A DNA stretch of 64,000 nt from Eutreptiella sp. 'Long Island Sound 2002' (lineage: Eukaryota; Euglenozoa; Euglenophyceae; Eutreptiales; Eutreptiaceae): assembly GCA_964036045.1 (NCBI GenBank), contig OZ038382.1, forward strand, positions 79,831,918 through 79,895,917, given 5' to 3'. The position numbers were made by a program, and so were the translations under genes. Numbering within the stretch: the first letter of the stretch is position 1; the number at the start of each line of letters is the position of its first letter. Below the pieces are notes generated by a model. The model saw only the letters and a program-made list of their open reading frames with translations. It did no database searches and had not been told where the DNA came from. Of this stretch, positions 1 through 64,000 are shown in pieces.

Positions 1-3
1 GAT

Positions 4-330
4 TTGAATGCACAACTGCCAAGCCTTGATACCTACGGCAAAACAACCAACCGATGGAACCGGCTCACGGCCCTGGTGGACGAAAGAAGAGAGGCCATTG
101 ACACGGTCTGCATTCTCCACCAATTAACCATCACTTACACTCGCTATAAAAATCAACTGCTCCGCTGTGACACCAGAATAGACTTCATTTTCCTCTCGCA
201 ACCCTTGATTTCCACCCCCTCCCTTTCCCTGACTGGTGCTTCCGTCATCCAGCATGACGTAACTTCAGACCACCACCCCATTTCTGCCACTGTCAGCCTC
301 CCTCTGACCCCTTCACACCCCATCCCCTAA
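4..330 (+). pseudogene. APE endonuclease C-terminal fragment (LINE A)
   Basis: About 108 residues are open from the left edge to a stop at 328-330. Two late motifs of the exonuclease-endonuclease-phosphatase fold are visible: TRIDFIF near residues 57-63, and TSDHHPISATV near residues 87-97, the SDHxP box that carries the catalytic Asp and His. In LINEs this domain nicks target DNA to prime reverse transcription. The Asn and Glu motifs would lie upstream, outside the window. The methionine at 4 is probably internal and not a start. The fragment is followed by the RT linker, as expected for ORF2. Confidence 0.7.
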
Positions 331-1110
331 CACCGCACGTCATTCAGACAGCTAACGCAACCAGAAGAAGTGGAGATCCATAAAACCATACAACCATATC
401 AAAAATGGGCATCACAGATAAGGCAGCACAAGGTACCTCCCAGCCTCTGGGTACAGCACATCAATGCAGTGGTTCCCCAGGTCGCGACAACCTTCCACCA
501 AATCACCCGCCCGCAATTGTCTCGTTGTGAAACTTCCATTGAGCAAGAATTCAAAACAGTTCTCCATCAGATGCCAAAGCCAGAGGCTGCGCGAACGCTG
601 GCCCTGAAACGGTTACAGACCATCAGTGAAAAATGACGTGATAAACAAGGGAAAAAAGAGAAAAAGAGACTTCATTACGCCATGGTGAAGGGCTCAAAAC
701 TCAAGCGGGCCATCGATTAAGCACTTCACCTGGTACCATCTGTGCGAATACAACTTCACAATTCCTCCTGTGACCCAGCGAGGTTGCAAACTGATACTCA
801 TGTCATGGACAGCATGTTCTCTGAGTGCCTGGAGAACCTGGGAGGTGACTCTGGCTTCCAGGTGGATGACAGCACAATTAGGGGCTTTGTCCACAATCTC
901 CCCAAATGCTCCCCAGAGGTCGCTCCACTTGATCTCCCGGACCTGCAATGACTCCAACGGGCAGCTCAAGGGGCACAGCCGTCCAAGGCCACAGGACAAA
1001 ATAAACTATCATATTGTGTCTCTCGTATCACCTGAACTCCAGGCTTTTCTCTTGCAGGTATTGCACCACATCCTCCTCCATGGTCCCCCCCCCGGAGTGG
1101 TCCACAGCTG
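331..1110 (+). pseudogene. Endonuclease-RT linker region (LINE A)
   Basis: This holds the stretch between the endonuclease and the first RT motifs. An open piece of 88 codons at 370-636 is rich in charged and Gln residues, which is ordinary for the ORF2 linker. From about 640 to 1,110 the frame is broken and short overlapping frames carry no motif I recognise. No promoter or splice signal was convincing. I read it as decayed coding sequence, because motifs on either side are in the right order on the same strand. Confidence 0.45.
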
Positions 1111-2712
1111 AAGTATTTTTGTTATTCAAAAGGGGGGATTCCCACTTACCTGAAAATTACAGGCCTATATGCCTGATCTAAACCCTAGTCAACCTGGCGG
1201 CGGTTTGGCAGTTCACCCAACTCACCAGCCTTACCCACAGGCACTCCATCCTCCACAAGTGCCAGCATGGGGCCTCGAAAATCACAGGTGAGGGGCTCAC
1301 ATATATGATCTGGTATCCCGAATGTTGCTTTCCAAAGGTAGGCTGTACCACCTGTATATTGACTTTAATAAAGCATTTAATTCAGTACCACTTAAAGCCT
1401 ATGGACCACTCTCCTGGGCTATGGCTTTCCCACCGAGTTAATCTCTTCTATCGAACGCATGTATCAAGCCGCGGTGCACCAGCCCATGGTAAATGGCACA
1501 ACAACAGCCGGCCACGCACAACGGCGGGTAGTGCGTCATGGATGTCCACTCAGCCCTGTGCTGTTCATGTTGTGTTTAAACCTGATCTTCTTCCATCTCG
1601 ACCAGACTATAGTCTGGGATCTCAAAAAAAGTATCAATGCATTTGCAGCCGACATTCTGGTGCGTGCCTGCTCTATCCTAGACATGAAAACGGTCTACGA
1701 GGGATTTGATGGACCCGCCCGAGAACTAGGGCTAGACATGAACTTAGCTAAAACAGAGTTGCATGGCCTGCACAGATCAGAACACACAGTCCTCCTGTCA
1801 CGCCATGAAGGCATACTGTCCACGAGAAAAGAGGACGGATCCCCACATGAGGTGTACAAAGAGCTGGGGGTGTATTTTTATACTAATGACCACGAACATC
1901 AGGTGCTACAGTATATCAGAACCACAATTCATGCCTTCTATGCCCAGTTGGCACCACTCAGTTCAACGGCATCAGAGCTCATCATGCTCACCAATAAGCA
2001 ATTGATCCCCACACTAGCCTATAGACTCCTTGCTGGACCCGTAACCTCAGAGCGTTTATATGCCCTCCAGCAGTCCATATGGCACAGCATCAGCAAATAT
2101 GGTCAGCTGCCACGCCTTCCTTTGCGCAAAGACCGCCACACACATCTCAAACTGGTACCCCTCCAAACGTTTATGCATCCTCAAATCCATAGTTTCTCCA
2201 TGCGCTACCTTGGCGGAGAAGGTCCGCCCCAGACGAACTACTATATCCACCAAGCATTGACCTCCCCAAAACCTAATTGGCTGCAGGTCACTTTGGTCGA
2301 CGCAACCAACGCCTTTGGGGGCAGATGTCATGGATATGGGCCCCCGAATCCCTGCCTCTTGAAGACCCTATTCCGGAGCGAAGAGATCCACGTTGAGTTT
2401 AAAACAGGGTGGTTGACACGGTGCGTACTCCATTACGAAAAGACAGCCAACGCGACCCTGATCAAATTCCACGTCGACTCAGCCACTGTTCATGTCAAGG
2501 ACAAGCTTCACACCCTCTCTCTACACCCACGCCCCCAACGACAGCCCGCCCCCCCGCTGGTTGGCCAGCACTTCACCCTCTCCCATGTCCTGCTCACTGT
2601 GCCCTGTCCTCTCCCCCCCTACCTATTCCCTTACTCTTCACAGTATGTGGATTCCAACCTGTTTGGACACATCTACCGTTATCCGGGAGATCCCCCGAGA
2701 CTGCAGGTCTGA
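1111..2712 (+). pseudogene. Reverse transcriptase, frameshifted (LINE A)
   Basis: RT motifs occur in order but in more than one frame. At 1,117-1,173 the reading LFKRGDSHLPENYRPICLI is the KKGD/NYRPI box. At 1,341-1,394 RLYHLYIDFNKAFNSV is motif A with its catalytic Asp. The open frame 1,459-2,712 continues with RHGCPLSPVLF (motif B), then AFAADILV at about 1,640-1,660 where FADD is expected, then GLDMNLAKTE and YKELGVYF. The first Asp of the catalytic pair is Ala (GCC), so the enzyme would be inactive. Motif order, not frame continuity, is the basis for the call. Confidence 0.8.
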
Positions 2713-2770
2713 GCCCTCTCTGAGTGGTGTTGTGAGAGCGTTCTTGAAGCATGGACAAACCCGCAATCAA

Positions 2771-3190
2771 CACAGTGGCTGTGTGTTTATTTGGACGGGT
2801 CCTGGAACCGCCCCTGGGCCGGATCTGCAGCCATTCTCTCCTGGCCTGATGGCACCATGACAGCCCTCGCCATCACTTGTCCGCCTCACAGCAGTAGGTA
2901 TTCAGAATTTGGAGCGTTTGTGCAGTGCACACCTTACCTAGAATCCGTAGAACTCAGAGGCTCTCTCTTTTATTGCATCGATAACTCACAGCTAGTTGAC
3001 TGAATGGATACCAGACTAGCGGAGGCTATCCATACCCCAGTGAGCTGCAGCACACAAGTTGGCAATGTGTTGTCAGCGACTTAATTTGCTCAGTGACATA
3101 CAATATCCGTGCACGCTGGCTCAAGTCCCACGTTGAGTTTAAGGGCAATGAACTTGCCGTCGTCCTTGCCAAACACACGGTGTACCCTGT
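2771..3190 (+). pseudogene. RNase H domain, broken (LINE A)
   Basis: From about 2,788 the reading LDGSWNRPWAGSAAIL is the first RNase H strand with its Asp. SEFGAF near 2,905 supplies the Glu, and YCIDNSQLVD at about 2,973-3,003 supplies the middle Asp. A stop follows at 3,001-3,003. The C-terminal box is still readable near 3,118-3,175 as LKSHVEFKGNELAVVLAKH, where family members have GNExAD; the last Asp is Val. RNase H removes template RNA during second-strand synthesis. Its place after RT is normal for this group of LINEs. Confidence 0.72.
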
Positions 3191-3446
3191 AGGGTAGTAC
3201 CTTTGCACCTTCAACCTCCCCGCATGCACACGGTCACATTTGATGGACAGCCGAGCATACATAAACTCCGGCGCGCAGCAAACAAGAGACTGTACCCTGA
3301 GCAGGATCACACGGGCATAGCAAAGTTGGTCAGCTTCGACTGGCCCAACAACTATTCCTGGTCCAGCTCTTTCGCTGAGAAGTGGTCTCTGGGGGTTAAA
3401 GGCATGGCAGGGTCCAGCGCGTTCTGGGCCTTTCTGACCGTCAATG

Positions 3447-3505
3447 TCCTGTGTGCACCAAGCAGCACCCCCAGACCGTTCATCCTCCGTGGCCTTCTGC
3501 AGTGA
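3447..3505 (+). pseudogene. C-terminal zinc knuckle remnant (LINE A)
   Basis: One frame reads CPVCTKQHPQTVHPP. Cys-x2-Cys-x8-His matches the CCHC knuckle that closes many LINE ORF2 proteins, and the same feature is present in LINE B and LINE C here. The last Cys, four residues after the His, is Ser or absent. Its position after the RNase H box supports the call. The match is short, so chance cannot be excluded. Confidence 0.45.
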
Positions 3506-3509
3506 TATG

Positions 3510-4009
3510 TCATCTTTCCTTGAGCAAATAGCCTATTCCTGGGGTTCAGGGTGGGGACCTATTACGTGGCAGTGGGTCCAGGGGCAACGCACCAAAGGAG
3601 AGCTACGTAACTTCGCCCGCACACTGGTCCCCCTTTCCCTTTAAAAGTTAATGACGGAGTCTCGTTCCCGCAAAGAGGCCATGTGTGCCGCTCCGAAAAC
3701 CAGGCGCTCCTGCCTCACGTCTATTGTGAAGTCTGCCTGTGAGTACCGTCCCAGTCACCCAATTCGTGACCCCTTCCCCCCATTCCTCACGGACAATACC
3801 TTTCTCCAGCCCCAGGGCCCATACAGCACCACCGACCGCCTCCCTCCGACACCGGGCCACATTTACCTCACGCCCTCTCCCCTGCCCCTGCAGGTTCAAT
3901 CGAAGCGCTGTGAGAAGGAGCACTCGTCGCTCGCGACCGAAGCAGAGAAAAAAAAAACCAAGAAGAAAATGTACAGCCAGAAAAATTAAAGGGAAAAATC
4001 GTTTTTTCC
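3510..4009 (+). other. LINE A tail and A-rich flank, no gene seen
   Basis: I see no recognisable protein. A run of ten A residues near 3,949-3,958 and generally A-rich sequence to 4,009 could be the decayed 3' end of LINE A or the start of the A/C-rich repeat region. The overlapping open frames here are compositional. Confidence 0.3.
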
Positions 4010-4056
4010 GACCTCAGAAACCCCCAAAAAAATTTACGCCGCTGTTTGGCGAGGTC
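4010..4056 (-). repeat. GACCTC...GAGGTC palindrome-bounded motif, inverted copy
   Basis: The segment is bounded by GACCTC (4,010-4,015) and GAGGTC (4,051-4,056). Its reverse complement contains CCTCGCCAAACAGC and a short poly-A/G run, and matches the motif at 27,059-27,110 and 50,721-50,771 in LINE C. A further match in the same inverted sense follows: about 4,128-4,170 resembles the reverse complement of about 26,960-26,995. This places a rearranged piece of the LINE C leader here. Confidence 0.55.
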
Positions 4057-4296
4057 GCAAATTTTAGGACATTCACAAAAACCAAGAACAAGAGAGTCGC
4101 GACGGCGACAAAGTTGAGCGTTGCTTGCCCCCAACAAAACCTAGCAAAGTGTGTGTCTCAGGCACTAGGGACTTTGGCGCGCCCGAAGCACGAAAGAAGA
4201 AAAAGAAAGGGGAAACACGCACAAAGAAGAGGAAAAGAAAACCAGCAAATACAAAACTCACACAAACAACAACATCAACACCGGCCGCCGAGACGC

Positions 4297-5070
4297 AAGT
4301 ATGTTACATGCCGTGCAACGCTACGCTGCGCCGCCAAGAAAAGCACGACGATAACCGAGCCGACAAGGAAAACCAAGAGGTGTAACCAAGAGACCATACC
4401 CACCCCCGCACACCGCACACATAGGGAATGAAAGGTATGCCCGTACATACATGTCGCCGCAAGCACAACAAGACGACAATCGCCGCAGAAAAGCCAAATG
4501 GTATGCAGGGGCATGAAGGGTGAAAGAATGATAAGATGAACGCACGGAGGGGGTCATACAGAACCAAAGGAAAGTACAACACACACAAAAACAACAAACA
4601 TGCACAGGCAACAACAACAACACCGCGCGCCGAGTGCAGGTATGTTACATGCCGCGCTACGCCACCCCACGCAAACGAGAAGAGCACAATGATAACCACG
4701 ACAACAAAGGTAACCAAGAGGTGTAGCCGAGAAAACACGCTCACCCCCGCACGCCCGCTTACATAGGGAGCAAAAGGTATGCCGCCAGTATACGCGCATA
4801 CATGCTGCCGCAGACAAAGCAAGATATAGGCACGGAGGGAGCCACACACCACCACCAAGGGCACCCGTGCACCAACACAAGTACAAGTATGTTACATGCC
4901 ACGCCACACCACACAAGCGAGCAAAAGCACAAGGATAACCACGCCAACAAAGGTAACCAAAGAGGTGTAGCCGAGAGAACATGCCCATTCCCGCACGCCC
5001 GCATAGGGACCAAAAGGCATGGCCATACTCACACATACAAGCCGCTGCAAGCAAAGCAAGGTATGTAATG
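4297..5070 (+). repeat. Three diverged A/C-rich tandem units
   Basis: Units start near 4,297, 4,637 and 4,886, each with GTATGTTACATGCC, then a GATAACC segment, then AAGAGGTGTA(G/A)CC, then CGCACGCCCGC or similar, then a CATAGGG block. Spacing is about 340 then 250 bases, so the units differ by internal insertion or loss. Between units two and three (about 4,835-4,865) lies CACACACCACCACCAAGGG, shared with the LINE C leader at about 27,249 and 50,912. I take this as a degraded tandem array related to the LINE C leader. Open frames across it are not coding in my view. Confidence 0.65.
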
Positions 5071-5189
5071 CAACTGAATACATACACGCAATAAGACATG
5101 CCGCGGAGAAGCAAAAAGGTATGAAGGGACTAGAAGGGAGAAAGAAGCGGGAGGAGAGCGCACCTGCACAAAAGGTAGGTATGTAGGTC

Positions 5190-5556
5190 ATGGCGGGACT
5201 GGAGTTGCCCCCGAGGGGGGTCTTACCAAGGGGCTTTTGCTCACCAACCCACGGCCCTACTGCACGTGCCCCCACAAAGCGGCTCCCCCACATGGGGAAA
5301 GGGAGCGGTTGCCGCGAGCAGTACCCTACAGCGGGTTCTGCCCTGACACCTTCGATTTCATGGGACACAAAGGGGCCAAAACTATGAACGTCTAGCCGCT
5401 TGGACCTTAGAAGAGATGAACGTCTAGCCGTTTTGTAACCGATTGTGACATCCCAATCATTCACCCTACCGTTTGTCGAGCCACAAGTCGGACTATTAGG
5501 AAAACATGAAATGTGTATTTTCCCGAGGAAAATGCACTAAAACAAGTGTTGCACCA
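5190..5556. other. Unassigned spacer with a 15-bp direct repeat
   Basis: The 15-mer ATGAACGTCTAGCCG occurs at 5,384 and again at 5,416, separated by 17 bases. The rest, including a C-rich part at 5,190-5,340, shows no gene or RNA that I recognise. Confidence 0.4.
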
Positions 5557-5985
5557 ATTGGTGCGCCGATCGTCGAACCGATCGTCACACCAATCGGTGC
5601 ACCGTTTCTTCCCTGCATTTGTTTGTTGGACAGCTTTGTACTTCCTTAAAAAAAAAATTCGAATCAGGCATACTACGCATTATGTGAGGCCCAAACCGCA
5701 TTGCACATCATTGCACGGATCATGCTGTGATGATTTCTGCAATGTACATATCGTTGCACTGATCGGTTCACCGATCAAGCTGATCTCAGAGCCCAGGCAC
5801 AATGTGACTCAGATGTTGGTCTGACTGTTGAAACAATATGTTGTCCGAACAATCTTAGGTTATGCGACCCAAGCCTGCTTATTTTTGTCCGTGGTTACAC
5901 CACTGTTCATCGCACTGATCGTCACACCAATCGTCACACTGATCGGCTCACCGATTGTCATAGCCATCGGCTCACCGACTGTCAC
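5557..5985. repeat. Clusters of 15-nt self-complementary ATCG/CACC repeats
   Basis: Three clusters (about 5,557-5,606, 5,752-5,782 and 5,907-5,985) are built from variants of ATCGTCACACCAATC and GATCGGCTCACCGAT. In the last cluster the period is 15 nt, so every frame reads a five-residue repeat such as IGSPI. The units are close to palindromic (GATCGGTxCACCGATC type), so single strands could form short hairpins. No coding role is needed to explain the open frames. Confidence 0.65.
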
Positions 5986-6190
5986 CCCTCTTCCTCTTCT
6001 TGCCCGATTTTTCCTTGTCCGGCACCAGGGCTTCAACTGTCTCCAACCGTTTTGAAAGGGCCGCCACCTCACGCAGTAGTGCTTCAAGCTGGTCCTCCCC
6101 TGATGACTTGCAGTGGACCTTCACTCTGTGGTTGGTGCAGCAGATCAATCGCACATCCTCATCAACCTCTGGATTCAGGGGCCCAGGGGC
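5972..6190 (-). CDS. Possible terminal exon: coiled coil plus basic tail
   Basis: On the minus strand a frame reads from about 6,190 to a stop at 5,972. It contains LICCTNHRVKVHC, then a heptad-like stretch QLEALLREVAALSKRLETVE, then a basic end SGKKRKRG that resembles a nuclear localisation signal. An AG just upstream (reverse complement of CTGGATTC near 6,170-6,178) could be a splice acceptor. This is the one short stretch whose residue pattern looks like selected protein and not composition. It ends at the edge of the 15-nt repeat cluster, so the stop may be secondary. I cannot name it, and there is no partner exon in view. Confidence 0.28.
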   Translation of the reverse strand, partial: APGPLNPEVDEDVRLICCTNHRVKVHCKSSGEDQLEALLREVAALSKRLETVEALVPDKEKSGKKRKRGDSR

Positions 6191-6415
6191 CTGGAATCAG
6201 GCCAAAGGCCCTGTCCTGCAGGCACCCCGACCCTGGGTTCGTTTTCAGTAGGCGTGAGGCGACTTGAAGAAGCACAAGCTACGGGACTCGCATGCCGTGG
6301 CGCACACTCACGCGTCCTGACTCGGTCGAGCTTGCGCTCTCCCGCGGGGCCAGGGGTTCAACGCAGGTCGTTGTGTTTGGTCGGTCGGTTGTGTAATGGT
6401 TCGGTGTAGATTGTT

Positions 6416-7160
6416 AGTGTTGGTTGGTTGGTTGCGTGACAGTCGAGTCACGATGTTCTGTTTTGTTCTTGGGTATGGTCATTGGCGGGCGTGGCGCACT
6501 ATGGTGTGGCCAACCCGCTGGACGCTGTTCCTGTTTTGACCCGTGCACGCCTTGCTGGTTTGATGTTGGCCGGCTTGCGTGTGGTCTGTTTACAGTCAGC
6601 TTGCGGCTGCAGCTGCAGTGTGGTTTGTGCGTTGTTGTCTTGGCTGCCTCATGGTCGGCTTGGTTTGCGTGGGTTCCGTCGGGCCGCTGCCGGTGGTTGC
6701 ACAGTCGAATGTTGTTTGTGTAGCCGGCACGTCGGTTTACTTGCTGGCTAGTTGCGTCTTGGTTTTCCAAGTGTAGTGCAGTGTAGTTGGTTAATGTTGG
6801 CTGGTCCGGTTTGGTAATGGTACAGGTGCGGTGTTCTGTTGTGTTCGTGGATATTGTGGTTTGCAGGCGTGGCGCACCACCGTGTCGCCAACCCGTCGGA
6901 CGCCGTTCCCGTCTCGACCCATGCATGCCGTGCCAGTTTGGTGTTGACCGGCCTGCTTGTGGTCTGTTGATGGTCATGTCGTGGCTGCTGCAGCGGTTTC
7001 GTTGCTGCACGGATGTCTGAGTCACCTCACGATTGGCTTCTTTGGCGTTGGTTCCTTGGCGTTGCAGCGGGCGGTTGTGCGGTCGGACGTTGTTCGTGTA
7101 GTTGTCATGCCTGTTTTGGTGTTGGTTGGTTGTGCCCGGGTCGGCCTTTGTACGACGCAT
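6416..7160. repeat. Two-copy tandem repeat, unit about 378 bp
   Basis: The segment from 6,416 is repeated from about 6,792. The shared block CGTGGCGCAC lies at 6,490 and 6,868, exactly 378 bases apart, followed in both by a (C/G)CCAACCCG(C/T) block and a GACCC(A/G)TGCA block. Because 378 is a multiple of three, one minus-strand frame stays open for 248 codons through both units with a repeated Thr/Asn/Gln/His-rich peptide. I regard that frame as a by-product of the repeat. Confidence 0.7.
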
Positions 7161-8516
7161 CGTGTGACGTTAGCCGTTGTCGTCTGGTGCCGTGTAGATG
7201 CCGTGATCAGAGTTAGGTGCGCCAGCAGAAGGCCCGCGCCTGGGTCATGGTGGGGCGTGTCCTCAGGGGGAGAAAGGTAGCGATAATAGTTACGACGGTT
7301 GGAGAAAAGGTTTGAAATTCGGTACTACACGCCCTGTCCCGTCCTGGGGGCATCGCTACACGCACAATTCATCACCTGGTTATTCGCAGTGCCCTTCGGC
7401 CGTCCTTTCAGCTGCGCTTGTGCCGATCATATTTACACCCCCGTCGGTGGCAAGGCCCCTTTGGTCCCCCTCTGTGCATCCCCGTGCTCCCCACAGGAGG
7501 CCCAGGGTGCTGCGTTTGCTCGGTGGTGCGGTGCTCGTGCTTGTGTTTGCCTGCCTGTCTTGTGCCGTATTGTGCCGTGCCTTGGGGGTTCTGTGGCTGG
7601 CGTGTCGGTGCCTTAGTGCGGTGTCCCGAGGCTAGGGTGGCCTGGTTCTTGGTCTGGTGTCGGGATCTCCTGTCCGGCGCGGCAGGCTGGGCCCGGCGCA
7701 ACACTCCCGTGTTCGCCGGCATGAGCCGGCGGGCTTGTGGGTCCCGTGTGGTGAGCTCCTGGCCCCTTGCGCCTTCCTGGTAGGGGTCCGGAGGAAAGGA
7801 ATGCCGGTCAGTGTCGAGCCCCCCCTCCGGTCACTTGACGCTGTTAGCTTTCTGGGCTGCAGGGAACGTGTCCCTCGCACCATTCTCGCAGGTTATATGT
7901 GCCGAAACCGCCCCAGCGTCCCAGGCGTTTAACTTTCTCGGAGGAGGTGCGCGTCGGCTCCAGTGGCGCACGTACCCCTTGACCCTTGCCCTGGAAGATA
8001 ACATTCTTGAGGACTTCTTGATAACATTCCCATGGTCATCGGCGAGCCTGTGGGTGCCGCGTGTTTGGCCGTCCTCGTGTCCGGCTTGTGGGAGAGGAGG
8101 GGTAGGTGGAAGAACAGGTCCGTGTCGGGCCTCGTCCTCTTCTCTGATGTGGGCGGATTGCGAGTTCCGGGGAGCGTGCCCCCCGCCCGGGGGATGTGGA
8201 AGGGATTCGTTTTGGTTCGGCAGATTCGTTGGGTCAGTGTCCGTGTTTGACATCATGGGCTGCTAAGGCTATTGGTTGTCCGCTGCATGTGTCGGGCAGT
8301 TCGACGGCCTTCCCACCGGCGTGCCTGACCGACAGGCGTTGGTGGAGTGTGTTGCGCGGTGGCGCGTTGTCGGGTTGTACGAGGGGGTCCCCTTGGGTAA
8401 GGTTGGCTTGCCTGGGGTCATCGCGGCTGATGGCCAGTTCCGTAGCCGCTGGCTTGGCGTCTATTGTCGGGGCCTTCGGCGAGACGAGGTGATCTTGTGG
8501 CCGCCGTGTCGTCTCC
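7161..8516. other. Probable LINE B 3' region, no gene identified
   Basis: This GC-rich stretch lies downstream of the Ulp1-like ORF in LINE B orientation. A minus-strand frame at 7,831-8,256 (141 codons) is open but has no motif, and I could not align it securely with the small terminal ORF of LINE C. I see no poly(A) tail or target-site duplication, so the 3' end of LINE B is uncertain (about 7,300-7,620). Confidence 0.35.
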
Positions 8517-10037
8517 TCACCTGCGGGTGGCCGGTGCGGGACTTGCGTCGCGTGTGCGCGGCAGTGCGTCATCGCTGCACTGCCGGTGGCCGGCTGCGGT
8601 GACCAGGAGGACCGTGTGCCGCGTCCATCGCCCCGCGTGCTCCTGAAGGCGTTTTTCCGGTTTCGGCTCGTGGCAGCTCAGGTTCCCGGGGGGGTTTCCC
8701 ACGCGCCGCACGAGGGCGCTGCGGAGGGCACTGAGGATCTCGTGCACAAGGGCCGCGTGTGCCGCCTGGGCTTCTGTCTCAGTGCCGATGGCGGGCTGCA
8801 GTTGCTCGCCAATTGCCACCTCCTGAATCTGTTGGATCGCGAAGACGTGGCACAGGTTGGTTGCTGTGGGGGTCTCCGCCGTCCTCTCGCGCTGGGGGAT
8901 GGCCTCCAGCTGCTTCTGGCCGTCCAGGTGGAATCTGCACGTCGCCGTCCAGTCCCTGGTGTGCGGCCAGCGCCGCCGCGCCCACCGGCAGAGGCAGAAC
9001 AGGATGGCCGTCAGGGGGTCTGGGAACTGGCGGCTGGTCAGGGGGATGGGGTTGTCCAGCAGGGGTGTGTTCGCTGGGAGCATGGAGTCGACAGCCTCCA
9101 GGTTCCAGTGGCTCTCCTGTGGGTGCGCGGTGATCCGCACTTGGTAGTAGTGGCCACTTTCCAAAACGATCATGGCGATGGTGCTGGGGTCACGTCCGCG
9201 TGGCAGGGGCGCTGCGCGTGCCGTCTCCGGGTACCGCTCCACCATGCTCGTGAGGTTAAGCCCCCTGTCGCGGACTGTCCTGCTTTCCCATTCCGCCAGG
9301 CCTTCGTGCGGTGGGATGCGGAGGGTTTCGGCTCTGGGTGACGGGGCGGCCCGCTCCCGGCCTTCGGTGCCGGGCGCAGGCCTGGGGTCTGTCGGTGGCG
9401 CTATGAGCGTGTGTGCCCAGCCCAGGTGTGGGACCCATATGCCTCCCTGGTCCGGCTGGTGGGTGTTGAACCACCAGATCCACGCGTCAACAAGGTCGTC
9501 CGTGAACTGTGACCTGGGGGTGACGAGCGCCTGGAGCTGCCGCATAAAGACGTTGGTTGTTGCGGCGTGTGGCAGGGGGACCACAGCGAAGAGCCTGGTC
9601 GGGTGGACGTCCTTGAGGTGTTCCCCGAGGGCTGGCACTAGCTCGCTGGAGGCTGCGGTGGCGTGGATGCCGTAGAGCGCCCTCAGTTCCACGTCGTCAA
9701 AGGGACCCCTGTTCCTCCGTTGCTGTGATCGGGGGGGTGGGGGGGGCGTGGCTTCCCGGTCCTGGTCCCGTGTGGCGCCAGTCGGGGAGGGGTGCCCTGG
9801 GGCGGTGCCGGGGTCTCCCCTAGGCACATTCCCCGTGGAGGGCTCCCGTTGCTGGGGCATCGAACTGGCCGCGGCGGTAGGCAGTGAGTCACCTGACTCC
9901 TGAGGGCCTGAGGTCACTGTCATATTTGCGTCCGCTCCTGGGTCGCTTGCGTCGCGCTTCCGTTGTTGCAGTGCGTCCTCCGCGCCCCGGTGGTTTGGCT
10001 GTGTTGCTGCTGGGGTGGGGAACCCCGTGGTGTACAA
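8517..10037 (-). CDS. Ulp1-like (C48 fold) domain ORF of LINE B
   Basis: This 506-residue frame has a disordered first 110 residues. Residues 175-210 (QFTDDLVDAWIWWF, then IWVPHLGW) resemble the Ulp1 start (LxDxWLND...F) and following strand. Residues 290-320 contain GHYYQVRI (His296), then WNLEAVDSML (Asp317), the spacing of the Ulp1 His and Asp. Gln337 fits the oxyanion Gln; six residues on, where Ulp1 has its catalytic Cys, there is Thr343, while Cys348 matches the second, non-catalytic Cys. Ulp1 enzymes process or remove SUMO. The homologous LINE C region supports a real domain. Activity is doubtful if this alignment holds. Confidence 0.5.
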   Translation of the reverse strand: MYTTGFPTPAATQPNHRGAEDALQQRKRDASDPGADANMTVTSGPQESGDSLPTAAASSMPQQREPSTGNVPRGDPGTAPGHPSPTGATRDQDREATPPPPPRSQQRRNRGPFDDVELRALYGIHATAASSELVPALGEHLKDVHPTRLFAVVPLPHAATTNVFMRQLQALVTPRSQFTDDLVDAWIWWFNTHQPDQGGIWVPHLGWAHTLIAPPTDPRPAPGTEGRERAAPSPRAETLRIPPHEGLAEWESRTVRDRGLNLTSMVERYPETARAAPLPRGRDPSTIAMIVLESGHYYQVRITAHPQESHWNLEAVDSMLPANTPLLDNPIPLTSRQFPDPLTAILFCLCRWARRRWPHTRDWTATCRFHLDGQKQLEAIPQRERTAETPTATNLCHVFAIQQIQEVAIGEQLQPAIGTETEAQAAHAALVHEILSALRSALVRRVGNPPGNLSCHEPKPEKRLQEHAGRWTRHTVLLVTAAGHRQCSDDALPRTRDASPAPATRR

Positions 10038-11449
10038 GCCCAGTTGGTCGGGTGGCCGGTGCCCGCGTTCGGGACCGGTGTCATCGCGTCCCGCTTGCCA
10101 GGGGGGGGGGGTGTTGGGAGGGCTGTCCTCCTACCGCTTGTGCAGACCGTTGGTCGGCCACGGGTTCCCTTTCGCCGTGTGTCCGTGGCGTGCTGTCCCC
10201 CTGGTAGCAGGGCCGGCCACCGACCCTCGGAGGGAGGTGGTGGATGAGCTGGATGCTCCGTCTGCTGCCCGGTGGGTGCCCATGTTAAGCGCTGCCTGTC
10301 GCTCTCGCTCGGCTGGCGTGGGAATGGTGTGGCTGTGCGCCCGTTCGGTGCGGGGCCTCTTGGACCGGCGTCTAGGATCGGTGGCAGATAATGTCCATTG
10401 GGCGCGGAGGTCGTTGGGACCTCCATGGCCTCTGTCTGTATCCTCGTGGAAGACGACTCGCCGTGCTGGGGGAGGCGGCGTGCGGCTGCAGCACCGGGAG
10501 CGGCTAGGGTTCCTTGTCCCTTGGCGCTGCCCCGGCTTGCCGCCTTGCATCCCTGAGTTGTGAGGACTGCCTTGGCCCCTCTGCCGGGCGAACGGTCGGA
10601 GGGGGCTTCTGTACGTGCCAGGAGGGGAACCCCGTTGGCGTTCTGGGGAATTACGGCGCGCCGCCTGCCTGGAGGGCTCCGGGACGTCTTGGGACCGCGG
10701 CCGCCCGTGGCCTGGGGCGTGCCCCAGGGATGTCCCAGATGTTGTGCCTTTGCATGGCCGCACAGATGCGCAGGGCTGAGCGCTGGTGCCATTGCCAGTG
10801 TAGTCCGTTCATTTCGTCCGGGCTGTAGGCCCCCATATGCGCCATGAGCCAGGTTGCCACATAGTGCCATTGGCCGGGGTGGTCCATGGTGGCGGCTGGC
10901 GTGTGCTCCGTCTGATGGCTGAAGGTGATGTCTGCCATGGTGCGGGTTCCCTCCCCTGACGTGGCGGGACCGCGAAGTAAGCAGCCATCGGATGCTGACC
11001 GCCAGGGCAAGCTGCTCCCCTGTGGTGAGCCTGTCGATCCACATGCCCAAGTCCTGGGCCGCCGCCTGTTCCGCATGGTCGCTGGGGTGGCGGGCGTTGC
11101 CTTCCAACCGTGCGTAGTTCACATGCCCCCGCCCCAAGGGCGGGGCCGTCCCCGGTGGTTGGCCAGTAGGCTGGCTAGCGGTGTTGGTGCCCGCCTCCAC
11201 GCGCGTCCCGCTTCCTGGGGCGCCGCGCTCGTCTGGGGCCTGGTCCGCTGCCCCGCTCGTGGTCGGGGGCCCGTCATCCAAGGCGGTAGCATGCTCAGTT
11301 TGCCCCAGGGCGGTGTAATCATGCTGGAGGTGTGCCTGGCATGACACTGTGAGGGATGTGCCCTCTGCATAGTCGCGCTGGGGCTCCGGGCGGACGCACG
11401 GGGCCGCCGGCGTTGGGACCGCGTGGGGGTCACTTATGCAGGACTTCAT
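10038..11449 (-). pseudogene. LINE B spacer ORF between unnamed domain and Ulp1-like domain
   Basis: A 509-codon frame (9,920-11,449) is open but mostly low complexity. The part with protein-like character is DLGMWIDRLTTGEQLALAVS near 11,020-11,060; after a frame change near 10,980 it continues at 10,651-11,076 with WHYVATWLMAHMGAYSPDE and WHQRSALRICAAMQRHNIW. The Trp-rich pieces suggest a folded domain. I do not recognise it. A frameshift inside it fits a dead copy. Confidence 0.35.
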
Positions 11450-11876
11450 GAAGGCATCGAAAGAGTCTTCGTTGCGGTTGTGTCCGCTGGGCGACGCTTC
11501 CCTGTCGGCCGCGCGCTGGGGCGTGTCGGGTGTGGTTTCCAGTGCTTCTCACTTCGCGGCGGTTTCAGGTGGGCCCCGTGGTGGCGCCTCCCCCGACGTG
11601 CTTGCGTCCGCGTGATGCGCCGGGGTAGCAAAGGGGGCGGCGTCCGCGCGACCTGCGGGTTGTGTCCCATGGGCGAATGGTGGGTGGAGGCCGGCCTCAT
11701 GCCCTGCGTCCGGCATTGGTTCTTCACATTCCGCACCAAGTTGGCCAGCGGTTGATGCCTTGCCGCTTCCATTTGCCGCCATGCCCCCGGGTCGGCATGC
11801 TGTATTGCTGGCTGGTCCTCTTCCGAGCTAGGTTTCCCCGTTTGGGGGAGGCCAGCCGCTGGTGGTGGCGTTTCGG

Positions 11877-13398
11877 TCAGCTGTGGGGGTCCCGTGCGCG
11901 CCGCGTGGCTGCGTCGCCCGTCGGTCGCGCCGCCTCTGGAGCGCGGACTTCCGACACGGGTGGTGGCCTGGGCCGGCTTCCCGGGCCTGCGGACCGCGGG
12001 GTATCAGCCGGGACGGTGGCGTGTGCCGGGTCCGGGTCTTGGCCCGGGCCCGGGTTGGGGGCCGGGCAACTGGAAAATGATGGTTCTGTGGGCCGCACTG
12101 CCGGCCGGGCTGGTGGGGTGTGGTGCCGCTGGGACACCGGTTCGGTTTGTGCCGGGGCCTGCAGATGGTCTCCTGGGGCCGCTGTGCTGTGCGTCGCCGG
12201 AGCCTGGGGATTGCGGCTCTCAGTTGGGTTGTGGGTGTGGGGGTGCACGGTGCCGGAGGGCCGGGGGTTGGTGCTGTCGGTCGGGGTAGCGGTACGTGTC
12301 TGCGTGGAAGGGCCTTCGGATGGCGCGTATGCTGGGCCCTCCCTTTGCCGGTCAGGTGTGCCATGGCTTGGGCGGGGCTCCGGGTGGGCTTGTGTCGCCG
12401 CTGCCCGGCTGGCTGCCGGCTGGCAACCGCGTGTGGACGCGCCGGGTGGTGCTTGCGGTTGTGGAGCCGGACTTCCTGTGGGGCCCGAGGCTGGGCCCAT
12501 GTGCGGATGTGCGGTGCCGGGGGGTTGCTCGAGTTGGGTGCCTACTGCCGCCGTATTCGTGGGGCTGGGCACGGCTCTGCACCCAGCAGGTGACGCCCGG
12601 TGCCCCTGGATCCCTGTGGCCGCGTGGCGTTGTGGCTGGTATCGTTGTGCCGCTCGTTTGGACGCACGCTCCTGTCGGGGGGTCTGTGGCATGCCGGCCC
12701 TTGATGGTTTCGGAACGTCCGTAGTCCGCGTGGCGTCGGCGGCGTGGTGTCGGTGTGGTGAGGTGACGGGTGCGTGGGGGGTGAAAGTGGATGGGATGGA
12801 TGACGTGGAGGCCGTTGGGCCTTGTGGCAAGCCGACGCCCAATGGTGCCAGAGCGTGTACATTTGTGGCCCTGGTCGCTGCTGTGGCGCGTGATCGGGGC
12901 GGGAGGGTGGTGATGGTCGCGGTTCTCGGGGAGGAGGAGGAGGAGCTGTGGTGCCGGGCACCACCGGCAGACATCCTGGCCACTGCCGCATTGCCATATG
13001 GGCCCTGGCCGCGGCGGTGGGACGTGCGGCTGTTGGGCGCGCCGTACCAGTTGTGTGAGGCTGCGGGGGAGGGGCATGCCCCTCCATCTAAAATAGGCGG
13101 CCATCAGCCTCTTGGTCGCCTTCTCGGTCAGAAGCCCGCTGCTTTGGAAGAAATCTCCCGATTTGCCGCCATGGGCGCCGCGGACGACCCCCATTGCCCA
13201 TTCTGCGTCCCCCACCAGCCAGCCAAAGGTGAACGGGAGGCCGGTAGTGGGGGGGACGACGGTGGTGCGGTAGTTGTTGAGGTTCATGGTGGTGACAGGG
13301 CCCCAACTGTCTCGCAGATTGCCAGCGGGGGGTAGACTGCCCCGTAGCGCGTTGTCATAATGTTCTAGTCTGGGACGTAAATCGTGGGGTCTGCCCCC
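11877..13398 (-). pseudogene. LINE B unnamed domain plus Pro/Ala/Ser/Thr-rich spacer
   Basis: From 13,398 the frame of the RING ORF continues past one TGA for about 37 codons to MNLNNYR at 13,287, then runs to 12,352. Residues such as FGWLVGDAEWAMGVVRG and LMAAYFRWRGMPLP align with copy 2 of LINE C (YLADAADHAWTIAVATG and ILLALYLHHCDLHLP, about 56,585-56,760), so a domain is conserved downstream of the RING finger in both families. The rest, with all three frames open, is low-complexity spacer in which I cannot choose a frame. The function of the domain is unknown. Confidence 0.4.
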
Positions 13399-13836
13399 TC
13401 AACTGGCAGCGCCCATGTTTGGTGCGCCCCAGGGGGGGCGGGGTGGCGGTGTTGCCGGATCCTCGTCGGTGAGGACGTCCAACCACTCAACGTCGGGGCT
13501 GTCCCCCGCGCCATTGTTCCAGACATTCTTCTGAATCAGGGTGCGGCGTGTGTGGAGCGTGAGGTCTTTGGCTTGTGTTTCGCGCGGCGGCGGAGCTGTG
13601 CAGAGTGGATGCGGTCGTCGGCAAAGTCGGCATGACCAGAAGTTTGTGATGCACGGGCTGCAGAACCAGTGCAGCTGCTCGGTGCCGCCGCAGCCGAGGT
13701 CATGCCCAAGGAATTGCGCGTCGTTCTCGTCTTTCACCTCCCAGCAGACTCCGCAAGGGTTTTTCCGGCCGCGGATGTGGAGCTTCACTTTCGGGCATCC
13801 TGAGGAGAGGTATTGTTTGCGGGACGATCGGGTCAC
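13399..13836 (-). CDS. RING-finger ORF of LINE B
   Basis: The 145-residue frame has Cys28, Cys31, Cys49, His56, Cys59, Cys62, Cys69 and Cys72, giving C-x2-C-x17-C-x6-H-x2-C-x2-C-x6-C-x2-C, a full C3HC4 RING arrangement (13,621-13,755). HWFCSPC is the recognisable core. RING fingers bind ubiquitin or SUMO conjugating enzymes and act as E3 ligases, but related zinc folds also serve as binding modules. It starts shortly after the zinc knuckle ORF of the same strand. A single TGA ends it at 13,399 although the same frame stays open beyond. LINE C copy 2 has the same finger at 56,354-56,461, with the sixth ligand changed. Confidence 0.6.
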   Translation of the reverse strand: MTRSSRKQYLSSGCPKVKLHIRGRKNPCGVCWEVKDENDAQFLGHDLGCGGTEQLHWFCSPCITNFWSCRLCRRPHPLCTAPPPRETQAKDLTLHTRRTLIQKNVWNNGAGDSPDVEWLDVLTDEDPATPPPRPPWGAPNMGAAS

Positions 13837-14014
13837 TATATGGGAGTGCGCGCGCTTCGGTGCAGTGCGGTGTGGTGGGTGTTGCGGTGGCAGTTCCCCG
13901 GTGGTTGTCGCGTGCCCGTGTGTGGGGTTAGTCGCTGGGCTGGGTGTGTAGGTAATGGATGAGGAGCCTGTAATACATACGGCAGTTGTGGGATGTTTGT
14001 TATGCTTCTTGTGC

Positions 14015-14670
14015 CTACACCTGGACGCGGTGCTGTAGCTGTGCGTCCGCTCTCTTGACGGCAGTGAGTTGCATGTGACGTATTGTGGCCTTGGGTTCTG
14101 GGGCGTGGTCGGCGATGACCCTGTAGAATTGGAGTGGCACTGCTCCCCTGAGCACCGCTTTCTTGATCTCCGGTTGCCGCATCAGGCGCGGAACCTCATT
14201 TGCCGGTGGCGTGGGCGGGCCCGATCCGGCCTGTTGTGCTATGGTGTTCTCTGGCGTCAACGTGGCCAGGTGGTTGCCTCCTTGGGCCAACGGGCATTGT
14301 TTGAAGTGTTCCCATGTCTCTGGCTGTTGGAGATGGCAGGGGCATATGGTGTATTCCGGGGGTATGTATATACCCCGTCGGCCATACCAGCGTGCCACCC
14401 TGTCTAGGAGGGGCAGTCGTTCGAGCAAGAGGTGGGCACGTCGTGTTTGTAGGTGTACCGGCAGTAGGGATGGGTCAAGAGCTGAGAAGTAGAATGCGGT
14501 TTGCAGCTTATGTTGGAGGTGGTTCAGGAGGGTGTTGTCGGCTTGGCTGCCTCAGATGTGCGCCATGGTGCGGATGTCGTTGTAGATTCGGTTGTGCGGT
14601 ACCCAGGCTGGTGGTTCCCCGGGATGTGGGATCGGCGGTAGGTGTTGGAGTGTTGTGCGTGCTCCAAAAC
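14015..14670 (-). pseudogene. LINE B pol C-terminus with CCHC knuckle
   Basis: Reading from about 14,670, one frame gives TTLQHLPPIP, meets a stop near 14,552, then continues to LLERLPLLDRVARWYGRRG and CPCHLQQPETWEHFKQCPL (about 14,285-14,345). The last is a C-x-C-x9-H-x3-C knuckle. Each piece aligns with LINE C pol (HLQHLPPIP, LLTRYHRWY, CICGHAEEETWDHFKVCPL), so this is the end of ORF2. It is in a different frame from the RT ORF because a deletion removed the RNase H between them. The tail IKKAVLRGAVPLQFYRVI aligns with LEAVRRGLVPTAVYTLL in LINE C. Confidence 0.65.
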
Positions 14671-14675
14671 AGGGT

Positions 14676-16961
14676 TTACACCTCACGTACTTCCCCATCA
14701 GTTGGCTGTGGCCGTCCCGTTTGTGTGGCTGCGTTGCGCAGGTGACGTTCCAGGACTGACTTGTTGGGCCACTCCGGGTAGTGTAGGAAGGAGACTTGAT
14801 GTGTGCCCACCCGCTGGAGGACCAGCATCTGGTTTGGGGTGACTCGTACGAGGTGTAGGGTGGTGCCCACCACGTGGAGAGTGGTGGTGCTTCTCTTTGG
14901 CCGTCGACCCACATCGGTGTGTAGGACCGCCACAGGGCCGGTCTCCCCGCACCGATGGTTCGTTTGGATGACATGTTGGTGTTGGGGTAGCAGGAGTTGT
15001 AGGTGGTTCCCGGTGGTTGTAGGTGGTACGCGGGTTCCCACCTTGGTGGGGATGCCCTGCTGGTGAAGTATGCATTGGGGGCAGGTGTTGCGATGGTACT
15101 GGGCCTCCCGCAGTGTCAGCGTGAAGACTTCCCTCACCCCCGGTTCATGATTGTGCATGAGACAGTGCAGGTGGGCCGCGGTGTGAGCTGTGTACGCGTT
15201 GTTGACGAGGTGATCCGTGTTGTCCCCGTAGTATGGTGGCGACGCCGCGCGTACCGCCGCGGGTAGTGATGTGGGCCGGTGGCCGTGGATGGTCCACGCT
15301 CGCCGTACCGTGGTAGTGGCCGCTTGTAGCATGTGTTGGGGGTGCGTTAGGTGTAAGGCCTGGAGCCCTATAGCTGCGTTGAGCACAGCTTGTAGGAAGT
15401 ACGCCAGGGCCTGGGTGGAGAGTGCAACGATGCGCGCTATGACTAGCGTCCGTGTCAGCTGCCGTATCAGGTTCGGTGGTAGGGTGACCCCGTTGGCGGT
15501 GGCCGCTTGTTGGACCCCGAGGTAGGTGGCCGTGCTTACTGGGTTGGTGGGCGGGTCCCCGGGGCGGAGGAGTGGCGGCGGTGCATTGAGCACCATTGTG
15601 GCAGACTTGACGTTGCGTACCAGTAGCTGGTTGCCCTCCATATAGTTGGTGACAGCATGGAGTACTTCGGTGGCCCTGGTGGGGTCCGGGTTAGTTGACA
15701 GGGGTTGCCGGGCGGTGGCGGTCACAACCGCCATGTCCTCCGCAACTGCCAGGAGCGTGGTCCGTAGGGGGCCTGGTGCCACGTCCAGGTATGTGCGTCG
15801 GATGTAAAATGCCAGCGGGAGGGTGACGAGTAGGAAGAGGAATGGGCCTTCCGCACCCCCTTGCGCGACTCCACTGGCGGGGTGGACCCATGGGGTGGTG
15901 CCCACATTGGTTTTTACTGCATACTTGCGGGTGGCGAGGTATGCTTGTATATATAGGAAACCCTGGAAGGGGAGTCCCATCTGTTTCCAGACAGCCTGTA
16001 GGAGGCGGTGCGGGGTGTTGGGGAAGGCACCCTTGACATCCAGGGACGTGATGATGAGGCTGATCGGGTCCATGTCTACCACAGCGTCTTGCATAAACAT
16101 GGCCTCCAACGGCGACCTACCCGGTATGGCTCCCCACATTGTGGGCGGTATAGCTCGGTACACTGCCGGGGCCACCCGTTTGAGGATGAGCATCCATACG
16201 AGTTTGGTCTCCGTTGTGGCGCATACTATGGGTCTCCAGTTTTCTGGGTTCGCCCAGTTGCCTTTCTCATACAGCGGGTGTACCAGGTACGCCCAGTCGG
16301 GTGGTACGTCCATTTTCCCGATGGCGATATCCCACAGGCGCGCGGCCAAGTGTCTCTTCAGGTTCAGCAGGAGCCTGCGATCGAGTTCCGCCGGGAGTCC
16401 GTCCACTGCCGGGCTTTTTCCCGGTTGTAGTGTGTACAGGACTTCGTCGAGTTCCCTACTGGTGAACGGGGTTTGGTGCATGTCTCGTCGCTGTGTTTGG
16501 CTGTAGGGTTTTGGCAGGTGTGATATCAATTTCTTCATGTACACTGATAGCTCACCATCCTCGGTGTTGTGTTGGCGCTGGAAGCTGTTGAGGACTTCCT
16601 CCACGACCACTTTGGGATCGTTGGTCACTGTCCCATCTTGTAGGCGTACCGCCTTGATGCCTCGGTGGCCTGTTTCTCCCAGGACCTTGTCCACGTGTTT
16701 TAAGGACTTGTATGGTCCGGGGTTTTGAAAGTAGCGTTGTTGTTCTTGTGCTAGCTCCTTTGCCCGGCGGATGTGCCATTCCCTGAGTTGCCGGCGCGTG
16801 GTGTCCAGTTGTGCGGCAATGTCCTGGGCGTCATGTTGGGCCTGCGGGTCATGTGAGTGCACTTCCGTGTGTAGTGCCCGCTTGTCGCCGGGTGATGCCG
16901 TCCTGTGCGAACCAGTGTTTCCCCTGGAGGCCGCAAGCCGTGGCCGCTTGTCGCATGGCAA
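14676..16961 (-). CDS. Reverse transcriptase ORF of LINE B
   Basis: The 761-residue frame has the full LINE RT core: FTSRELDEVLYTLQPGKSPA (the start of the domain), PLYEKGNWANPENWRPIVC, IITSLDVKGAFPNTP (motif A Asp), SGVAQGGAEGPFLFLLVTLP (motif B) and LLAVAEDMAVV (motif C). Motif C has Glu-Asp where Asp-Asp is expected (15,735-15,740), which would normally cripple polymerase activity. The region after the core, NTCPQCILHQQGIPTKVGT, aligns with LINE C NTCPRWILAQHGV. The frame ends at TDGEVREV where LINE C continues into about 460 residues including RNase H. The methionine at 16,961 is probably internal to ORF2; the upstream linker sits in another frame (16,849-17,190). Confidence 0.8.
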   Translation of the reverse strand: MPCDKRPRLAASRGNTGSHRTASPGDKRALHTEVHSHDPQAQHDAQDIAAQLDTTRRQLREWHIRRAKELAQEQQRYFQNPGPYKSLKHVDKVLGETGHRGIKAVRLQDGTVTNDPKVVVEEVLNSFQRQHNTEDGELSVYMKKLISHLPKPYSQTQRRDMHQTPFTSRELDEVLYTLQPGKSPAVDGLPAELDRRLLLNLKRHLAARLWDIAIGKMDVPPDWAYLVHPLYEKGNWANPENWRPIVCATTETKLVWMLILKRVAPAVYRAIPPTMWGAIPGRSPLEAMFMQDAVVDMDPISLIITSLDVKGAFPNTPHRLLQAVWKQMGLPFQGFLYIQAYLATRKYAVKTNVGTTPWVHPASGVAQGGAEGPFLFLLVTLPLAFYIRRTYLDVAPGPLRTTLLAVAEDMAVVTATARQPLSTNPDPTRATEVLHAVTNYMEGNQLLVRNVKSATMVLNAPPPLLRPGDPPTNPVSTATYLGVQQAATANGVTLPPNLIRQLTRTLVIARIVALSTQALAYFLQAVLNAAIGLQALHLTHPQHMLQAATTTVRRAWTIHGHRPTSLPAAVRAASPPYYGDNTDHLVNNAYTAHTAAHLHCLMHNHEPGVREVFTLTLREAQYHRNTCPQCILHQQGIPTKVGTRVPPTTTGNHLQLLLPQHQHVIQTNHRCGETGPVAVLHTDVGRRPKRSTTTLHVVGTTLHLVRVTPNQMLVLQRVGTHQVSFLHYPEWPNKSVLERHLRNAATQTGRPQPTDGEVREV

Positions 16962-17053
16962 GGTTGAGGTCCGTCTCGTCTTGTTGGCCCAGGATGCGCT
17001 GCACCGTGCGGTAATACGCCATCCATTTGTGTGTGTCGTGCTCGTCTGGTGGT

Positions 17054-17842
17054 CTAATGGGTGGTTGTTCTTCGTGGTCCATGTCTTCCTTGGAGGCCGG
17101 GTACTTGCAGTACCTTGATTTGTACCTCCAGGGGTCGATGTCCGGTGATCTTGGACGGCAGGACGTGGTATTGCGCCTGTGCCACCTCAACGTGTGCCGA
17201 GTCCGCGTAGAAGAGGTCGATGCGGGAGTCTGCCGAGCCAGGTTGCGGTGGTCGGTGCGAGGGCTGGCCTCCCAGAGAGGCTGTGGGGTCCTGCAGGCCC
17301 ATGTGCTGCATGGCCATTTGCACCGCTGTGTCCTCGGGCGTCTGTCGCCCCCCGCGATTGTCCGCCGATGAAGCCGCGTTGAAGTCTCCCATGATGACAG
17401 TCGGCCCCATCATGGCAATTTGCTGAAAGGCCTCCATGAGGTGTTCGAGGAATCTCTCCGTGGCGTCCCCAAAGGGGACACGTACGTTGATCACATTCAG
17501 CTGCCACGTTGGGCCGACCAGTTCATATGCTGCCAGGCCGCCTTCTATGCCCAGGTGGTGGTTGACATGTACTTGGACCTCACTTTTGTGGGATATGGGC
17601 ACTCCCTTGAACCACGTGGTGTGGTATTGGTGTCCCGTCCTGGTGGGGACGGGGGTTAGGCTGGGATGGGCTACCTGGGTTTTGAGGGCCTGCTCCTGCC
17701 ACACCGTGGCGTCTGGGTCGCACCTCGCCATGACAGGCACGTCCTGTAGGTCCGGAACTTTGGCTGCGTCGTACAGGGCGCCTGGTTCGTTCAGGGACAT
17801 GAGAGTGGCTAGCGCATTGGTGACTTCGTTGCTGTGTGCCAT
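17054..17842 (-). CDS. APE endonuclease ORF of LINE B
   Basis: The 263-residue frame carries VIMGDFNAASSADNRGG (the GDFN motif, Asp and Asn), SRIDLFYAD (the RID motif) and ITGHRPLEVQ (the last motif, usually SDHxP, here GHRP). Target-site nicking is the expected role. The Asn/Glu motifs at the N-terminus of the fold are not obvious, so the true start may lie upstream in another frame. After GHRPLEVQIK the frame goes out of register; the continuation (YPASKEDMDHEEQPPIRPP) is in the frame of 16,849-17,190, which shows a frameshift near 17,125 before the RT. Confidence 0.75.
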   Translation of the reverse strand: MAHSNEVTNALATLMSLNEPGALYDAAKVPDLQDVPVMARCDPDATVWQEQALKTQVAHPSLTPVPTRTGHQYHTTWFKGVPISHKSEVQVHVNHHLGIEGGLAAYELVGPTWQLNVINVRVPFGDATERFLEHLMEAFQQIAMMGPTVIMGDFNAASSADNRGGRQTPEDTAVQMAMQHMGLQDPTASLGGQPSHRPPQPGSADSRIDLFYADSAHVEVAQAQYHVLPSKITGHRPLEVQIKVLQVPGLQGRHGPRRTTTH

Positions 17843-17881
17843 GGTGGCCCCTGTGGGGCCGCTGGCGTGGCGTGGTACTAG

Positions 17882-18448
17882 TCATTGTCCCAGGCGCAGT
17901 TTCAGGTTGATCGCTGTTGCCACCCTTTGCTCCTCTGGTACATCCAGCTCCTCCAGCCATGCCTGAGGCACGTCACCTGTCGAGACGGTGCCCGGCGGTA
18001 ACTGGTTGGCGGGTGTGCGGAGCTGCACCGGGCACTCCAGGAACTGCCTGCCGTCCCAGACTTCGAGGTTTGAGGTTTCCGCTGCTTCGCCCCACTCAGG
18101 GAGTGCCTGCCATTTGATCTTCAGCTGCAGGTTGCCATGTTGGCCAGGTGTCGCCAGTCTGCCCTGTATCTTGCCCCGGAACCATACAAATTGCTTCGGT
18201 TGTCCTCTAAGCGTGGCCCCGAATACCCCCTGTACTTCCGCGCCGTCTGGCCATTCGGGGTGCATGGCGGCACGTTCTGCCGCCGTGAAGAATGGGCACA
18301 TTTGGGCCTTTCGCTTCGGTTGTGGCTCAGGCGGTGGTGGCGCTGGGGCTGCTTTCGGCTCCGGCTTTGGCCGTTTGGCCCGGCGGGCCGAGGTGTCCGC
18401 TCCCCGTGGACCGGGCCTCGGCTCGGGCCGGGGTTGTTCTGGTGCCAA
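17882..18448 (-). CDS. Unrecognised basic ORF upstream of the LINE B endonuclease
   Basis: The 188-residue frame has a Pro/Arg/Lys-rich first 50 residues, then a more folded-looking part with CPFFTAAERAAMHPEWPDG, FGATLRGQPKQFVWFRGKIQ and LKIKWQALPEWG, and ends with Leu-rich DVPQAWLEELDVPEEQ. It sits 40 bases upstream of the endonuclease frame, so it may be the N-terminal part of ORF2 or the end of an ORF1 protein. The basic head could bind nucleic acid. I do not recognise the fold, and no homolog lies in LINE C within the window. Confidence 0.4.
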   Translation of the reverse strand: MAPEQPRPEPRPGPRGADTSARRAKRPKPEPKAAPAPPPPEPQPKRKAQMCPFFTAAERAAMHPEWPDGAEVQGVFGATLRGQPKQFVWFRGKIQGRLATPGQHGNLQLKIKWQALPEWGEAAETSNLEVWDGRQFLECPVQLRTPANQLPPGTVSTGDVPQAWLEELDVPEEQRVATAINLKLRLGQ

Positions 18449-19598
18449 TTTGGGGGCCGGCTTCGGCGCGTTGCGGTTTTAAAAGATGCTGTATGCCGGT
18501 CCTTGCCCCTCTCGTGGTCGGTGCATACCTGGAAGTTGGTTCGCTTGTTCTTGTAGGTTGGTGGTGCGAAGTTTGAGGGTTCGTTCCGTGTCCGCCGGCC
18601 AGGACATCCAGCGTTCCGCCCTTGCTGTCCCGTGTTTTCGTATGTAGGCTGCCAGGTTGCGAGTGAATGTGAGACACGTCGCGGGCACCGTGGTGTCTGT
18701 GGCTGGGGCATCCACTGTCCAGTGCATCCCCCCTTTTCAGGGCTAACCAGTGCCCACGGGGGTGGTTGGTGTGGTGGGTCGAGTGTTTAGAACGGTCCCC
18801 CAGTGTCACTGGGGTCGCTGTCTTCGTTACCGGTGTGAATGTCTGCACTCTGTCCGTTGTGCCCGTGACGTTCCATTCTGCTACCCACCAGGTGTGTTGG
18901 TGGCACGTTAGTGTCACCGTGGGGGTATGTGGGGGCCTGTGAATAAAGGCCTTCCAATCAGTGACCTTCGGACCTTCTGTTTTTCGGTTGTGCTGCTCCA
19001 GTGGGCTGGTTAGGTTCACAAGATGGTTCACAAGGTCCGGTGTCAGGGTGTCTTCTGTTTCCTGCACCCTATCCCTACGTGCCGTGGGGTGCCCCGCGGC
19101 ATCGTCCCAGGCGTCCGTGGTGGCCGCCAGCGTGTTGGTCGCTAGTGTGATGATATCGTCCGTTAGGCCTTCCAGGATGAAGTACTTTTCTCCCGCCAGA
19201 TTGGCCGGGAGTCGGGCCGTGTGTTTCATGGTGAGGTGTAGCAGCGCCCTGTCAGGGCCTGGGGCCGTTGGGTCCACAGGCCTGGGGTCGCGTGCGCCGC
19301 GTCTTGCTAACGGGTGCCGTGGTTTTTCGGTGTTGGGTAGTTGTGGCCCCATGGCCATATGGTGCACTAGATCGAGGGGGACGGCTTGGCCCTTGGTGTC
19401 TCCCGTCGTCAGGTACACTCCTTTTGCGCCTGTTACCTTGTTTAGGTAGATACCTGGGAGTGGGGCGGGCTGTAGGGGCAATGGCTGGAACAGGGCGTCG
19501 GGGCAGGGGTGCCCGCAGGGGGGATCCCCGGGTCGGAGCCCTTGGCAGTGGTCATCCATGCCGTGGGGCACGGGGTATAGTATGTAGGGCCCTGCCAC
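18327..19598 (-). CDS. Unrecognised ORF of the LINE B leader (423 codons)
   Basis: Residues 1-290 look like real protein: YLTTGDTKGQAVPLDLVHHM, GEKYFILEGLTDDIITLATN, TPDLVNHLVNLTSPLEQHNR and KVTDWKAFIH are of mixed composition with few repeats. The last third is out-of-frame low complexity, and the continuation in another frame (18,479-18,727) begins MHWTVDAPATDTTVPATC and includes AERWMSWPADTERTLKL, so a frameshift near 18,730 is likely. The position, before the endonuclease, is that of a LINE ORF1, but I see no coiled coil, RRM or zinc knuckle. Confidence 0.4.
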   Translation of the reverse strand: MAGPYILYPVPHGMDDHCQGLRPGDPPCGHPCPDALFQPLPLQPAPLPGIYLNKVTGAKGVYLTTGDTKGQAVPLDLVHHMAMGPQLPNTEKPRHPLARRGARDPRPVDPTAPGPDRALLHLTMKHTARLPANLAGEKYFILEGLTDDIITLATNTLAATTDAWDDAAGHPTARRDRVQETEDTLTPDLVNHLVNLTSPLEQHNRKTEGPKVTDWKAFIHRPPHTPTVTLTCHQHTWWVAEWNVTGTTDRVQTFTPVTKTATPVTLGDRSKHSTHHTNHPRGHWLALKRGDALDSGCPSHRHHGARDVSHIHSQPGSLHTKTRDSKGGTLDVLAGGHGTNPQTSHHQPTRTSEPTSRYAPTTRGARTGIQHLLKPQRAEAGPQIGTRTTPARAEARSTGSGHLGPPGQTAKAGAESSPSATTA

Positions 19599-19747
19599 CG
19601 TGCGCAGTTTTTTGGGGGTTTAGGGTGTTCAACCACCCCCCCACCCTGATGCTGACAGAGCCTTGGTGGATCCAGGTGGCTTGGTCGCGGTGGATGTCGT
19701 GGTGTAGGGCCCTTGTGATGGTGCCCCACATTCTGCGGTGGGTGGTG

Positions 19748-20905
19748 TCATCTGAGGTGGGGAATCCTGTGTCGATGAGAGGCATCCTGGCGTTTGCGAG
19801 AGCGGAGTTGATGATGTTTCGGGGGGGACGAGTTGCTGTCGGCACCCCTGGCGCTGCTTGTCACGGGTTTGATGCCTTGACGGGGCATTCGCCTCCGATC
19901 GAGGGGTTCCTGCCAGGACGGGTCCAGGTGCCAGATGGGGGCTGGTAGGTCCCCGTATTGTGCGCAGGTGTACACCGTGTACGCTGTGCCTTCGGTGTCG
20001 GCCAGCAGTCTGTACGTGGACTTCCGTGCTTCGCTATAGGTGACGAGGATATTTGAGGCAGGGGCGGCATAGTTGAGGTGCGTGTGCGCCAGGGCGTGTG
20101 TGATTTGCACTTCCCTGCCTTTCAGATTTTTCCCGTGGTCTTCTAGTATGAGGTGTACCTCCCACAGGCTGTGAAGCCGGAGGTTACCGTCTTTGTCGCG
20201 TATCGGTTGGTGTATTTGCCGCCCTGCCTGCTGTCCTTTGTTGGCGTTGTGGTGCGCACAATGCTCGACGAGGACGTTCGGCGTCCAGTCCTGCGGGGCA
20301 CCCTCCCTGTGCGCCATGGCTTGGGCCGCCTTGGCGAGTGCCGTGACGGTGGGCAGCAGTGGGGGCTCTGCGACCTGGGGCACCATGCCGGTGTGTGTTG
20401 GGAAGTTGCAGTATATTGTGAACATCGCAGGCTGGTAGGCGTTGTGGGTGTCTGGGAGGGTCAGAGAGAGCGCCTCTTTGATCTGGGTTACCGCCTCTGG
20501 GTGTATGGTGGTGGGGTAGTGCCAGAGTATGTGCTTGATGGGGTCCCGGTGTGTACGGGCGGCACGTCCCGCGGGCTTCATGGCCTGCGGTGTGAGGGTG
20601 TCGTCGAGGGCAACATCGTTGAGGCGGTTGGCTTCAGCCGCCGACCATGTCTGCAATTCCGTCAGGGTGGGGTCGCTCTTGGCGCATTCCAGGGTATAGT
20701 GGATAGCCGTCCATTCCAGGTCGGGGTCCAGGGCAAAGTCGGTGCCTGCTGTTGCGTTTATCCAGACAGCTTGTGTGGGTCTCGCCTGCGGCGTTTGGTC
20801 GTAGTCTCCCAGGGCTGTGCCTTCAATGGTGGCTGTGCCCTGGGTGGTTATAAAGAGGTGCATGGCCTGTGTTAGTTGTACTTCGTGTGGCGTGAGGAGG
20901 CGCAT
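19748..20905 (-). CDS. Unrecognised ORF of the LINE B leader (385 codons)
   Basis: A protein-like frame of mixed composition. Recognisable stretches are VQLTQAMHLFITTQGTATIE, WTAIHYTLECAKSDPTLTEL, EAVTQIKEALSLTLPDTHN, HSLWEVHLILEDHGKNLKG and TYRLLADTEGTAYTVYTCAQ. The last 60 residues turn basic and low complexity (HHQLRSRKRQD). I cannot name a family. It lies between two other unknown ORFs on the same strand, suggesting one long ORF1 polyprotein cut by frameshifts. A capsid-like or chaperone role would be only a guess. Confidence 0.4.
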   Translation of the reverse strand: MRLLTPHEVQLTQAMHLFITTQGTATIEGTALGDYDQTPQARPTQAVWINATAGTDFALDPDLEWTAIHYTLECAKSDPTLTELQTWSAAEANRLNDVALDDTLTPQAMKPAGRAARTHRDPIKHILWHYPTTIHPEAVTQIKEALSLTLPDTHNAYQPAMFTIYCNFPTHTGMVPQVAEPPLLPTVTALAKAAQAMAHREGAPQDWTPNVLVEHCAHHNANKGQQAGRQIHQPIRDKDGNLRLHSLWEVHLILEDHGKNLKGREVQITHALAHTHLNYAAPASNILVTYSEARKSTYRLLADTEGTAYTVYTCAQYGDLPAPIWHLDPSWQEPLDRRRMPRQGIKPVTSSARGADSNSSPPKHHQLRSRKRQDASHRHRIPHLR

Positions 20906-21164
20906 GACTTGGATCGTTGTTACCCCTGGGAGAATTTCCTTCAGATCGATGGTGCCTGTCGGTCGTCGCCATGTCGTTGCTGTGCCCCTTGTGTGGTTCC
21001 CCCCTCGGGGTTAGTTGGTAGTTGTCTGGGATGTGACGCGAGGAGAGGGGCTTGTCGAGTTGTTGAACGTTTGTGGTGGCGCTGGGGGCTTCGTACTATT
21101 TGTGGGCTGGTGGGCTGTGCTCTCTTTGTGGGGGTTCGTGTTCGTGTTACGGGGGCGTTTGGGG

Positions 21165-21590
21165 TTATGTTGGGCTAGGGGGTATTTCTGGCTCCGGTAT
21201 CGGTTGTGGCGCTGTTGGCGGAAGGCTGGTGACGCTCTGCGCCCTGGTGGTTGCATCTTCGTGCAGGTAGAACTCCAGTGCTGGTGCTGCAACAGGGTGC
21301 CACTGGCGTGGGTCGTTGTGCGGGGTATGGAAGTGGATGCTTTGCTGAGTGGACCAACTGTGGTAGCCGAGGATGGCGTTCGTGATTGCGGGGTCGTTGT
21401 TGTACCCGAACGGGTGGTCGGGCCTTGAGCAGTCTTCGAACGTGGTGCGAACGGTCGTAGCGAGTGCCCTGATTTCTCCGTCTGGCACTACGTCGTCCCA
21501 TGTTGTACGGGACGTGGTACCCGGGGGTCCAGTGTGTCCCTCTAGAAACTCCGTTTCGTACTTGGTCCAGTCTTGTAGCATGCATTCCAC
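21165..21590 (-). CDS. Unrecognised ORF of the LINE B leader (141 codons)
   Basis: The frame reads MECMLQDWTKYETEFLEGHT, then EIRALATTVRTTFEDCSRPD, then NAILGYHSWSTQQSIHFHTP, and ends in a Pro-rich tail. It is in the same frame as the ORF at 21,837-22,379, separated by a stop and about 250 bases, so the two may once have been one protein. No known domain is visible. Confidence 0.35.
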   Translation of the reverse strand: MECMLQDWTKYETEFLEGHTGPPGTTSRTTWDDVVPDGEIRALATTVRTTFEDCSRPDHPFGYNNDPAITNAILGYHSWSTQQSIHFHTPHNDPRQWHPVAAPALEFYLHEDATTRAQSVTSLPPTAPQPIPEPEIPPSPT

Positions 21591-21836
21591 CTACGCAGCT
21601 TCAGTGTACGGTTGGATACTGTGCTCCGCTAGGGTGGGGGAATGGGCCAGCTGCTTAGATAGGTTCCAGTGTCGGAGAGCCGCTCTCGGTGGGGGAATTG
21701 CGGCTGGCTCGGGCGTGGGCTCCTTCCTCTCGGTTGCCCTGTGTCCGTGTCGGATGGCGTGCACCAGGGTGTATTCGTTATCTTCTCGTCCGGGTGTCCA
21801 TTCTAGGTGGGCTTCACCCGTGGATGCGTTGGTCGG

Positions 21837-22379
21837 TCAGCATGTTGCTGTGCGTGCGTAGGGGGGGGCAGTTTTGTCATGCAGGACGATAGTGTGGCCC
21901 CGCGTCCAACTGTGCAGGGTCAGGACGAGAGCCACCGCTGTTTCCTCGAGGGTTGCTGGCGGTGGGGTGTCGGATTGTTGGATGAAGGTCAGGGCGTCCT
22001 GCACGCGCGGGGATGCTGCGAAGTTCGTCCAGGCTCCAGTCTTGGTTTCCCGTCCCTGCACCACCACTCCTTCCGCGGACTGTTGCTGGGCCTTTTGCAT
22101 GTCTTGTCGCAGTTCCTGGATATACGCCCCTGGCTCTCGGTTTTCTGCTGTTCCCGTTATCCGATGGTCCGTTTCGTTGAGTGCCCGGTACAGGCTCCAT
22201 GTGTGCCGTTGATGTGCGGCGGCCGCCGCCTGCAGTACGCGTTGGATGCTGTTCTGCAGTGGATTGTTGTGTAGGTCCATGGGGGCGTGGTTCCCCGAGA
22301 CGTCGAGGCCACTGGGCAGTGATTCCAGGGGCGCGTTAGGGGCTTGGGGAGGCATGGATACTTGGGAGTTGGTTTCCAT
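21837..22379 (-). CDS. First ORF of LINE B (180 codons), unknown
   Basis: This is the first substantial minus-strand frame after the presumed 5' end at about 22,830, giving a leader of about 450 bases. Residues 45-65 (QRVLQAAAAAHQRHTWSLYR) and 85-105 (YIQELRQDMQKAQQQSAEGV) are likely helical. The stretch TLEETAVALVLTLHSWTRGH is also helical. It could be the N-terminus of an ORF1 protein. I recognise no motif. The start at 22,379 is simply the first Met. Confidence 0.4.
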   Translation of the reverse strand: METNSQVSMPPQAPNAPLESLPSGLDVSGNHAPMDLHNNPLQNSIQRVLQAAAAAHQRHTWSLYRALNETDHRITGTAENREPGAYIQELRQDMQKAQQQSAEGVVVQGRETKTGAWTNFAASPRVQDALTFIQQSDTPPPATLEETAVALVLTLHSWTRGHTIVLHDKTAPPYARTATC

Positions 22380-22929
22380 CGCGGTGTCCGATCACGCACG
22401 GTGTACAGCGCACAGCGGGAAGAAACCCAACACACCCACGCAGCGACCCAAGGGCACGCCGACCGCTGCCCCGAGACGGCCGGCACAACTGGGCCCGACG
22501 GGCAAAGAGCAACCGACGAAAGGAGAGCACAGCGACCGCTGGACCCGAAACAGCACCACACCCTGTCACAACACACTGACTACAGCGACAGAACCACGCA
22601 CCGAACCACAAACACCACACCGTGTCGGCGTACCCCGAGCCACGACCACACGGAGTACAGCGCCCAAAACACGGACCACTGCCACACACCTCAACACGAG
22701 GCGCAATGCCACAGCGCCCGGGACAACGCCCTGAGGCCGGAACCATAAACGGTGCCGTTGGTCACGGAACCAACGCAGCCACGAGCGCGGGAGGACCACA
22801 CACACGGAGCGTCACTATCTGTGTCAAGTGGAACACCCTAATTACGTTGAGAAAGTGTACTTTAGGCATCCAAAGAGAGATAAAAACACTTAGGTTTGTC
22901 TTAGCATCAACATAAGGGTTTTAAGGGGG

Positions 22930-23610
22930 GCTTGGCCTGGATCAAGCCCTCCAAGAACGACATGGCAGTGACTTTTTCTTACTCCTGCCATCACCCGAAT
23001 AGGGTGAAAAACAGACAAGGAGGGCCCAAAGCATACTTCACATGGGATAGTTGATCATGCTGAATGGTCGGAATATTGAAACAATCAGTTTCGGAAATTT
23101 CCATTTTTTGAGCTTCCAAGGCAGGAAGACTGCAAAGACACCTTGTGCCCTAGTTCCCTGGAGAGGCCCTACCCCCCCAAACAGGGAAATAAGGTGGAAA
23201 ACACAGCAACAGGGGCTGAAGCATTCTTTACATAGGATATTTGACCATTTTTGATGTTGATAATACAAAAAAAGAGTTTGACAACTGCCATTTTCGGGCC
23301 ACTCAGGCCGGGCAACTGCATCCCCAGGTGACACCCGAGACCTTTCAAAGACCCCCCCCCGAAAACAACCAAACAGGTGAAAGCAACCTAAGAGCAGAGT
23401 CTAGCATGTTTCACATAGGATATTTCATCATCCGGAATCGGCAGAGTATCAAGGAATTTAGTTTGGAAACTTTCCACTTTTGTGCTGCCAAGGCTGGAGT
23501 GCTGCAAAGGCAGGTTGTGCGCTTGACACCTTGGACGCCCTTCCTCAGAGTCACCCAAATCATGCGGAGGGCTGAGGAGTGCATGAAGTCGACACACAGC
23601 ACAACACACA
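22930..23610. repeat. Degenerate tandem repeat, about 185-bp unit
   Basis: The landmark CATAGGATAT or CATGGGATAG occurs at 23,041, 23,231 and 23,414 (spacing 190 and 183). Each is preceded by an AGCAT(A/T/G)(C/T)TT(T/C)-like block and followed about 45-60 bases on by a (T/C)CCA(T/C)TTT block and then GCC(A/T)(A/C)(G/T)GC. A partial further unit precedes 23,041. Divergence is high, so the array is old. Confidence 0.6.
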
Positions 23611-24045
23611 TAGAGGGGCTTTGCTGTTCTTCACCGGTTTTTTGCTTGTGTTTTCATATTTGTACAAGTTAACACATAAAACACTTCGTCGAATTTGTTT
23701 GATTTTTAATATGACCTAAAAGGGATTTGAACCTGCATCCCCAATTTGGATTAGTTAGGTAATACTATTATACTACCGTTCCTGTCGGCATCAGCACCAG
23801 TAAAACATCTTGCAACAAAATGCAAACAAATCACAGCAATCCATGAAATGCCCATTAGGATCCCCCTTTGAGTCCCTATGCTCTTAATAAAAGGTATACG
23901 AAGCCCCACAATTACTTGTACAAAGGGCTACACATCCTCATCAGGGAGGGCAGGGTGGACATCTATGTGTCTTGTGCTGTGTCCCCACTTCGTGCACTCT
24001 TCTTCCGTCCTCATGCTTCGGGTTATTCTGAGCACACTCAGTTCC
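23535..24045. repeat. Inverted repeat, arms of about 80 bp
   Basis: The left arm at about 23,535-23,618 contains GTGCATGAAGTCGACACACA followed by GCACAACACACATAGA. The right arm at about 23,955-24,045, reverse-complemented, contains GTGCACGAAGTGGGGACACA followed by GCACAAGACACATAGA. Both continue outward with CTCAGA and an ACCC(A/G)AA block. By eye about three quarters of positions match. About 340 bases separate the arms and include the tRNA-like sequence. It could be a small non-autonomous element or two opposed copies of one repeat. Confidence 0.55.
23702..23790 (-). tRNA. tRNA-like sequence, probably a pseudogene or SINE head
   Basis: On the minus strand GGTAGTATAATAGTA resembles a tRNA D-arm (box A), and GGTTCAAATCC about 45 bases later matches box B and the T-loop. 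Between them CCTAA and TTGGG could pair as an anticodon stem, but the loop would be 10 nt, not 7 (it contains ATCCAAA). The T-stem and acceptor stem pair poorly. I would not assign an amino acid. Internal polymerase III boxes with weak stems fit a tRNA-derived SINE or a decayed tRNA. Confidence 0.3.
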
Positions 24046-24479
24046 CACACAGCACAATCCCCATAGATGCACTACTAACAGCAGAAGCCAAAGCTCAGAC
24101 CCTGTCATAAGATTTCCTGAAACAATCACAGTTCTCTCAGTCGCCAAGGGCACAGATGAGATAAGGATCCACCCCTAGAGCAATAAGCGCTGGTAGAATG
24201 CGCTGTGTAGTTTGAAAGACCCTGAGACACCAGAAAAGACGTAGTTGTCAAATTTAGACGGTCTGCAGACGAAGGCTGGTGCTGAGGCCCCAAAGAGACG
24301 AACAATGCCGTTCCGCGATAGTATGCTGTGCACTGGAAATACTGCATCAAAGCATGGTGAGCACAGTACTGCGTCGGGTTTGATCTGGTTCCGGTTCCAG
24401 GTGTCCTCGTGTCGTTCTCTCCCCTGTCGCCTCCCCCCCTTGTGGCCCGGTTGTGTTGGCAGTGCAGGGGTAATGGCCC

Positions 24480-25042
24480 ATGCTTGACTGGGTCGTTGGT
24501 TCCTGGTGCGCGCTGTATACCGTGTGGGTGGGCCTTGGGGTGAGTGCGCCTGGTGCATGTTCCCGGCTCATGTTTCTGCAGCTGCCCAGGTCATCGGGGT
24601 CGGCCGGGCTCCGTCTCCCCTCTCAGGTTGTTGTTGTTGTCGGTGTGTTCGGCGTTGCGGGTTCCCCCCGGGCGTCGTCGTCCTGTTGCTCCTGCTCCAT
24701 CATGTCCTGTGTTCGTGTTGCGTGTGTGGTCTGTCTTGCGTGCCATGTACTTGGGCGTGGAGCTACCGCCTGTGAGTGCACCTCATACTGCGTGTTGTCA
24801 TATGCGCGTGTGCACCATATACGGGGCTGGCAGGTGGCATACCCCTTGCCCTTAACTTCGGTGTCTCCTGGGTTCTGCTTGCCCGCTGTAGTCCACTGCA
24901 CAAACTGCGCTCCTTATGCCAGGCCTCTGAACCGGTCAGTGTCAGCCATGTGGAAGAGCTGCGGCACAAAGGGTAGGCTCAGGTGGTGCGTTGCGTTGTG
25001 TCATGTTGTGGCGGGTTGCGGCACCTTGTTTTCGGAGAATGT
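24480..25042. other. GC-rich segment before LINE C copy 1, weak LINE B-like similarity
   Basis: GCGCTGTATACCGTG at about 24,508 resembles GCGCTGTACACCGTG in the LINE B leader on the opposite strand (about 22,395-22,409), with loosely similar flanks. This suggests a second, oppositely oriented LINE B-type 5' end, but the match is short. Minus-strand frames such as 24,623-24,901 have no known motif. Confidence 0.25.
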
Positions 25043-26560
25043 TGCAGTTGGTGACGTGGAGCGGCGTCGTGTAGCCGCGTCGTCGTGTTGTGTCGCGTAG
25101 GATGGTGTTTGGTCGTGTGGCGTCGCGTGGTTGTGTCGTTGCGTCGTGTCGCAGCGTGTTTTGTGTCGTGTCGTGTGGCGTTGGGTGGTGTCTCGCTGTG
25201 CTGGGCATTGGCTTTGCCATGTCGCGTCGCGTGCTGTTTCATGGTGGTCGGTTGTGTGGTGTAGTATTGCGTCATGTTACGTGGTGTTGTGTAGTTTTCG
25301 TTGGGTTGTGGCGTTTCTTGTTGCGTGACGTTGTTTTGTATCGCTGGTTGTTGTCGCGTGCCGCCCTGCGGCATGTTGTGTAGCGGTTGTGTTGTGTGGC
25401 GTGTTGTGGCGCGCTGCGTCGTGCTGGGTTGTGTCCTGGTGGTGGTATGTGGTTGCGTAGGGTTGCGGTTTGTGGTGGTGTTTACGTTGTGCAGCTTGGT
25501 GTGGCGCCGCAGTGTGTCGTGGTGTGCCGTGTTTTGTGTTTGTACTTGGTGGGTTCCAAGGGTTACGTCAATTGTCTTGTTGCTGTGTTGTGCAGTGTTT
25601 CCTTGTGTGCTTGTGTTGTGTTGCGCGTTTCGTGGTGCTGCTTCCTGTCCTGGTGTTCGGTATTGTGTGTTGGGTTGGGGTTGGATTGGTGTTGGATTAT
25701 GTCTTGTTGTGTTGTGTGGTGCCGTGTCATGTGGTGTGGTGGCGTGTCTTGTGGCGGTCCGTTGTGGTGCGTTGCCTTGTGGTTTGTTGCGTTGTGTTGT
25801 TTTGTTGTCGTTGATTCTGGTGTATTTTGAAGGGTTCTCGTTCTACGGCGTTGTTTTGTGGCATGTTTTGTGGCCCCTTTCGTTGTTAGGTGGTTATTAA
25901 GACCGTGTTGTTTTGTTGGTACGTTAGTTGCCCGCCATTGTTGCGTCGTGTGGCTCCGTGTTATGTGTTGTTGTGTTCTATCGTGATGTCGTATGGTTCC
26001 TGTATTGTGTCGTGGCGTTACGCGTGTTGTGTTGTCGTGTCGTGTCGTGGTGCGGTGGGTTGTATGTTGGTGTGTTGCGTTGGGTATTGTAACGCGGTGT
26101 TGTGTGTTGTTGCTTGGCGGTTGGTTGCATTGTGTAGCATGTTGCGTTATTGTGTATCGTTGTTTAGTTGTTTCTTTTGAGGTAGTGTATTATGTTGGCG
26201 GGCTTGTTGTCTTGAGTTGTGTCTCGGCGTTGCGTGCTGTTGTGTAATAGGTATCTGTTTGCGCTTCATTGTTGTGTCATGTAGCGCCATCGCGTTGTGG
26301 TTTGTTGTGTCATGTGGCGTGGCTCTCTCGTTGTGTCGTGGTGGTGCGCTGGTTGCGGTGTTGTGTTGCATCGTGTTGTGTGTTCTTGAGTGGTGTCGTG
26401 CGGCGTTTGGGTGTGTGTAGTGGAGATTGGTTTTTTGCGTTGTCGTATGGTGTTGCATGGTTTTTTGTTGTGTTGTGGTGTGTTCGTGACGCATAGTGTT
26501 GTGTCATGTCTCGTTGCCGTGTGCTGCTTAGCGGCTTGTTGTTTCGTTGGCGCTTCTTCA
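25043..26560 (+). repeat. G/T-rich leader of LINE C copy 1
   Basis: About 1.5 kb in which G and T dominate the plus strand, made of degenerate GTCGTGTTGTG-like words without a fixed period. It recurs at 48,707-50,225 in copy 2. Open frames on both strands (Val/Cys/Leu-rich on plus, Thr/His/Gln-rich on minus) follow from the composition and differ between copies, so I do not call a gene. Confidence 0.6.
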
Positions 26561-26633
26561 TGTTCGGTGTTCGCACCGCCTCGTGGTGCCGTTCATTTCG
26601 GTTTGCTCCGCGGGCAAGGTAGGTATCATGTGG

Positions 26634-26642
26634 TAGGAATAG
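26634..26642 (+). promoter_or_regulatory. Decayed TATA-like site in LINE C copy 1
   Basis: TAGGAATAG occupies the position of TATAAATAG in copy 2 (50,296-50,304). The flanks ATCATGTGGTA and ACAAGGGCATGGGG are identical, so copy 1 appears to have lost the box by two changes. Confidence 0.3.
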
Positions 26643-27058
26643 ACAAGGGCATGGGGATGAGAGGTTTCACGGGTATTTAGCGTGTGATGCTTTATGCTTG
26701 GTGACTCCACTCTTTGGTTTTGACGGCGCCCAAGAGTAAGCGCTTTTACGTGTGGTTCTTTGGTGTTTGCTTGCCCTGTCTTTTCCTGCCTAGCCCGTAG
26801 TGTAGTCGTTCTCCGCGTTGGTCTCTTGCCACTTTGGCGTCGTGCTTGTTGGGGCGTGGTACTCTCTTGGCGGCTCCATACCTCGCCGCGTCAGAACATA
26901 CTTTTGTTTCCGTCGCCGTCGTTCGTCGTGTTCACGCTCCTTTGGACTAGTCCTACGACATGCACTTTGCTAGTTGTTTTGGGGCATGCACGGGATTCAC
27001 TGTCTTGTCTGGATCTCTTCTCTGTTCTCGCGGAGGTCTGGATTTGTGGATTTTTCTG

Positions 27059-27110
27059 CTGACCTCGCCAAACAGCAGCGCAAAAATTCATTAGGGGGAA
27101 TTGAGGTCAG
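27059..27110 (+). repeat. CTGACCTC...GAGGTCAG inverted-repeat motif at the composition switch
   Basis: The outer 8-bp arms are perfect inverted repeats. Between them lie GCCAAACAGC and a G run. The motif is repeated in copy 2 (50,721-50,771) and, reversed, at 4,010-4,056. Upstream of it the plus strand is G/T-rich; from about 27,240 it is A/C-rich. Confidence 0.6.
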
Positions 27111-28387
27111 TAAAAACGCTTTCTGTGTTTATCTTTTCTTTTGGTGCATTTTCTCTCCGTTCTCATTTATTCTTTCAGCCCTGTCCAGCGACGTTCGGGA
27201 CCTTCTTGGATGCGTTTGCAGCGCATGGGCACTAAAGCAAGGAGAGAGCCACACACCACCACCAAGGGCACCCGAGCGCCAACACAAGCAACACCACCAG
27301 GTATGGAAAACAAGACCACCGGAGGCCGCCGCCAACAGAAGAACCGCAAGAGCGTAAACAAGCAAGAAGGGCGCCGGAAGCCAAGGGGGGGAAGGGGTAG
27401 AGCAGGGAAGGAGAAGAATACACGACGCACCACCCAGCTCGTGCATACAAACACAAAGGAACCACCATCCACGCCCCCCCATACTGTCTCCTCCCCACAG
27501 GGCGCATCCTGCAGGGCACAAGTCCACAACAAAATACACCGGGAACGAGGCGGACTAGAGGAGACGAAAAACAGACACGCACGAAGAGGCAGCCAACACC
27601 GCAGAAAGAATTTTTGGATGGTATGAGTGTATACCACCGCGAAGAAACACGCACATACAAGAAGAGCCAGAGGTATGCCCGGTGCCCACAAGCAAGTGCA
27701 ACGAGAGCAACAAGCAAGAGCAAGCGAGGCAACGGCAACGCACTAGCTCGCCTTGTGACCAAACACCCCATCCCCACACAACGCTCTCATAGGTCGCCAA
27801 GCCGTACAAGTGGTATGGAGAAAAACCAATAACACCGCCACACACACACACAAACCACATTAGGAGACAACCCCGTGGTAGCAACGCAGACACCCACCAC
27901 CGCCAACGAAGTGCACTTGCGTACGTCATCGTCAATACCGCCACCCCCACAATAGCCCACACCCCCATCCTTCCTTTTTCTCACAGGACCAAGAAGGAGA
28001 GAAGGAGGAGGACCCGGAGAGCGAGGAAGTAGGCAAAGGAAAAACGGAGCCACACACAAGGACGCAAGCGAGGCAGAGGAAAATGCACGCCACGGAGGAG
28101 GGCAGACCAACAGAGAGTAGAGGAAAGGGTACAGAGCGCCCCAACAAAGCAGGAAGAAGGAGGGTGGCCAGCAGCCAAGCGAGGGACGCACGCAGGCAAG
28201 GGGGCACAGCCACAAGCCACGGCAAGCACAACACCAAGAGGTAGCGCAAGAGAGGGGGGCACGAGGGTGGCAGACGAACGGAGGCAGCACAGCGCACCAC
28301 AGCACCACCGCACACACCGCACCGCCGCGCACCCGCCAGCACACAAAGACCGCACAGGCACCACACACACCACACGCACCAACGCCG
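27111..28387 (+). other. A/C-rich leader of LINE C copy 1
   Basis: The sequence is strongly A/C-rich on the plus strand and conserved in copy 2 (50,780-52,040) and copy 3 (62,596-63,420). Open frames rich in Lys, Arg, Gln and Thr on plus, and Cys/Val/Leu-rich on minus, occur in all copies but keep no common frame that I can support. I read it as untranslated leader. A CA microsatellite lies at about 27,840-27,852. Confidence 0.5.
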
Positions 28388-28755
28388 GCCCATCCGCCCC
28401 AGGGACAGGCGGCACACCCACGCCCACACACCCGCGCCCACGGCAAGTGAGCAACGGGCCCTAGCCGCCCGCCCCACGGACAGGCAGCCAGGGGAGGGCG
28501 AGCGCCTAACCCCAGGCGCGCCTTCACAACGGCGCGGGGCACCCCCCCGGGGACGCCCTCCTTACAGCGCGCAACGCCGGCTCGCAAGAGCGCACGCTGT
28601 GGGGCCGCCGCTGGGTCCGCACGCCCACACCGCCCGCGCCCGAGAAACAAGGGTCGCAGAACCCCGGCCGCCCGCCCCAAGGGACGGGCGGCCGGGGGAG
28701 GGACAGTGCCTGACACTAGACGCCCCTCACAACAGTGGAAGGCCACCCCCCCCGA
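28388..28755 (+). repeat. GC hairpin subrepeats in the LINE C leader (copy 1)
   Basis: Three related segments contain a CCGCCCGCCCCA...GGACxGGCxGCC hairpin, near 28,388, 28,466 and 28,668. The last is perfect: CCGGCCGCCCG pairs with CGGGCGGCCGG over 11 bp around a 10-nt loop. The larger unit, including ACGCCCACAC, CACCCCCCCC-type runs and CAGTGCCTGAC or GAGCGCCTAAC, repeats about every 200 bp. The RT homology begins about 30 bases after the last unit. Confidence 0.6.
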
Positions 28756-28785
28756 AACGGCCTCCCACCACCCCCGCGGCACGCA

Positions 28786-30104
28786 GCCCCCTGAGTGGGC
28801 CAGCCTGGTCGACCCCCTCCACAAGAAGGGGGACTCGGCGCAGCCGGGGAACTTGCGGCCCATAGTCTGCGCCACCACTGAGGTCAAGCTGGTGTGGAGG
28901 CTCTTCCTAGGCCGCATTGCGCCGGCGGTCTTTGCCCACGTGCCCACCAGCATGTGGGGAGCCATGGTTGGCTGGTCCCCCCACGAGGCCATCTTCCTCC
29001 AGGACACCGTACTGGACATGAACCCCTACGAGATGATTGTCGCCTCCCTCGATGTCCAAGGCGCGTTCCCCCACGCCCCACACCGGCTCCTCACGGAGGT
29101 ATGGGACGCAAAGGGCCTCTCATTCCTATCCTTCATGCCCGAGTACATCCAGACCCGGCTCTATGCCGTCATCACAGCCGCACGCCTCATCCCCTGGACC
29201 GGCACAGACAGCGGGGTCCCCCAGGGAGGCGCCAAGGGCCCCTTCCTCTACCTCCTCGTCACCCTACCACTGGCATTCGAGCTAGCACGGGTATACCCGG
29301 GGTACGCCCCATACCCGCTACGGTCCCCCCTCATCAACTTCGCAGACGACAACCTCCTAACTACGGCCACCCGCCACCGCGACCGTGAGAACCCAGGGCT
29401 ACCAACGACCACCGAGCAAGCGTCCGCCATTCTCCAACTCACCACAACCTACCTGGACGCCCACCAGCTCCTAGTGCACCCCCGCAAATCGGTCGGGCTG
29501 GCGAACGCCAGGACCCCCACCCCCCACATCCGGAAAGGCGAACCCCTACACCTGGAAGACAGCACGGTCCACCTGGGAGTCACACAGGCCACGCGGCACC
29601 GCCACATCACACTCCCAATCAAGCTGGAAGAGCGCCTCGCCCGGCTACCCCAAATTGCCAGGGGGGACCTCCTGTCTACGCAGGGCCTGGCGTACTTCAT
29701 AGAAGCGGTGCTCAACGCGGCCATCGGGTACCAAGCCCTGCACCTCCCGCGCCCCCAAGACGCCCTACGCCACGCTCGACAGCAAGTGACGAAGGCATGG
29801 GCGCAACACGGAGGCTGGCCCACGTCTTTCCCCAAGGAGGCCATGATGGCCGACTGGCGCTACTACGGAGACAATACAGGCGCCCTGGTCGACATGGCCT
29901 ATGCCAAACACGCAGCGCACCTCCTACACAGGGTGAAACACAACCACCAACCTGAAGTTCGCGAGGCGGCAGCCATACGCATAAAAGAAGCGCAAATGGC
30001 CCGCAACACCTGCCCCCGGTGGATACTGGCGCAACACGGCGTCACCACCTTCGTGGGCACTGGTATCTGGGCCAAGCTACGACTCCTCCTACCGCAACAA
30101 CTAC
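28786..30104 (+). pseudogene. RT of LINE C copy 1, cut by the gypsy insertion
   Basis: The frame opens at 28,706 but RT homology starts abruptly at PEWASLVDPLHKKGD (about 28,790), matching LINE B PPDWAYLVHPLYEKGN. It contains GNLRPIVCATTEVKLVW, MIVASLDVQGAFPHAP (motif A), SGVPQGGAKGPFLYLLVTLP (motif B) and LINFADDNLLTT (motif C, 29,339-29,350, intact Asp-Asp), then HQLLVHPRKSVGL and VHLGVTQAT. The N-terminal RT part (the KSPAVDG region in LINE B) and the endonuclease are missing. The frame runs into the LTR at 30,105; the remainder resumes at 43,205. Confidence 0.85.
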
Positions 30105-32469
30105 TGCTACCATAAAGAAGGTCCCTACCAGGACCGGCCCCTGCTGTGCCCCTTCTGCCTGTCACCCCTGCTGACTTGCTCCTGATCAGCGATTGCATTC
30201 CTCAAAATCCAGGGTCCAAAATCCAAAAATATAGAAAATACAATCCTCCTTCAACCCTGAACAGCAACCAGATCCCACAAATACAGCAATAACCCAATCC
30301 ACAATCCAATCTACAATGCGGGCTTCCGTTCAGCACACCGGTCGTCCCACGGTGGCGGGCATGTACAAGAGTTGCACCAAAGAGGAAAGCCCTGAAATTG
30401 GCATATGAACACAAATAAAGCAAAGTTGGGGAAAGATGGAAACGTACACAATCACAGCCATAGACCCCTCATTCCCTGGACTCAAGACCTTCCCTTGACT
30501 CGCCAACATGACGCCCTGAACCCAGTCAAATAAGATGGCCAAATGCCATGTGTCAAAAGTCACTACACAAACCCCAAAAATGTGTTCACTCCCAAGCCTA
30601 TAAATCCTAGCCCAATTGGGGAGGTAGCGTGTCATGGCTTAGGGTGACACTCAGGACCATGACCTACCCTGACATAAATTTGGTTGGACTTGGCGTCAGA
30701 TGGGCTTGGAGATATGCCCCATGAGTGTGAACTCATAACATGCCAAAAACTGCCAATTCACACCATATTGGGCATATATCAAATATATGCTCAAAATTGA
30801 AGTTACTACTTATCCGAAGGCTCAAACCATGCATGGAATTGAGGTCTAGTTTTCATGCAGAGTAGAGACCAAATGTCAATGCCCATGTACATCCCCACTT
30901 TACCCTCGAAACCCCTTGGAATATGGGCGCCACGCACTGCCCAAGTCAGCCCATGATCTTGAGACCAATTTTTGTAATCCTTTGTGGGCCAAGCCAAATG
31001 GAGTACGCGATCCGGCATATGGTGGTGTACAACTCCAAAGCATTTGCCAACATATGAACAACATACCATGGTTCGACTCCCCATAGGCTTCTTGCTGTTT
31101 GCCGACCAGGTAAGTACACAAAACGCAAAAATGAGCAAACATTGAGGTCAAAAACATGAAAATATGTCCAAATACAAAGTTGTCATGATAGTATATCTCT
31201 ATGCTCACCCATGATATCCGCGCATGGTTCAATATACAAATGATTGCGACCATTTGCGAACAATTCCCCTACTTGGATTCCCAATCAGGCGCATGGGATA
31301 CCTTCGCCACTCATATCTACATGCCCCATTAAAACGGGAGTGCACTCATGGATCTCTTTGCCAAACATACCATGAGCAAAACATACGCGGTAGACTTAGT
31401 CTAGCGCTTTGAATTCCACAATTGGGACATTGGCAAAGCCCTTGTCACGTGTGGCTCCCCATCTCCTCGGCCACACGAAGATATATAACATGGGCGTGAG
31501 CATACCGAAGCACATACCATGCATATAACACATACCGTCCAAAAGTGGCTCCCACCATGATATGCCATGCCCCTCCGTGGACATAACTTCACGTTACAAA
31601 TACGTAGGAACCCAAGGAAAGTTGCTATGCAACCCCAACACTCCTGCGGTACACTCAAAAGTCGCAATAAAATATTCGGTTGCACGGTCCAAGAGTTAGA
31701 TATCACTTTCTACCCTCTCGACCATTATCCCTTGCTATACCAGGCATGTGTACACACCAAAGGCGGTTGATGCTTTCTAAATTAAGTTGAGACCAAGGCG
31801 GTTCCAACCCAATTCTCGATTCTGATATTCCTCGCCGTGAGCCGGAGATATGATTCTTCAAAGTGGTCTCACGAATCACTTTTGTTTCGACTATAACTCC
31901 AAGCAAATTGAAGGGCACAACAAAAAGAAGGTTGATTCGTGATTGGGGAAAAATGTATGACCACTCGAGATTCATCATATCGAGTGCGGCGATATCGAAG
32001 TCGAAAATCCGATTCTGAAAGTCTGAAAAAATCGGATTAATTTTGCGAGTGTATAATATGATAAATTGCGGAAGCAACGAACCCTTTACTGATGAAATCT
32101 GACCCTTCATCGGGGTTTCCGCCAAAACATCTGTAAATAACAGTTAACCAATCGGTTACCGCAAAATGGCGAGCCAACTGACAGTTGCCGATACATTGAC
32201 AATCAGAACGAAAGGCAGAAAAATTACGGAAACTTTATGAAAAAAGAACCCTGTTGATTCCTGATATTCTGATATATACATCTCAGCTGGCGGCGCCTCG
32301 GTACTGAATATGGCCGCTCATAGCCGGAATGGCCAAACCTATCACACTATCACATCAGGTTAGGTCAGGTGGATGGGAGAGTATGATATCAGCCAATGGC
32401 GGCTTGCCGGCACATAGATACACACCCCAAGGGACCCAAAGATGGCCACGGGGGTCCGAACCGGCTTCA
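30105..32469 (-). repeat. Gypsy 3' LTR
   Basis: It begins TGCTACCATAAAG and ends CCGAACCGGCTTCA on the plus strand, 2,365 bp. It is the 3' LTR because the element is on the minus strand. It is AT-richer than the coding part. Compared with 40,840-43,204 it differs at about one base in fifteen to twenty by eye. No ORF in it is supported. Confidence 0.9.
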
Positions 32470-32477
32470 CCCTTCTC
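32470..32477 (-). promoter_or_regulatory. Polypurine tract of the gypsy element
   Basis: GAGAAGGG on the minus strand lies directly before the TG of the 3' LTR, the normal place for the plus-strand primer. It is short but correctly placed. Confidence 0.6.
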
Positions 32478-33023
32478 AGAGCGTTGTTACCGCTCGGAAG
32501 TCATTGAAGAGAGGACGGGAGGACCCCAATGGGCTCCAACCCCCCCCCCATGTCCCAAGGACACATGGAGGCCCCACACACGTCGTAGGCGTCCCCCACG
32601 CCCCAAGAAAGGGGTGAGAACACTGAACATTGGTGCCCTACGCCATATCCGGTCTCCTCTTGATCTACAACATGGACCAAGGGGATCAAAGATAGAGAAA
32701 CGTCGTCGGTCGACCTAAATAAGTATACCACAATGAAATATATATGTGGAGATCGAGTGAAGGGGGTATATGGCCAATCAAGGCCGAAGAATCCCCGGAT
32801 GAACGCCCTCACCCGTCTCCCAAGCACAGAAACAAACAAAAATGCCAAGGGGGATCCATTACGGTGCTACTGCAGCCACCAAATGGACCAACACGTCCTT
32901 GACATCCAAAGAAATGTTCTTTTTCCTCAGGTAGTCCATCCAGACCGTGGTGTACCTCGGCACAAAGCTGCTCGGAGGCTCCCACGAATCCCTGGATGCG
33001 GCGAATCCCTTCCAACGGACTTT

Positions 33024-33983
33024 CTAAAGCCTCCCCCCAGGCGTCCCCGGGTCCGGCTTGTCCGCCAGGATCCTCTCGGCGGTGAAGTCGTCGTCCTCAC
33101 CCTCGTCGTCCGAGTCCACATCGCCGGCCGTGAACTCGAAGGTGACGGGACGTCCGCTGGGGTCTGGTGCTCGGGGACGAAGCTGGGTGTGGTCGCGGTC
33201 CAGGATCTTTTTATCCCCCACACGAACCGCATACACATCCTGCCCAACCTTCCGCACGATCACTCCCGGCACATACCATGATGCCTGCCGATGCCTGGAC
33301 AGGACATCCTTGTGGTGCCGCTCCACCCATACGGTGTCTTGGAGACCATACTTCTGGACCTTTCCTTGCTTGAAGTACTTGGCCCTCTTCTCATGCTCGT
33401 CCTGAAGTGCCTTGCACACCTTGGCCGCCGTGTCGTCTGCCTCGGCCATCATGGCGTTCGCATCCCGGGCCACTTTGCCATGGTTCAACCACGGGAGAGT
33501 GCGTGACACTCGATCCCGTAGGAACAGGATACGATAAGGCGACAGTCCAGTGGGCCCCGGAAGGTCGTGATACGCTTGGAGTACTCTCCACAGCGAATTA
33601 TACCAATTCCGGCCCGGTTCGTTGATGTGCAGCTGGCGGAACGTTTCGAACATCTGCCGCCCGGCCACCTCAGCTCGGCCATTTGACCGGCTGTGGTACG
33701 CCACGGTCTTGGCGTGCCGAATACCCATGTGCTTGCACATCGTCTTGAACCACGTCCGGACGAACTGACTGCCCCGAGCGCTGCAGATGACAGCCGGGGC
33801 ATCAAAAATCGTCAGCCAATGCCTGATCATGGCATTAGCGACGGTCTTGGCCTGCAGACCCACTCCATGCTTGTCCTTCTTGTCCTTCTTCTTGGACTTC
33901 TTGCCCGGGACCGCCACGATATACCCGCTGTGCCTATCCACCGCCAGGATGACACAGTCATAGGTCTCTCCTTCCACGGTGAC
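33024..33983 (-). pseudogene. Integrase core and C-terminus (gypsy)
   Basis: The 317-codon frame reads VILAVDRHSGYIVAVPG, then AVICSARGSQFVRTWF where integrases have SDxGSQF, then NGRAEVAGRQMFETFRQL with the catalytic Glu. The first catalytic Asp is in MDVFAMP at the end of the previous frame, separated by an in-frame stop at about 33,981. The second Asp is Ala (GCT). Integrase inserts the cDNA into chromosomes; this copy should be inactive. The C-terminal part, DTVWVERHHKDVLSRHRQASW and VIVRKVGQDVYAVRVGDKK, resembles the usual GPY/F-type end. An acidic tail follows (DVDSDDEGEDDDF). No chromodomain is seen. Confidence 0.85.
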
Positions 33984-35048
33984 CTACGGCATGGCGAATA
34001 CATCCATGGACACGGACCGCATAGGGGCCTCTGGTATAGCCGTATACACCGGGTTGCCAGCCGTGGAGTGGTTGGGGCTCTTCGTGGCCCGACACACGGC
34101 GCAGTCGCTGCAGTACTGGTCCAGGAGGGCGTAGTACCCCGCTGGGAACTTGAAGCGCCACTCCAGGTCCTGCTGCATCTTGTCCCGACAAGGATGCATG
34201 AGCTGGGCGTTATGCAAGTGGTCAATGAGCTCCTCCATTTGGTTCTCAGGGACCAATAGCTTGTCCTTGAGGAACAGTTTGTCCCCATCCTCGGTCAAGC
34301 CCTCAGGCCATTCGTCGTCTGACGGGGCGCTCACGGCATTCCAGTACTTTCTCCAGTGCTCGGATGCCGCATAGTCATCCGACCAGTCCTCTGTGAGCAC
34401 CGACCTGACTAGCTCTACAGGGGCCACCATCCATTGCTCGAGGGTTTCCTCTCGAAAAGCTTGGACGCGGGCGCCCCGGGACTTGGCCAGATCTGTACGG
34501 TTTGCCATCACCACAAAGCACTTGACCCCCTCTTGCTCCATGGCCTTCTCCATCTCGATGATGCGCTTGGCCTCTTCGGTCTCCTCGGCGTCCCCATGGC
34601 TGGATATGTCCATCCAAGCCTTGCCCGCGGGGTAGGCCCATCTACTGAGGCAGTCCGCCACAGTGTTGTCCTTCCCCGGAACGTATACGACGCTGAGGTC
34701 GAACTTGGCGAATGTCTCATGCCATCGGGCCCTCTTTGCCGCCGGTCCCGAGAGGGTGTCGACGTGCTCCTTGTGCCAGCTCTGCAAGGACTGATGGTCC
34801 GTGCAAACCACCACCGGTTGCAATCCGATGTGGCCAGACCACTTCCTGAGCGCAAAAAAAATGGTGTATGTCTCCTTCTCCCTCGCGGTCCAGGTGCGGC
34901 GTTGGCCCTCGGCCAGGATCCGACTCCAAAACGCCACGGGTACGTGCGACCCGTCGTCCCGGATCTGCTCGAGGACTGCCCCTACAGCATAGTCCAAGGC
35001 GCCCGTCCGTAGCACGAATCCCTTGTCCGAGTCCACCAGGAAATACAC
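33984..35048 (-). pseudogene. RNase H and integrase zinc-binding domain (gypsy)
   Basis: The 354-codon frame begins within the RT-RH connection. RNase H motifs: LRTGALDYAVGAVLEQ, normally TDAS with the first Asp (here Gly); the Glu in TAREKETYTIFFALRKW; the Asp in VVCTDHQSL; and the last Asp in NTVADCLSRW. Further on, HLHNAQLMHPCRDK and YCSDCAVCRATK form the HHCC zinc domain of integrase, followed by SMDVFAMP, the first integrase Asp, and a stop. A frameshift near 35,045 separates this frame from RT. Confidence 0.82.
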
Positions 35049-37122
35049 CCAGCTGCCCCAGGAGTCGCTCCTTCAGGCGGCCGAACGCATCTTCGGCCTC
35101 AGGGGTCCAGGCAAGCTTCTTCTTGCTCCCCTTCCGGCCATCGAACTTCCCCACCTGCAGCATCTTGTGCAGCGGCCCCGAGAGTTCTGCATACATCCGG
35201 ACATAGCCCGAATAGTAATTGCAGAACCCCATGAAGGACCGGAGTTCGCTGATGGTCTGGGGTCTCTCCCAGTGGTGCAGGGACGCCACCTTCCCAGGCA
35301 TGGGACGGCGTTGCCTGTGACCAACCACGTGACCCGCGAACTCCACTTCCTTCACGAAGAGTGAGGCTTTGGTGGGCTTGCACACCATGTTGTGCTTGTC
35401 CAGCTCGCTGAGCACTTGGCGCAGATCCTTCTCATGCGCTTCGATGAGCTCGTCCTCGGTCATGTCTTCCGTGCCGGACCCGATGATGATGTCGCCCACA
35501 AAGGGATCGGCACAGTCCCGGACAGGATCGAGTAGGTCCTCCATCATGCGCTGGAAAGCGGTGTTGCCATTTTTGGCGCCCATAGGCACCACTTTCCACT
35601 GCATGGGCCTCAGCGGCGTCGACATCGCTGTGCAGGGCCTGGAGTCCGGGTGTAGCAGCATCTGGTGATAGCCGTGTTTCAGGTCTAACACTGTGAAAAT
35701 CCGCTTTTTCTGTTGTTTTTGGAGGATGGAGTCGATCAGGGGAAGCGAATACGAGTCGTGCTTGGTCTGCTCGTTCAAACCTCTGTAATCAACCACCAAC
35801 CTCGGATCGCCCTTCTCCTTCTTGGGCACGATGAAGACTGGGCTGGCCCACTCACTGTCGGAGGGTTCGATCCATCCCCGCTCAATGAACTCGGCCAACA
35901 GCTTCTTCATGGCCTCGGCCCGATCGCCCTGAAGTTGGTACTCCCGATGACGATAGATCTTGGGGTTCGGCTTCAGCTTGATCTTCGCTGTGCCAAACCT
36001 CCCACGATCTGGAGGGTTCTTGTTGGCGTCACAACTGAATAGCCGCGGATAGGCATTGATCAGCCTCTCCTTCAGCTCGGCGACCTTCAGGTTCTCCTGG
36101 ACCTCTTCAGCCGCTTGCTTCGGTATCGATACAACCGACGGCACTGCGGTATAGGCCTCTTCTGGGTCCGAGTCCGACTTCTCCTCGTCCGATATGCCGT
36201 CTTCATCGTCGTGGGGCGCGCTTCCCACCGATAATGTTCGAAAATTTGCGGCATCGGGCTGGTTCTTGTCGCTCTCCGCCCCCATTCTTGGAAAGTCCCA
36301 CGTCGGCGGGTCCGACCCAGCCGGACCATCATATTGGTCCACGATGTGATCCATGACCCTCGCCACGAACTCATCCTTCTCGTACTTGCCGGTGACCAAC
36401 ATCTTGTCATCCCACCAATGCGGAGATGTGACCATGGCCCGCCTCTCCTTGGCTGTCACACAGTCGTGCATCCCCATTTGCATGTAGTTGACGACGTCGT
36501 CGATCTCGGCGTGGGACAGGACGTCAATGCCATCAATTGGCTGATCCGTCCCCTCCTTGGGCTCAAACATGACCTTCATGGGCACCGCCTCCACCCTACG
36601 GATGAATGCTTCATCACCTGTGGGCTGGGCTTGCGCCCCATCCACCAGGAAAGCCTTGGTACCCCACGCTTGACCCGGGGAGGGCATTGATACACCCTTG
36701 GCGTCGATGAACAGCTCCTCCTCTGGCCTGAATGACATCTCGTTCAGGGTGATGGAGTCCAGCGTAGACTTGAGACCTTCCAGCCTACATGGGGTGGATC
36801 CTATGCCGGTTATGACCAGGATCCCCTTCGCCCTATCCGCGACGATCTTCTCCACGGTACGTCTGGTATTGTCCAGGGAGCCATGCCAATACATGGGCCC
36901 CCACTCCTCCAAACCCCAATGCCTGTGCCAGGCTGAGTCTCCTCGATGCCAATGCCTCCTACACTTCCGCAGAAGTGGGGCATCCCGGGAAGCGAAGACG
37001 TCCGTCTCGGGCGCTTCGGCTCCCAGCGTCTGGATCATCAGGTCATACACCTGCGGCGCCATTCCATACTCTGTGAGCTGAACTCCGCGGTCTCTTCTGG
37101 ACTTGGCACCCGAAGCTTGCAC
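35040..37122 (-). pseudogene. Gypsy pol: Dam-like N-terminal domain plus reverse transcriptase
   Basis: Residues 15-130 of this frame (TEYGMAPQVYDLMIQ, TDVFASRDAPLLRK, WGPMYWHGSLDNTRRTVEKI, RAKGILVITG) resemble the DxFAS...NPPF...P region found in some protist and DIRS elements and compared there to Dam methylases; here the NPPF box reads WHGS. After an acidic linker the RT follows: IYRHREYQLQGD, WIEPSDSEWASPVFIVPKK, FTVLDLKHGYHQM (motif A), PMGAKNGNTAFQRMM (motif B), ADPFVGDIIIGSG (motif C, with Gly for the first Asp) and FMGFCNYYSGYVRMYAELSG. The frame overlaps the protease frame by 85 bases. The first Met is probably not a true start. Confidence 0.85.
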
Positions 37123-37829
37123 TGCTCGGACGATCCGATCCTCTTCCTCAGCATTCCATTGGGATGATCCGCCTGCATAATCCGTGGACAGTCATGTGAG
37201 GCATTCATTGTTGCGCGATGGGGAAGGGCTCCAATGGCACTTGCCACCATGAAGTCATACCCCATGATCATATCCCAATCTGTGATGTCGGCCACATAGA
37301 AGATCCCGGATAGAGTGCTTCTCTTCGCCAAATCAGGGCGGTTCAAATGCTCATGCTCCGAGAATTCCATACTGATAGTGGCCTCATGGGTGCCAGCACC
37401 CATAATCTCTCCGTTGGCGACCTTCAGGCGGACCGGTCTCCGGCTGGGCTGCAGGAGTTCCTCCTTGAACAACCCTCTCCGGACCAGGCTCACCTGGGCA
37501 CCCGTATCCACCAACACATCCACCACCTTCTCCTCTCGTCCGCATCGTAATCGCACTTTCAAGTGCAACTGCCGCTCGTCACCATGAGGCGTATGGACGA
37601 CTCCCACGACATGCAACTCTAGCACGTCAGGGTGCATCAGGACCTCCAGGGTATGGTCACGGATGGTGTAGATCTTGGGCTGGTCCTGCCCATTCACAGG
37701 GCTCTCCGTGGTTGCTCCTTCCTTCTTGCCATGTCCCGTACCCACATGTACTTCCCTTGGCAGGGCGCTCCAGGGGTTGGGAGTGGCGAAACTCAGTGGT
37801 TTTGGCTCTTCCAGAGCCTTCTCCGGCAC
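37038..37829 (-). CDS. Aspartic protease (gypsy)
   Basis: VVDVLVDTGAQVSLVRRGLF carries the DTGA active site of retroviral-type proteases, which work as dimers to cut the polyprotein. Also typical are LKVANGEIMGAGTH (flap region) and WDMIMGYDFMVAS near the end of the domain. The 263-codon frame starts in linker and ends in VPSPEETAEFSSQSMEWRR, which is out of frame with the RT. The protein sense continues in the RT frame as GVQLTEYGMAPQ, so a frameshift or mutation lies near 37,090-37,110. Confidence 0.85.
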   Translation of the reverse strand: MPEKALEEPKPLSFATPNPWSALPREVHVGTGHGKKEGATTESPVNGQDQPKIYTIRDHTLEVLMHPDVLELHVVGVVHTPHGDERQLHLKVRLRCGREEKVVDVLVDTGAQVSLVRRGLFKEELLQPSRRPVRLKVANGEIMGAGTHEATISMEFSEHEHLNRPDLAKRSTLSGIFYVADITDWDMIMGYDFMVASAIGALPHRATMNASHDCPRIMQADHPNGMLRKRIGSSEQCKLRVPSPEETAEFSSQSMEWRRRCMT

Positions 37830-38032
37830 CCGATGTGCCTCGGATTCCTCAGGGACTCCACTGATTTTCGGAGGAGAGACCTCCGAGGTCCCACTCCCTT
37901 GGGGGCTCCTCTAGACTTGACTTCCCGCAGCCCCTTCCGGCTGCGATCTGCCAGGACTTTGTCCACCACGTTGCTGGGCTTTGAGTTCCTCTAACCTCCT
38001 CAACATGTCCTCAGCAACCTCCTCGATCGGCC

Positions 38033-38401
38033 TCACTCGTCGTTCTTGGCCAGGTCCACCACCATAGCTTCTTCCTCCGCCTTTCCCTTGGCCTTTGCCT
38101 TGGCCTTTTCCCCTGTCTCCGCCCTTCGCCTTCCATCGGCAATCCGCTGCTCCTTGGGCTTCTTCTCGGGGTGGGCGGCGAAGGGGGCCTTCTTGTCCGC
38201 CTCATACACCTTGCACTGACGGTGGTCGTGTGCATGGTTGTTTCCCTTGCCATAACAGACCCAGCACCCGTCGTGCTGAGACCTGTACTCCCGGAACGAG
38301 AGCGGGCGGTCCCCGATCCTCCTTGGCTCTTTGCCCTTCTTGGGTCCCACCCGGCTCCATCTGGACCGATTCTGCCCATGGTCCCTCACGTTGTGTGCCA
38401 C
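38033..38401 (-). pseudogene. Gag zinc knuckle region (gypsy)
   Basis: DGCWVCYGKGNNHAHDHRQC gives Cys-x2-Cys-x8-His-x4-Cys, a wider form of the CCHC nucleocapsid knuckle (usually x4 before His). It is followed by a basic stretch, TGEKAKAKAKGKAEEE. The frame overlaps no other domain and is offset from gag, so a frameshift near 38,400-38,530 is implied. The role would be RNA packaging. Confidence 0.65.
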
Positions 38402-38527
38402 AAACGCGAAGAAATGGGCCCCCTCGTGATCCTCCCGGGACCCGGTCCAGTGGTCTTGGCCACCTCCACTACCATCCTCCGCGGAGTTGGCTGTGTCCTC
38501 CTGGATCTCCCGATGATGGCGGTCTTC

Positions 38528-40835
38528 TCAGTGGCCTCGTTGTCCATGACCATGTCGATCCCGCACGTGGGCCTCGTTCTTCGCATTGAGCTTCAACTCG
38601 ACCGTGATGGACTTCATGATCTCGTCCAGGCTCATGCGGGCGAAGATGACCTGCATCCTCAGTGGCTCTCCACGCCTCCACTCCGCGTTGTTGAGGCGCA
38701 CCAACCTTTGCCCCATGGTGTCTCCAAATACCTCCACGTACACGGCGTTCTTCAGTCCCAACATCCGGTTGGGCTCGCCCAGGTTCCTCCTGAAGAACTC
38801 CATGATACCCGCATGGGTATCCTCCGCCGCCATGATCCTCACCGCCACCTGCTTCTTGGCTCGCTTCTTTNNNNNNNNNNNNNNNNNNNNNNNNNNNNNN
38901 NNNNNNNNNNNNNNNNNNNNNNNNNNNNNNNNNNNNNNNNNNNNNNNNNNNNNNNNNNNNNNNNNNNNNNNNNNNNNNNNNNNNNNNNNNNNNNNNNNNN
39001 NNNNNNNNNNNNNNNNNNNNNNNNNNNNNNNNNNNNNNNNNNNNNNNNNNNNNNNNNNNNNNNNNNNNNNCTTCAGGTCCTGCGCCAGCCGGTGTGGGAA
39101 TGTCCGGCATACCCACTTGTCCTGCGCCGCTCCCCGCATCTCACCGACGACCTCCTCGGCAAAGTCCTCCCAATCCAGGATGAAGTCATCCAGGTTGGAG
39201 GGGTTGCCATCGTAGTAGGGGATTTTGATTCCCCTGAGGTCGTCAATCCTGATGGCACCTCCGACGTCCCCAACCACCACTCTACGGAGACGGATACCAC
39301 CTGTGGCCGGGGGGTGTGAGTACACTCCCCGTACATCCCTCTCCTCCATGGAGTGCGGTCCAGTTGGGCCTGAACCCATGGGGTTTGGAATGCGGGAAGG
39401 ACTTGCTCCATTGGCCGTCCATATCCCCGTATTGGGGTCCTTCGCCGACAGGTTTCCGCCTGGATGACCTCGACCATGTCTGTCGGCGCTTCCCATGGTT
39501 CGCCCCTGCATGGTCCGGCTCTGGATCTCCTCTTCAGCATAAACTGCATGGGCAGTCGTAGTGATCGGTAGATCCTGGGCGGCGTGGGACATCTGTACCG
39601 TCAGGCTCCTGGGGTCCGTGGCTACGTGCCCTTCCCGCATGGACCCAGCCGGTGCCGTGTGTTCCCCGAGCATTGTGGATTCGCTGAACATGGGAACAAA
39701 CGGCAGCGCACCCGGGTCAATACGCGGAGGCGCGTAAGGTGCCTCTGCAGGGCCGCCCATGGGTTTATCCATGGCGCTCCTGAGGGTCTTAACCCGCTCC
39801 ACCAGCTCCGCCGCTGCCGGCTTTGCCGGGAGCTCTGGACCCGAGGCGAGGGGCTGTAGCTCCTCTAGCCTTTTCAGGCGTCCCGACATGTCCTCCACCA
39901 GGTGGAGGAGGCTGTCCACCACTCGCTGCTGCTTCTCCAGGGCCAGCTCCAGATTCTCCCGGTACTGGTCCTGTTCCGCTCGCAGCTCAGCCATGTCTCT
40001 CTCCGCGGCCGACTGGTCATCCAGGATCCCCGCGACGGCCTCCTCTAGACCGTCCTTCGCGTTGTCCAGGCGGTCGAGTTGCTGCACGATGGCGTCCATC
40101 CCCATCTTCAGGTTCTTGCGGATGAGGAAGGATACGTGCTCGCAGTGGCACTCAACGTGCTTTCCACCAGATCTGGCGCATCCCATCGTTCCCGGCGCCT
40201 CAGATTCCTCCGCCATGGGTGTGTCGCCCATGTTTTCCCGCGTTGGCTCCGTGTGCCTGGCCACAGGCGCCGTTCTGGCTCTGGCGGGCCTCTCCAACGC
40301 CTCGGCGTCATGCTCCAGGCTGGGTTTTGGGGCCGTGTTCGCCCTTGTGGGCGGTGTGGCCGTCTCCTCCGACTCCGAAGGTTGCTCATAGGCTGTCCGA
40401 TAGCCCCCGGAGTGCCCCTCGGAGTCCCACAGCCTGACCAGGCTGGGGTCTGTATCCATAGCCCCGGCGTCCCCTGCCGCGGGCTTGGGTGACCCGTGCT
40501 TCCGGTAGCGCCGGGCCCGTCCTCCACTGCTGCCTGAATGGCATGTCTCCTCAGAGTCCTCTGCGGCGGAGCGGAGGTTGCATGCCTTTCGGCAGCGACG
40601 CTCACACATGGAGACCAGGTCCTCAATGTCAAGTCCTCCTCTTCCCGAAGGTCGTATTTCTCTCCGGGCTTCAACTTCCGGAGTTCGCCCTGCTCCTGAG
40701 CGTCTCGGCTCTTCTCTGGCTCCAATCACCGGCGTGGTCTCCACGGAGTCCACAATACGCACCCGGGGCGTACTTGGGCAGGGCTCATAGGGGCCCAAGT
40801 CCCCGGATCGGCGGTAGGTAGGGGCAGCAGGTACG
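38528..40835 (-). pseudogene. Gag (gypsy), with assembly gap
   Basis: The frame is open from inside the 5' LTR (first Met at 40,933) through to 38,528. Residues about 275-375 form a long coiled coil (MDAIVQQLDRLDNAKDGLEE and DQYRENLELALEKQQRVVDS). The capsid-like part is IKIPYYDGNPSNLDDFILDW followed by FAEEVVGEMRG, the usual gag FxG...L..F pattern. After the 200-base gap come ILMAAEDTH-type and FFRRNLGEPNRMLGLKNAVY helices, still in frame, which suggests that the gap length is a placeholder. The start codon is uncertain; a Met-poor first 100 residues run through the primer site. Confidence 0.7.
38871..39070. other. Assembly gap, 200 N
   Basis: A run of exactly 200 N inside gag. The round number implies an unsized gap. 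The sequence either side is gag in the same frame. Confidence 0.98.
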
Positions 40836-40847
40836 CCTCTGCTACCA
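40836..40847 (-). promoter_or_regulatory. Primer-binding site, initiator tRNA-Met type
   Basis: TGGTAGCAGAGG on the minus strand is complementary to the 3' end of animal-type initiator tRNA-Met (CCTCTGCTACCA), as far as I recall that sequence. Its first eight bases are inside the LTR as defined by TG...CA, so the site overlaps the LTR end. Confidence 0.6.
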
Positions 40848-43204
40848 TAAAGAAGGTCCCTACCAGGACCGGCCCCTGCTGTGCCCCTTCCGCCTGTCAC
40901 CCCTGCTGACTTGCTCCTGATCAGCGATGGCATTCCTCAAAATCCAGGGTTCAAAATCCAAAAATATAGAAAATACAATCCTCCTTCAACCCTGAACAGC
41001 AACCAGATCCCACAAATACAGCAATAACCCAATCCACAATCCAGTCCACACTGCGGGCTTCCGTTCAGCACACCGGTCGTCCCACGGGGGCGGGCATGTA
41101 CAAGAGTTGCACCAAAGAGGAAAGCCCTGAAATTGGCATATGAACACAAATAAAGCAAAATTGGGGAAAGATGGAAACGTACACAATCACAGCCATAGAC
41201 CCCTCATTTCCTGGACTCAAGACCTTCCCTTGACTCGCCAACATGACGCCCTGAACCCAGTCAAATAAGATGGCCAAATGCCATGTGTCAAAAGTCACTA
41301 CACAAACCCCGAAAATGTGTTCAACCCCAGGCCTATAGATCCTAGCCCAAAAAAGGGAAGTGGCGTGTCATGGCCTAGAGTGACACTCGGGACCATGCCC
41401 TACCCTGACATAGCCTTGGTTGGACTTGGAGTCGAATGGGCTTGGAGATATGCCCCATGAGTGTGAACTCATAACATGCCAAAAACTGCCAATTCACACC
41501 ATATTGGCCATATATCAATTATATGCTCAAAATGGAAGTTACCACTTATCCTAAGGCTCAAAGTATGCATGGAATCGAAGTCTAGTTTTCATGGAGGATG
41601 GAGACCAAGGGTCAATGCCCATGTACATCCCCACCTTACCCTCAAAGCCCCTTCGGATATGGGCGCCACGCACTGCCCAAGTCAGCCCATGATCTTGGGA
41701 CCAATTTTTGTATTCCTTTGTGGGCCAAGCCAAATGGAGTACGCGATCCGGCATATGGTGGTGTTCAACTCCAAGGCATATCCCAACATATGAACAACAT
41801 ACCATGGTTCGACTCTCCAAAGGCTTCTTGCTGTTTGCCTACCAGGTAAGTACACAAAACACAAAAATGAGCACAAATTGAGGTCAAAAACATGAAAATA
41901 TGTCCAAATACAAAGTTGTCATGATAGTATATCTCTATGCTCACCCATGATATCCGTGCATGGTTCAATATACATATGATTGGAACCATTTGCGAACAAT
42001 TTCCCCACTTGGATCCTCAATCAGGCGCATGGGATACCTTCGCCACTCATATCCACATGCCCCATTAAAAAGGGAGGGCACTCATGGATCTCTTTGCCAA
42101 ACATACCATGAGCAATACATACGCGGTAGACTTAGTCTAGCGCTTTGAATTCCACAATTGGGACATTGGCAAAGCCCTTGTCACGTGTGGCTCCCCATCT
42201 TCTCGGCCACACGAAGATATATAACATGGGCGTGAGCATATCGAAGCACACACCATGCATATAACACATACCCTCCAAAAGTGGCTCCCACAATGATATG
42301 CCATGCCCCTCCATGGACATAACTTCACGTTACAAATACGTAAGAGCCCAAGGAAAGTTGCTATGCAACCCCAACACTCATGCGGTACACTCGAAAGTCG
42401 CAATAACATATTCGGTTGCACGGTTCAAGAGTTATATATCACTTTCTACCCTCTTGACCATTATCCCTTGCTACACCCGGTATGTGTACACACCAAAGGC
42501 GGTTGATGCTTCCTCAATTAAGTTGAGACCAAGGCAGTCCCAACCCAATTCTCGATATTGATATTCCTCGCCGTGAGCCGAAGATATGATTCACCAAAGT
42601 GGTCTCACGAATGACTTTTGTTTCGACTATAACACCAAGCAAAATGAAGGGCACAACAAAAGGAAGGTTGATTCGTGATCGGGGAAGAATGTATGACCAC
42701 TCGAGATTCATCATATCAAGTGCGGCGATGTCGGAGTCGAAAATCCGATTCTGAAAGTCTGAAAAAATCGGATTAATTTTGCGAGTGTATAATATGAAAA
42801 TTGCGGAAGCAACAAACCCTTCACTGATGAAATCTGACCCTTCATCGGGGTTTCCGCCAAAATATCTGTGAAAAACAGTTAACCAATCGGTTACCGCAAA
42901 ATCGCGAGCCAACTGACAGTCGCCGATACATTGACAATCAGAACGAAAGGCGGAAAAATTACGGAAACATTATGATAAAAAAACCCTGTTGATTCCTGAT
43001 ATTCTGATGGATACATCTCAGCTGGCGGCGCCTCGGTACTGAATATGGCCGCTCATAGCTGGAATGGCCAAACCTATCACACTATCACATCAGGTTAGGT
43101 CAGGTGGATGGGGGAGTATGATATCAGCCAATGGCGGCTTGCCGGCACATAGATACACCCCCCAAGTGACCAAAAGATGGCCACGGGGGTCCGAACCGGC
43201 TTCA
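40840..43204 (-). repeat. Gypsy 5' LTR
   Basis: 2,365 bp, with the same TG...CA ends as the 3' LTR at 30,105-32,469. The element promoter should lie here. I do not see a clear TATA box on the minus strand. Confidence 0.9.
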
Positions 43205-45436
43205 CACCACACGCACACCATCCTGACAAACCACCACCGCGATCAACAGGGGCGAGTCGTGGCCAGGCACACTGACTTCCACCGACAGCCGGCAGGCGAG
43301 GTGGTACTCTGCGCCTCGTGGGGGCCACCATCACCATAGTGTATATCACCCCAACACAGATGAGGATCATGGCGCAGTGCGATGCCCACCACGCTCCGAT
43401 CCTTTCCGACCCACAATGGCCAGCACGCCACATCTTCGAAGCGTACCTCCGCGCATGTGCTACGAAGGCAGGGCGCGACATGCCGGGGCCCAAGGACATC
43501 GACACAGCGTACAAAGCCTTCCAGCGCCGGCACCCCCGGCCCCGCCCGAGGGAGCACGAGACCCCCAATGACAGCAGCACGACACCGGTGGAGCCCAGCC
43601 CGTCAGCCGAAGGATGGACACCACCCAGCATCCTGCTACTAGCACAAACATGCTACCCGCACTGTCCAGCGACACCATGCCCCCTGGTCCATCCCCAAAC
43701 ACAACGCACCGGAGACCGATGTACCACCAGTCAGACACAGTGACCAGGGCATAGCACGCACTTGCTGGCACTGCGGCCCGGCAGCCCTCGACACTCCGTG
43801 GCCCCTGCCACACCTCATCTCTACCCACTACCACACCCCCACCGCCGCCGCCACTGCCGACCAGCAGGCATGGCTCTCCCCCTGGTTTCACATGGTACCC
43901 CCAGACCACCCGGCGCACGTAGCCCGGACCCGAACACCCACGGCGACATGGATGTCCACCAACGAGCGGGCAGACCCGGACAGCGTCGCCATAGAGTACG
44001 ACCGCTGCGACCCACACCGCGCATGACCTCAGGAGGCACCCATGCGCCCCCTACAGCACAAATGCCCCACCCTCCGCGGCGACAAAGACGACAAGGAGCG
44101 GCAACAGACCATCACGTGCCAGAAGTTCCACCCCAATATGGGATACCTGTTCCACCTGATGTACGCGTATATCACCCAGGGGCGCCCAGACAGGGGCCTC
44201 CTCCGCCTCACCCCACGAGTCCAGGCCATCATCACCCAGGGGATAGGCGTCTATGCAGCGCCGCTACTGCAACCCACGCAAATCACCGCCAGAACCGCCC
44301 AAGGGAACCCCATGTACGTCTATCACCCCACAGCAATTGCCCGCCTACCCATACCCAGCGACACCGACATCATCTACTTCACTGACGCATCCGGCACCCA
44401 GCAACGCACCCCCGGGGTCGGTTGTGCCTCTGTGCGCATCACTCGGCACGCGGACGGCCCCCACGTGGAACACCACACCGGGGCCACCATCTTTGGGGCG
44501 TCCTCCGACGGCGAACTGCGCACCCTGGCGGACGTCGTCACCGCCACACCGCCACCCACAATGATCCGGCCCTCCAACATCTGGGTAGTCGTGGACGCCA
44601 CGGTTGACATCCACCTCACCAGGCGCCTTGGGGACCTCCTCCCCCACAAGGCACTCGAGTCCGGCCTCACCACCCGAGCGTTGGGACTATGGATGGCCTT
44701 CAGGGGCATGCACCCCCAGGACGCCCTAAACATCGTCAAACAGGAGTCACACCGCTACGCATACGGCAATGGACGCGCAGACACGCAGGCCAAACACCAG
44801 AACACCAGCCACACCCCAGGGCTCGAACACGTGCGACTGGACAACCCACACCGCAGCCACCTGCAGCACCTGCCCCCGATACCCTCGGCCACACAGCCCC
44901 TTCAATGGATACCCGAGGACACGCCGTACACAGATCGAGACAAGCAGTACCACTACCCCACACCCATCCAGCAACTGGCCACCACACTGGGCCACCCAGC
45001 GAACACCGAACTCCTCCGACGCCTCGAAGACTCCGTCCACACCCCCCTCTACTACTCCGCCTTGCGCCTGAATAGCCTCCCAGCACACCTACAAAAACCC
45101 CGACTCCAACTCGCCCTCAAACAGGTTCCCCTCCTCACCCGATACCACCGATGGTATGCGCGCTGCTCGATCCACGTCCCCGCAGGATACACCAAATGCA
45201 TCTGTGGCCACGCGGAAGAAGAAACCTGGGACCACTTCAAGGTGTGCCCCCTGTACAGAGGACTGGACACCCTCACAGACTGGAACCCAACCCACACCAT
45301 CGGACAGCACGCCGGATGGCTGACCCAGTCCCCGGCGACCCAGCAACTCACCACCGTCCTCAAGCAGACAGAGGTACTCGAGGCAGTCCGCAGGGGACTC
45401 GTCCCCACTGCCGTCTACACCTTACTACGCACCCAC
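43205..45436 (+). pseudogene. LINE C copy 1 pol, second part with RNase H
   Basis: It resumes exactly where the RT was cut (HTHTILTNHHRDQQG). Frame 43,318 onward gives MGATITIVYITPTQMRIM and NDSSTTPVEPSPSAEG. An 11-base deletion near 43,650 relative to copy 2 shifts the frame, which is recovered at 44,042. RNase H follows: IIYFTDASGTQQ (Asp 44,384-44,386), SSDGELRTL (Glu 44,513-44,515), IWVVVDATVDIHLTRRLGDL, and YAYGNGRADTQAKHQ, so all four acidic residues are present. Then the knuckle CICGHAEEETWDHFKVCPL (about 45,190-45,255) and LEAVRRGLVPTAVYTLLRTH, where the 1.52-kb deletion fuses it to the His/Pro-rich region. Confidence 0.8.
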
Positions 45437-46258
45437 AACCAGGCCCCACGAACCACCCACCCCACATGGCACACATCACAACACCACACCATCACGTATT
45501 CCACCACCACCAGCCCCTACCACCACACCCACACACAACCAGCACACCCTCAACACCACCACCACGCGATCCAGCACCACCCGCCGCCCCCACTACACAG
45601 GCCCACGACACACGAGCCACGGTACACCCCCATGGACCCGCGGGGAGCCGCGCACGCACACCAGCAACACCAGGGCCTAGTAGGAGCGCCCCATCACCAC
45701 CAGCAGCCCCCCCACCCACACTCCATACCAGCAAGCACCATCCACCAGCAGCCACCCATTACATACGGACCACAGCCCCACTCGGACGCCCATGCGGCTG
45801 CCTCCCACCCACACCTCGCCACCACAACCAGCCAGGAACGGCAAGGACCGCACAGCGCACACATGCAACACCCACACGACTCACAGAGACCCCCAGACCC
45901 CCAGCCAGCACAACACCCACCCCCGCCCCCCCCACCACCAACAGTGCCACCCCCACACCACCCCCCCCCCCCGCCCCCCCCCCGGAGACCAGGCCACGGA
46001 CGCAACATGCGGCAGCCAGGACCAGCCAATTGACGTCGATGCCCCCGCCGACACACGCCACCGCAAATTCCCCCTCCCGCGACCGCCACAAGAAACCCCA
46101 TCACCGGACCCCACACGCGACAACGACAACCACCCCCCCCAACCCACACCACCCCCCGATCACACCCCGCACCACCAGCCGCCGCACCGGCCGAACCCTA
46201 CGCTCTACACAACCCAGCAGCGGTACGGCAGCACCTCCGGGGACTCGGGGACCAGCAG
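45437..46258 (+). pseudogene. His/Pro/Gln-rich spacer, LINE C copy 1
   Basis: This is fused in frame to pol by a deletion. It reads HHHVFHHHQPLPPHPH-like in one frame and HHAIQHHPPPPLHRPTTHEP in the pol frame. Poly-C runs of 10-12 bases at about 45,960-45,985 move the frame between copies. The pol frame stops at 46,033 (TGA) but reopens at 46,259 as the Ulp1-like ORF. Probably a disordered linker; His-rich tracts could bind metal. Confidence 0.45.
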
Positions 46259-47290
46259 GTGAAGCGCCTCCACACCTCTGGCACCACCCAGCGCATCCGG
46301 GCGAACACCCTGGTCCAGGCGGCCACCCTGGGGGAAGGCGTCCGAGATTTCCTCTTCGACGCCTTGCTCCAGGTCACCCGACACGACCGCCCCCCACGCG
46401 CAACCCCAGACGGCGAGAGCCCGCCCCCCACGGAGAGCCGGATCTGGGTGCCCCCCATCGACCCGGGGCGACACCTAGTCGGACACCCCGTGCCGGAGCG
46501 GGACAGCACCCAGGGCCGCACCCGCTACCGCGAGCTCAACATGGCCCACCCCCCACCCAGCGCCACCCCCGACAACACCAAAGAGTGGGAGCGGGAAACA
46601 TGGGTAGCCCGGATGGCCTCCCTGAGCAACTTCCGGCACCATGTCCCGGGGGACATCCCCAGCCCCGACGACCGGCAGCCAGCCCCCTCCACGTACATGA
46701 CTCTCATGTACAATCTGCACTACACCCTCTCCACCACCCACTACCACGCACCAACTGACCACTGGGTGGTGCACGGCACCGACTCCCTCCTCCCCGCCGA
46801 CTACGCCCCCCCCCCCCGCACAACCCAGGCCTCGACACGTCCGCCAGGGGGGACGAGCCGGACGACCCCCACATCTGAGGCACGTGCGAACGCAAATCCC
46901 TGGACACGCTGCTCTCCATCCGCAGCGGCAACCAGGGCCTTGGTAGGGCGATGTATTGCCTCGCCAAGTGGACCCAACGGACCTGGGGGATCCCCACGGC
47001 CCGGTGGCTGTGGAGGGTCACGCTGCGCCCCCAGCAGAGGGGAGCCCCCCCAAACCGCAGGGGACCCACCCCCCCACGCCCCACCACCCTACAGCTCTGC
47101 CCATACATGGTGGCAGCCCGCCTCATGGCGCTTCTGTGCCCGGGCCCAGACACCCCCACCCAAATCTACCCCCACCTCACAGAGGAGGACATGCCCTGCA
47201 TCCAGCGATGCTTCTTCCGCACCCTCGACTACTTCCAGCAAACACACCCGCACGTCCTGGAGCAGATATGGCCACCTCCCGGGTAACCCA
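46259..47290 (+). pseudogene. Ulp1-like domain, LINE C copy 1
   Basis: LVQAATLGEGVRDFLFDALL and SRIWVPPIDPGRHLVG match the start of the LINE B domain (TDDLVDAWIWWF, IWVPHLGWAHTL). MTLMYNLHYTLSTTHY (His) and VVHGTDSLLPADY (Asp) match its GHYYQV and EAVDSML. After a frame change near 46,830, LARAMYCLAKWTQRTWGI (46,951 onward) matches AILFCLCRWARRRWPH. Where Ulp1 has the catalytic Cys this family has Ala, if the second Cys is the anchor. The tail YMVAARLMALLCPGPDTPT then FFRTLDYFQQTHPHVLEQIW is helical and ends at a stop at 47,284-47,286. SUMO binding is possible; catalysis is doubtful. Confidence 0.5.
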
Positions 47291-47337
47291 GGTGCCCGCA
47301 CAGCCGAGACAACGCCACCACACCAGCACCAGCTTGC

Positions 47338-47997
47338 ATGGGTCACCAGGGAAAGCGCGCGCACACGCCCGGTGCCCGAGCCCGCACCCTCATTCTCGCT
47401 ACTTGCAGGACCCAGCATCCTACGCCCGCCCCCGAAGCCAAGGGCCCTCCGCCAACTCCCACAGCCCTCTCCTCCGCCTCCGACTCCACAACCTCCACCA
47501 CCACGACCACCTCATCCACCACCACAACCACGTCCTCATCCAGCACTCCACCCCCCAAGCCGTGGGGGACACCTCCCAAACGGGCCCCCAAACCCTTCCC
47601 CACCGCGAGCAACCCCGCCGCCGCCAAGGCCCACGCCCCACCGAGACCCGCACCCGCGACCCAGCCAAAACCCAAGACCGCCGCCAAACAGCCACCCAAA
47701 CCTGTCAGCGTGCCACGACCGCAACTCGCAGCCAAGCCCAAAACCAAGCCCAAGCCCGGCGCCACGACAGCAGCGCGAGCCCGACCCCCTGAGGACGTCC
47801 TCTATGACATTCGGCCCCAGCTGTTCCAGGCCCGGAGGCAGCAGCAGCCAGCACGGCGCCCCCCCACCGTCACCGACGCCGCTGCCACCACCTTCATGGC
47901 GAAGCGCGCCGCGGCCGATGCACGACGCACCTCATCCTGCCACCTCTCAAAGCCGGCACCCCAAGCCCACGGACCGCCCCTGACCAGGCCAGAATGA
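47338..47997 (+). CDS. Thr/Ser-run and Lys/Pro-rich ORF, LINE C copy 1
   Basis: The 219-codon frame has a Ser/Thr tract (SASDSTTSTTTTTSSTTTTT), a Lys/Pro-rich part (PKPKTAAKQPPKP and PKTKPKPG), then a more conserved C-terminal part EDVLYDIRPQL, ARRQQQPARRPPTVTDAAAT and AKRAAADARR. The EDVLYDIRPQL peptide is also in copy 2 but in another frame, because copy 2 lost one C at about 59,830. The basic composition suggests nucleic-acid binding. Confidence 0.4.
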   Translation: MGHQGKRAHTPGARARTLILATCRTQHPTPAPEAKGPPPTPTALSSASDSTTSTTTTTSSTTTTTSSSSTPPPKPWGTPPKRAPKPFPTASNPAAAKAHAPPRPAPATQPKPKTAAKQPPKPVSVPRPQLAAKPKTKPKPGATTAARARPPEDVLYDIRPQLFQARRQQQPARRPPTVTDAAATTFMAKRAAADARRTSSCHLSKPAPQAHGPPLTRPE

Positions 47998-48393
47998 CGC
48001 CAGGCTCCGCCAGCAGCGTCCCCACCCCCCTACCAACCCTCGATGTCAGCCCACATACAGTGCATGCCCCGCCATTGCCGCCGCCGCGAGTCCCCACCCA
48101 ACCCCGAGGCGAAGACTGTGCGCGCACACCCGCGGGTCCACATCTGTTCGAGCCCCCACTCCCCGCGCACCCCCACGGTACAGGACTACGAGGAATCCCC
48201 CAGGCCTGCCACCGCCACCAGTCCCCACGACCCCGTCACGCCCACCCACGCCCACTCCTCCGCCCAAAACCGCCGCCCCGCCCAGGGACAGCGGTGGCAG
48301 CGCTAGACCCACACGCAGCACTGGGAGCTGCGAAAGTGGGCCCGGGGAGAGCCCTCTCTCGAGGGACTGGTCCACCAGCCCCGCAAGGGGTCG

Positions 48394-48706
48394 GTGGAGA
48401 ACTGCCGCCTCCGGTCGGCGGGGGGGTGGATGCCGCAGGCCGCATGGGAAGCCATGCTGGCCGATGCGCTCCTCCCCCTGGGAGTCCATCCCTGCAACCT
48501 CCCCGCGCCCCAGGACCACCCGTATGTCCTCAGGCACCTGCGGGAGACCCTCCGGGAGACACAGCGAGACGGCAGCCGCCTGTGGGACATCACCCAAAGC
48601 CCAGCCCCGCACACACACACCCCCTCACCACCCCAGAAGCGTCGGCGCACCGACACCGGCGGCACCCACAGCACCCAAGGAGCCCTGCGCGCCGCACAAC
48701 ACACAG
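48394..48706 (+). CDS. Small terminal ORF of LINE C copy 1, truncated
   Basis: The frame reads MENCRLRSAGGWMPQAAWEA, then MLADALLPLGVHPCNLPAPQ, then YVLRHLRETLRETQRDGSRL, and a basic end PPQKRRRTDTGG. Copy 2 has the same protein (60,385-60,777). In copy 1 the repeat junction at 48,706 replaces the last 20 or so residues. The conserved start is unclear because the frame is open upstream. Unknown function. Confidence 0.45.
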
Positions 48707-50225
48707 CAGTTGGTGACGTGGCGCGGCGTCGTGTAGCCGCGTCGTCGTGTTGTGTCGTGTAGGATGGTGTTTGGTGGTGTGGCGTCGCGTGGTTGTGTCG
48801 TTGCGTCCTGTCGCAGCGTGTTTTGTGTCGTGTCGTGTGGCGTTTGGTGGTGTCTCGCTGTGTCGGACATTGGCTTTGCCATGTCGCGTCGCGTGCTGTT
48901 TCATGGTGGTTGGTTGTGTGGTGTAGTATTGCGTCATGTTACTTGGTGTTGTGTAGTTTTCGTTGGGTTGTGGCGTTTTCTGTTGCGTGACGTTGTTGTG
49001 TATCACTGGTTGTTGTCGCGTGCCGCCTTGCGGCATGTTGTGTAGCTGTTGTGTTGTGTGGCGTGTTGTGGCCCGCTGCGTCATGCTGGGTTGTGTCCTG
49101 GTGGTGGTATGTGGTTGCGTCGGGTTGCGGTTTGTGGTGGTGTTTACGTTGTGCAGCGTGGTGTGGCGCCGCAGTGCGTCGTGGTGTGCCGTGTTTCGTG
49201 TTTGTACTTGGTGGGTTCCAAGGGTTACGTCAATTGTCCTCATTCTGTGTTGTGCGGTGTTTCCTTGTGTGCTTGTGTTGTGTTGCGCTTTTCGTGGTGC
49301 TGCTTCCTGTCCTGGTGTTCGGTATTGTGTGTTGCGTTGGGGTTGGATTTGTGTTGGGTTATGTCTTGTTGTGGTGTGTGGTGCCGTGTCATGTGGTGTG
49401 GTGGCGTGTCTTGTGGCGGTCCGTTCCGGTGTGTTGCCTTGTGGTTTGTTGCGTTGTGTTGTATTGTTGTCGTTGATTGTGCTGGGTTTTGATGGGTTTT
49501 CGTTCTGCGGCGTTGTTTTGTGGCATCTTTTGTGGCCCCTTTTGGTTGTTAAGTGGTTTTAATGGCGTGTTGTTTTGTTGGTACGTTAGTTGCGCGTCAT
49601 TGTTGCGTCGTGAAGCTCCGTGTTATGTGTTGTTGTGTTCTATTGTGATGTCCTATGGTTCCTGTATTGTGTAGTGGCGTTATGCGTGTTGTGTTGTCGT
49701 GTCGTGTCGTGGTGCATTGGGTTGTATGTTGGTGTGTTGCGTTGGCTATTGTAACGCGGTGTTGCGTGTTGTTGTTTGGCGGTTGGTTGCATTGTGTAGC
49801 ATGTTGCGTTATTGTGTATCGTTGTTTAGTTGTTTGTTTTGAGGTAGTGTATCTTGTTGGCGGGCTTGTTGTTTTGAGTTGTGTCTCGGCGTTGCGTGCT
49901 GTTGTGTAATAGGTATCTGTTTGCGCTCCATTGTTGTGTCATGTAGCGCCGTCGCGTTGTGGTTTGTTGTGTCGTGTGGCGTGGCTCTCTCGTTGTGTTG
50001 TGGTGGTGCGCTGGTTGCGGTGGTGTGTTGCATCGTGTTGTGTTGTTTCCAGTGGTGTCGTGCGGTGTTTGGGTGTGTGTCGTGGAACTTGGTTTTTTGC
50101 GTTGTCGTATGGTGTTGCATCGTTGCTTGTTGTGTCGTTATGTGTTCGTGACGCATAGTGTTGTGTCATGTCTCATTGCCGTGTGCTGCCTAGCGGCTTG
50201 TTGTTTCGTTGGCGCTTCTTCATGA
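48707..50225 (+). repeat. G/T-rich leader of LINE C copy 2
   Basis: The counterpart of 25,043-26,560, starting at the tandem junction with GTTGGTGACGTGGCGCGG. Low complexity, with no stable frame shared with copy 1. Confidence 0.6.
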
Positions 50226-50295
50226 TCGGTGTCCGCACCGCCTCGTGGTGCCGTTCATTTCGGTTTGCTCCGCGGGCAAGGTAGGTATCATGTGG

Positions 50296-50304
50296 TATAA
50301 ATAG
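50296..50304 (+). promoter_or_regulatory. TATA-box candidate of LINE C copy 2
   Basis: TATAAATAG lies just downstream of the G/T-rich leader in the context GTATCATGTGG...ACAAGGGCATGG. It is about 430 bases before the CTGACCTC motif and 2.1 kb before RT. Copy 1 lacks the box. No initiator is evident. Confidence 0.35.
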
Positions 50305-50720
50305 ACAAGGGCATGGGGATGAGAGGTTTCACGGGTATTTAGCGTGCGATGCTTTATGCTTGGTGACTCCACTCTTTTGTTTTGACGGCGCCCAAGAGTA
50401 AGCGCTTTTACGTGTGGTTGTTTGGTGTTTGCTTGCCCTGTCTTTTCCTGCCTTGCCCGTAGTGTAGTCGTTCTCCGCGTTGGTCTCTTGCCACTTTGGC
50501 GTCGTGCTTGTTTGGGCGTGGTACTCTCTTGGCAGCTCCATACCTCGCCGCGTCAGAACATACTTTTGTTTCCCTCGCCGTTGTTCGTCGTGTTCACGCT
50601 CCTTTGGACTAGTCCTACGACATGCACTTTGCTAGTTGTTTTTGGGCATGCACTGGATGCACTGTCTTGTCTGGTTCTCTTCTCTGTTCTCGCGGAGGTC
50701 TGGATGTGTGGATTTTTCTG

Positions 50721-50771
50721 CTGACCTCACCAAACAGCGGCCAAAAATTCATGGGGGGGGTTTGAGGTCAG
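50721..50771 (+). repeat. CTGACCTC...GAGGTCAG inverted-repeat motif, copy 2
   Basis: Same motif as 27,059-27,110, with ACCAAACAGCGGCC inside and a run of G. It marks the change from G/T-rich to A/C-rich composition. Confidence 0.6.
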
Positions 50772-52457
50772 TAAAAACGCTTTCTGTGTTTATCTTTTCT
50801 TTTGGTGCATTTTTCTCTTCGTTCTCATTTATTCTTTCCACGCTGTCCAGCGACACTCGGGACCTTCTTGGATGCGTTTGCAGCGCATGGGCACTAAAGC
50901 ACGGAGAGAGCCACACACCACCACCAAGGGCACCTGAGCGCCAACGCAAGCAACACCACCAGGTATGGAAAAAAAGACCGCCCAAGGCCGCCGCCAACAG
51001 AAGAACCGCAAGAGCGTAAACAAGCAAGAAGGGCGCCGGAAGCCGAGGGGGGGAAGGGATAGAGCAGGGGAGGAGAAGAATACACGACGCACCACCCAGC
51101 CCGTGCACACAAACACAAAGGAACCACCATCTATGCCCCCCCATACTGTCTCCTCCCCACAGGGCGCATCCTACAGGGCACAAGTCCACAACAAAATACA
51201 CCGGGACCGAGGCGGACTAAAGGAGATGGAAAACGAACACCCACGAAGAGGCAGCCAACACAGCGGAAAGAATTATTGGATGGTATGAGTGTATACCACC
51301 GCGAGGAAACACGCACATACAAGAAGAGCCAGAGGTATGCCTGGTGCCCACAGGCAAGTGCGACGAGAGCAACAAGCAAGAGCAAGCGAGGCAACGGCAA
51401 CGTACACGCTCGCCTTGTGACCAAACACCCCATCCCAACACAACGCTCTCATAGGTCGCCAACGCCGTACAGGTGGTATGGAGAAAAACCACGACACCGC
51501 CACACACACACACAAACCACATTAGGAGACAATCCCGCCGTAGCAACGCAGACACCCACCACCGCCAACGAAGTGCACATGCCTATATCATCGTCAATAC
51601 CGCCACCCCCGCAATAGCCCACACCCCCATCCTTCCTTTTTCTCACAGGACGAAGAAGGAGAGAAGGAGGAGCACCCGGATAGCGAGGAAGTAGGCAAAG
51701 GAAAAAACCGAGCCACACACAAGGACCCAAGCGAGGCAGAGGAAAATGCACGCCACGGAGGAGGGCAGACCAACGGAGATTAGAGGAAAGGGTAAAGAGC
51801 GCCCCAACAAAGCAGGAAGAAGGAGGGTGGCGAGCAGCCAAGCGAGGGACGCACGCGGGCAAGGGGGCACAGCCACAAGCCACGGCGCACAACACTAAGA
51901 GGTAGCGCAAGAGAGGGGGGCACGAGGGTGGCAGACAAAGGGAGGCAGCACAGCGCACCACAGCACCACCGGACACACCGCACCGTGACGCACCCGCCAG
52001 CTCACAGAGACCGCAAAGGCACCACACACACCACACGCACCAGCGCCGGGCCGCCCGCCCCAGGGACGGACGGCACACCCACGCCCACACAGCCGCGCCC
52101 ACGGCACGTGGGCGACGGGCCCTAGCTGCCCGCCCCACGGACGGACAGCCAGGGGAGGGCGATCGCCTAACCCCAAGCGCCCCCTCATAACGGCGCAGGG
52201 CACCCCCCCCGGGGACGCCCCTCCTACAGCGCGCAACGCCGGCTCGCCAGAGCGCACGCTGTGGGGCCGCCGCTGGGTCCGCACGCCGACACCACCCGCG
52301 CCCGAGAAACACGGGTCGCAGATCCCCGGCCGCCCTCCCCAAGGGACGGGCGGCCGGGGGAGGGACAGTGCCTGACACTAGACGCCCCTCACAACGGTGG
52401 AAGGCCACCCCCCCCGAAACGGCCTCCCACCACCCCCGCGGCAAGCAGCCCCCTGAG
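50772..52457 (+). other. A/C-rich leader with hairpins, LINE C copy 2
   Basis: Counterpart of 27,111-28,785. It contains GC hairpins near 52,047, 52,128 and 52,328 (the last with CGGCCGCCC...GGGCGGCCG). No supported gene. Confidence 0.5.
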
Positions 52458-55400
52458 TGGGCCAACCTGGTCCACCCCCTCCACAAGAAGGCAGACTGGG
52501 CGCAGCCAGAAACTGGCGGCCCATAGTCTGCGCCACCACCGAGGTCAAGCTGGTGTGGACGCTCATCCTAGGCTGCATCGCGCCGGTGGTCTTCGCCCAC
52601 GTGCCCGCCAGCATATGGGGAGCCATGGACGGCTGGTCTTCCCACGAGGCCATTTTCCTCCAGGACACCGCACTGGACATGAACCCCTACGAGATGATTG
52701 TCGCCTCCCTCGATGTCCAAGGCGCGTTCCCCCACGCCCCACACCGGCTCCTCACGGAGGTATGGGGACGCCATGGGCCTCCCATTTCTATCCTTCATGA
52801 CCGGGTACATCCAGACCCGGCTCTACGCCCTCATCACAGCCGCAGGCCTCACCCCCTGGACCCGCACAGACAGCGGGGTCCCCCAAGGAGGCGCCGAGGG
52901 CCCCTTCCTCTACCTCCTCGTCACCCTACCACTGGCATTCGAGCTAGCACGGGTATACCCGGGGTACGCCCCATACCCGCTACGGTCCCCCCTCATCAAC
53001 TTCGCAGACGACAACCTCCTAACTACGGCCACCCGCCACCGCGACCCTGAGAACGCAGGGCTACCAACGACCACCGAGCAAGCGTCTGCCATTCTCCAAC
53101 TCACCACAACCTACCTGGACGCCCACCAGCTCCTAGTGCACCCCCGCAAATTGGTCGGGCTGGCCGACGCCAGGACCCCCACCCCCGACATCCGGAAAGG
53201 CGAACCCCTACACCAGGAAGACACCACAGTCCACCTGGGAGTCACACAGGCCACTCGGCACCGCCACATCACACTCCCAAGCAAGCTGGAAGAGCGCCTC
53301 GCCTGGCTACCCCAAATTGCCAGGGGGGACCTCCTGTCTACGCAGGGCCTGGCGTATTTCATGGAAGCGGTGCTCAATGCGGCCATCGGGCACCAAGACC
53401 TGCACCTCCCGCGCCCCCAAGACGCCCTACGCCACGCTCGACAGCAAGTGACGAAAGCATGGGCGCAACACGGAGGCTGGCCCACGTCTTTCCCCAAGGA
53501 GGCCATGATGGCCCACTGGCGCTACTACAGACACAATAACGGCGCCCTGGTCAACATGGCCTATGCCAAACACGCAGCACACCTCCTACACAGGGTGACA
53601 CACAACCACCAACCTGAAGTTCGCGAGGCGGCAGCCATACGCATAAAAGAAGCGCAAATGGCCCGCAACACCTGCCCCCGGTGGATACTGGCGCAACACG
53701 GCGTCTCCACCTTCGTGGGCACTGGCATCTGGGCCCAGCTACAACTCCTCCTACCGCACCACACGCACGCCATCCTGACAAACCACCACTGCGATCAACA
53801 GGGGCCACTCGTGGCCACGCACACCGACATCCGCCGACACCCGGCAGGCAAGGTGGACACCCTGCGCCTCATGGGGGCCACCATCACAATAGTGTATATC
53901 ACCCCAACACAGATGAGAATCATGGCCCAGTGCGACGCCCACCACGCCCCGTTCCTTTCCGACCCACAATGGCCAGCACGTCACGTCTTCCAAGCGTACC
54001 TCCGCGCATGTGCTACGAAGGCAGGGCGCGACATGCCGGGGCCCAAGGACATCGAAACGGTGTACACAGCCTTCCAGCGCCAGCATCCCCGGCCCCGCCT
54101 GAGAGAGCACGAGACCCCCAACGACGGCAGCACGAAGCAGGAGGAGCCCGGCCCGTCAGCCGAAGGCGGGACACCAGCCAGCATCCTGCTACTAGCACCA
54201 AACGGCCACAAACATGCTACCCGCACTGTCCAGCGACACCATGCCCCCTGGTCCATCCCCAAAGACAACGCACCGGAGACCGATGTACCACCAGTCAGAC
54301 ACAGTGACCAGGGCATACCACGCAGGTGCTGGCACTGCGGCCCGGCAGCCCTCGACACTCCGTGGCCCCTGCTACACCTCATCTCCACCCACTACCACAC
54401 CCCCACCGCCGCCGCCAACCCCGACCAGCAGGCATGGCTCTCCCCCTGGTTTCACACGGTACCCCCAGACCACCTGGCGCACGTAGCCTGGACCCGAACA
54501 CCCACGGCAACATTGACGTTCACCAACGAGCCGGCAGACCCGGACAGCGTGGCCATAGAGTACGACCGCTGCGACCCACACCGCGCAGGACCTCAGGAGG
54601 CATTCATGCGCCCCCTACAGCACAAATGCACCACCCTCCGCGGCGACAAAGACAACAAGGAGCGGCGACAGACCATCACGTGCCAGAAGTTCCACCCCAA
54701 TATGGGATACCTGTTCCACCTGATGTACGCGTATATCACCCAGGGGCGCCCAGACAGGGGCCTCCTCCGCCTCACCCCACGAGCCCAGGCGATCATCTCC
54801 CAGGGGATAGGCGTCTATGCAGCGCCGCTACTGCAACCCACGCAAATCACTGCCAGAACCGCCCAAGGGAACCCCGTCTACGTCTATCAACCCACAGCAA
54901 TTGCCCGCCTACCCATACCCAGCGACACCGACATCATCTACTTCACTGACGCATCCGGCACCCAGCAACGCACCCCCGGGGTCGGTTGTGCCTCCGTGCG
55001 CATCACTCGGCACGCTGACGGCTTCCACGATGAACACCACACCAGGGCCACCATCTTTGAGGTGTCCTCCGACGGCTAACTGCGCACCCTGGCGGACGCC
55101 GTCACCGCCACACCGCCACCCACAAAGATCCGGCCACGCAACATCTGGGTAGTCGTGGACGCCACGGTTGACATCCACCTCACCAGGCGCCTTGCGGACC
55201 TGCTCCTCCACAAGGCACTCGAGTCCAGCTTCATCACACAAGCGTTGGGACTATGGATGGCCTTCAGGGGCATGCAACCCCAGGACGCCCTACACATCGT
55301 CAAACAGGAGTCACACCGCTACGCATACGGCAATGGACGCGCAGACACGCAGGCCAAACACCAGAACACCAGCCACACCCGGGGGTTCGAACACGTGCGA

Positions 55401-56161
55401 CTGGACAACCCACACCACAGCCACCTGCAGCACCTGCCCTTGATACCCTCAGCCACACAGCCCCCCCCATGGATATCCAAAGACACGCCGTACAGAGATC
55501 GAGACAAGCAGTACCACTACCCCACACCCATCCAGCAACTGGCCACCACACTGGGCCACTAAGCGAACACCGAACGCCTCCGACGCCTCGAAGACTCCGT
55601 CCACACCCCCCTCTACTACTCCGCCTTGCGCCCGGATAGCCTCCCAGCACACCTACAAAAACCCCGACTCCAACTCGCCCTCGAACAGCTTCCCCTCCTC
55701 ACCCGATACCAGCGATGGCTGCGCGCCCCTCGATCCACGTCCCCGCAGGATACACCAAATGTATCTGTGGCCACGCGGAAGGAGAAACCTGAGACCACTT
55801 CAAGGTTTGCCCCCTGTACAGAGGACTGGACACCCTCACGGACTGGAACCCAACCCACACCATGGGACAGCACGCCGGATGGCTGGACCAGTCCCCGGCG
55901 ACCCAGCAACTCACCACCGTCCTCAAGCAGACGGAGGTACTCGAGGCAGTCCGCAGGGGACTCGTCCCCACTGCCGTCTACACCTTACTACGCACCCACG
56001 CGGAGGACCCCCAGGCCACGGCGGCGCACATGCAACGGACGGCCGTTGCCAAGACAGCGGAGCAGCTCACATACGGCACCCACAAATACCTGCAGCATGC
56101 AGCAACCCTGCCCCAAACAGACCAAGCCCACCTCCTCAAACTCCTGTTCTACCAACCATGA
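52458..56161 (+). pseudogene. LINE C copy 2 pol (RT, RNase H, knuckle)
   Basis: It starts at WANLVHPLHKKADW. A one-base loss near 52,510 moves the reading to the frame with NWRPIVCATTEVKLVWTLIL, and a one-base gain at about 52,766 returns it. Then come SGVPQGGAEGPFLYLLVTLP, FADD (53,001-53,012), a CWHC...H-x4-H candidate finger (RRCWHCGPAALDTPWPLLHL) and RNase H FTDASG. The Glu codon of RNase H is TAA (55,077-55,079). The frame reopens with IWVVVDATVDIHLTRRLADL and GNGRADTQAKHQ, stops again at 55,560-55,562, shifts near 55,720 and ends with LEAVRRGLVPTAVYTLLRTH and LTYGTHKYLQHAATLPQ at 56,161, probably the true C-terminus. Confidence 0.85.
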
Positions 56162-56269
56162 GAACCTACCCCGTGACATACCAACACGGAACCCCCACCA
56201 CGCCTACACACCATCCACCGAGCACAACACTGGCACGGCACACACGAGCACCACAGGCACCGCACAAAC

Positions 56270-57100
56270 GCCCATCAGCATGCGCGCGCCGCCAGCCCCC
56301 ATCCCCCCGAGCCACCGTCTGTCCACAGGTACCACCGACCGCCAGCCACCGCATGTCCCCTCTGCGTACGTCAGCGGCTACCACAGACGGCCCTGCCCTG
56401 CAACCCAGACCACTGGGTCTGCTTGGGAGCCGTGCACCGCCTCACCCACTGCCCCCACTGCGGGACCTCAAACCCCACCACCGCGAGCGGCCCGCGGCGC
56501 CAGCCGCACCCCCCCCCCCCCCGCCAGCCACCCCAGCCTCTTCGGGCCACTCACCGACACCCTCCAGGACCACCTGGGAGGGTACTATTTGGCGGACGCG
56601 GCGGACCACGCATGGACCATAGCCGTGGCCACGGGCAGCACACCCCTGCCCCCCCACAGCCCACCCTTACGCCACAGCGGGGGCTGCTTGGACGTGGCGG
56701 TCCGCCACATCCTCCTCGCCCTATACCTCCACCACTGTGACCTACACCTCCCAGACCCACAACTCCCGGCCCCCCAAGCAGCAGCCCTGACGCCAGAAGC
56801 GTGGGCGGACACGGCACCAGAGGAGATAGCAGCCTACCTCCGAATCACTTGCAGCCGGTTCAACACCGCCCCGGGCCGACAGAAAGGAACACCTTACCCA
56901 CTCAGTGCACTCCTCTACCCAACACACCACCCCCAGCTCGCGCAACTGAAGCCCCCGGAGGGCTGGGCGTCCTTTCGAGACGCCCACCTGGCCGCCTCGA
57001 CGAGGCCACTGCCACACGGATGGGCCTCACAGACCAGCGCACCTACGTCAGAGGCCTCGGAACGCGCCTCCGAGAGGCACACCGCTGGCACGCCTGCTCT
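56270..57100 (+). pseudogene. RING finger and unnamed domain, LINE C copy 2
   Basis: One frame reads ACPLCVRQRLPQTALPCNPD, then HWVCLGAVHRLTHCPHCG (56,354-56,461): C-x2-C-x12-C-x3-H-x2-C, then Ala in place of the sixth ligand, then C-x2-C. This corresponds to the complete RING of LINE B. A frame change then leads to SLFGPLTDTLQDHLGGYYLA, DHAWTIAVATG, GGCLDVAVRHILLALYLHH and APEEIAAYLRITCSRFN, homologous in part to the LINE B region downstream of its RING. The whole segment is missing from copy 1. The first Met near 56,280 is a possible start, 120 bases after the pol stop. Confidence 0.5.
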
Positions 57101-57467
57101 CCGTCGTCCCCACGGGGACAGGGTGGGTTCACCCGCCCCCAACACCGACCAGGCCAAGAAGACCAAGACAGGTCAGGGGGCCCGCCAGCGCGCCTGCCAG
57201 CAGGGTGCGACTCCCCGACCAGGGCCCGGGTCCAGCCACACCGCACCACCCCACGCCCAGACCCCCGGGGCACACCGACAGCACCGCCCCCGCCAGCGCC
57301 TACCATCACCACCGTACCGCAGCACCAAAACCCTGCAGCCCAGTCAGCCACCACCGCCCGCACACGTCCACACCATGCCAGGACCATCATACGCGCAGAG
57401 CCAGGGGACATGGCACCACCAACACCACGACCACGCCCCCGTCCCTCCCAGCCCCTACCCCCTGATG

Positions 57468-58241
57468 CCCCCATGCTACAGCGACCCCCACCAGCTACAT
57501 CCCCACCACGCCCCAGCACAACCAGGCCCCACGAACCACCCACCCCACATGGCACACATCACCGCACCACACCATCACGTATTCCACCACCACCAGCCCC
57601 TACCACCACACCCACCAACGCCGGGGTACCACACACAACCAGCACACCCTGAACACCACCACAACGCAGTCCAGCACCACCTGCCGCCCCCACTACACAG
57701 GCCCACAACACAAGAGCCACGGTACACCCCCATGGACCCGCGGGGAGCCGCGCACGCACACCAGCAACACCAGGGCCTGGTAAGAGCGCCACAGCACCAC
57801 CAGCAGCCCCCCCACCAACACTCCATACCCACAAGCACCATCCACCAACAGCCACCCAATACATACGGACCACAGCCCCACCCGGACGCCCATGCGGCCA
57901 CCTCCCAGCAAAACCTCGGCACCACAACCAGCCAGGAACCGCAACGACCGCACGGCGCACACATGCAACACCCACACGACCCACAGGGACGCCCAGACTT
58001 CCAGCCAGCACAGCACCCACCCCCGCCCCCCCCACCACCAACAGTGCCACCCCCACACCACCCCCCCCGCCCCCCCCCCCCTGAGACCAGGCCACGGACG
58101 CAACACGCGGCAGCCAGTACCAGCCAATTGACGTCGATGCCCCCGCCGACACACGCCACCGCGAATCCCCCCTCCCGCGACCGCCACAAGAAACCCCATC
58201 ACCGGACCCCGCACGAGATAACGACGACCACCCCCCCCTGA
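57468..58241 (+). CDS. His/Pro/Gln-rich spacer, LINE C copy 2
   Basis: An open frame with HHHVFHHHQPLPPHPPTPGY, PEHHHNAVQHHLPPPLHRPT, HAHQQHQGLVRAPQHHQQPP and a poly-Pro tract at about 58,015-58,085. It is shared with copy 1, where poly-C length differences place it in other frames. It probably links the RING and Ulp1-like domains. Composition alone could keep it open, so the frame choice is tentative. Confidence 0.4.
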   Translation, partial: PPCYSDPHQLHPHHAPAQPGPTNHPPHMAHITAPHHHVFHHHQPLPPHPPTPGYHTQPAHPEHHHNAVQHHLPPPLHRPTTQEPRYTPMDPRGAAHAHQQHQGLVRAPQHHQQPPHQHSIPTSTIHQQPPNTYGPQPHPDAHAATSQQNLGTTTSQEPQRPHGAHMQHPHDPQGRPDFQPAQHPPPPPPPPTVPPPHHPPRPPPPETRPRTQHAAASTSQLTSMPPPTHATANPPSRDRHKKPHHRTPHEITTTTPP

Positions 58242-58339
58242 ACCCACACCAGCCCCCGATCACACCCCGCACCACCAGCCGCCGCACCGGCCGAACCCTA
58301 CGCTCTACACAACCCCGCAGCGGTACGACAGCACCTCTG

Positions 58340-59270
58340 GGGACTCGGGGACTAGGAGGTGCTGCGCCTCCACACCTCTGGCACCACCCAGCGCATCCGG
58401 GCGAACATTCTGGTCCAGGCGGCTACCCTTGGGGAAGGCGTCTGAGACTTCCTCTTCGACGCCTTCCTCCACGTCGCCCTACACGACCGCCCCCCACGCG
58501 CCACCCCAGACGGCGAGAGCCCGCCCCCCACGGGGAGCCGGATCTGGGTGCCCCCCATCGACTGGCGGCGACACCTAGTTGGACACCCGGTGCCGGAGCG
58601 GGACAGCACCCAGGGCCGCACCCGCTACCGCAAGCCCAACATGGCCCACCCCCACCCAGCGCCACCCCCGACAACACCAAAGAGTGGGAGCGGAAAACAT
58701 GGGTAGCCCGGATGGCCTCCCTGAGCAACTTCTGGCACCACGTCCCGGGGGACGTCCCCAGCCCCGACGACCGGCAGCCAGCCCCCTCCACGTACATGAC
58801 TCTCATGTACAATCTGCACTACACCCTCTCCACCACCCACTACCACGCACCAACTGACCACTGGGTGGTGCACGGCACCGACTCCCTCCTCCCCGCCGAC
58901 TACGCCCCCCCCCCCACAGAACCCAGGCCTCGACACGTACGCCACGGGGGACGAGCCTGACGACCCCCACATCTGGGGCACGTGGGAACGCAAATCCCTG
59001 GACACGCTGCTCTCCATCCGCAGCGGCAACCAGGGCCTTGCTAGGGCGATGTATTGCCTCGCCAAGTGGACCCAACGGACCTGGGGGATCCCCACGGACC
59101 GGTGGCTGTGGAGGGTCACGCTGCGCCCCCAGCAGAGGGAAGCCCCCCCAAACCGCAGGGGACCCACCCCCCCACGCCCCACCACCCTACAGCTCTGCCG
59201 ATACATGGTGGCAGCCCGCCTCATGGCGCTGCTGTGGCCGGGCCCAGACACCCCGACCCAAAACTGACCC
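58340..59270 (+). pseudogene. Ulp1-like domain, LINE C copy 2
   Basis: The homolog of 46,259-47,290. The DFLFDAFL helix is preceded by a stop (TGA at about 58,442) where copy 1 has CGA. Then comes MTLMYNLHYTLSTTHY...GTDSLLPADY (58,712-58,960), a frame change near 58,915, then IWGTWERKSLDTLLSIRSG and ARAMYCLAKWTQRTWGIPTD, and a further stop near 59,266 where copy 1 reads on. At least three lesions. Confidence 0.5.
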
Positions 59271-59399
59271 CACCTCACAGAGAAGGACATGCCCGGCATC
59301 CAGCGATGCTTCCTCCGCACCCTCGACTACCTCCAGCAAACACACCCGCACGTCCTGGAGCAGATATGGCCACCCCCCGGGTATCCCACGTCATCAGGG

Positions 59400-60010
59400 A
59401 AAGCAGGCACACGCCCAGTGCCTGAGCACCCTCATTCTCCCTATCTGCAGGACCCAGCATCCTACGCCCGACCCCGAAGCCCAGAACCCTCCGCCGTCTC
59501 CCACAGCCCTCTCCTCTGCCTCCGACTCCACAACCTCCACCACCACGACCACCTCATCCACCACCACCACCACGTCTCCATCCAGCACTCAACCCCCCAA
59601 GCCGCGGGGGACACCTTCCAAAAGGGCCCCCAAACCCGTCCCCACCACAAGCAACCCTGCCGCCGCCAAGGCCCACGCCCCGACGAGGCCCGCAGCCGCG
59701 ACCCAGCCAAAACCCAAGACCGCCGCCAAACAGCCACCCAAACCCATCAGCGCGCCACGACCGCAACCTGCAGCCAAGCCCAAACCCAAGCCCAAGCCAG
59801 GCGCCACGACGGCAGCGCAAGCCCGACCCCCGAGGACGTCCTCTATGACATTCGGCCCCAGCTGTCCCAGGCCCGGAGGCAGCAGCACCAAGCACGGCGC
59901 CCCCCCACCGTCACCGACGCCGCCGCCACCACCTTAATGGCGGAGCGCGCTGCGGCCGAAGCACGACGCACCTCATCCTGCCAGCCTCTCAAAGCCCGCA
60001 CCCCAGGCCC
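59400..60010 (+). pseudogene. Thr/Ser- and Lys/Pro-rich region, LINE C copy 2
   Basis: SASDSTTSTTTTTSSTTTTT, QPKPKTAAKQPPKPI and KPKPKPKPGATTAAQARPP are in one frame. The conserved EDVLYDIRPQLSQARRQQ is in the next frame because one C is missing at about 59,830. Otherwise as in copy 1. Confidence 0.4.
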
Positions 60011-60384
60011 ACGGACCGCCCCCGACCAGGCCAGAACGACGCCAGGGTCCGCCAGCAGCGTCCCCGCCCCCCTACCAACCCCGGATGTCAGCCCACATAC
60101 AGCGCATGCCCCGCCACCGCCGCGAGTCCCCACCCAACCCTGAGGCGGAGACCGTGCGCGCACACCTGCGGGTCCACATCCGCTCGTGCCCCCACTCCCC
60201 GCGCACCCCCACGGTACAGGAGAACGAGGAATCCCCCAGGCCCGCCACCGCCACCGGTCCCCACGACCCCGTCACGCCCACCCACGCCAACTCCTCCGCT
60301 CAAGACCGTGGCCCCGCCCAGGGACAGTGGTGGCAGCGCTGGACCCATACGCAGCTCTGGCAGCTGCGAAAGTAGGCCCGGGGA

Positions 60385-60777
60385 GTGCCCTCCCTCGAGG
60401 GCCTGGTCCACCGGCTTCGCAAGCGGTCGGTGGAGAACTGCCGCCTCCGGCCGGCGGGGGGGTGGATGCCGCAGGCCGCATGGGAAGCCATGCTGGCCGA
60501 TGCTCTCCACCTCCAGGGAGTCCATCCCCGCAACCTCCCCGCGCCCCAGGACCACCCGTATGTCCTCACGCACCTGCGAGAGACGCTCCAGGAGACACAG
60601 CGAGACAGCATCCGCCTGTGGTACATCACCCAAAGCCCAGCCCCGCACACACACGCCCCCTCACCACCCCACAAGCCTCGGCGCACCGACACCGGCGACA
60701 CCCACAGCACCCCAGGAGCCCTGCGCACCGCACAACACGACTCGCCTGACCCCCCGGCCAGCGGCGCCGCCACCTAA
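60385..60777 (+). CDS. Small terminal ORF of LINE C copy 2
   Basis: The 131-codon frame reads MPSLEGLVHRLRKRSVENCR, then GGWMPQAAWEAMLADALHLQ, then YVLTHLRETLQETQRDSIRL, and ends HKPRRTDTGDTHSTPGALRT...GAAT with a TAA stop. Conservation with copy 1 in the same frame over about 100 codons, including the run AAWEAMLADAL, suggests a real protein and not composition. Mostly helical by inspection, with a basic tail. Unknown function. Confidence 0.45.
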   Translation: MPSLEGLVHRLRKRSVENCRLRPAGGWMPQAAWEAMLADALHLQGVHPRNLPAPQDHPYVLTHLRETLQETQRDSIRLWYITQSPAPHTHAPSPPHKPRRTDTGDTHSTPGALRTAQHDSPDPPASGAAT

Positions 60778-61366
60778 CCCCGTTACCCAGCAAACCACCA
60801 CCACAGGGCGCCACGCCAGGGCCCCGCCAAGAAGTCACCAAACAAACCGGAGGCCGAAGGACGCCAACACACATGACAGCGGGCACCACTACGCCCATGG
60901 GCACCGAAATCAGGCCCGCTACGGTCGCAACTGCCTTACCGAGCCAAAGCCCAAACACATATTAAACCCGAGCCACACCCCGAAACCGCTAACCCTTGAC
61001 TTCTAACCAGGCCCGCCAGGGGAACAACGTAGCCACAGCCCACACCCACAGCCCACAGAGCTGCCTAACCAGCCAGCTCCAGAAGCAAAGAGACACCTAA
61101 CCAAACCCACCTTGGCCCATACCCGTGTACATCAAAAAGCGCGAGCCGCACCCCTGGGGTGCGACTGCCGCCACAGCAATGACGACACACGCCAGAAGAC
61201 ACAACACTATTGCACCACCGCACCAGCTGCCCGTGCCTGTGCCTGCAGTGTACGCGCGGCCCTGTTTTTTTTTCTTTTTTTTTCCATCAAACAGAAAAAA
61301 AGAAAATCAGGGGGGGGGGAAGAGGGACACAACCACCAATGGCACACGCACTGCACACAGCGCGCA
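60778..61366. other. Flank of LINE C copy 2 with a T/A hairpin
   Basis: I see no gene. At about 61,264-61,305 a T-rich tract (nine-T runs with one C) is followed by ACAGAAAAAAAGAAAATC, able to pair as a long A/T hairpin, then a run of G. This could be a decayed 3' tail. Confidence 0.35.
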
Positions 61367-62015
61367 CACCGGTGAACGAGTGCCACGAGGGCCAGGACAC
61401 CGCACACGCTCGTTCACCGAGGGCAACAAAGGGACGAGACACCACGGCCTGGCACACCGGTGAACAGGAGCCAAGAGGCCCGGGACACCGCGCACGCAAA
61501 GCAACACACCGAGCGAGCGCACCGGTGAACAGGAGCCAAGTGGCCAAGGACGCCACACACGCAACACAACACACCGAGCGGACACACCGGTGAACAGGAG
61601 CCAAGTGGCCCAGGACACCGCAGACACAACACAACAAACCGCGCGGGCACACCGGTGAACAGGAGCCAAGTGGCCCAGGACAGGGCACAAACAAAACAGA
61701 ACACAGAGCAGGCACACCGGTGAACAGGAACCAAGTGACCCAGGACACCGCGCACGCAAAGCAACACACGGAGCAGGCGCACCGGCGAACAGGAGCGAAG
61801 TGGCCGAGGACACCACACACGCAACACAACACACCCAGCGGGCACACCCGTGAACGGGAGTGAAGGGGCCCGGGACACGGCACGCGCAACGCACCACACC
61901 AAGCGGGCGCACCGGTGAACAGGAGCCAAGTGGCCCAGGACACCGCAGAAACAGCACAACAAACCGCGCGAGCACACCGGTGAACAGGAGCCAAGAGGCC
62001 CGGGACACCCCGCAC
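61367..62015. repeat. 65-bp minisatellite, about ten units
   Basis: CACCGGTGAACAGGAGCCAAGTGGCCCAGGACACCGC-type units begin at 61,455, 61,520, 61,585, 61,650, 61,715, 61,780, 61,845, 61,910 and 61,975, each exactly 65 bases apart, with a first irregular unit at 61,367 (88 bases). The second half of each unit (GCAACACACCGAGCGGGC-like) varies more. Because 65 is not a multiple of three, minus-strand open frames through the array cycle every three units and are not coding. Confidence 0.9.
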
Positions 62016-62595
62016 ACATAGGGCGGACGAGGGACAGGAAAGAACCAACACCCCATGGGTTGGACACGACGGCGCGACCCGGCCGACACACCGGGCCAGG
62101 GGCAGGAGCGGTACTCCAAGGCCACTGGTCTGAGCCCGGCCAGGCTGCATCGGGGACCATGGCAAACGTCAGCCGGAGCCATGGAAGCAACCGGTGACAG
62201 GAGAGCCGGTACACAGTCCAAGAGGGGGTCGCCTGCCAGGCAGAGTGGCCCCGCAACTGTAACCACAAGGGTGAGGCGGTCGTACCGTAGACAAGCGGGA
62301 GCAATATGCCTTGTGGTGAGAGATACTCCACACGGCTGGGCAGCCCCCAGAGCTGCCGCTCAAAGGAGGGGGCATGTGGCCCTACCCATTGACACATGTG
62401 GGGACACCCTCCCACCTGGGACACATGGACTGGGTGGCCGCGACAATGCCTTCCCAAGCACATGCGGGAGCGGCTCAAGAGAAACCTGACATAGGGCAGT
62501 GGGAGGGACATGACGTCCCCTTGGTAAGAACTTTCTCCTGCTTTGTCAAACGAGGCATCCCGAGCTCCCGAAGATACCTACCTACCCTACCTACC
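62016..62595. other. Unassigned segment between minisatellite and LINE C copy 3
   Basis: A mixed-composition, G-rich stretch. One plus frame (62,055-62,489, 144 codons) is open, Arg/Gly-rich and without motifs. The end at about 62,565-62,597 is a short (CTAC) microsatellite, TACCTACCTACCCTACCTAC. I recognise no RNA gene, though the segment looks structured. Confidence 0.35.
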
Positions 62596-64000
62596 TGAAG
62601 GAGACGAAAAACGGACACGCACGAAGAGGCAGCCAACACCGCGGAAAGAATTATTGGATGGTATGAGTGTATGCCACCTCGATGAAACACGCACATACAA
62701 GAAGAGCCAGAGGTATGCACGGTGCCCACAAGCAAGTGCGACGAGAGCAACAAGCAAGAGCAAGCGAGGCAACAGCAACGTACACGCTCGCCTTGTGACC
62801 AAACACCCCGTCCCCACAGAACGCTCTCATAGGTCGCCAACACCGTACAAGTGGTATGGAGAAAAACCACGACACCGCCACACACACACACAAACCACAT
62901 TAGGAGATAACCCCGCCGTAGCAACGCGGACACCCACCGCCGCCAACGAAGTGCACATGCCTATGTCATCGTCAATACCGCCACCCCCGCAATAGCCCAC
63001 ACCCCCATCCTTCCGTTTTTCCAAAGGACCAAGAAGGAGAGAAGGAGGAGGACCCGGAGAGCGAGGAAGTAGGCAAAGGGAAAAACCGAGTCACACACAA
63101 GGACGCAAGCGAGGCAGAGGAAAATGCACGCCAGGGAGGAGGGCAGACCAACTGAGAGTAGAGGAAAGGGTAAGGAGCGCCCCAACAAAGCAGGAAGAAG
63201 GAGGGTGGCCAGCAGCCAAGCGAGGGACGCCCGCGGGCAAGGGGGCACAGCCACAAGCCACGGCAAGCACAAGGCTAAGAGGTAGCGCAAGAGAGGGGGG
63301 CAGAGGGGGGCAGACGAAGGGCGGCAGCACAGCGCACCACAGCACCACCGGACACACTGCACCGCCACGCACCCGCCAGCACACAAACACCGCACAGGCA
63401 CCACACACACCACACGCACCAACGCCGGGCCGCCCGCCCCAGGGACGGGCGGCACACCCACGTCCACACACCCGCGCCCACGGCAAGTGAGCGACAGGCC
63501 CTAGCTGCCCGCCCAACAGACAGGCAGCCAGGGGAGGGCGAGCGCCGGACCCCAGGGGGGCCCCTCACAACAGCGCGGGGCGTCCCCCCCGGGGACGCCC
63601 TCCCTACAGCGCGCAACGCCGGCTCACAAGAGCGCACGCTGTGGGGCCGCCGCTGGGTCCGCACGCCCACACCACCCGCGCCCGAGAAACACGCGTCGCA
63701 GAGCCCCGGCCGCCCGCCCCAAGGGACGGGCGGCCGGGGGAGGGACAGTGCCTGACACTAGACGCCCCTCACAACGGTGGAAGGCCACCCCCCCCAAAAC
63801 GGCCTCCCACCACCCCCGCGGCACGCAGCCCCCCGCAGGGCATGCACGCCAAAGGGACAGTGCCCCGCCCCCACGCCCGCACACTCGCGCCCACAGTAAA
63901 TGGGCAGCGGACCCCGACAGCCCGCACTAAGGACGGGCAGCCGGGGAAGAACGAGCGCCTGGCTTCAGACGCCCCTCACAACGGCTCAAGCCGCCCCCCC
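62596..64000 (+). mobile_element. LINE C copy 3, leader only, runs off the window
   Basis: It joins the LINE C leader at GGAGACGAAAAACGGACACG (matching 27,560 and 51,224), directly after the CTAC repeats. It follows the other copies to about 63,832 (GGCACGCAGCCCCC). There copies 1 and 2 enter RT, whereas this copy continues into another unit of the GC hairpin repeat. No RT is present before the window ends. It is truncated at its 5' end relative to copies 1 and 2. Confidence 0.7.
63420..63990 (+). repeat. GC hairpin subrepeats, copy 3, extended
   Basis: Units start near 63,456, 63,661 and 63,868, about 205 bases apart, with hairpins near 63,430, 63,505, 63,706 (GGCCGCCCG...CGGGCGGCC) and 63,920. 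Copies 1 and 2 have two such units before RT; here there are three. Confidence 0.6.

Follow-up and report, generated by a model that had tools for sequence, protein, structure and literature searches.

A giant APE-type LINE of Eutreptiella with a third open reading frame that carries RING-like and Ulp1-like regions

The 2.28-Gb genome of Eutreptiella sp. 'Long Island Sound 2002' carries a giant LINE of ~22.3 kb, in which ORF1, an in-frame UGA-CUA stop and ORF2 (APE endonuclease, reverse transcriptase (RT), RNase-H-like region and zinc knuckle) are followed by ORF3. In an unbroken copy, ORF3 has a RING-like finger at its start and a conserved domain of ~330 residues with Ulp1-like motifs at its end. 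We regard the LINE architecture, and the membership of both ORF3 regions in the LINE, as virtually certain. The complete reading, a giant APE-type LINE with three coding regions, readthrough, and an ORF3 that would be an accessory protein made of a RING and a clan-CE protease, has in our judgement an even chance of being right.

The copy of lineage 1 in the window, the stretch of 64,000 nucleotides analysed here, lies on the minus strand from ~27,192 to 5,173. It was delimited by blastn with a 22,338-bp copy on C8 as the reference, positions 11-22338 of which align in pieces to 27192-5173. The body of the copy is at 22834-5173. Upstream of a break at ~24.4-22.8 kb, a 5' UTR-like sequence aligns at 27192-24376; this 24.4-27.2 kb stretch may be part of the same copy. 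The ORF1 region (17882..22391, from the ORF list and colinear in other copies) is split by frameshifts into frames at 21837-22391, 19748-21010, 18327-19619 and 17882-18478. ORF2 starts with an APE-type endonuclease (17054..17881; Pfam Exo_endo_phos, E 4.4e-8), followed by the RT (14676..17186; Pfam RVT_1, E 6.8e-13) and, close to its end, by a zinc knuckle recognised by direct reading (YTICPCHLQQPETWEHFKQCPLAQG, 14279..14353). Six PDB matches at E ≤ 0.01 were obtained for the RT of copy c1; they comprise L1 ORF2p, R2 and a chain labelled RNA-directed DNA polymerase. The RT type, together with the endonuclease upstream of the RT, assigns the element by sequence to the APE-type LINEs. Further downstream on the same strand are the RING-like finger (13621..13755), an ORF with part of a conserved middle stretch of ORF3 (TMADITF...HNIWDIPG; 10651..11118, from the ORF list), the Ulp1-like domain (8685..9704) and the 3' end of the element with an (ACCT)n-like tail (ACCTACATACCTACCT, 5173..5188). 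The window copy is damaged by frameshifts and a deletion: ~1.3 kb between RT and knuckle, comprising the RNase-H-like region, is missing, and the RING-like and Ulp1-like domains are in different frames.

Ten further copies, chosen because their RT frames are long and open, keep one linear order over the part that matches in each, and this order bears out the first-pass annotation, which had described a LINE with RING and Ulp1-like regions downstream of the RT. RING and knuckle are found in all ten and the Ulp1-like domain in six. The four copies without a Ulp1-like match in their 20-kb slice could suggest that what lies downstream is flanking DNA, of the host or otherwise, duplicated by chance along with the LINE, but in one of the four (c5) an insertion has shifted the place to the slice end. 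Copies share the 22-kb unit in full; the four in which the 3' end was reached (c1, c2, c3 and c7) all stop at one 3' point with an (ACCT)n tail, and c2 and c3 give a 95% alignment across 21.4 kb. Moreover, c2 is nested in another copy and is flanked on either side by the 9-bp repeat ACCAAGTAC, the same order is found in a second LINE lineage, and first-look candidates number in the thousands. On the grounds of the common unit, the same 3' end and the nested insertion we reject the flanking-DNA explanation, to which we assign an extremely small probability. Homology begins at differing inner points in c1, c4, c7 and c9, part of which may be interruptions, and a target-site duplication is clear in c2, possible in c7 and not clear in c1 and c3. 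The element shows the hallmarks of a LINE: variable 5' truncation, a constant 3' end, a simple tail, target-site duplication and the lack of an LTR. For the Ulp1-like domain there are 13,747 first-look candidates in the host genome; 115 were scored, ~74 of these being without internal stop (rows counted by eye), and the giant LINE is apparently present in thousands of copies. Viral contigs contained no relatives by RT or by the Ulp1-like alignment.

The two ORF3 domains, which the first-pass annotation had proposed to look for in a single ORF of other copies, are indeed joined in c1, whose ORF3 comprises 1,840 stop-free codons. This is the one unbroken ORF3 among the six fetched copies having the Ulp1-like domain; in c4 both domains are in one frame interrupted by point stops only. 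A chance open frame was rejected as an explanation, since in the ORF3 stretch of c1 the only other same-strand run listed with 330 or more codons has 349, against 1,840. In comparisons of copy pairs, dN/dS was 0.25 for the RT, 0.32 for the RNase-H/knuckle region and 0.60-0.66 for linkers. The RING (0.31; 55 copy pairs) is, like the RT, clearly under purifying selection. The Ulp1-like domain, at 0.55 near the value of the linkers, is weakly so, and the middle stretch of ORF3 is likewise at 0.55 (36 copy pairs).

ORF1 and ORF2 may be linked through stop-codon readthrough. UGA-CUA (17879..17884, minus strand), the single in-frame stop between them, is a candidate for programmed readthrough and is kept as TGA CTA in all 13 copies that have this site; a 14th locus, L007, is a piece without an endonuclease match and lies outside this count. 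An ORF1-ORF2 fusion protein is plausible because the two are in one frame with only this stop between them in all 13. No stable stem-loop was found 3' of UGA-CUA in the window copy (z -0.44).

A full C3HC4 RING had been annotated at 13,621-13,755 on the minus strand. Its location is exact and all eight zinc ligands are present (pattern CGVC...C...H..C..C...CRLC), but the gap between Cys3 and His is 6, where 1-3 is usual for RINGs. The region is matched by 111 proteins at E ≤ 0.1, 46 of which fit a relaxed RING pattern. When 30 RING members were compared with Pfam at E ≤ 10, they matched zf-C3HC4_3 (22/30), zf-RING_5 (21/30), Sina_RING (17/30), zf-C3HC4 (15/30) and zf-RING_2 (12/30); the matches are weak, with a best E of 0.0045, and some models other than RING also pick up one or two members. 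The RING matches of P0124 and of c1 ORF3 fall under the Pfam cut-off, and for the RING of the window copy Pfam gave nothing at E ≤ 10. PDB sequence searches gave two matches, both to RNF4 (E 0.36 and 0.62). The identity of the finger as a RING is moderately supported by frequent weak Pfam matches, and it probably adopts the RING fold.

The Ulp1-like order DDLVDAWIWWF, HYYQV, VDSM noted on the minus strand can be read in the open frame 10,130-8,517, which holds all Ulp1-like motifs of the window copy: FTDDLVDAWIWWFN at 9,465-9,506, GHYYQV at 9,138-9,155 and VDSM at 9,081-9,092. Candidate catalytic residues are His (9150-9152), Asp (9087-9089) and Cys (8850-8852), the last within NLCHVF (8,841-8,858). 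The resemblance goes beyond a single chance sequence: 171 proteins match the region at E ≤ 1, and among the 120 matches listed those from outside the window are 57-80% identical. A second LINE lineage (22-30% identity) retains candidate His-Asp-Cys residues and a RING-like finger, and is represented in the window by element D on the plus strand. Element D has a RING-like finger (56354..56461, by direct reading) and a frameshifted Ulp1-like domain (58538..59234; E 5e-6 by tblastn against the window copy), with motifs read directly at 58814-58891 (His/Asp) and 59187-59234 (Cys). The Ulp1-like domain of element C, which is on the plus strand too, is also frameshifted (46427..47136; tblastn E 5e-5; His/Asp at 46715-46792 and Cys at 47089-47136, by direct reading) and has 150 scored matches genome-wide. 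His187, Trp202, Asp208-Ser209 and Cys298 (P0008 numbering) are majority residues in both lineages, which share a putative His-Asp-Cys order with conserved spacing. A C48-style motif pattern, written post hoc after the domain was seen, fits three of three host Ulp1-type proteins, 59 of the 120 lineage-1 proteins among the matches listed and 13 of 35 lineage-2 proteins. It misses the Ulp1-like domain of c4, c6 and elements C and D, because stops, truncation or frameshifts break the domain there.

Searches by family and fold gave no such signal. Pfam matched no family, and thus not Peptidase C48, with the window ORF (E ≤ 1), with P0008 (E ≤ 5) or with P0233 and P0234 (E ≤ 1); c1 ORF3 at E ≤ 5 gave three weak matches, two RING models and AAA_33, none of them C48, and AAA_33 (E 0.35) is the single one over the end of the C-terminal domain. 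Across the genome of the host, PF02902 matches 39 times, far below the number of candidate LINE copies. PDB sequence searches with the domain gave no match. The profile-profile and structural comparison with Peptidase_C48 that the first-pass annotation had suggested yielded no tie by hhalign, AlphaFold or Foldseek: hhalign against one host Ulp1 sequence gave no link to the family, the score against a three-sequence host Ulp1 profile was reached in 17 of 100 column shuffles, the two AlphaFold models were poor (pLDDT 44.9 and 41.5), and Foldseek with the second had no match at E ≤ 0.001. Both low-confidence models show the order helix, three strands around His/Asp, helix and, at Cys, a further helix. 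In Ulp1 an oxyanion Gln precedes the catalytic Cys by ~6 residues; here the alignment reads PTAPNLC or PTTLQLC, and this Gln is missing. Of the proposed Ulp1-like protease, the motif order stands and is shared by two lineages, but Pfam, PDB, profile and fold matches are lacking. Ulp1 identity is unproven, and what speaks for it is the order of the motifs, conservation and the predicted succession of strands and helices; a clan-CE protease fold is slightly favoured.

In our preferred reading, ORF3, as an accessory protein of the giant LINE, would couple two activities. The RING would draw in an E2 and ubiquitylate proteins near the RNA-protein particle of the element, and the C-terminal domain would be a clan-CE-type cysteine protease (His-Asp-Cys order) that strips SUMO or ubiquitin-like tags, which may help the element to get past control by the host, or past DNA repair when it inserts. 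Such action on host ubiquitin and SUMO is conceivable, although we would not bet on it. Similarly tentative, and a shade more so, is the combination of a ubiquitin writer and a SUMO/ubiquitin eraser in one third protein with a UGA-CUA-readthrough ORF1-ORF2 fusion. About as credible as the proposed action on tags is that the C-terminal domain is an unrelated structural or nucleic-acid-binding domain with coincidental Ulp1-like motifs, as the negative or too weak homology and fold searches and a dN/dS close to that of linkers would allow. This explanation has to accommodate a motif order and spacing common to two lineages at 22-30% identity, a strand/helix order that fits clan CE at low model confidence, and the restriction of the C48-style motif: across 289,617 aa in 1,478 ORFs (minimum length 100 aa, with the region of the window copy included twice) it occurs six times, all at the Ulp1-like domain (five loci). 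A protease might also serve the element itself. Clan CE includes processing proteases, and by analogy with maturation proteases of adenovirus or retrovirus type, the domain could cut the ORF1-ORF2 fusion (>3,000 residues), joined in one frame across UGA-CUA in every copy with the junction, as well as ORF3 itself, with the RING being an RNA- or DNA-binding zinc finger. We consider this unlikely: no cleavage site was identified, and the RING-like finger keeps hallmarks of ubiquitin ligases (a V ahead of the second Cys, and CPLCR).

As the first-pass annotation stated, extra proteases of this kind are known in transposons. NeSL and Utopia-1_TSP are described as RLE-type LINEs with an N-terminal Ulp1-like cysteine protease domain (PMC4640811). 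The giant LINE shares the combination of LINE and Ulp1-like domain and falls outside this group, having an APE endonuclease, the domain at the C-terminus of a separate ORF3, and an added RING-like finger. Dualen/RandI LINEs are similar in pairing an APE endonuclease with RNase H (PMC4640811), but Dualen also has an RLE, none being seen by reading in the giant LINE. Ginger1 and Mutator-like elements carry Ulp1, OTU or PHD accessory domains but are DNA transposons (PMC2836005), and Burro, a giant Gypsy, is, like other giant transposons, very long with ubiquitination-linked motifs (AIR1/RING, MATH_TRAF) but is an LTR retrotransposon (PMC6431247). In the main text of the latter review, "non-LTR" occurs once, regarding L1 transduction (PMC6431247). 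Among the open PMC papers listed, judged by title, opening of the abstract or text passage, we recognised no LINE with RING and Ulp1-like domain, no 22-kb LINE and no UGA readthrough in a LINE.

In conclusion, this LINE, 22 kb long, represented by thousands of candidate copies and equipped with a third ORF that is under selection, indicates that target-primed elements, too, can carry accessory genes, in parallel to giant LTR elements and Polintons. LINEs are usually seen as compact, with one or two ORFs, and the present element is to our knowledge the longest. If both ORF3 domains work, the element could edit the protein tags of its host, and if they act on ubiquitin and SUMO, it would give direct access to the ways in which transposons escape or enlist host tagging and repair. 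With writer, eraser and readthrough combined, it would be a LINE that resembles a small virus in its construction and brings along the means to rewrite host protein tags.

The minus-strand copy of the giant lineage-1 LINE in the window belongs to an APE-type family whose ORF3 bears a RING-like finger and an Ulp1-like domain. Ten further genomic copies (c1–c10) were selected from the list of reverse transcriptase (RT) matches by their long open frames, and are thus a non-random sample; 20 kb was fetched around each, with 5 kb more downstream for five of them. The window lies at C5:79,831,918–79,895,917 in a eukaryote genome of 2.28 Gb. Across this genome, first-look candidates numbered 20,750 for the RT (54 scored), 13,747 for the lineage-1 Ulp1-like domain (115 scored) and 15,904 for its counterpart in a second lineage (150 scored), all being candidates rather than verified copies. 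The fetched copies have a common order of parts, namely ORF1 pieces, endonuclease, RT, zinc knuckle, RING and Ulp1-like domain. Knuckle and RING were found in all ten, and the Ulp1-like domain in six (c1, c2, c3, c4, c6 and c7); in c5 an insertion displaces its expected position to the edge of the fetched slice, and in c8, c9 and c10 homology ends earlier.

The full-length element measures 22,338 bp (c2) and maps onto the window from 27,192 to 5,173, with interruptions; c2 and c3 are 95% identical across 21.4 kb. A 5´ end is common to c2, c5, c6 and c8, with c3 starting some 30 bases later, and homology in c1, c4, c7 and c9 begins at differing inner points. The 3´ end, with an (ACCT)n tail, is identical in all four copies in which it was reached (c1, c2, c3 and c7). 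Copy c2 is nested in another family copy and flanked on both sides by ACCAAGTAC; a target-site duplication is possible in c7 and unclear in c1 and c3. The shared 3´ end and tail, the variable 5´ starts and the nesting of c2 with its duplication are traces of target-primed LINE insertion. A 378-bp tandem repeat (2.6 copies) is also present in the 3´ region of c2 (L029).

In the window, Pfam places the APE endonuclease at 17,054–17,881 and the RT at 14,676–17,186, both on the minus strand. ORF2 is one run of 1,778 codons in c2 and c3. The window copy lacks about 1.3 kb between RT and knuckle, a region in which RNase-H-like motifs can be read in other copies; Pfam detected no RNase H at E ≤ 1. 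Between ORF1 and ORF2 lies an in-frame UGA-CUA (17,879–17,884, minus strand), a known leaky stop context. ORF1 ends in TGA, with CTA as the next triplet and ORF2 in frame with it, in every one of the 13 copies that retain this site (c1–c10, the window copy, L003 and L004); L007, whose sequence piece has no endonuclease match, was left out of the count. In a set of 11 sequences, 25 of 3,661 stop trinucleotides are TGA-CTA (forward strand, all frames, junctions included). This single in-frame UGA-CUA is a candidate for stop-codon readthrough in a LINE.

ORF3 is open for 1,840 codons in c1; the RING-like finger lies close to the beginning of this run, and residues ~1,373–1,725 form the Ulp1-like domain. 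The two share one frame in c4, which is interrupted by stops within the RING, downstream of it and close to the end of the Ulp1-like domain, and are separated by frame changes in c2, c3, c6 and c7. The RING-like pattern that the first-pass annotation had placed at 13,621–13,755 (minus strand) is indeed there, with the ligand order complete but a Cys3-His gap of 6, outside the usual 1–3. The ORF in the window copy has no Pfam match at E ≤ 1, nor any match to a RING model at E ≤ 10. In an alignment of 30 members (the window copy and 29 of at least 111 homologs), Pfam RING models often match at E ≤ 10, zf-C3HC4_3 in 22 of 30 (best E 0.0045), and a handful of non-RING models each hit no more than two members. 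A profile search of PDB at E ≤ 10 gave RNF4 as its sole matches (E 0.36 and 0.62). The finger is likely a RING.

For the second domain, the Ulp1-like motif order claimed from the sequence was borne out in the frame 10,130–8,517 (minus strand). In a two-lineage alignment, the candidate catalytic residues (P0008 numbering) are kept in 33/36 and 11/12 sequences for His187, 31/36 and 9/12 for Asp208, and 34/36 and 7/7 for Cys298. Within 1,478 ORFs, a C48-style pattern defined post hoc occurs at this domain alone; it also picks out three of three host C48 proteins. When one protein was shuffled 20,000 times, a stricter version of the pattern was never matched. The ORF in the window copy has no Pfam match at E ≤ 1, and the domain gave neither a Pfam C48 match nor any PDB sequence match. 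Its hhalign score of 14.55 was equalled or passed by 17 of 100 shuffles. AlphaFold models reached pLDDT 44.9 and 41.5; at this low confidence, their succession of strands and helices, which fits clan CE, is only a hint. Foldseek with the second model returned 463 matches at E ≤ 10; none reached E ≤ 0.001, and the best 50 of the 463 included no Ulp1/SENP. The domain is therefore kept outside Peptidase C48; at best, it resembles an Ulp1 protease by motif, and a protease identity is plausible. A weaker second copy of its C-terminal piece (within residues 277–352, 42–53% identity) lies ~0.5 kb past the domain in c1, c2, c3 and L029.

Pooled dN/dS over copy pairs, from a set that includes some decaying copies, was 0.25 for RT and 0.31 for RING (55 pairs each), 0.32 for the RNase-H/knuckle region (45 pairs), 0.55 for both the M3 (45 pairs) and middle (36 pairs) stretches of ORF3, and 0.55 for the Ulp1-like domain (21 pairs), just slightly under the linkers (0.66 and 0.60, 45 pairs each). 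In the comparison of c1 with the window copy, the Ulp1-like domain had pS 0.287 and pN 0.132, and the RING had pS 0.354 and pN 0.108.

Elements C and D, of the second lineage (plus strand), both contain the knuckle, RNase-H-like motifs and an Ulp1-like domain. A RING-like finger was read at 56,354–56,461 (plus strand) in D and was looked for in C and not found; in L038, a further genomic locus, RING and Ulp1-like parts sit in different frames. By eye, the stretch 3´ of this RING (D past 56,461; L038 DAADHAWAVAVA...HSGGGLNVAARHILLALYL) may match lineage-1 M3, and it might be another small domain. A ~4.3-kb segment at 25,044–29,402 recurs at 48,706–53,064 (spacing ~23,662 bp, several blocks 87–95% identical), linking 5´ UTR-like sequence of lineage 1 (minus strand) to the plus-strand RT of the other lineage. 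Tandem 65-bp units at 61,321–62,100 adjoin element D.

Ulp1-like proteases are described in the LINEs NeSL and Utopia-1_TSP, where they are N-terminal (PMC4640811), whereas the domain studied here is C-terminal in ORF3. Among other elements, Ginger1 DNA transposons have Ulp1, OTU and PHD domains and Mutator has Ulp1 (PMC2836005), and the giant Gypsy element Burro has ubiquitin-related motifs (PMC6431247). In the text retrieved from open PMC papers, our search found no LINE with both a RING and an Ulp1-like domain. Two host C48 proteins were inspected by eye: L039 shows what look like several BRCT-type repeats ahead of Ulp1, and in L040 a zinc-finger sequence of integrase-like appearance precedes Ulp1 in one open frame, a layout resembling an LTR element with an added Ulp1. 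The architecture of the lineage-1 LINE is real, conserved and unusual; a function for the ORF3 domains is something we infer.
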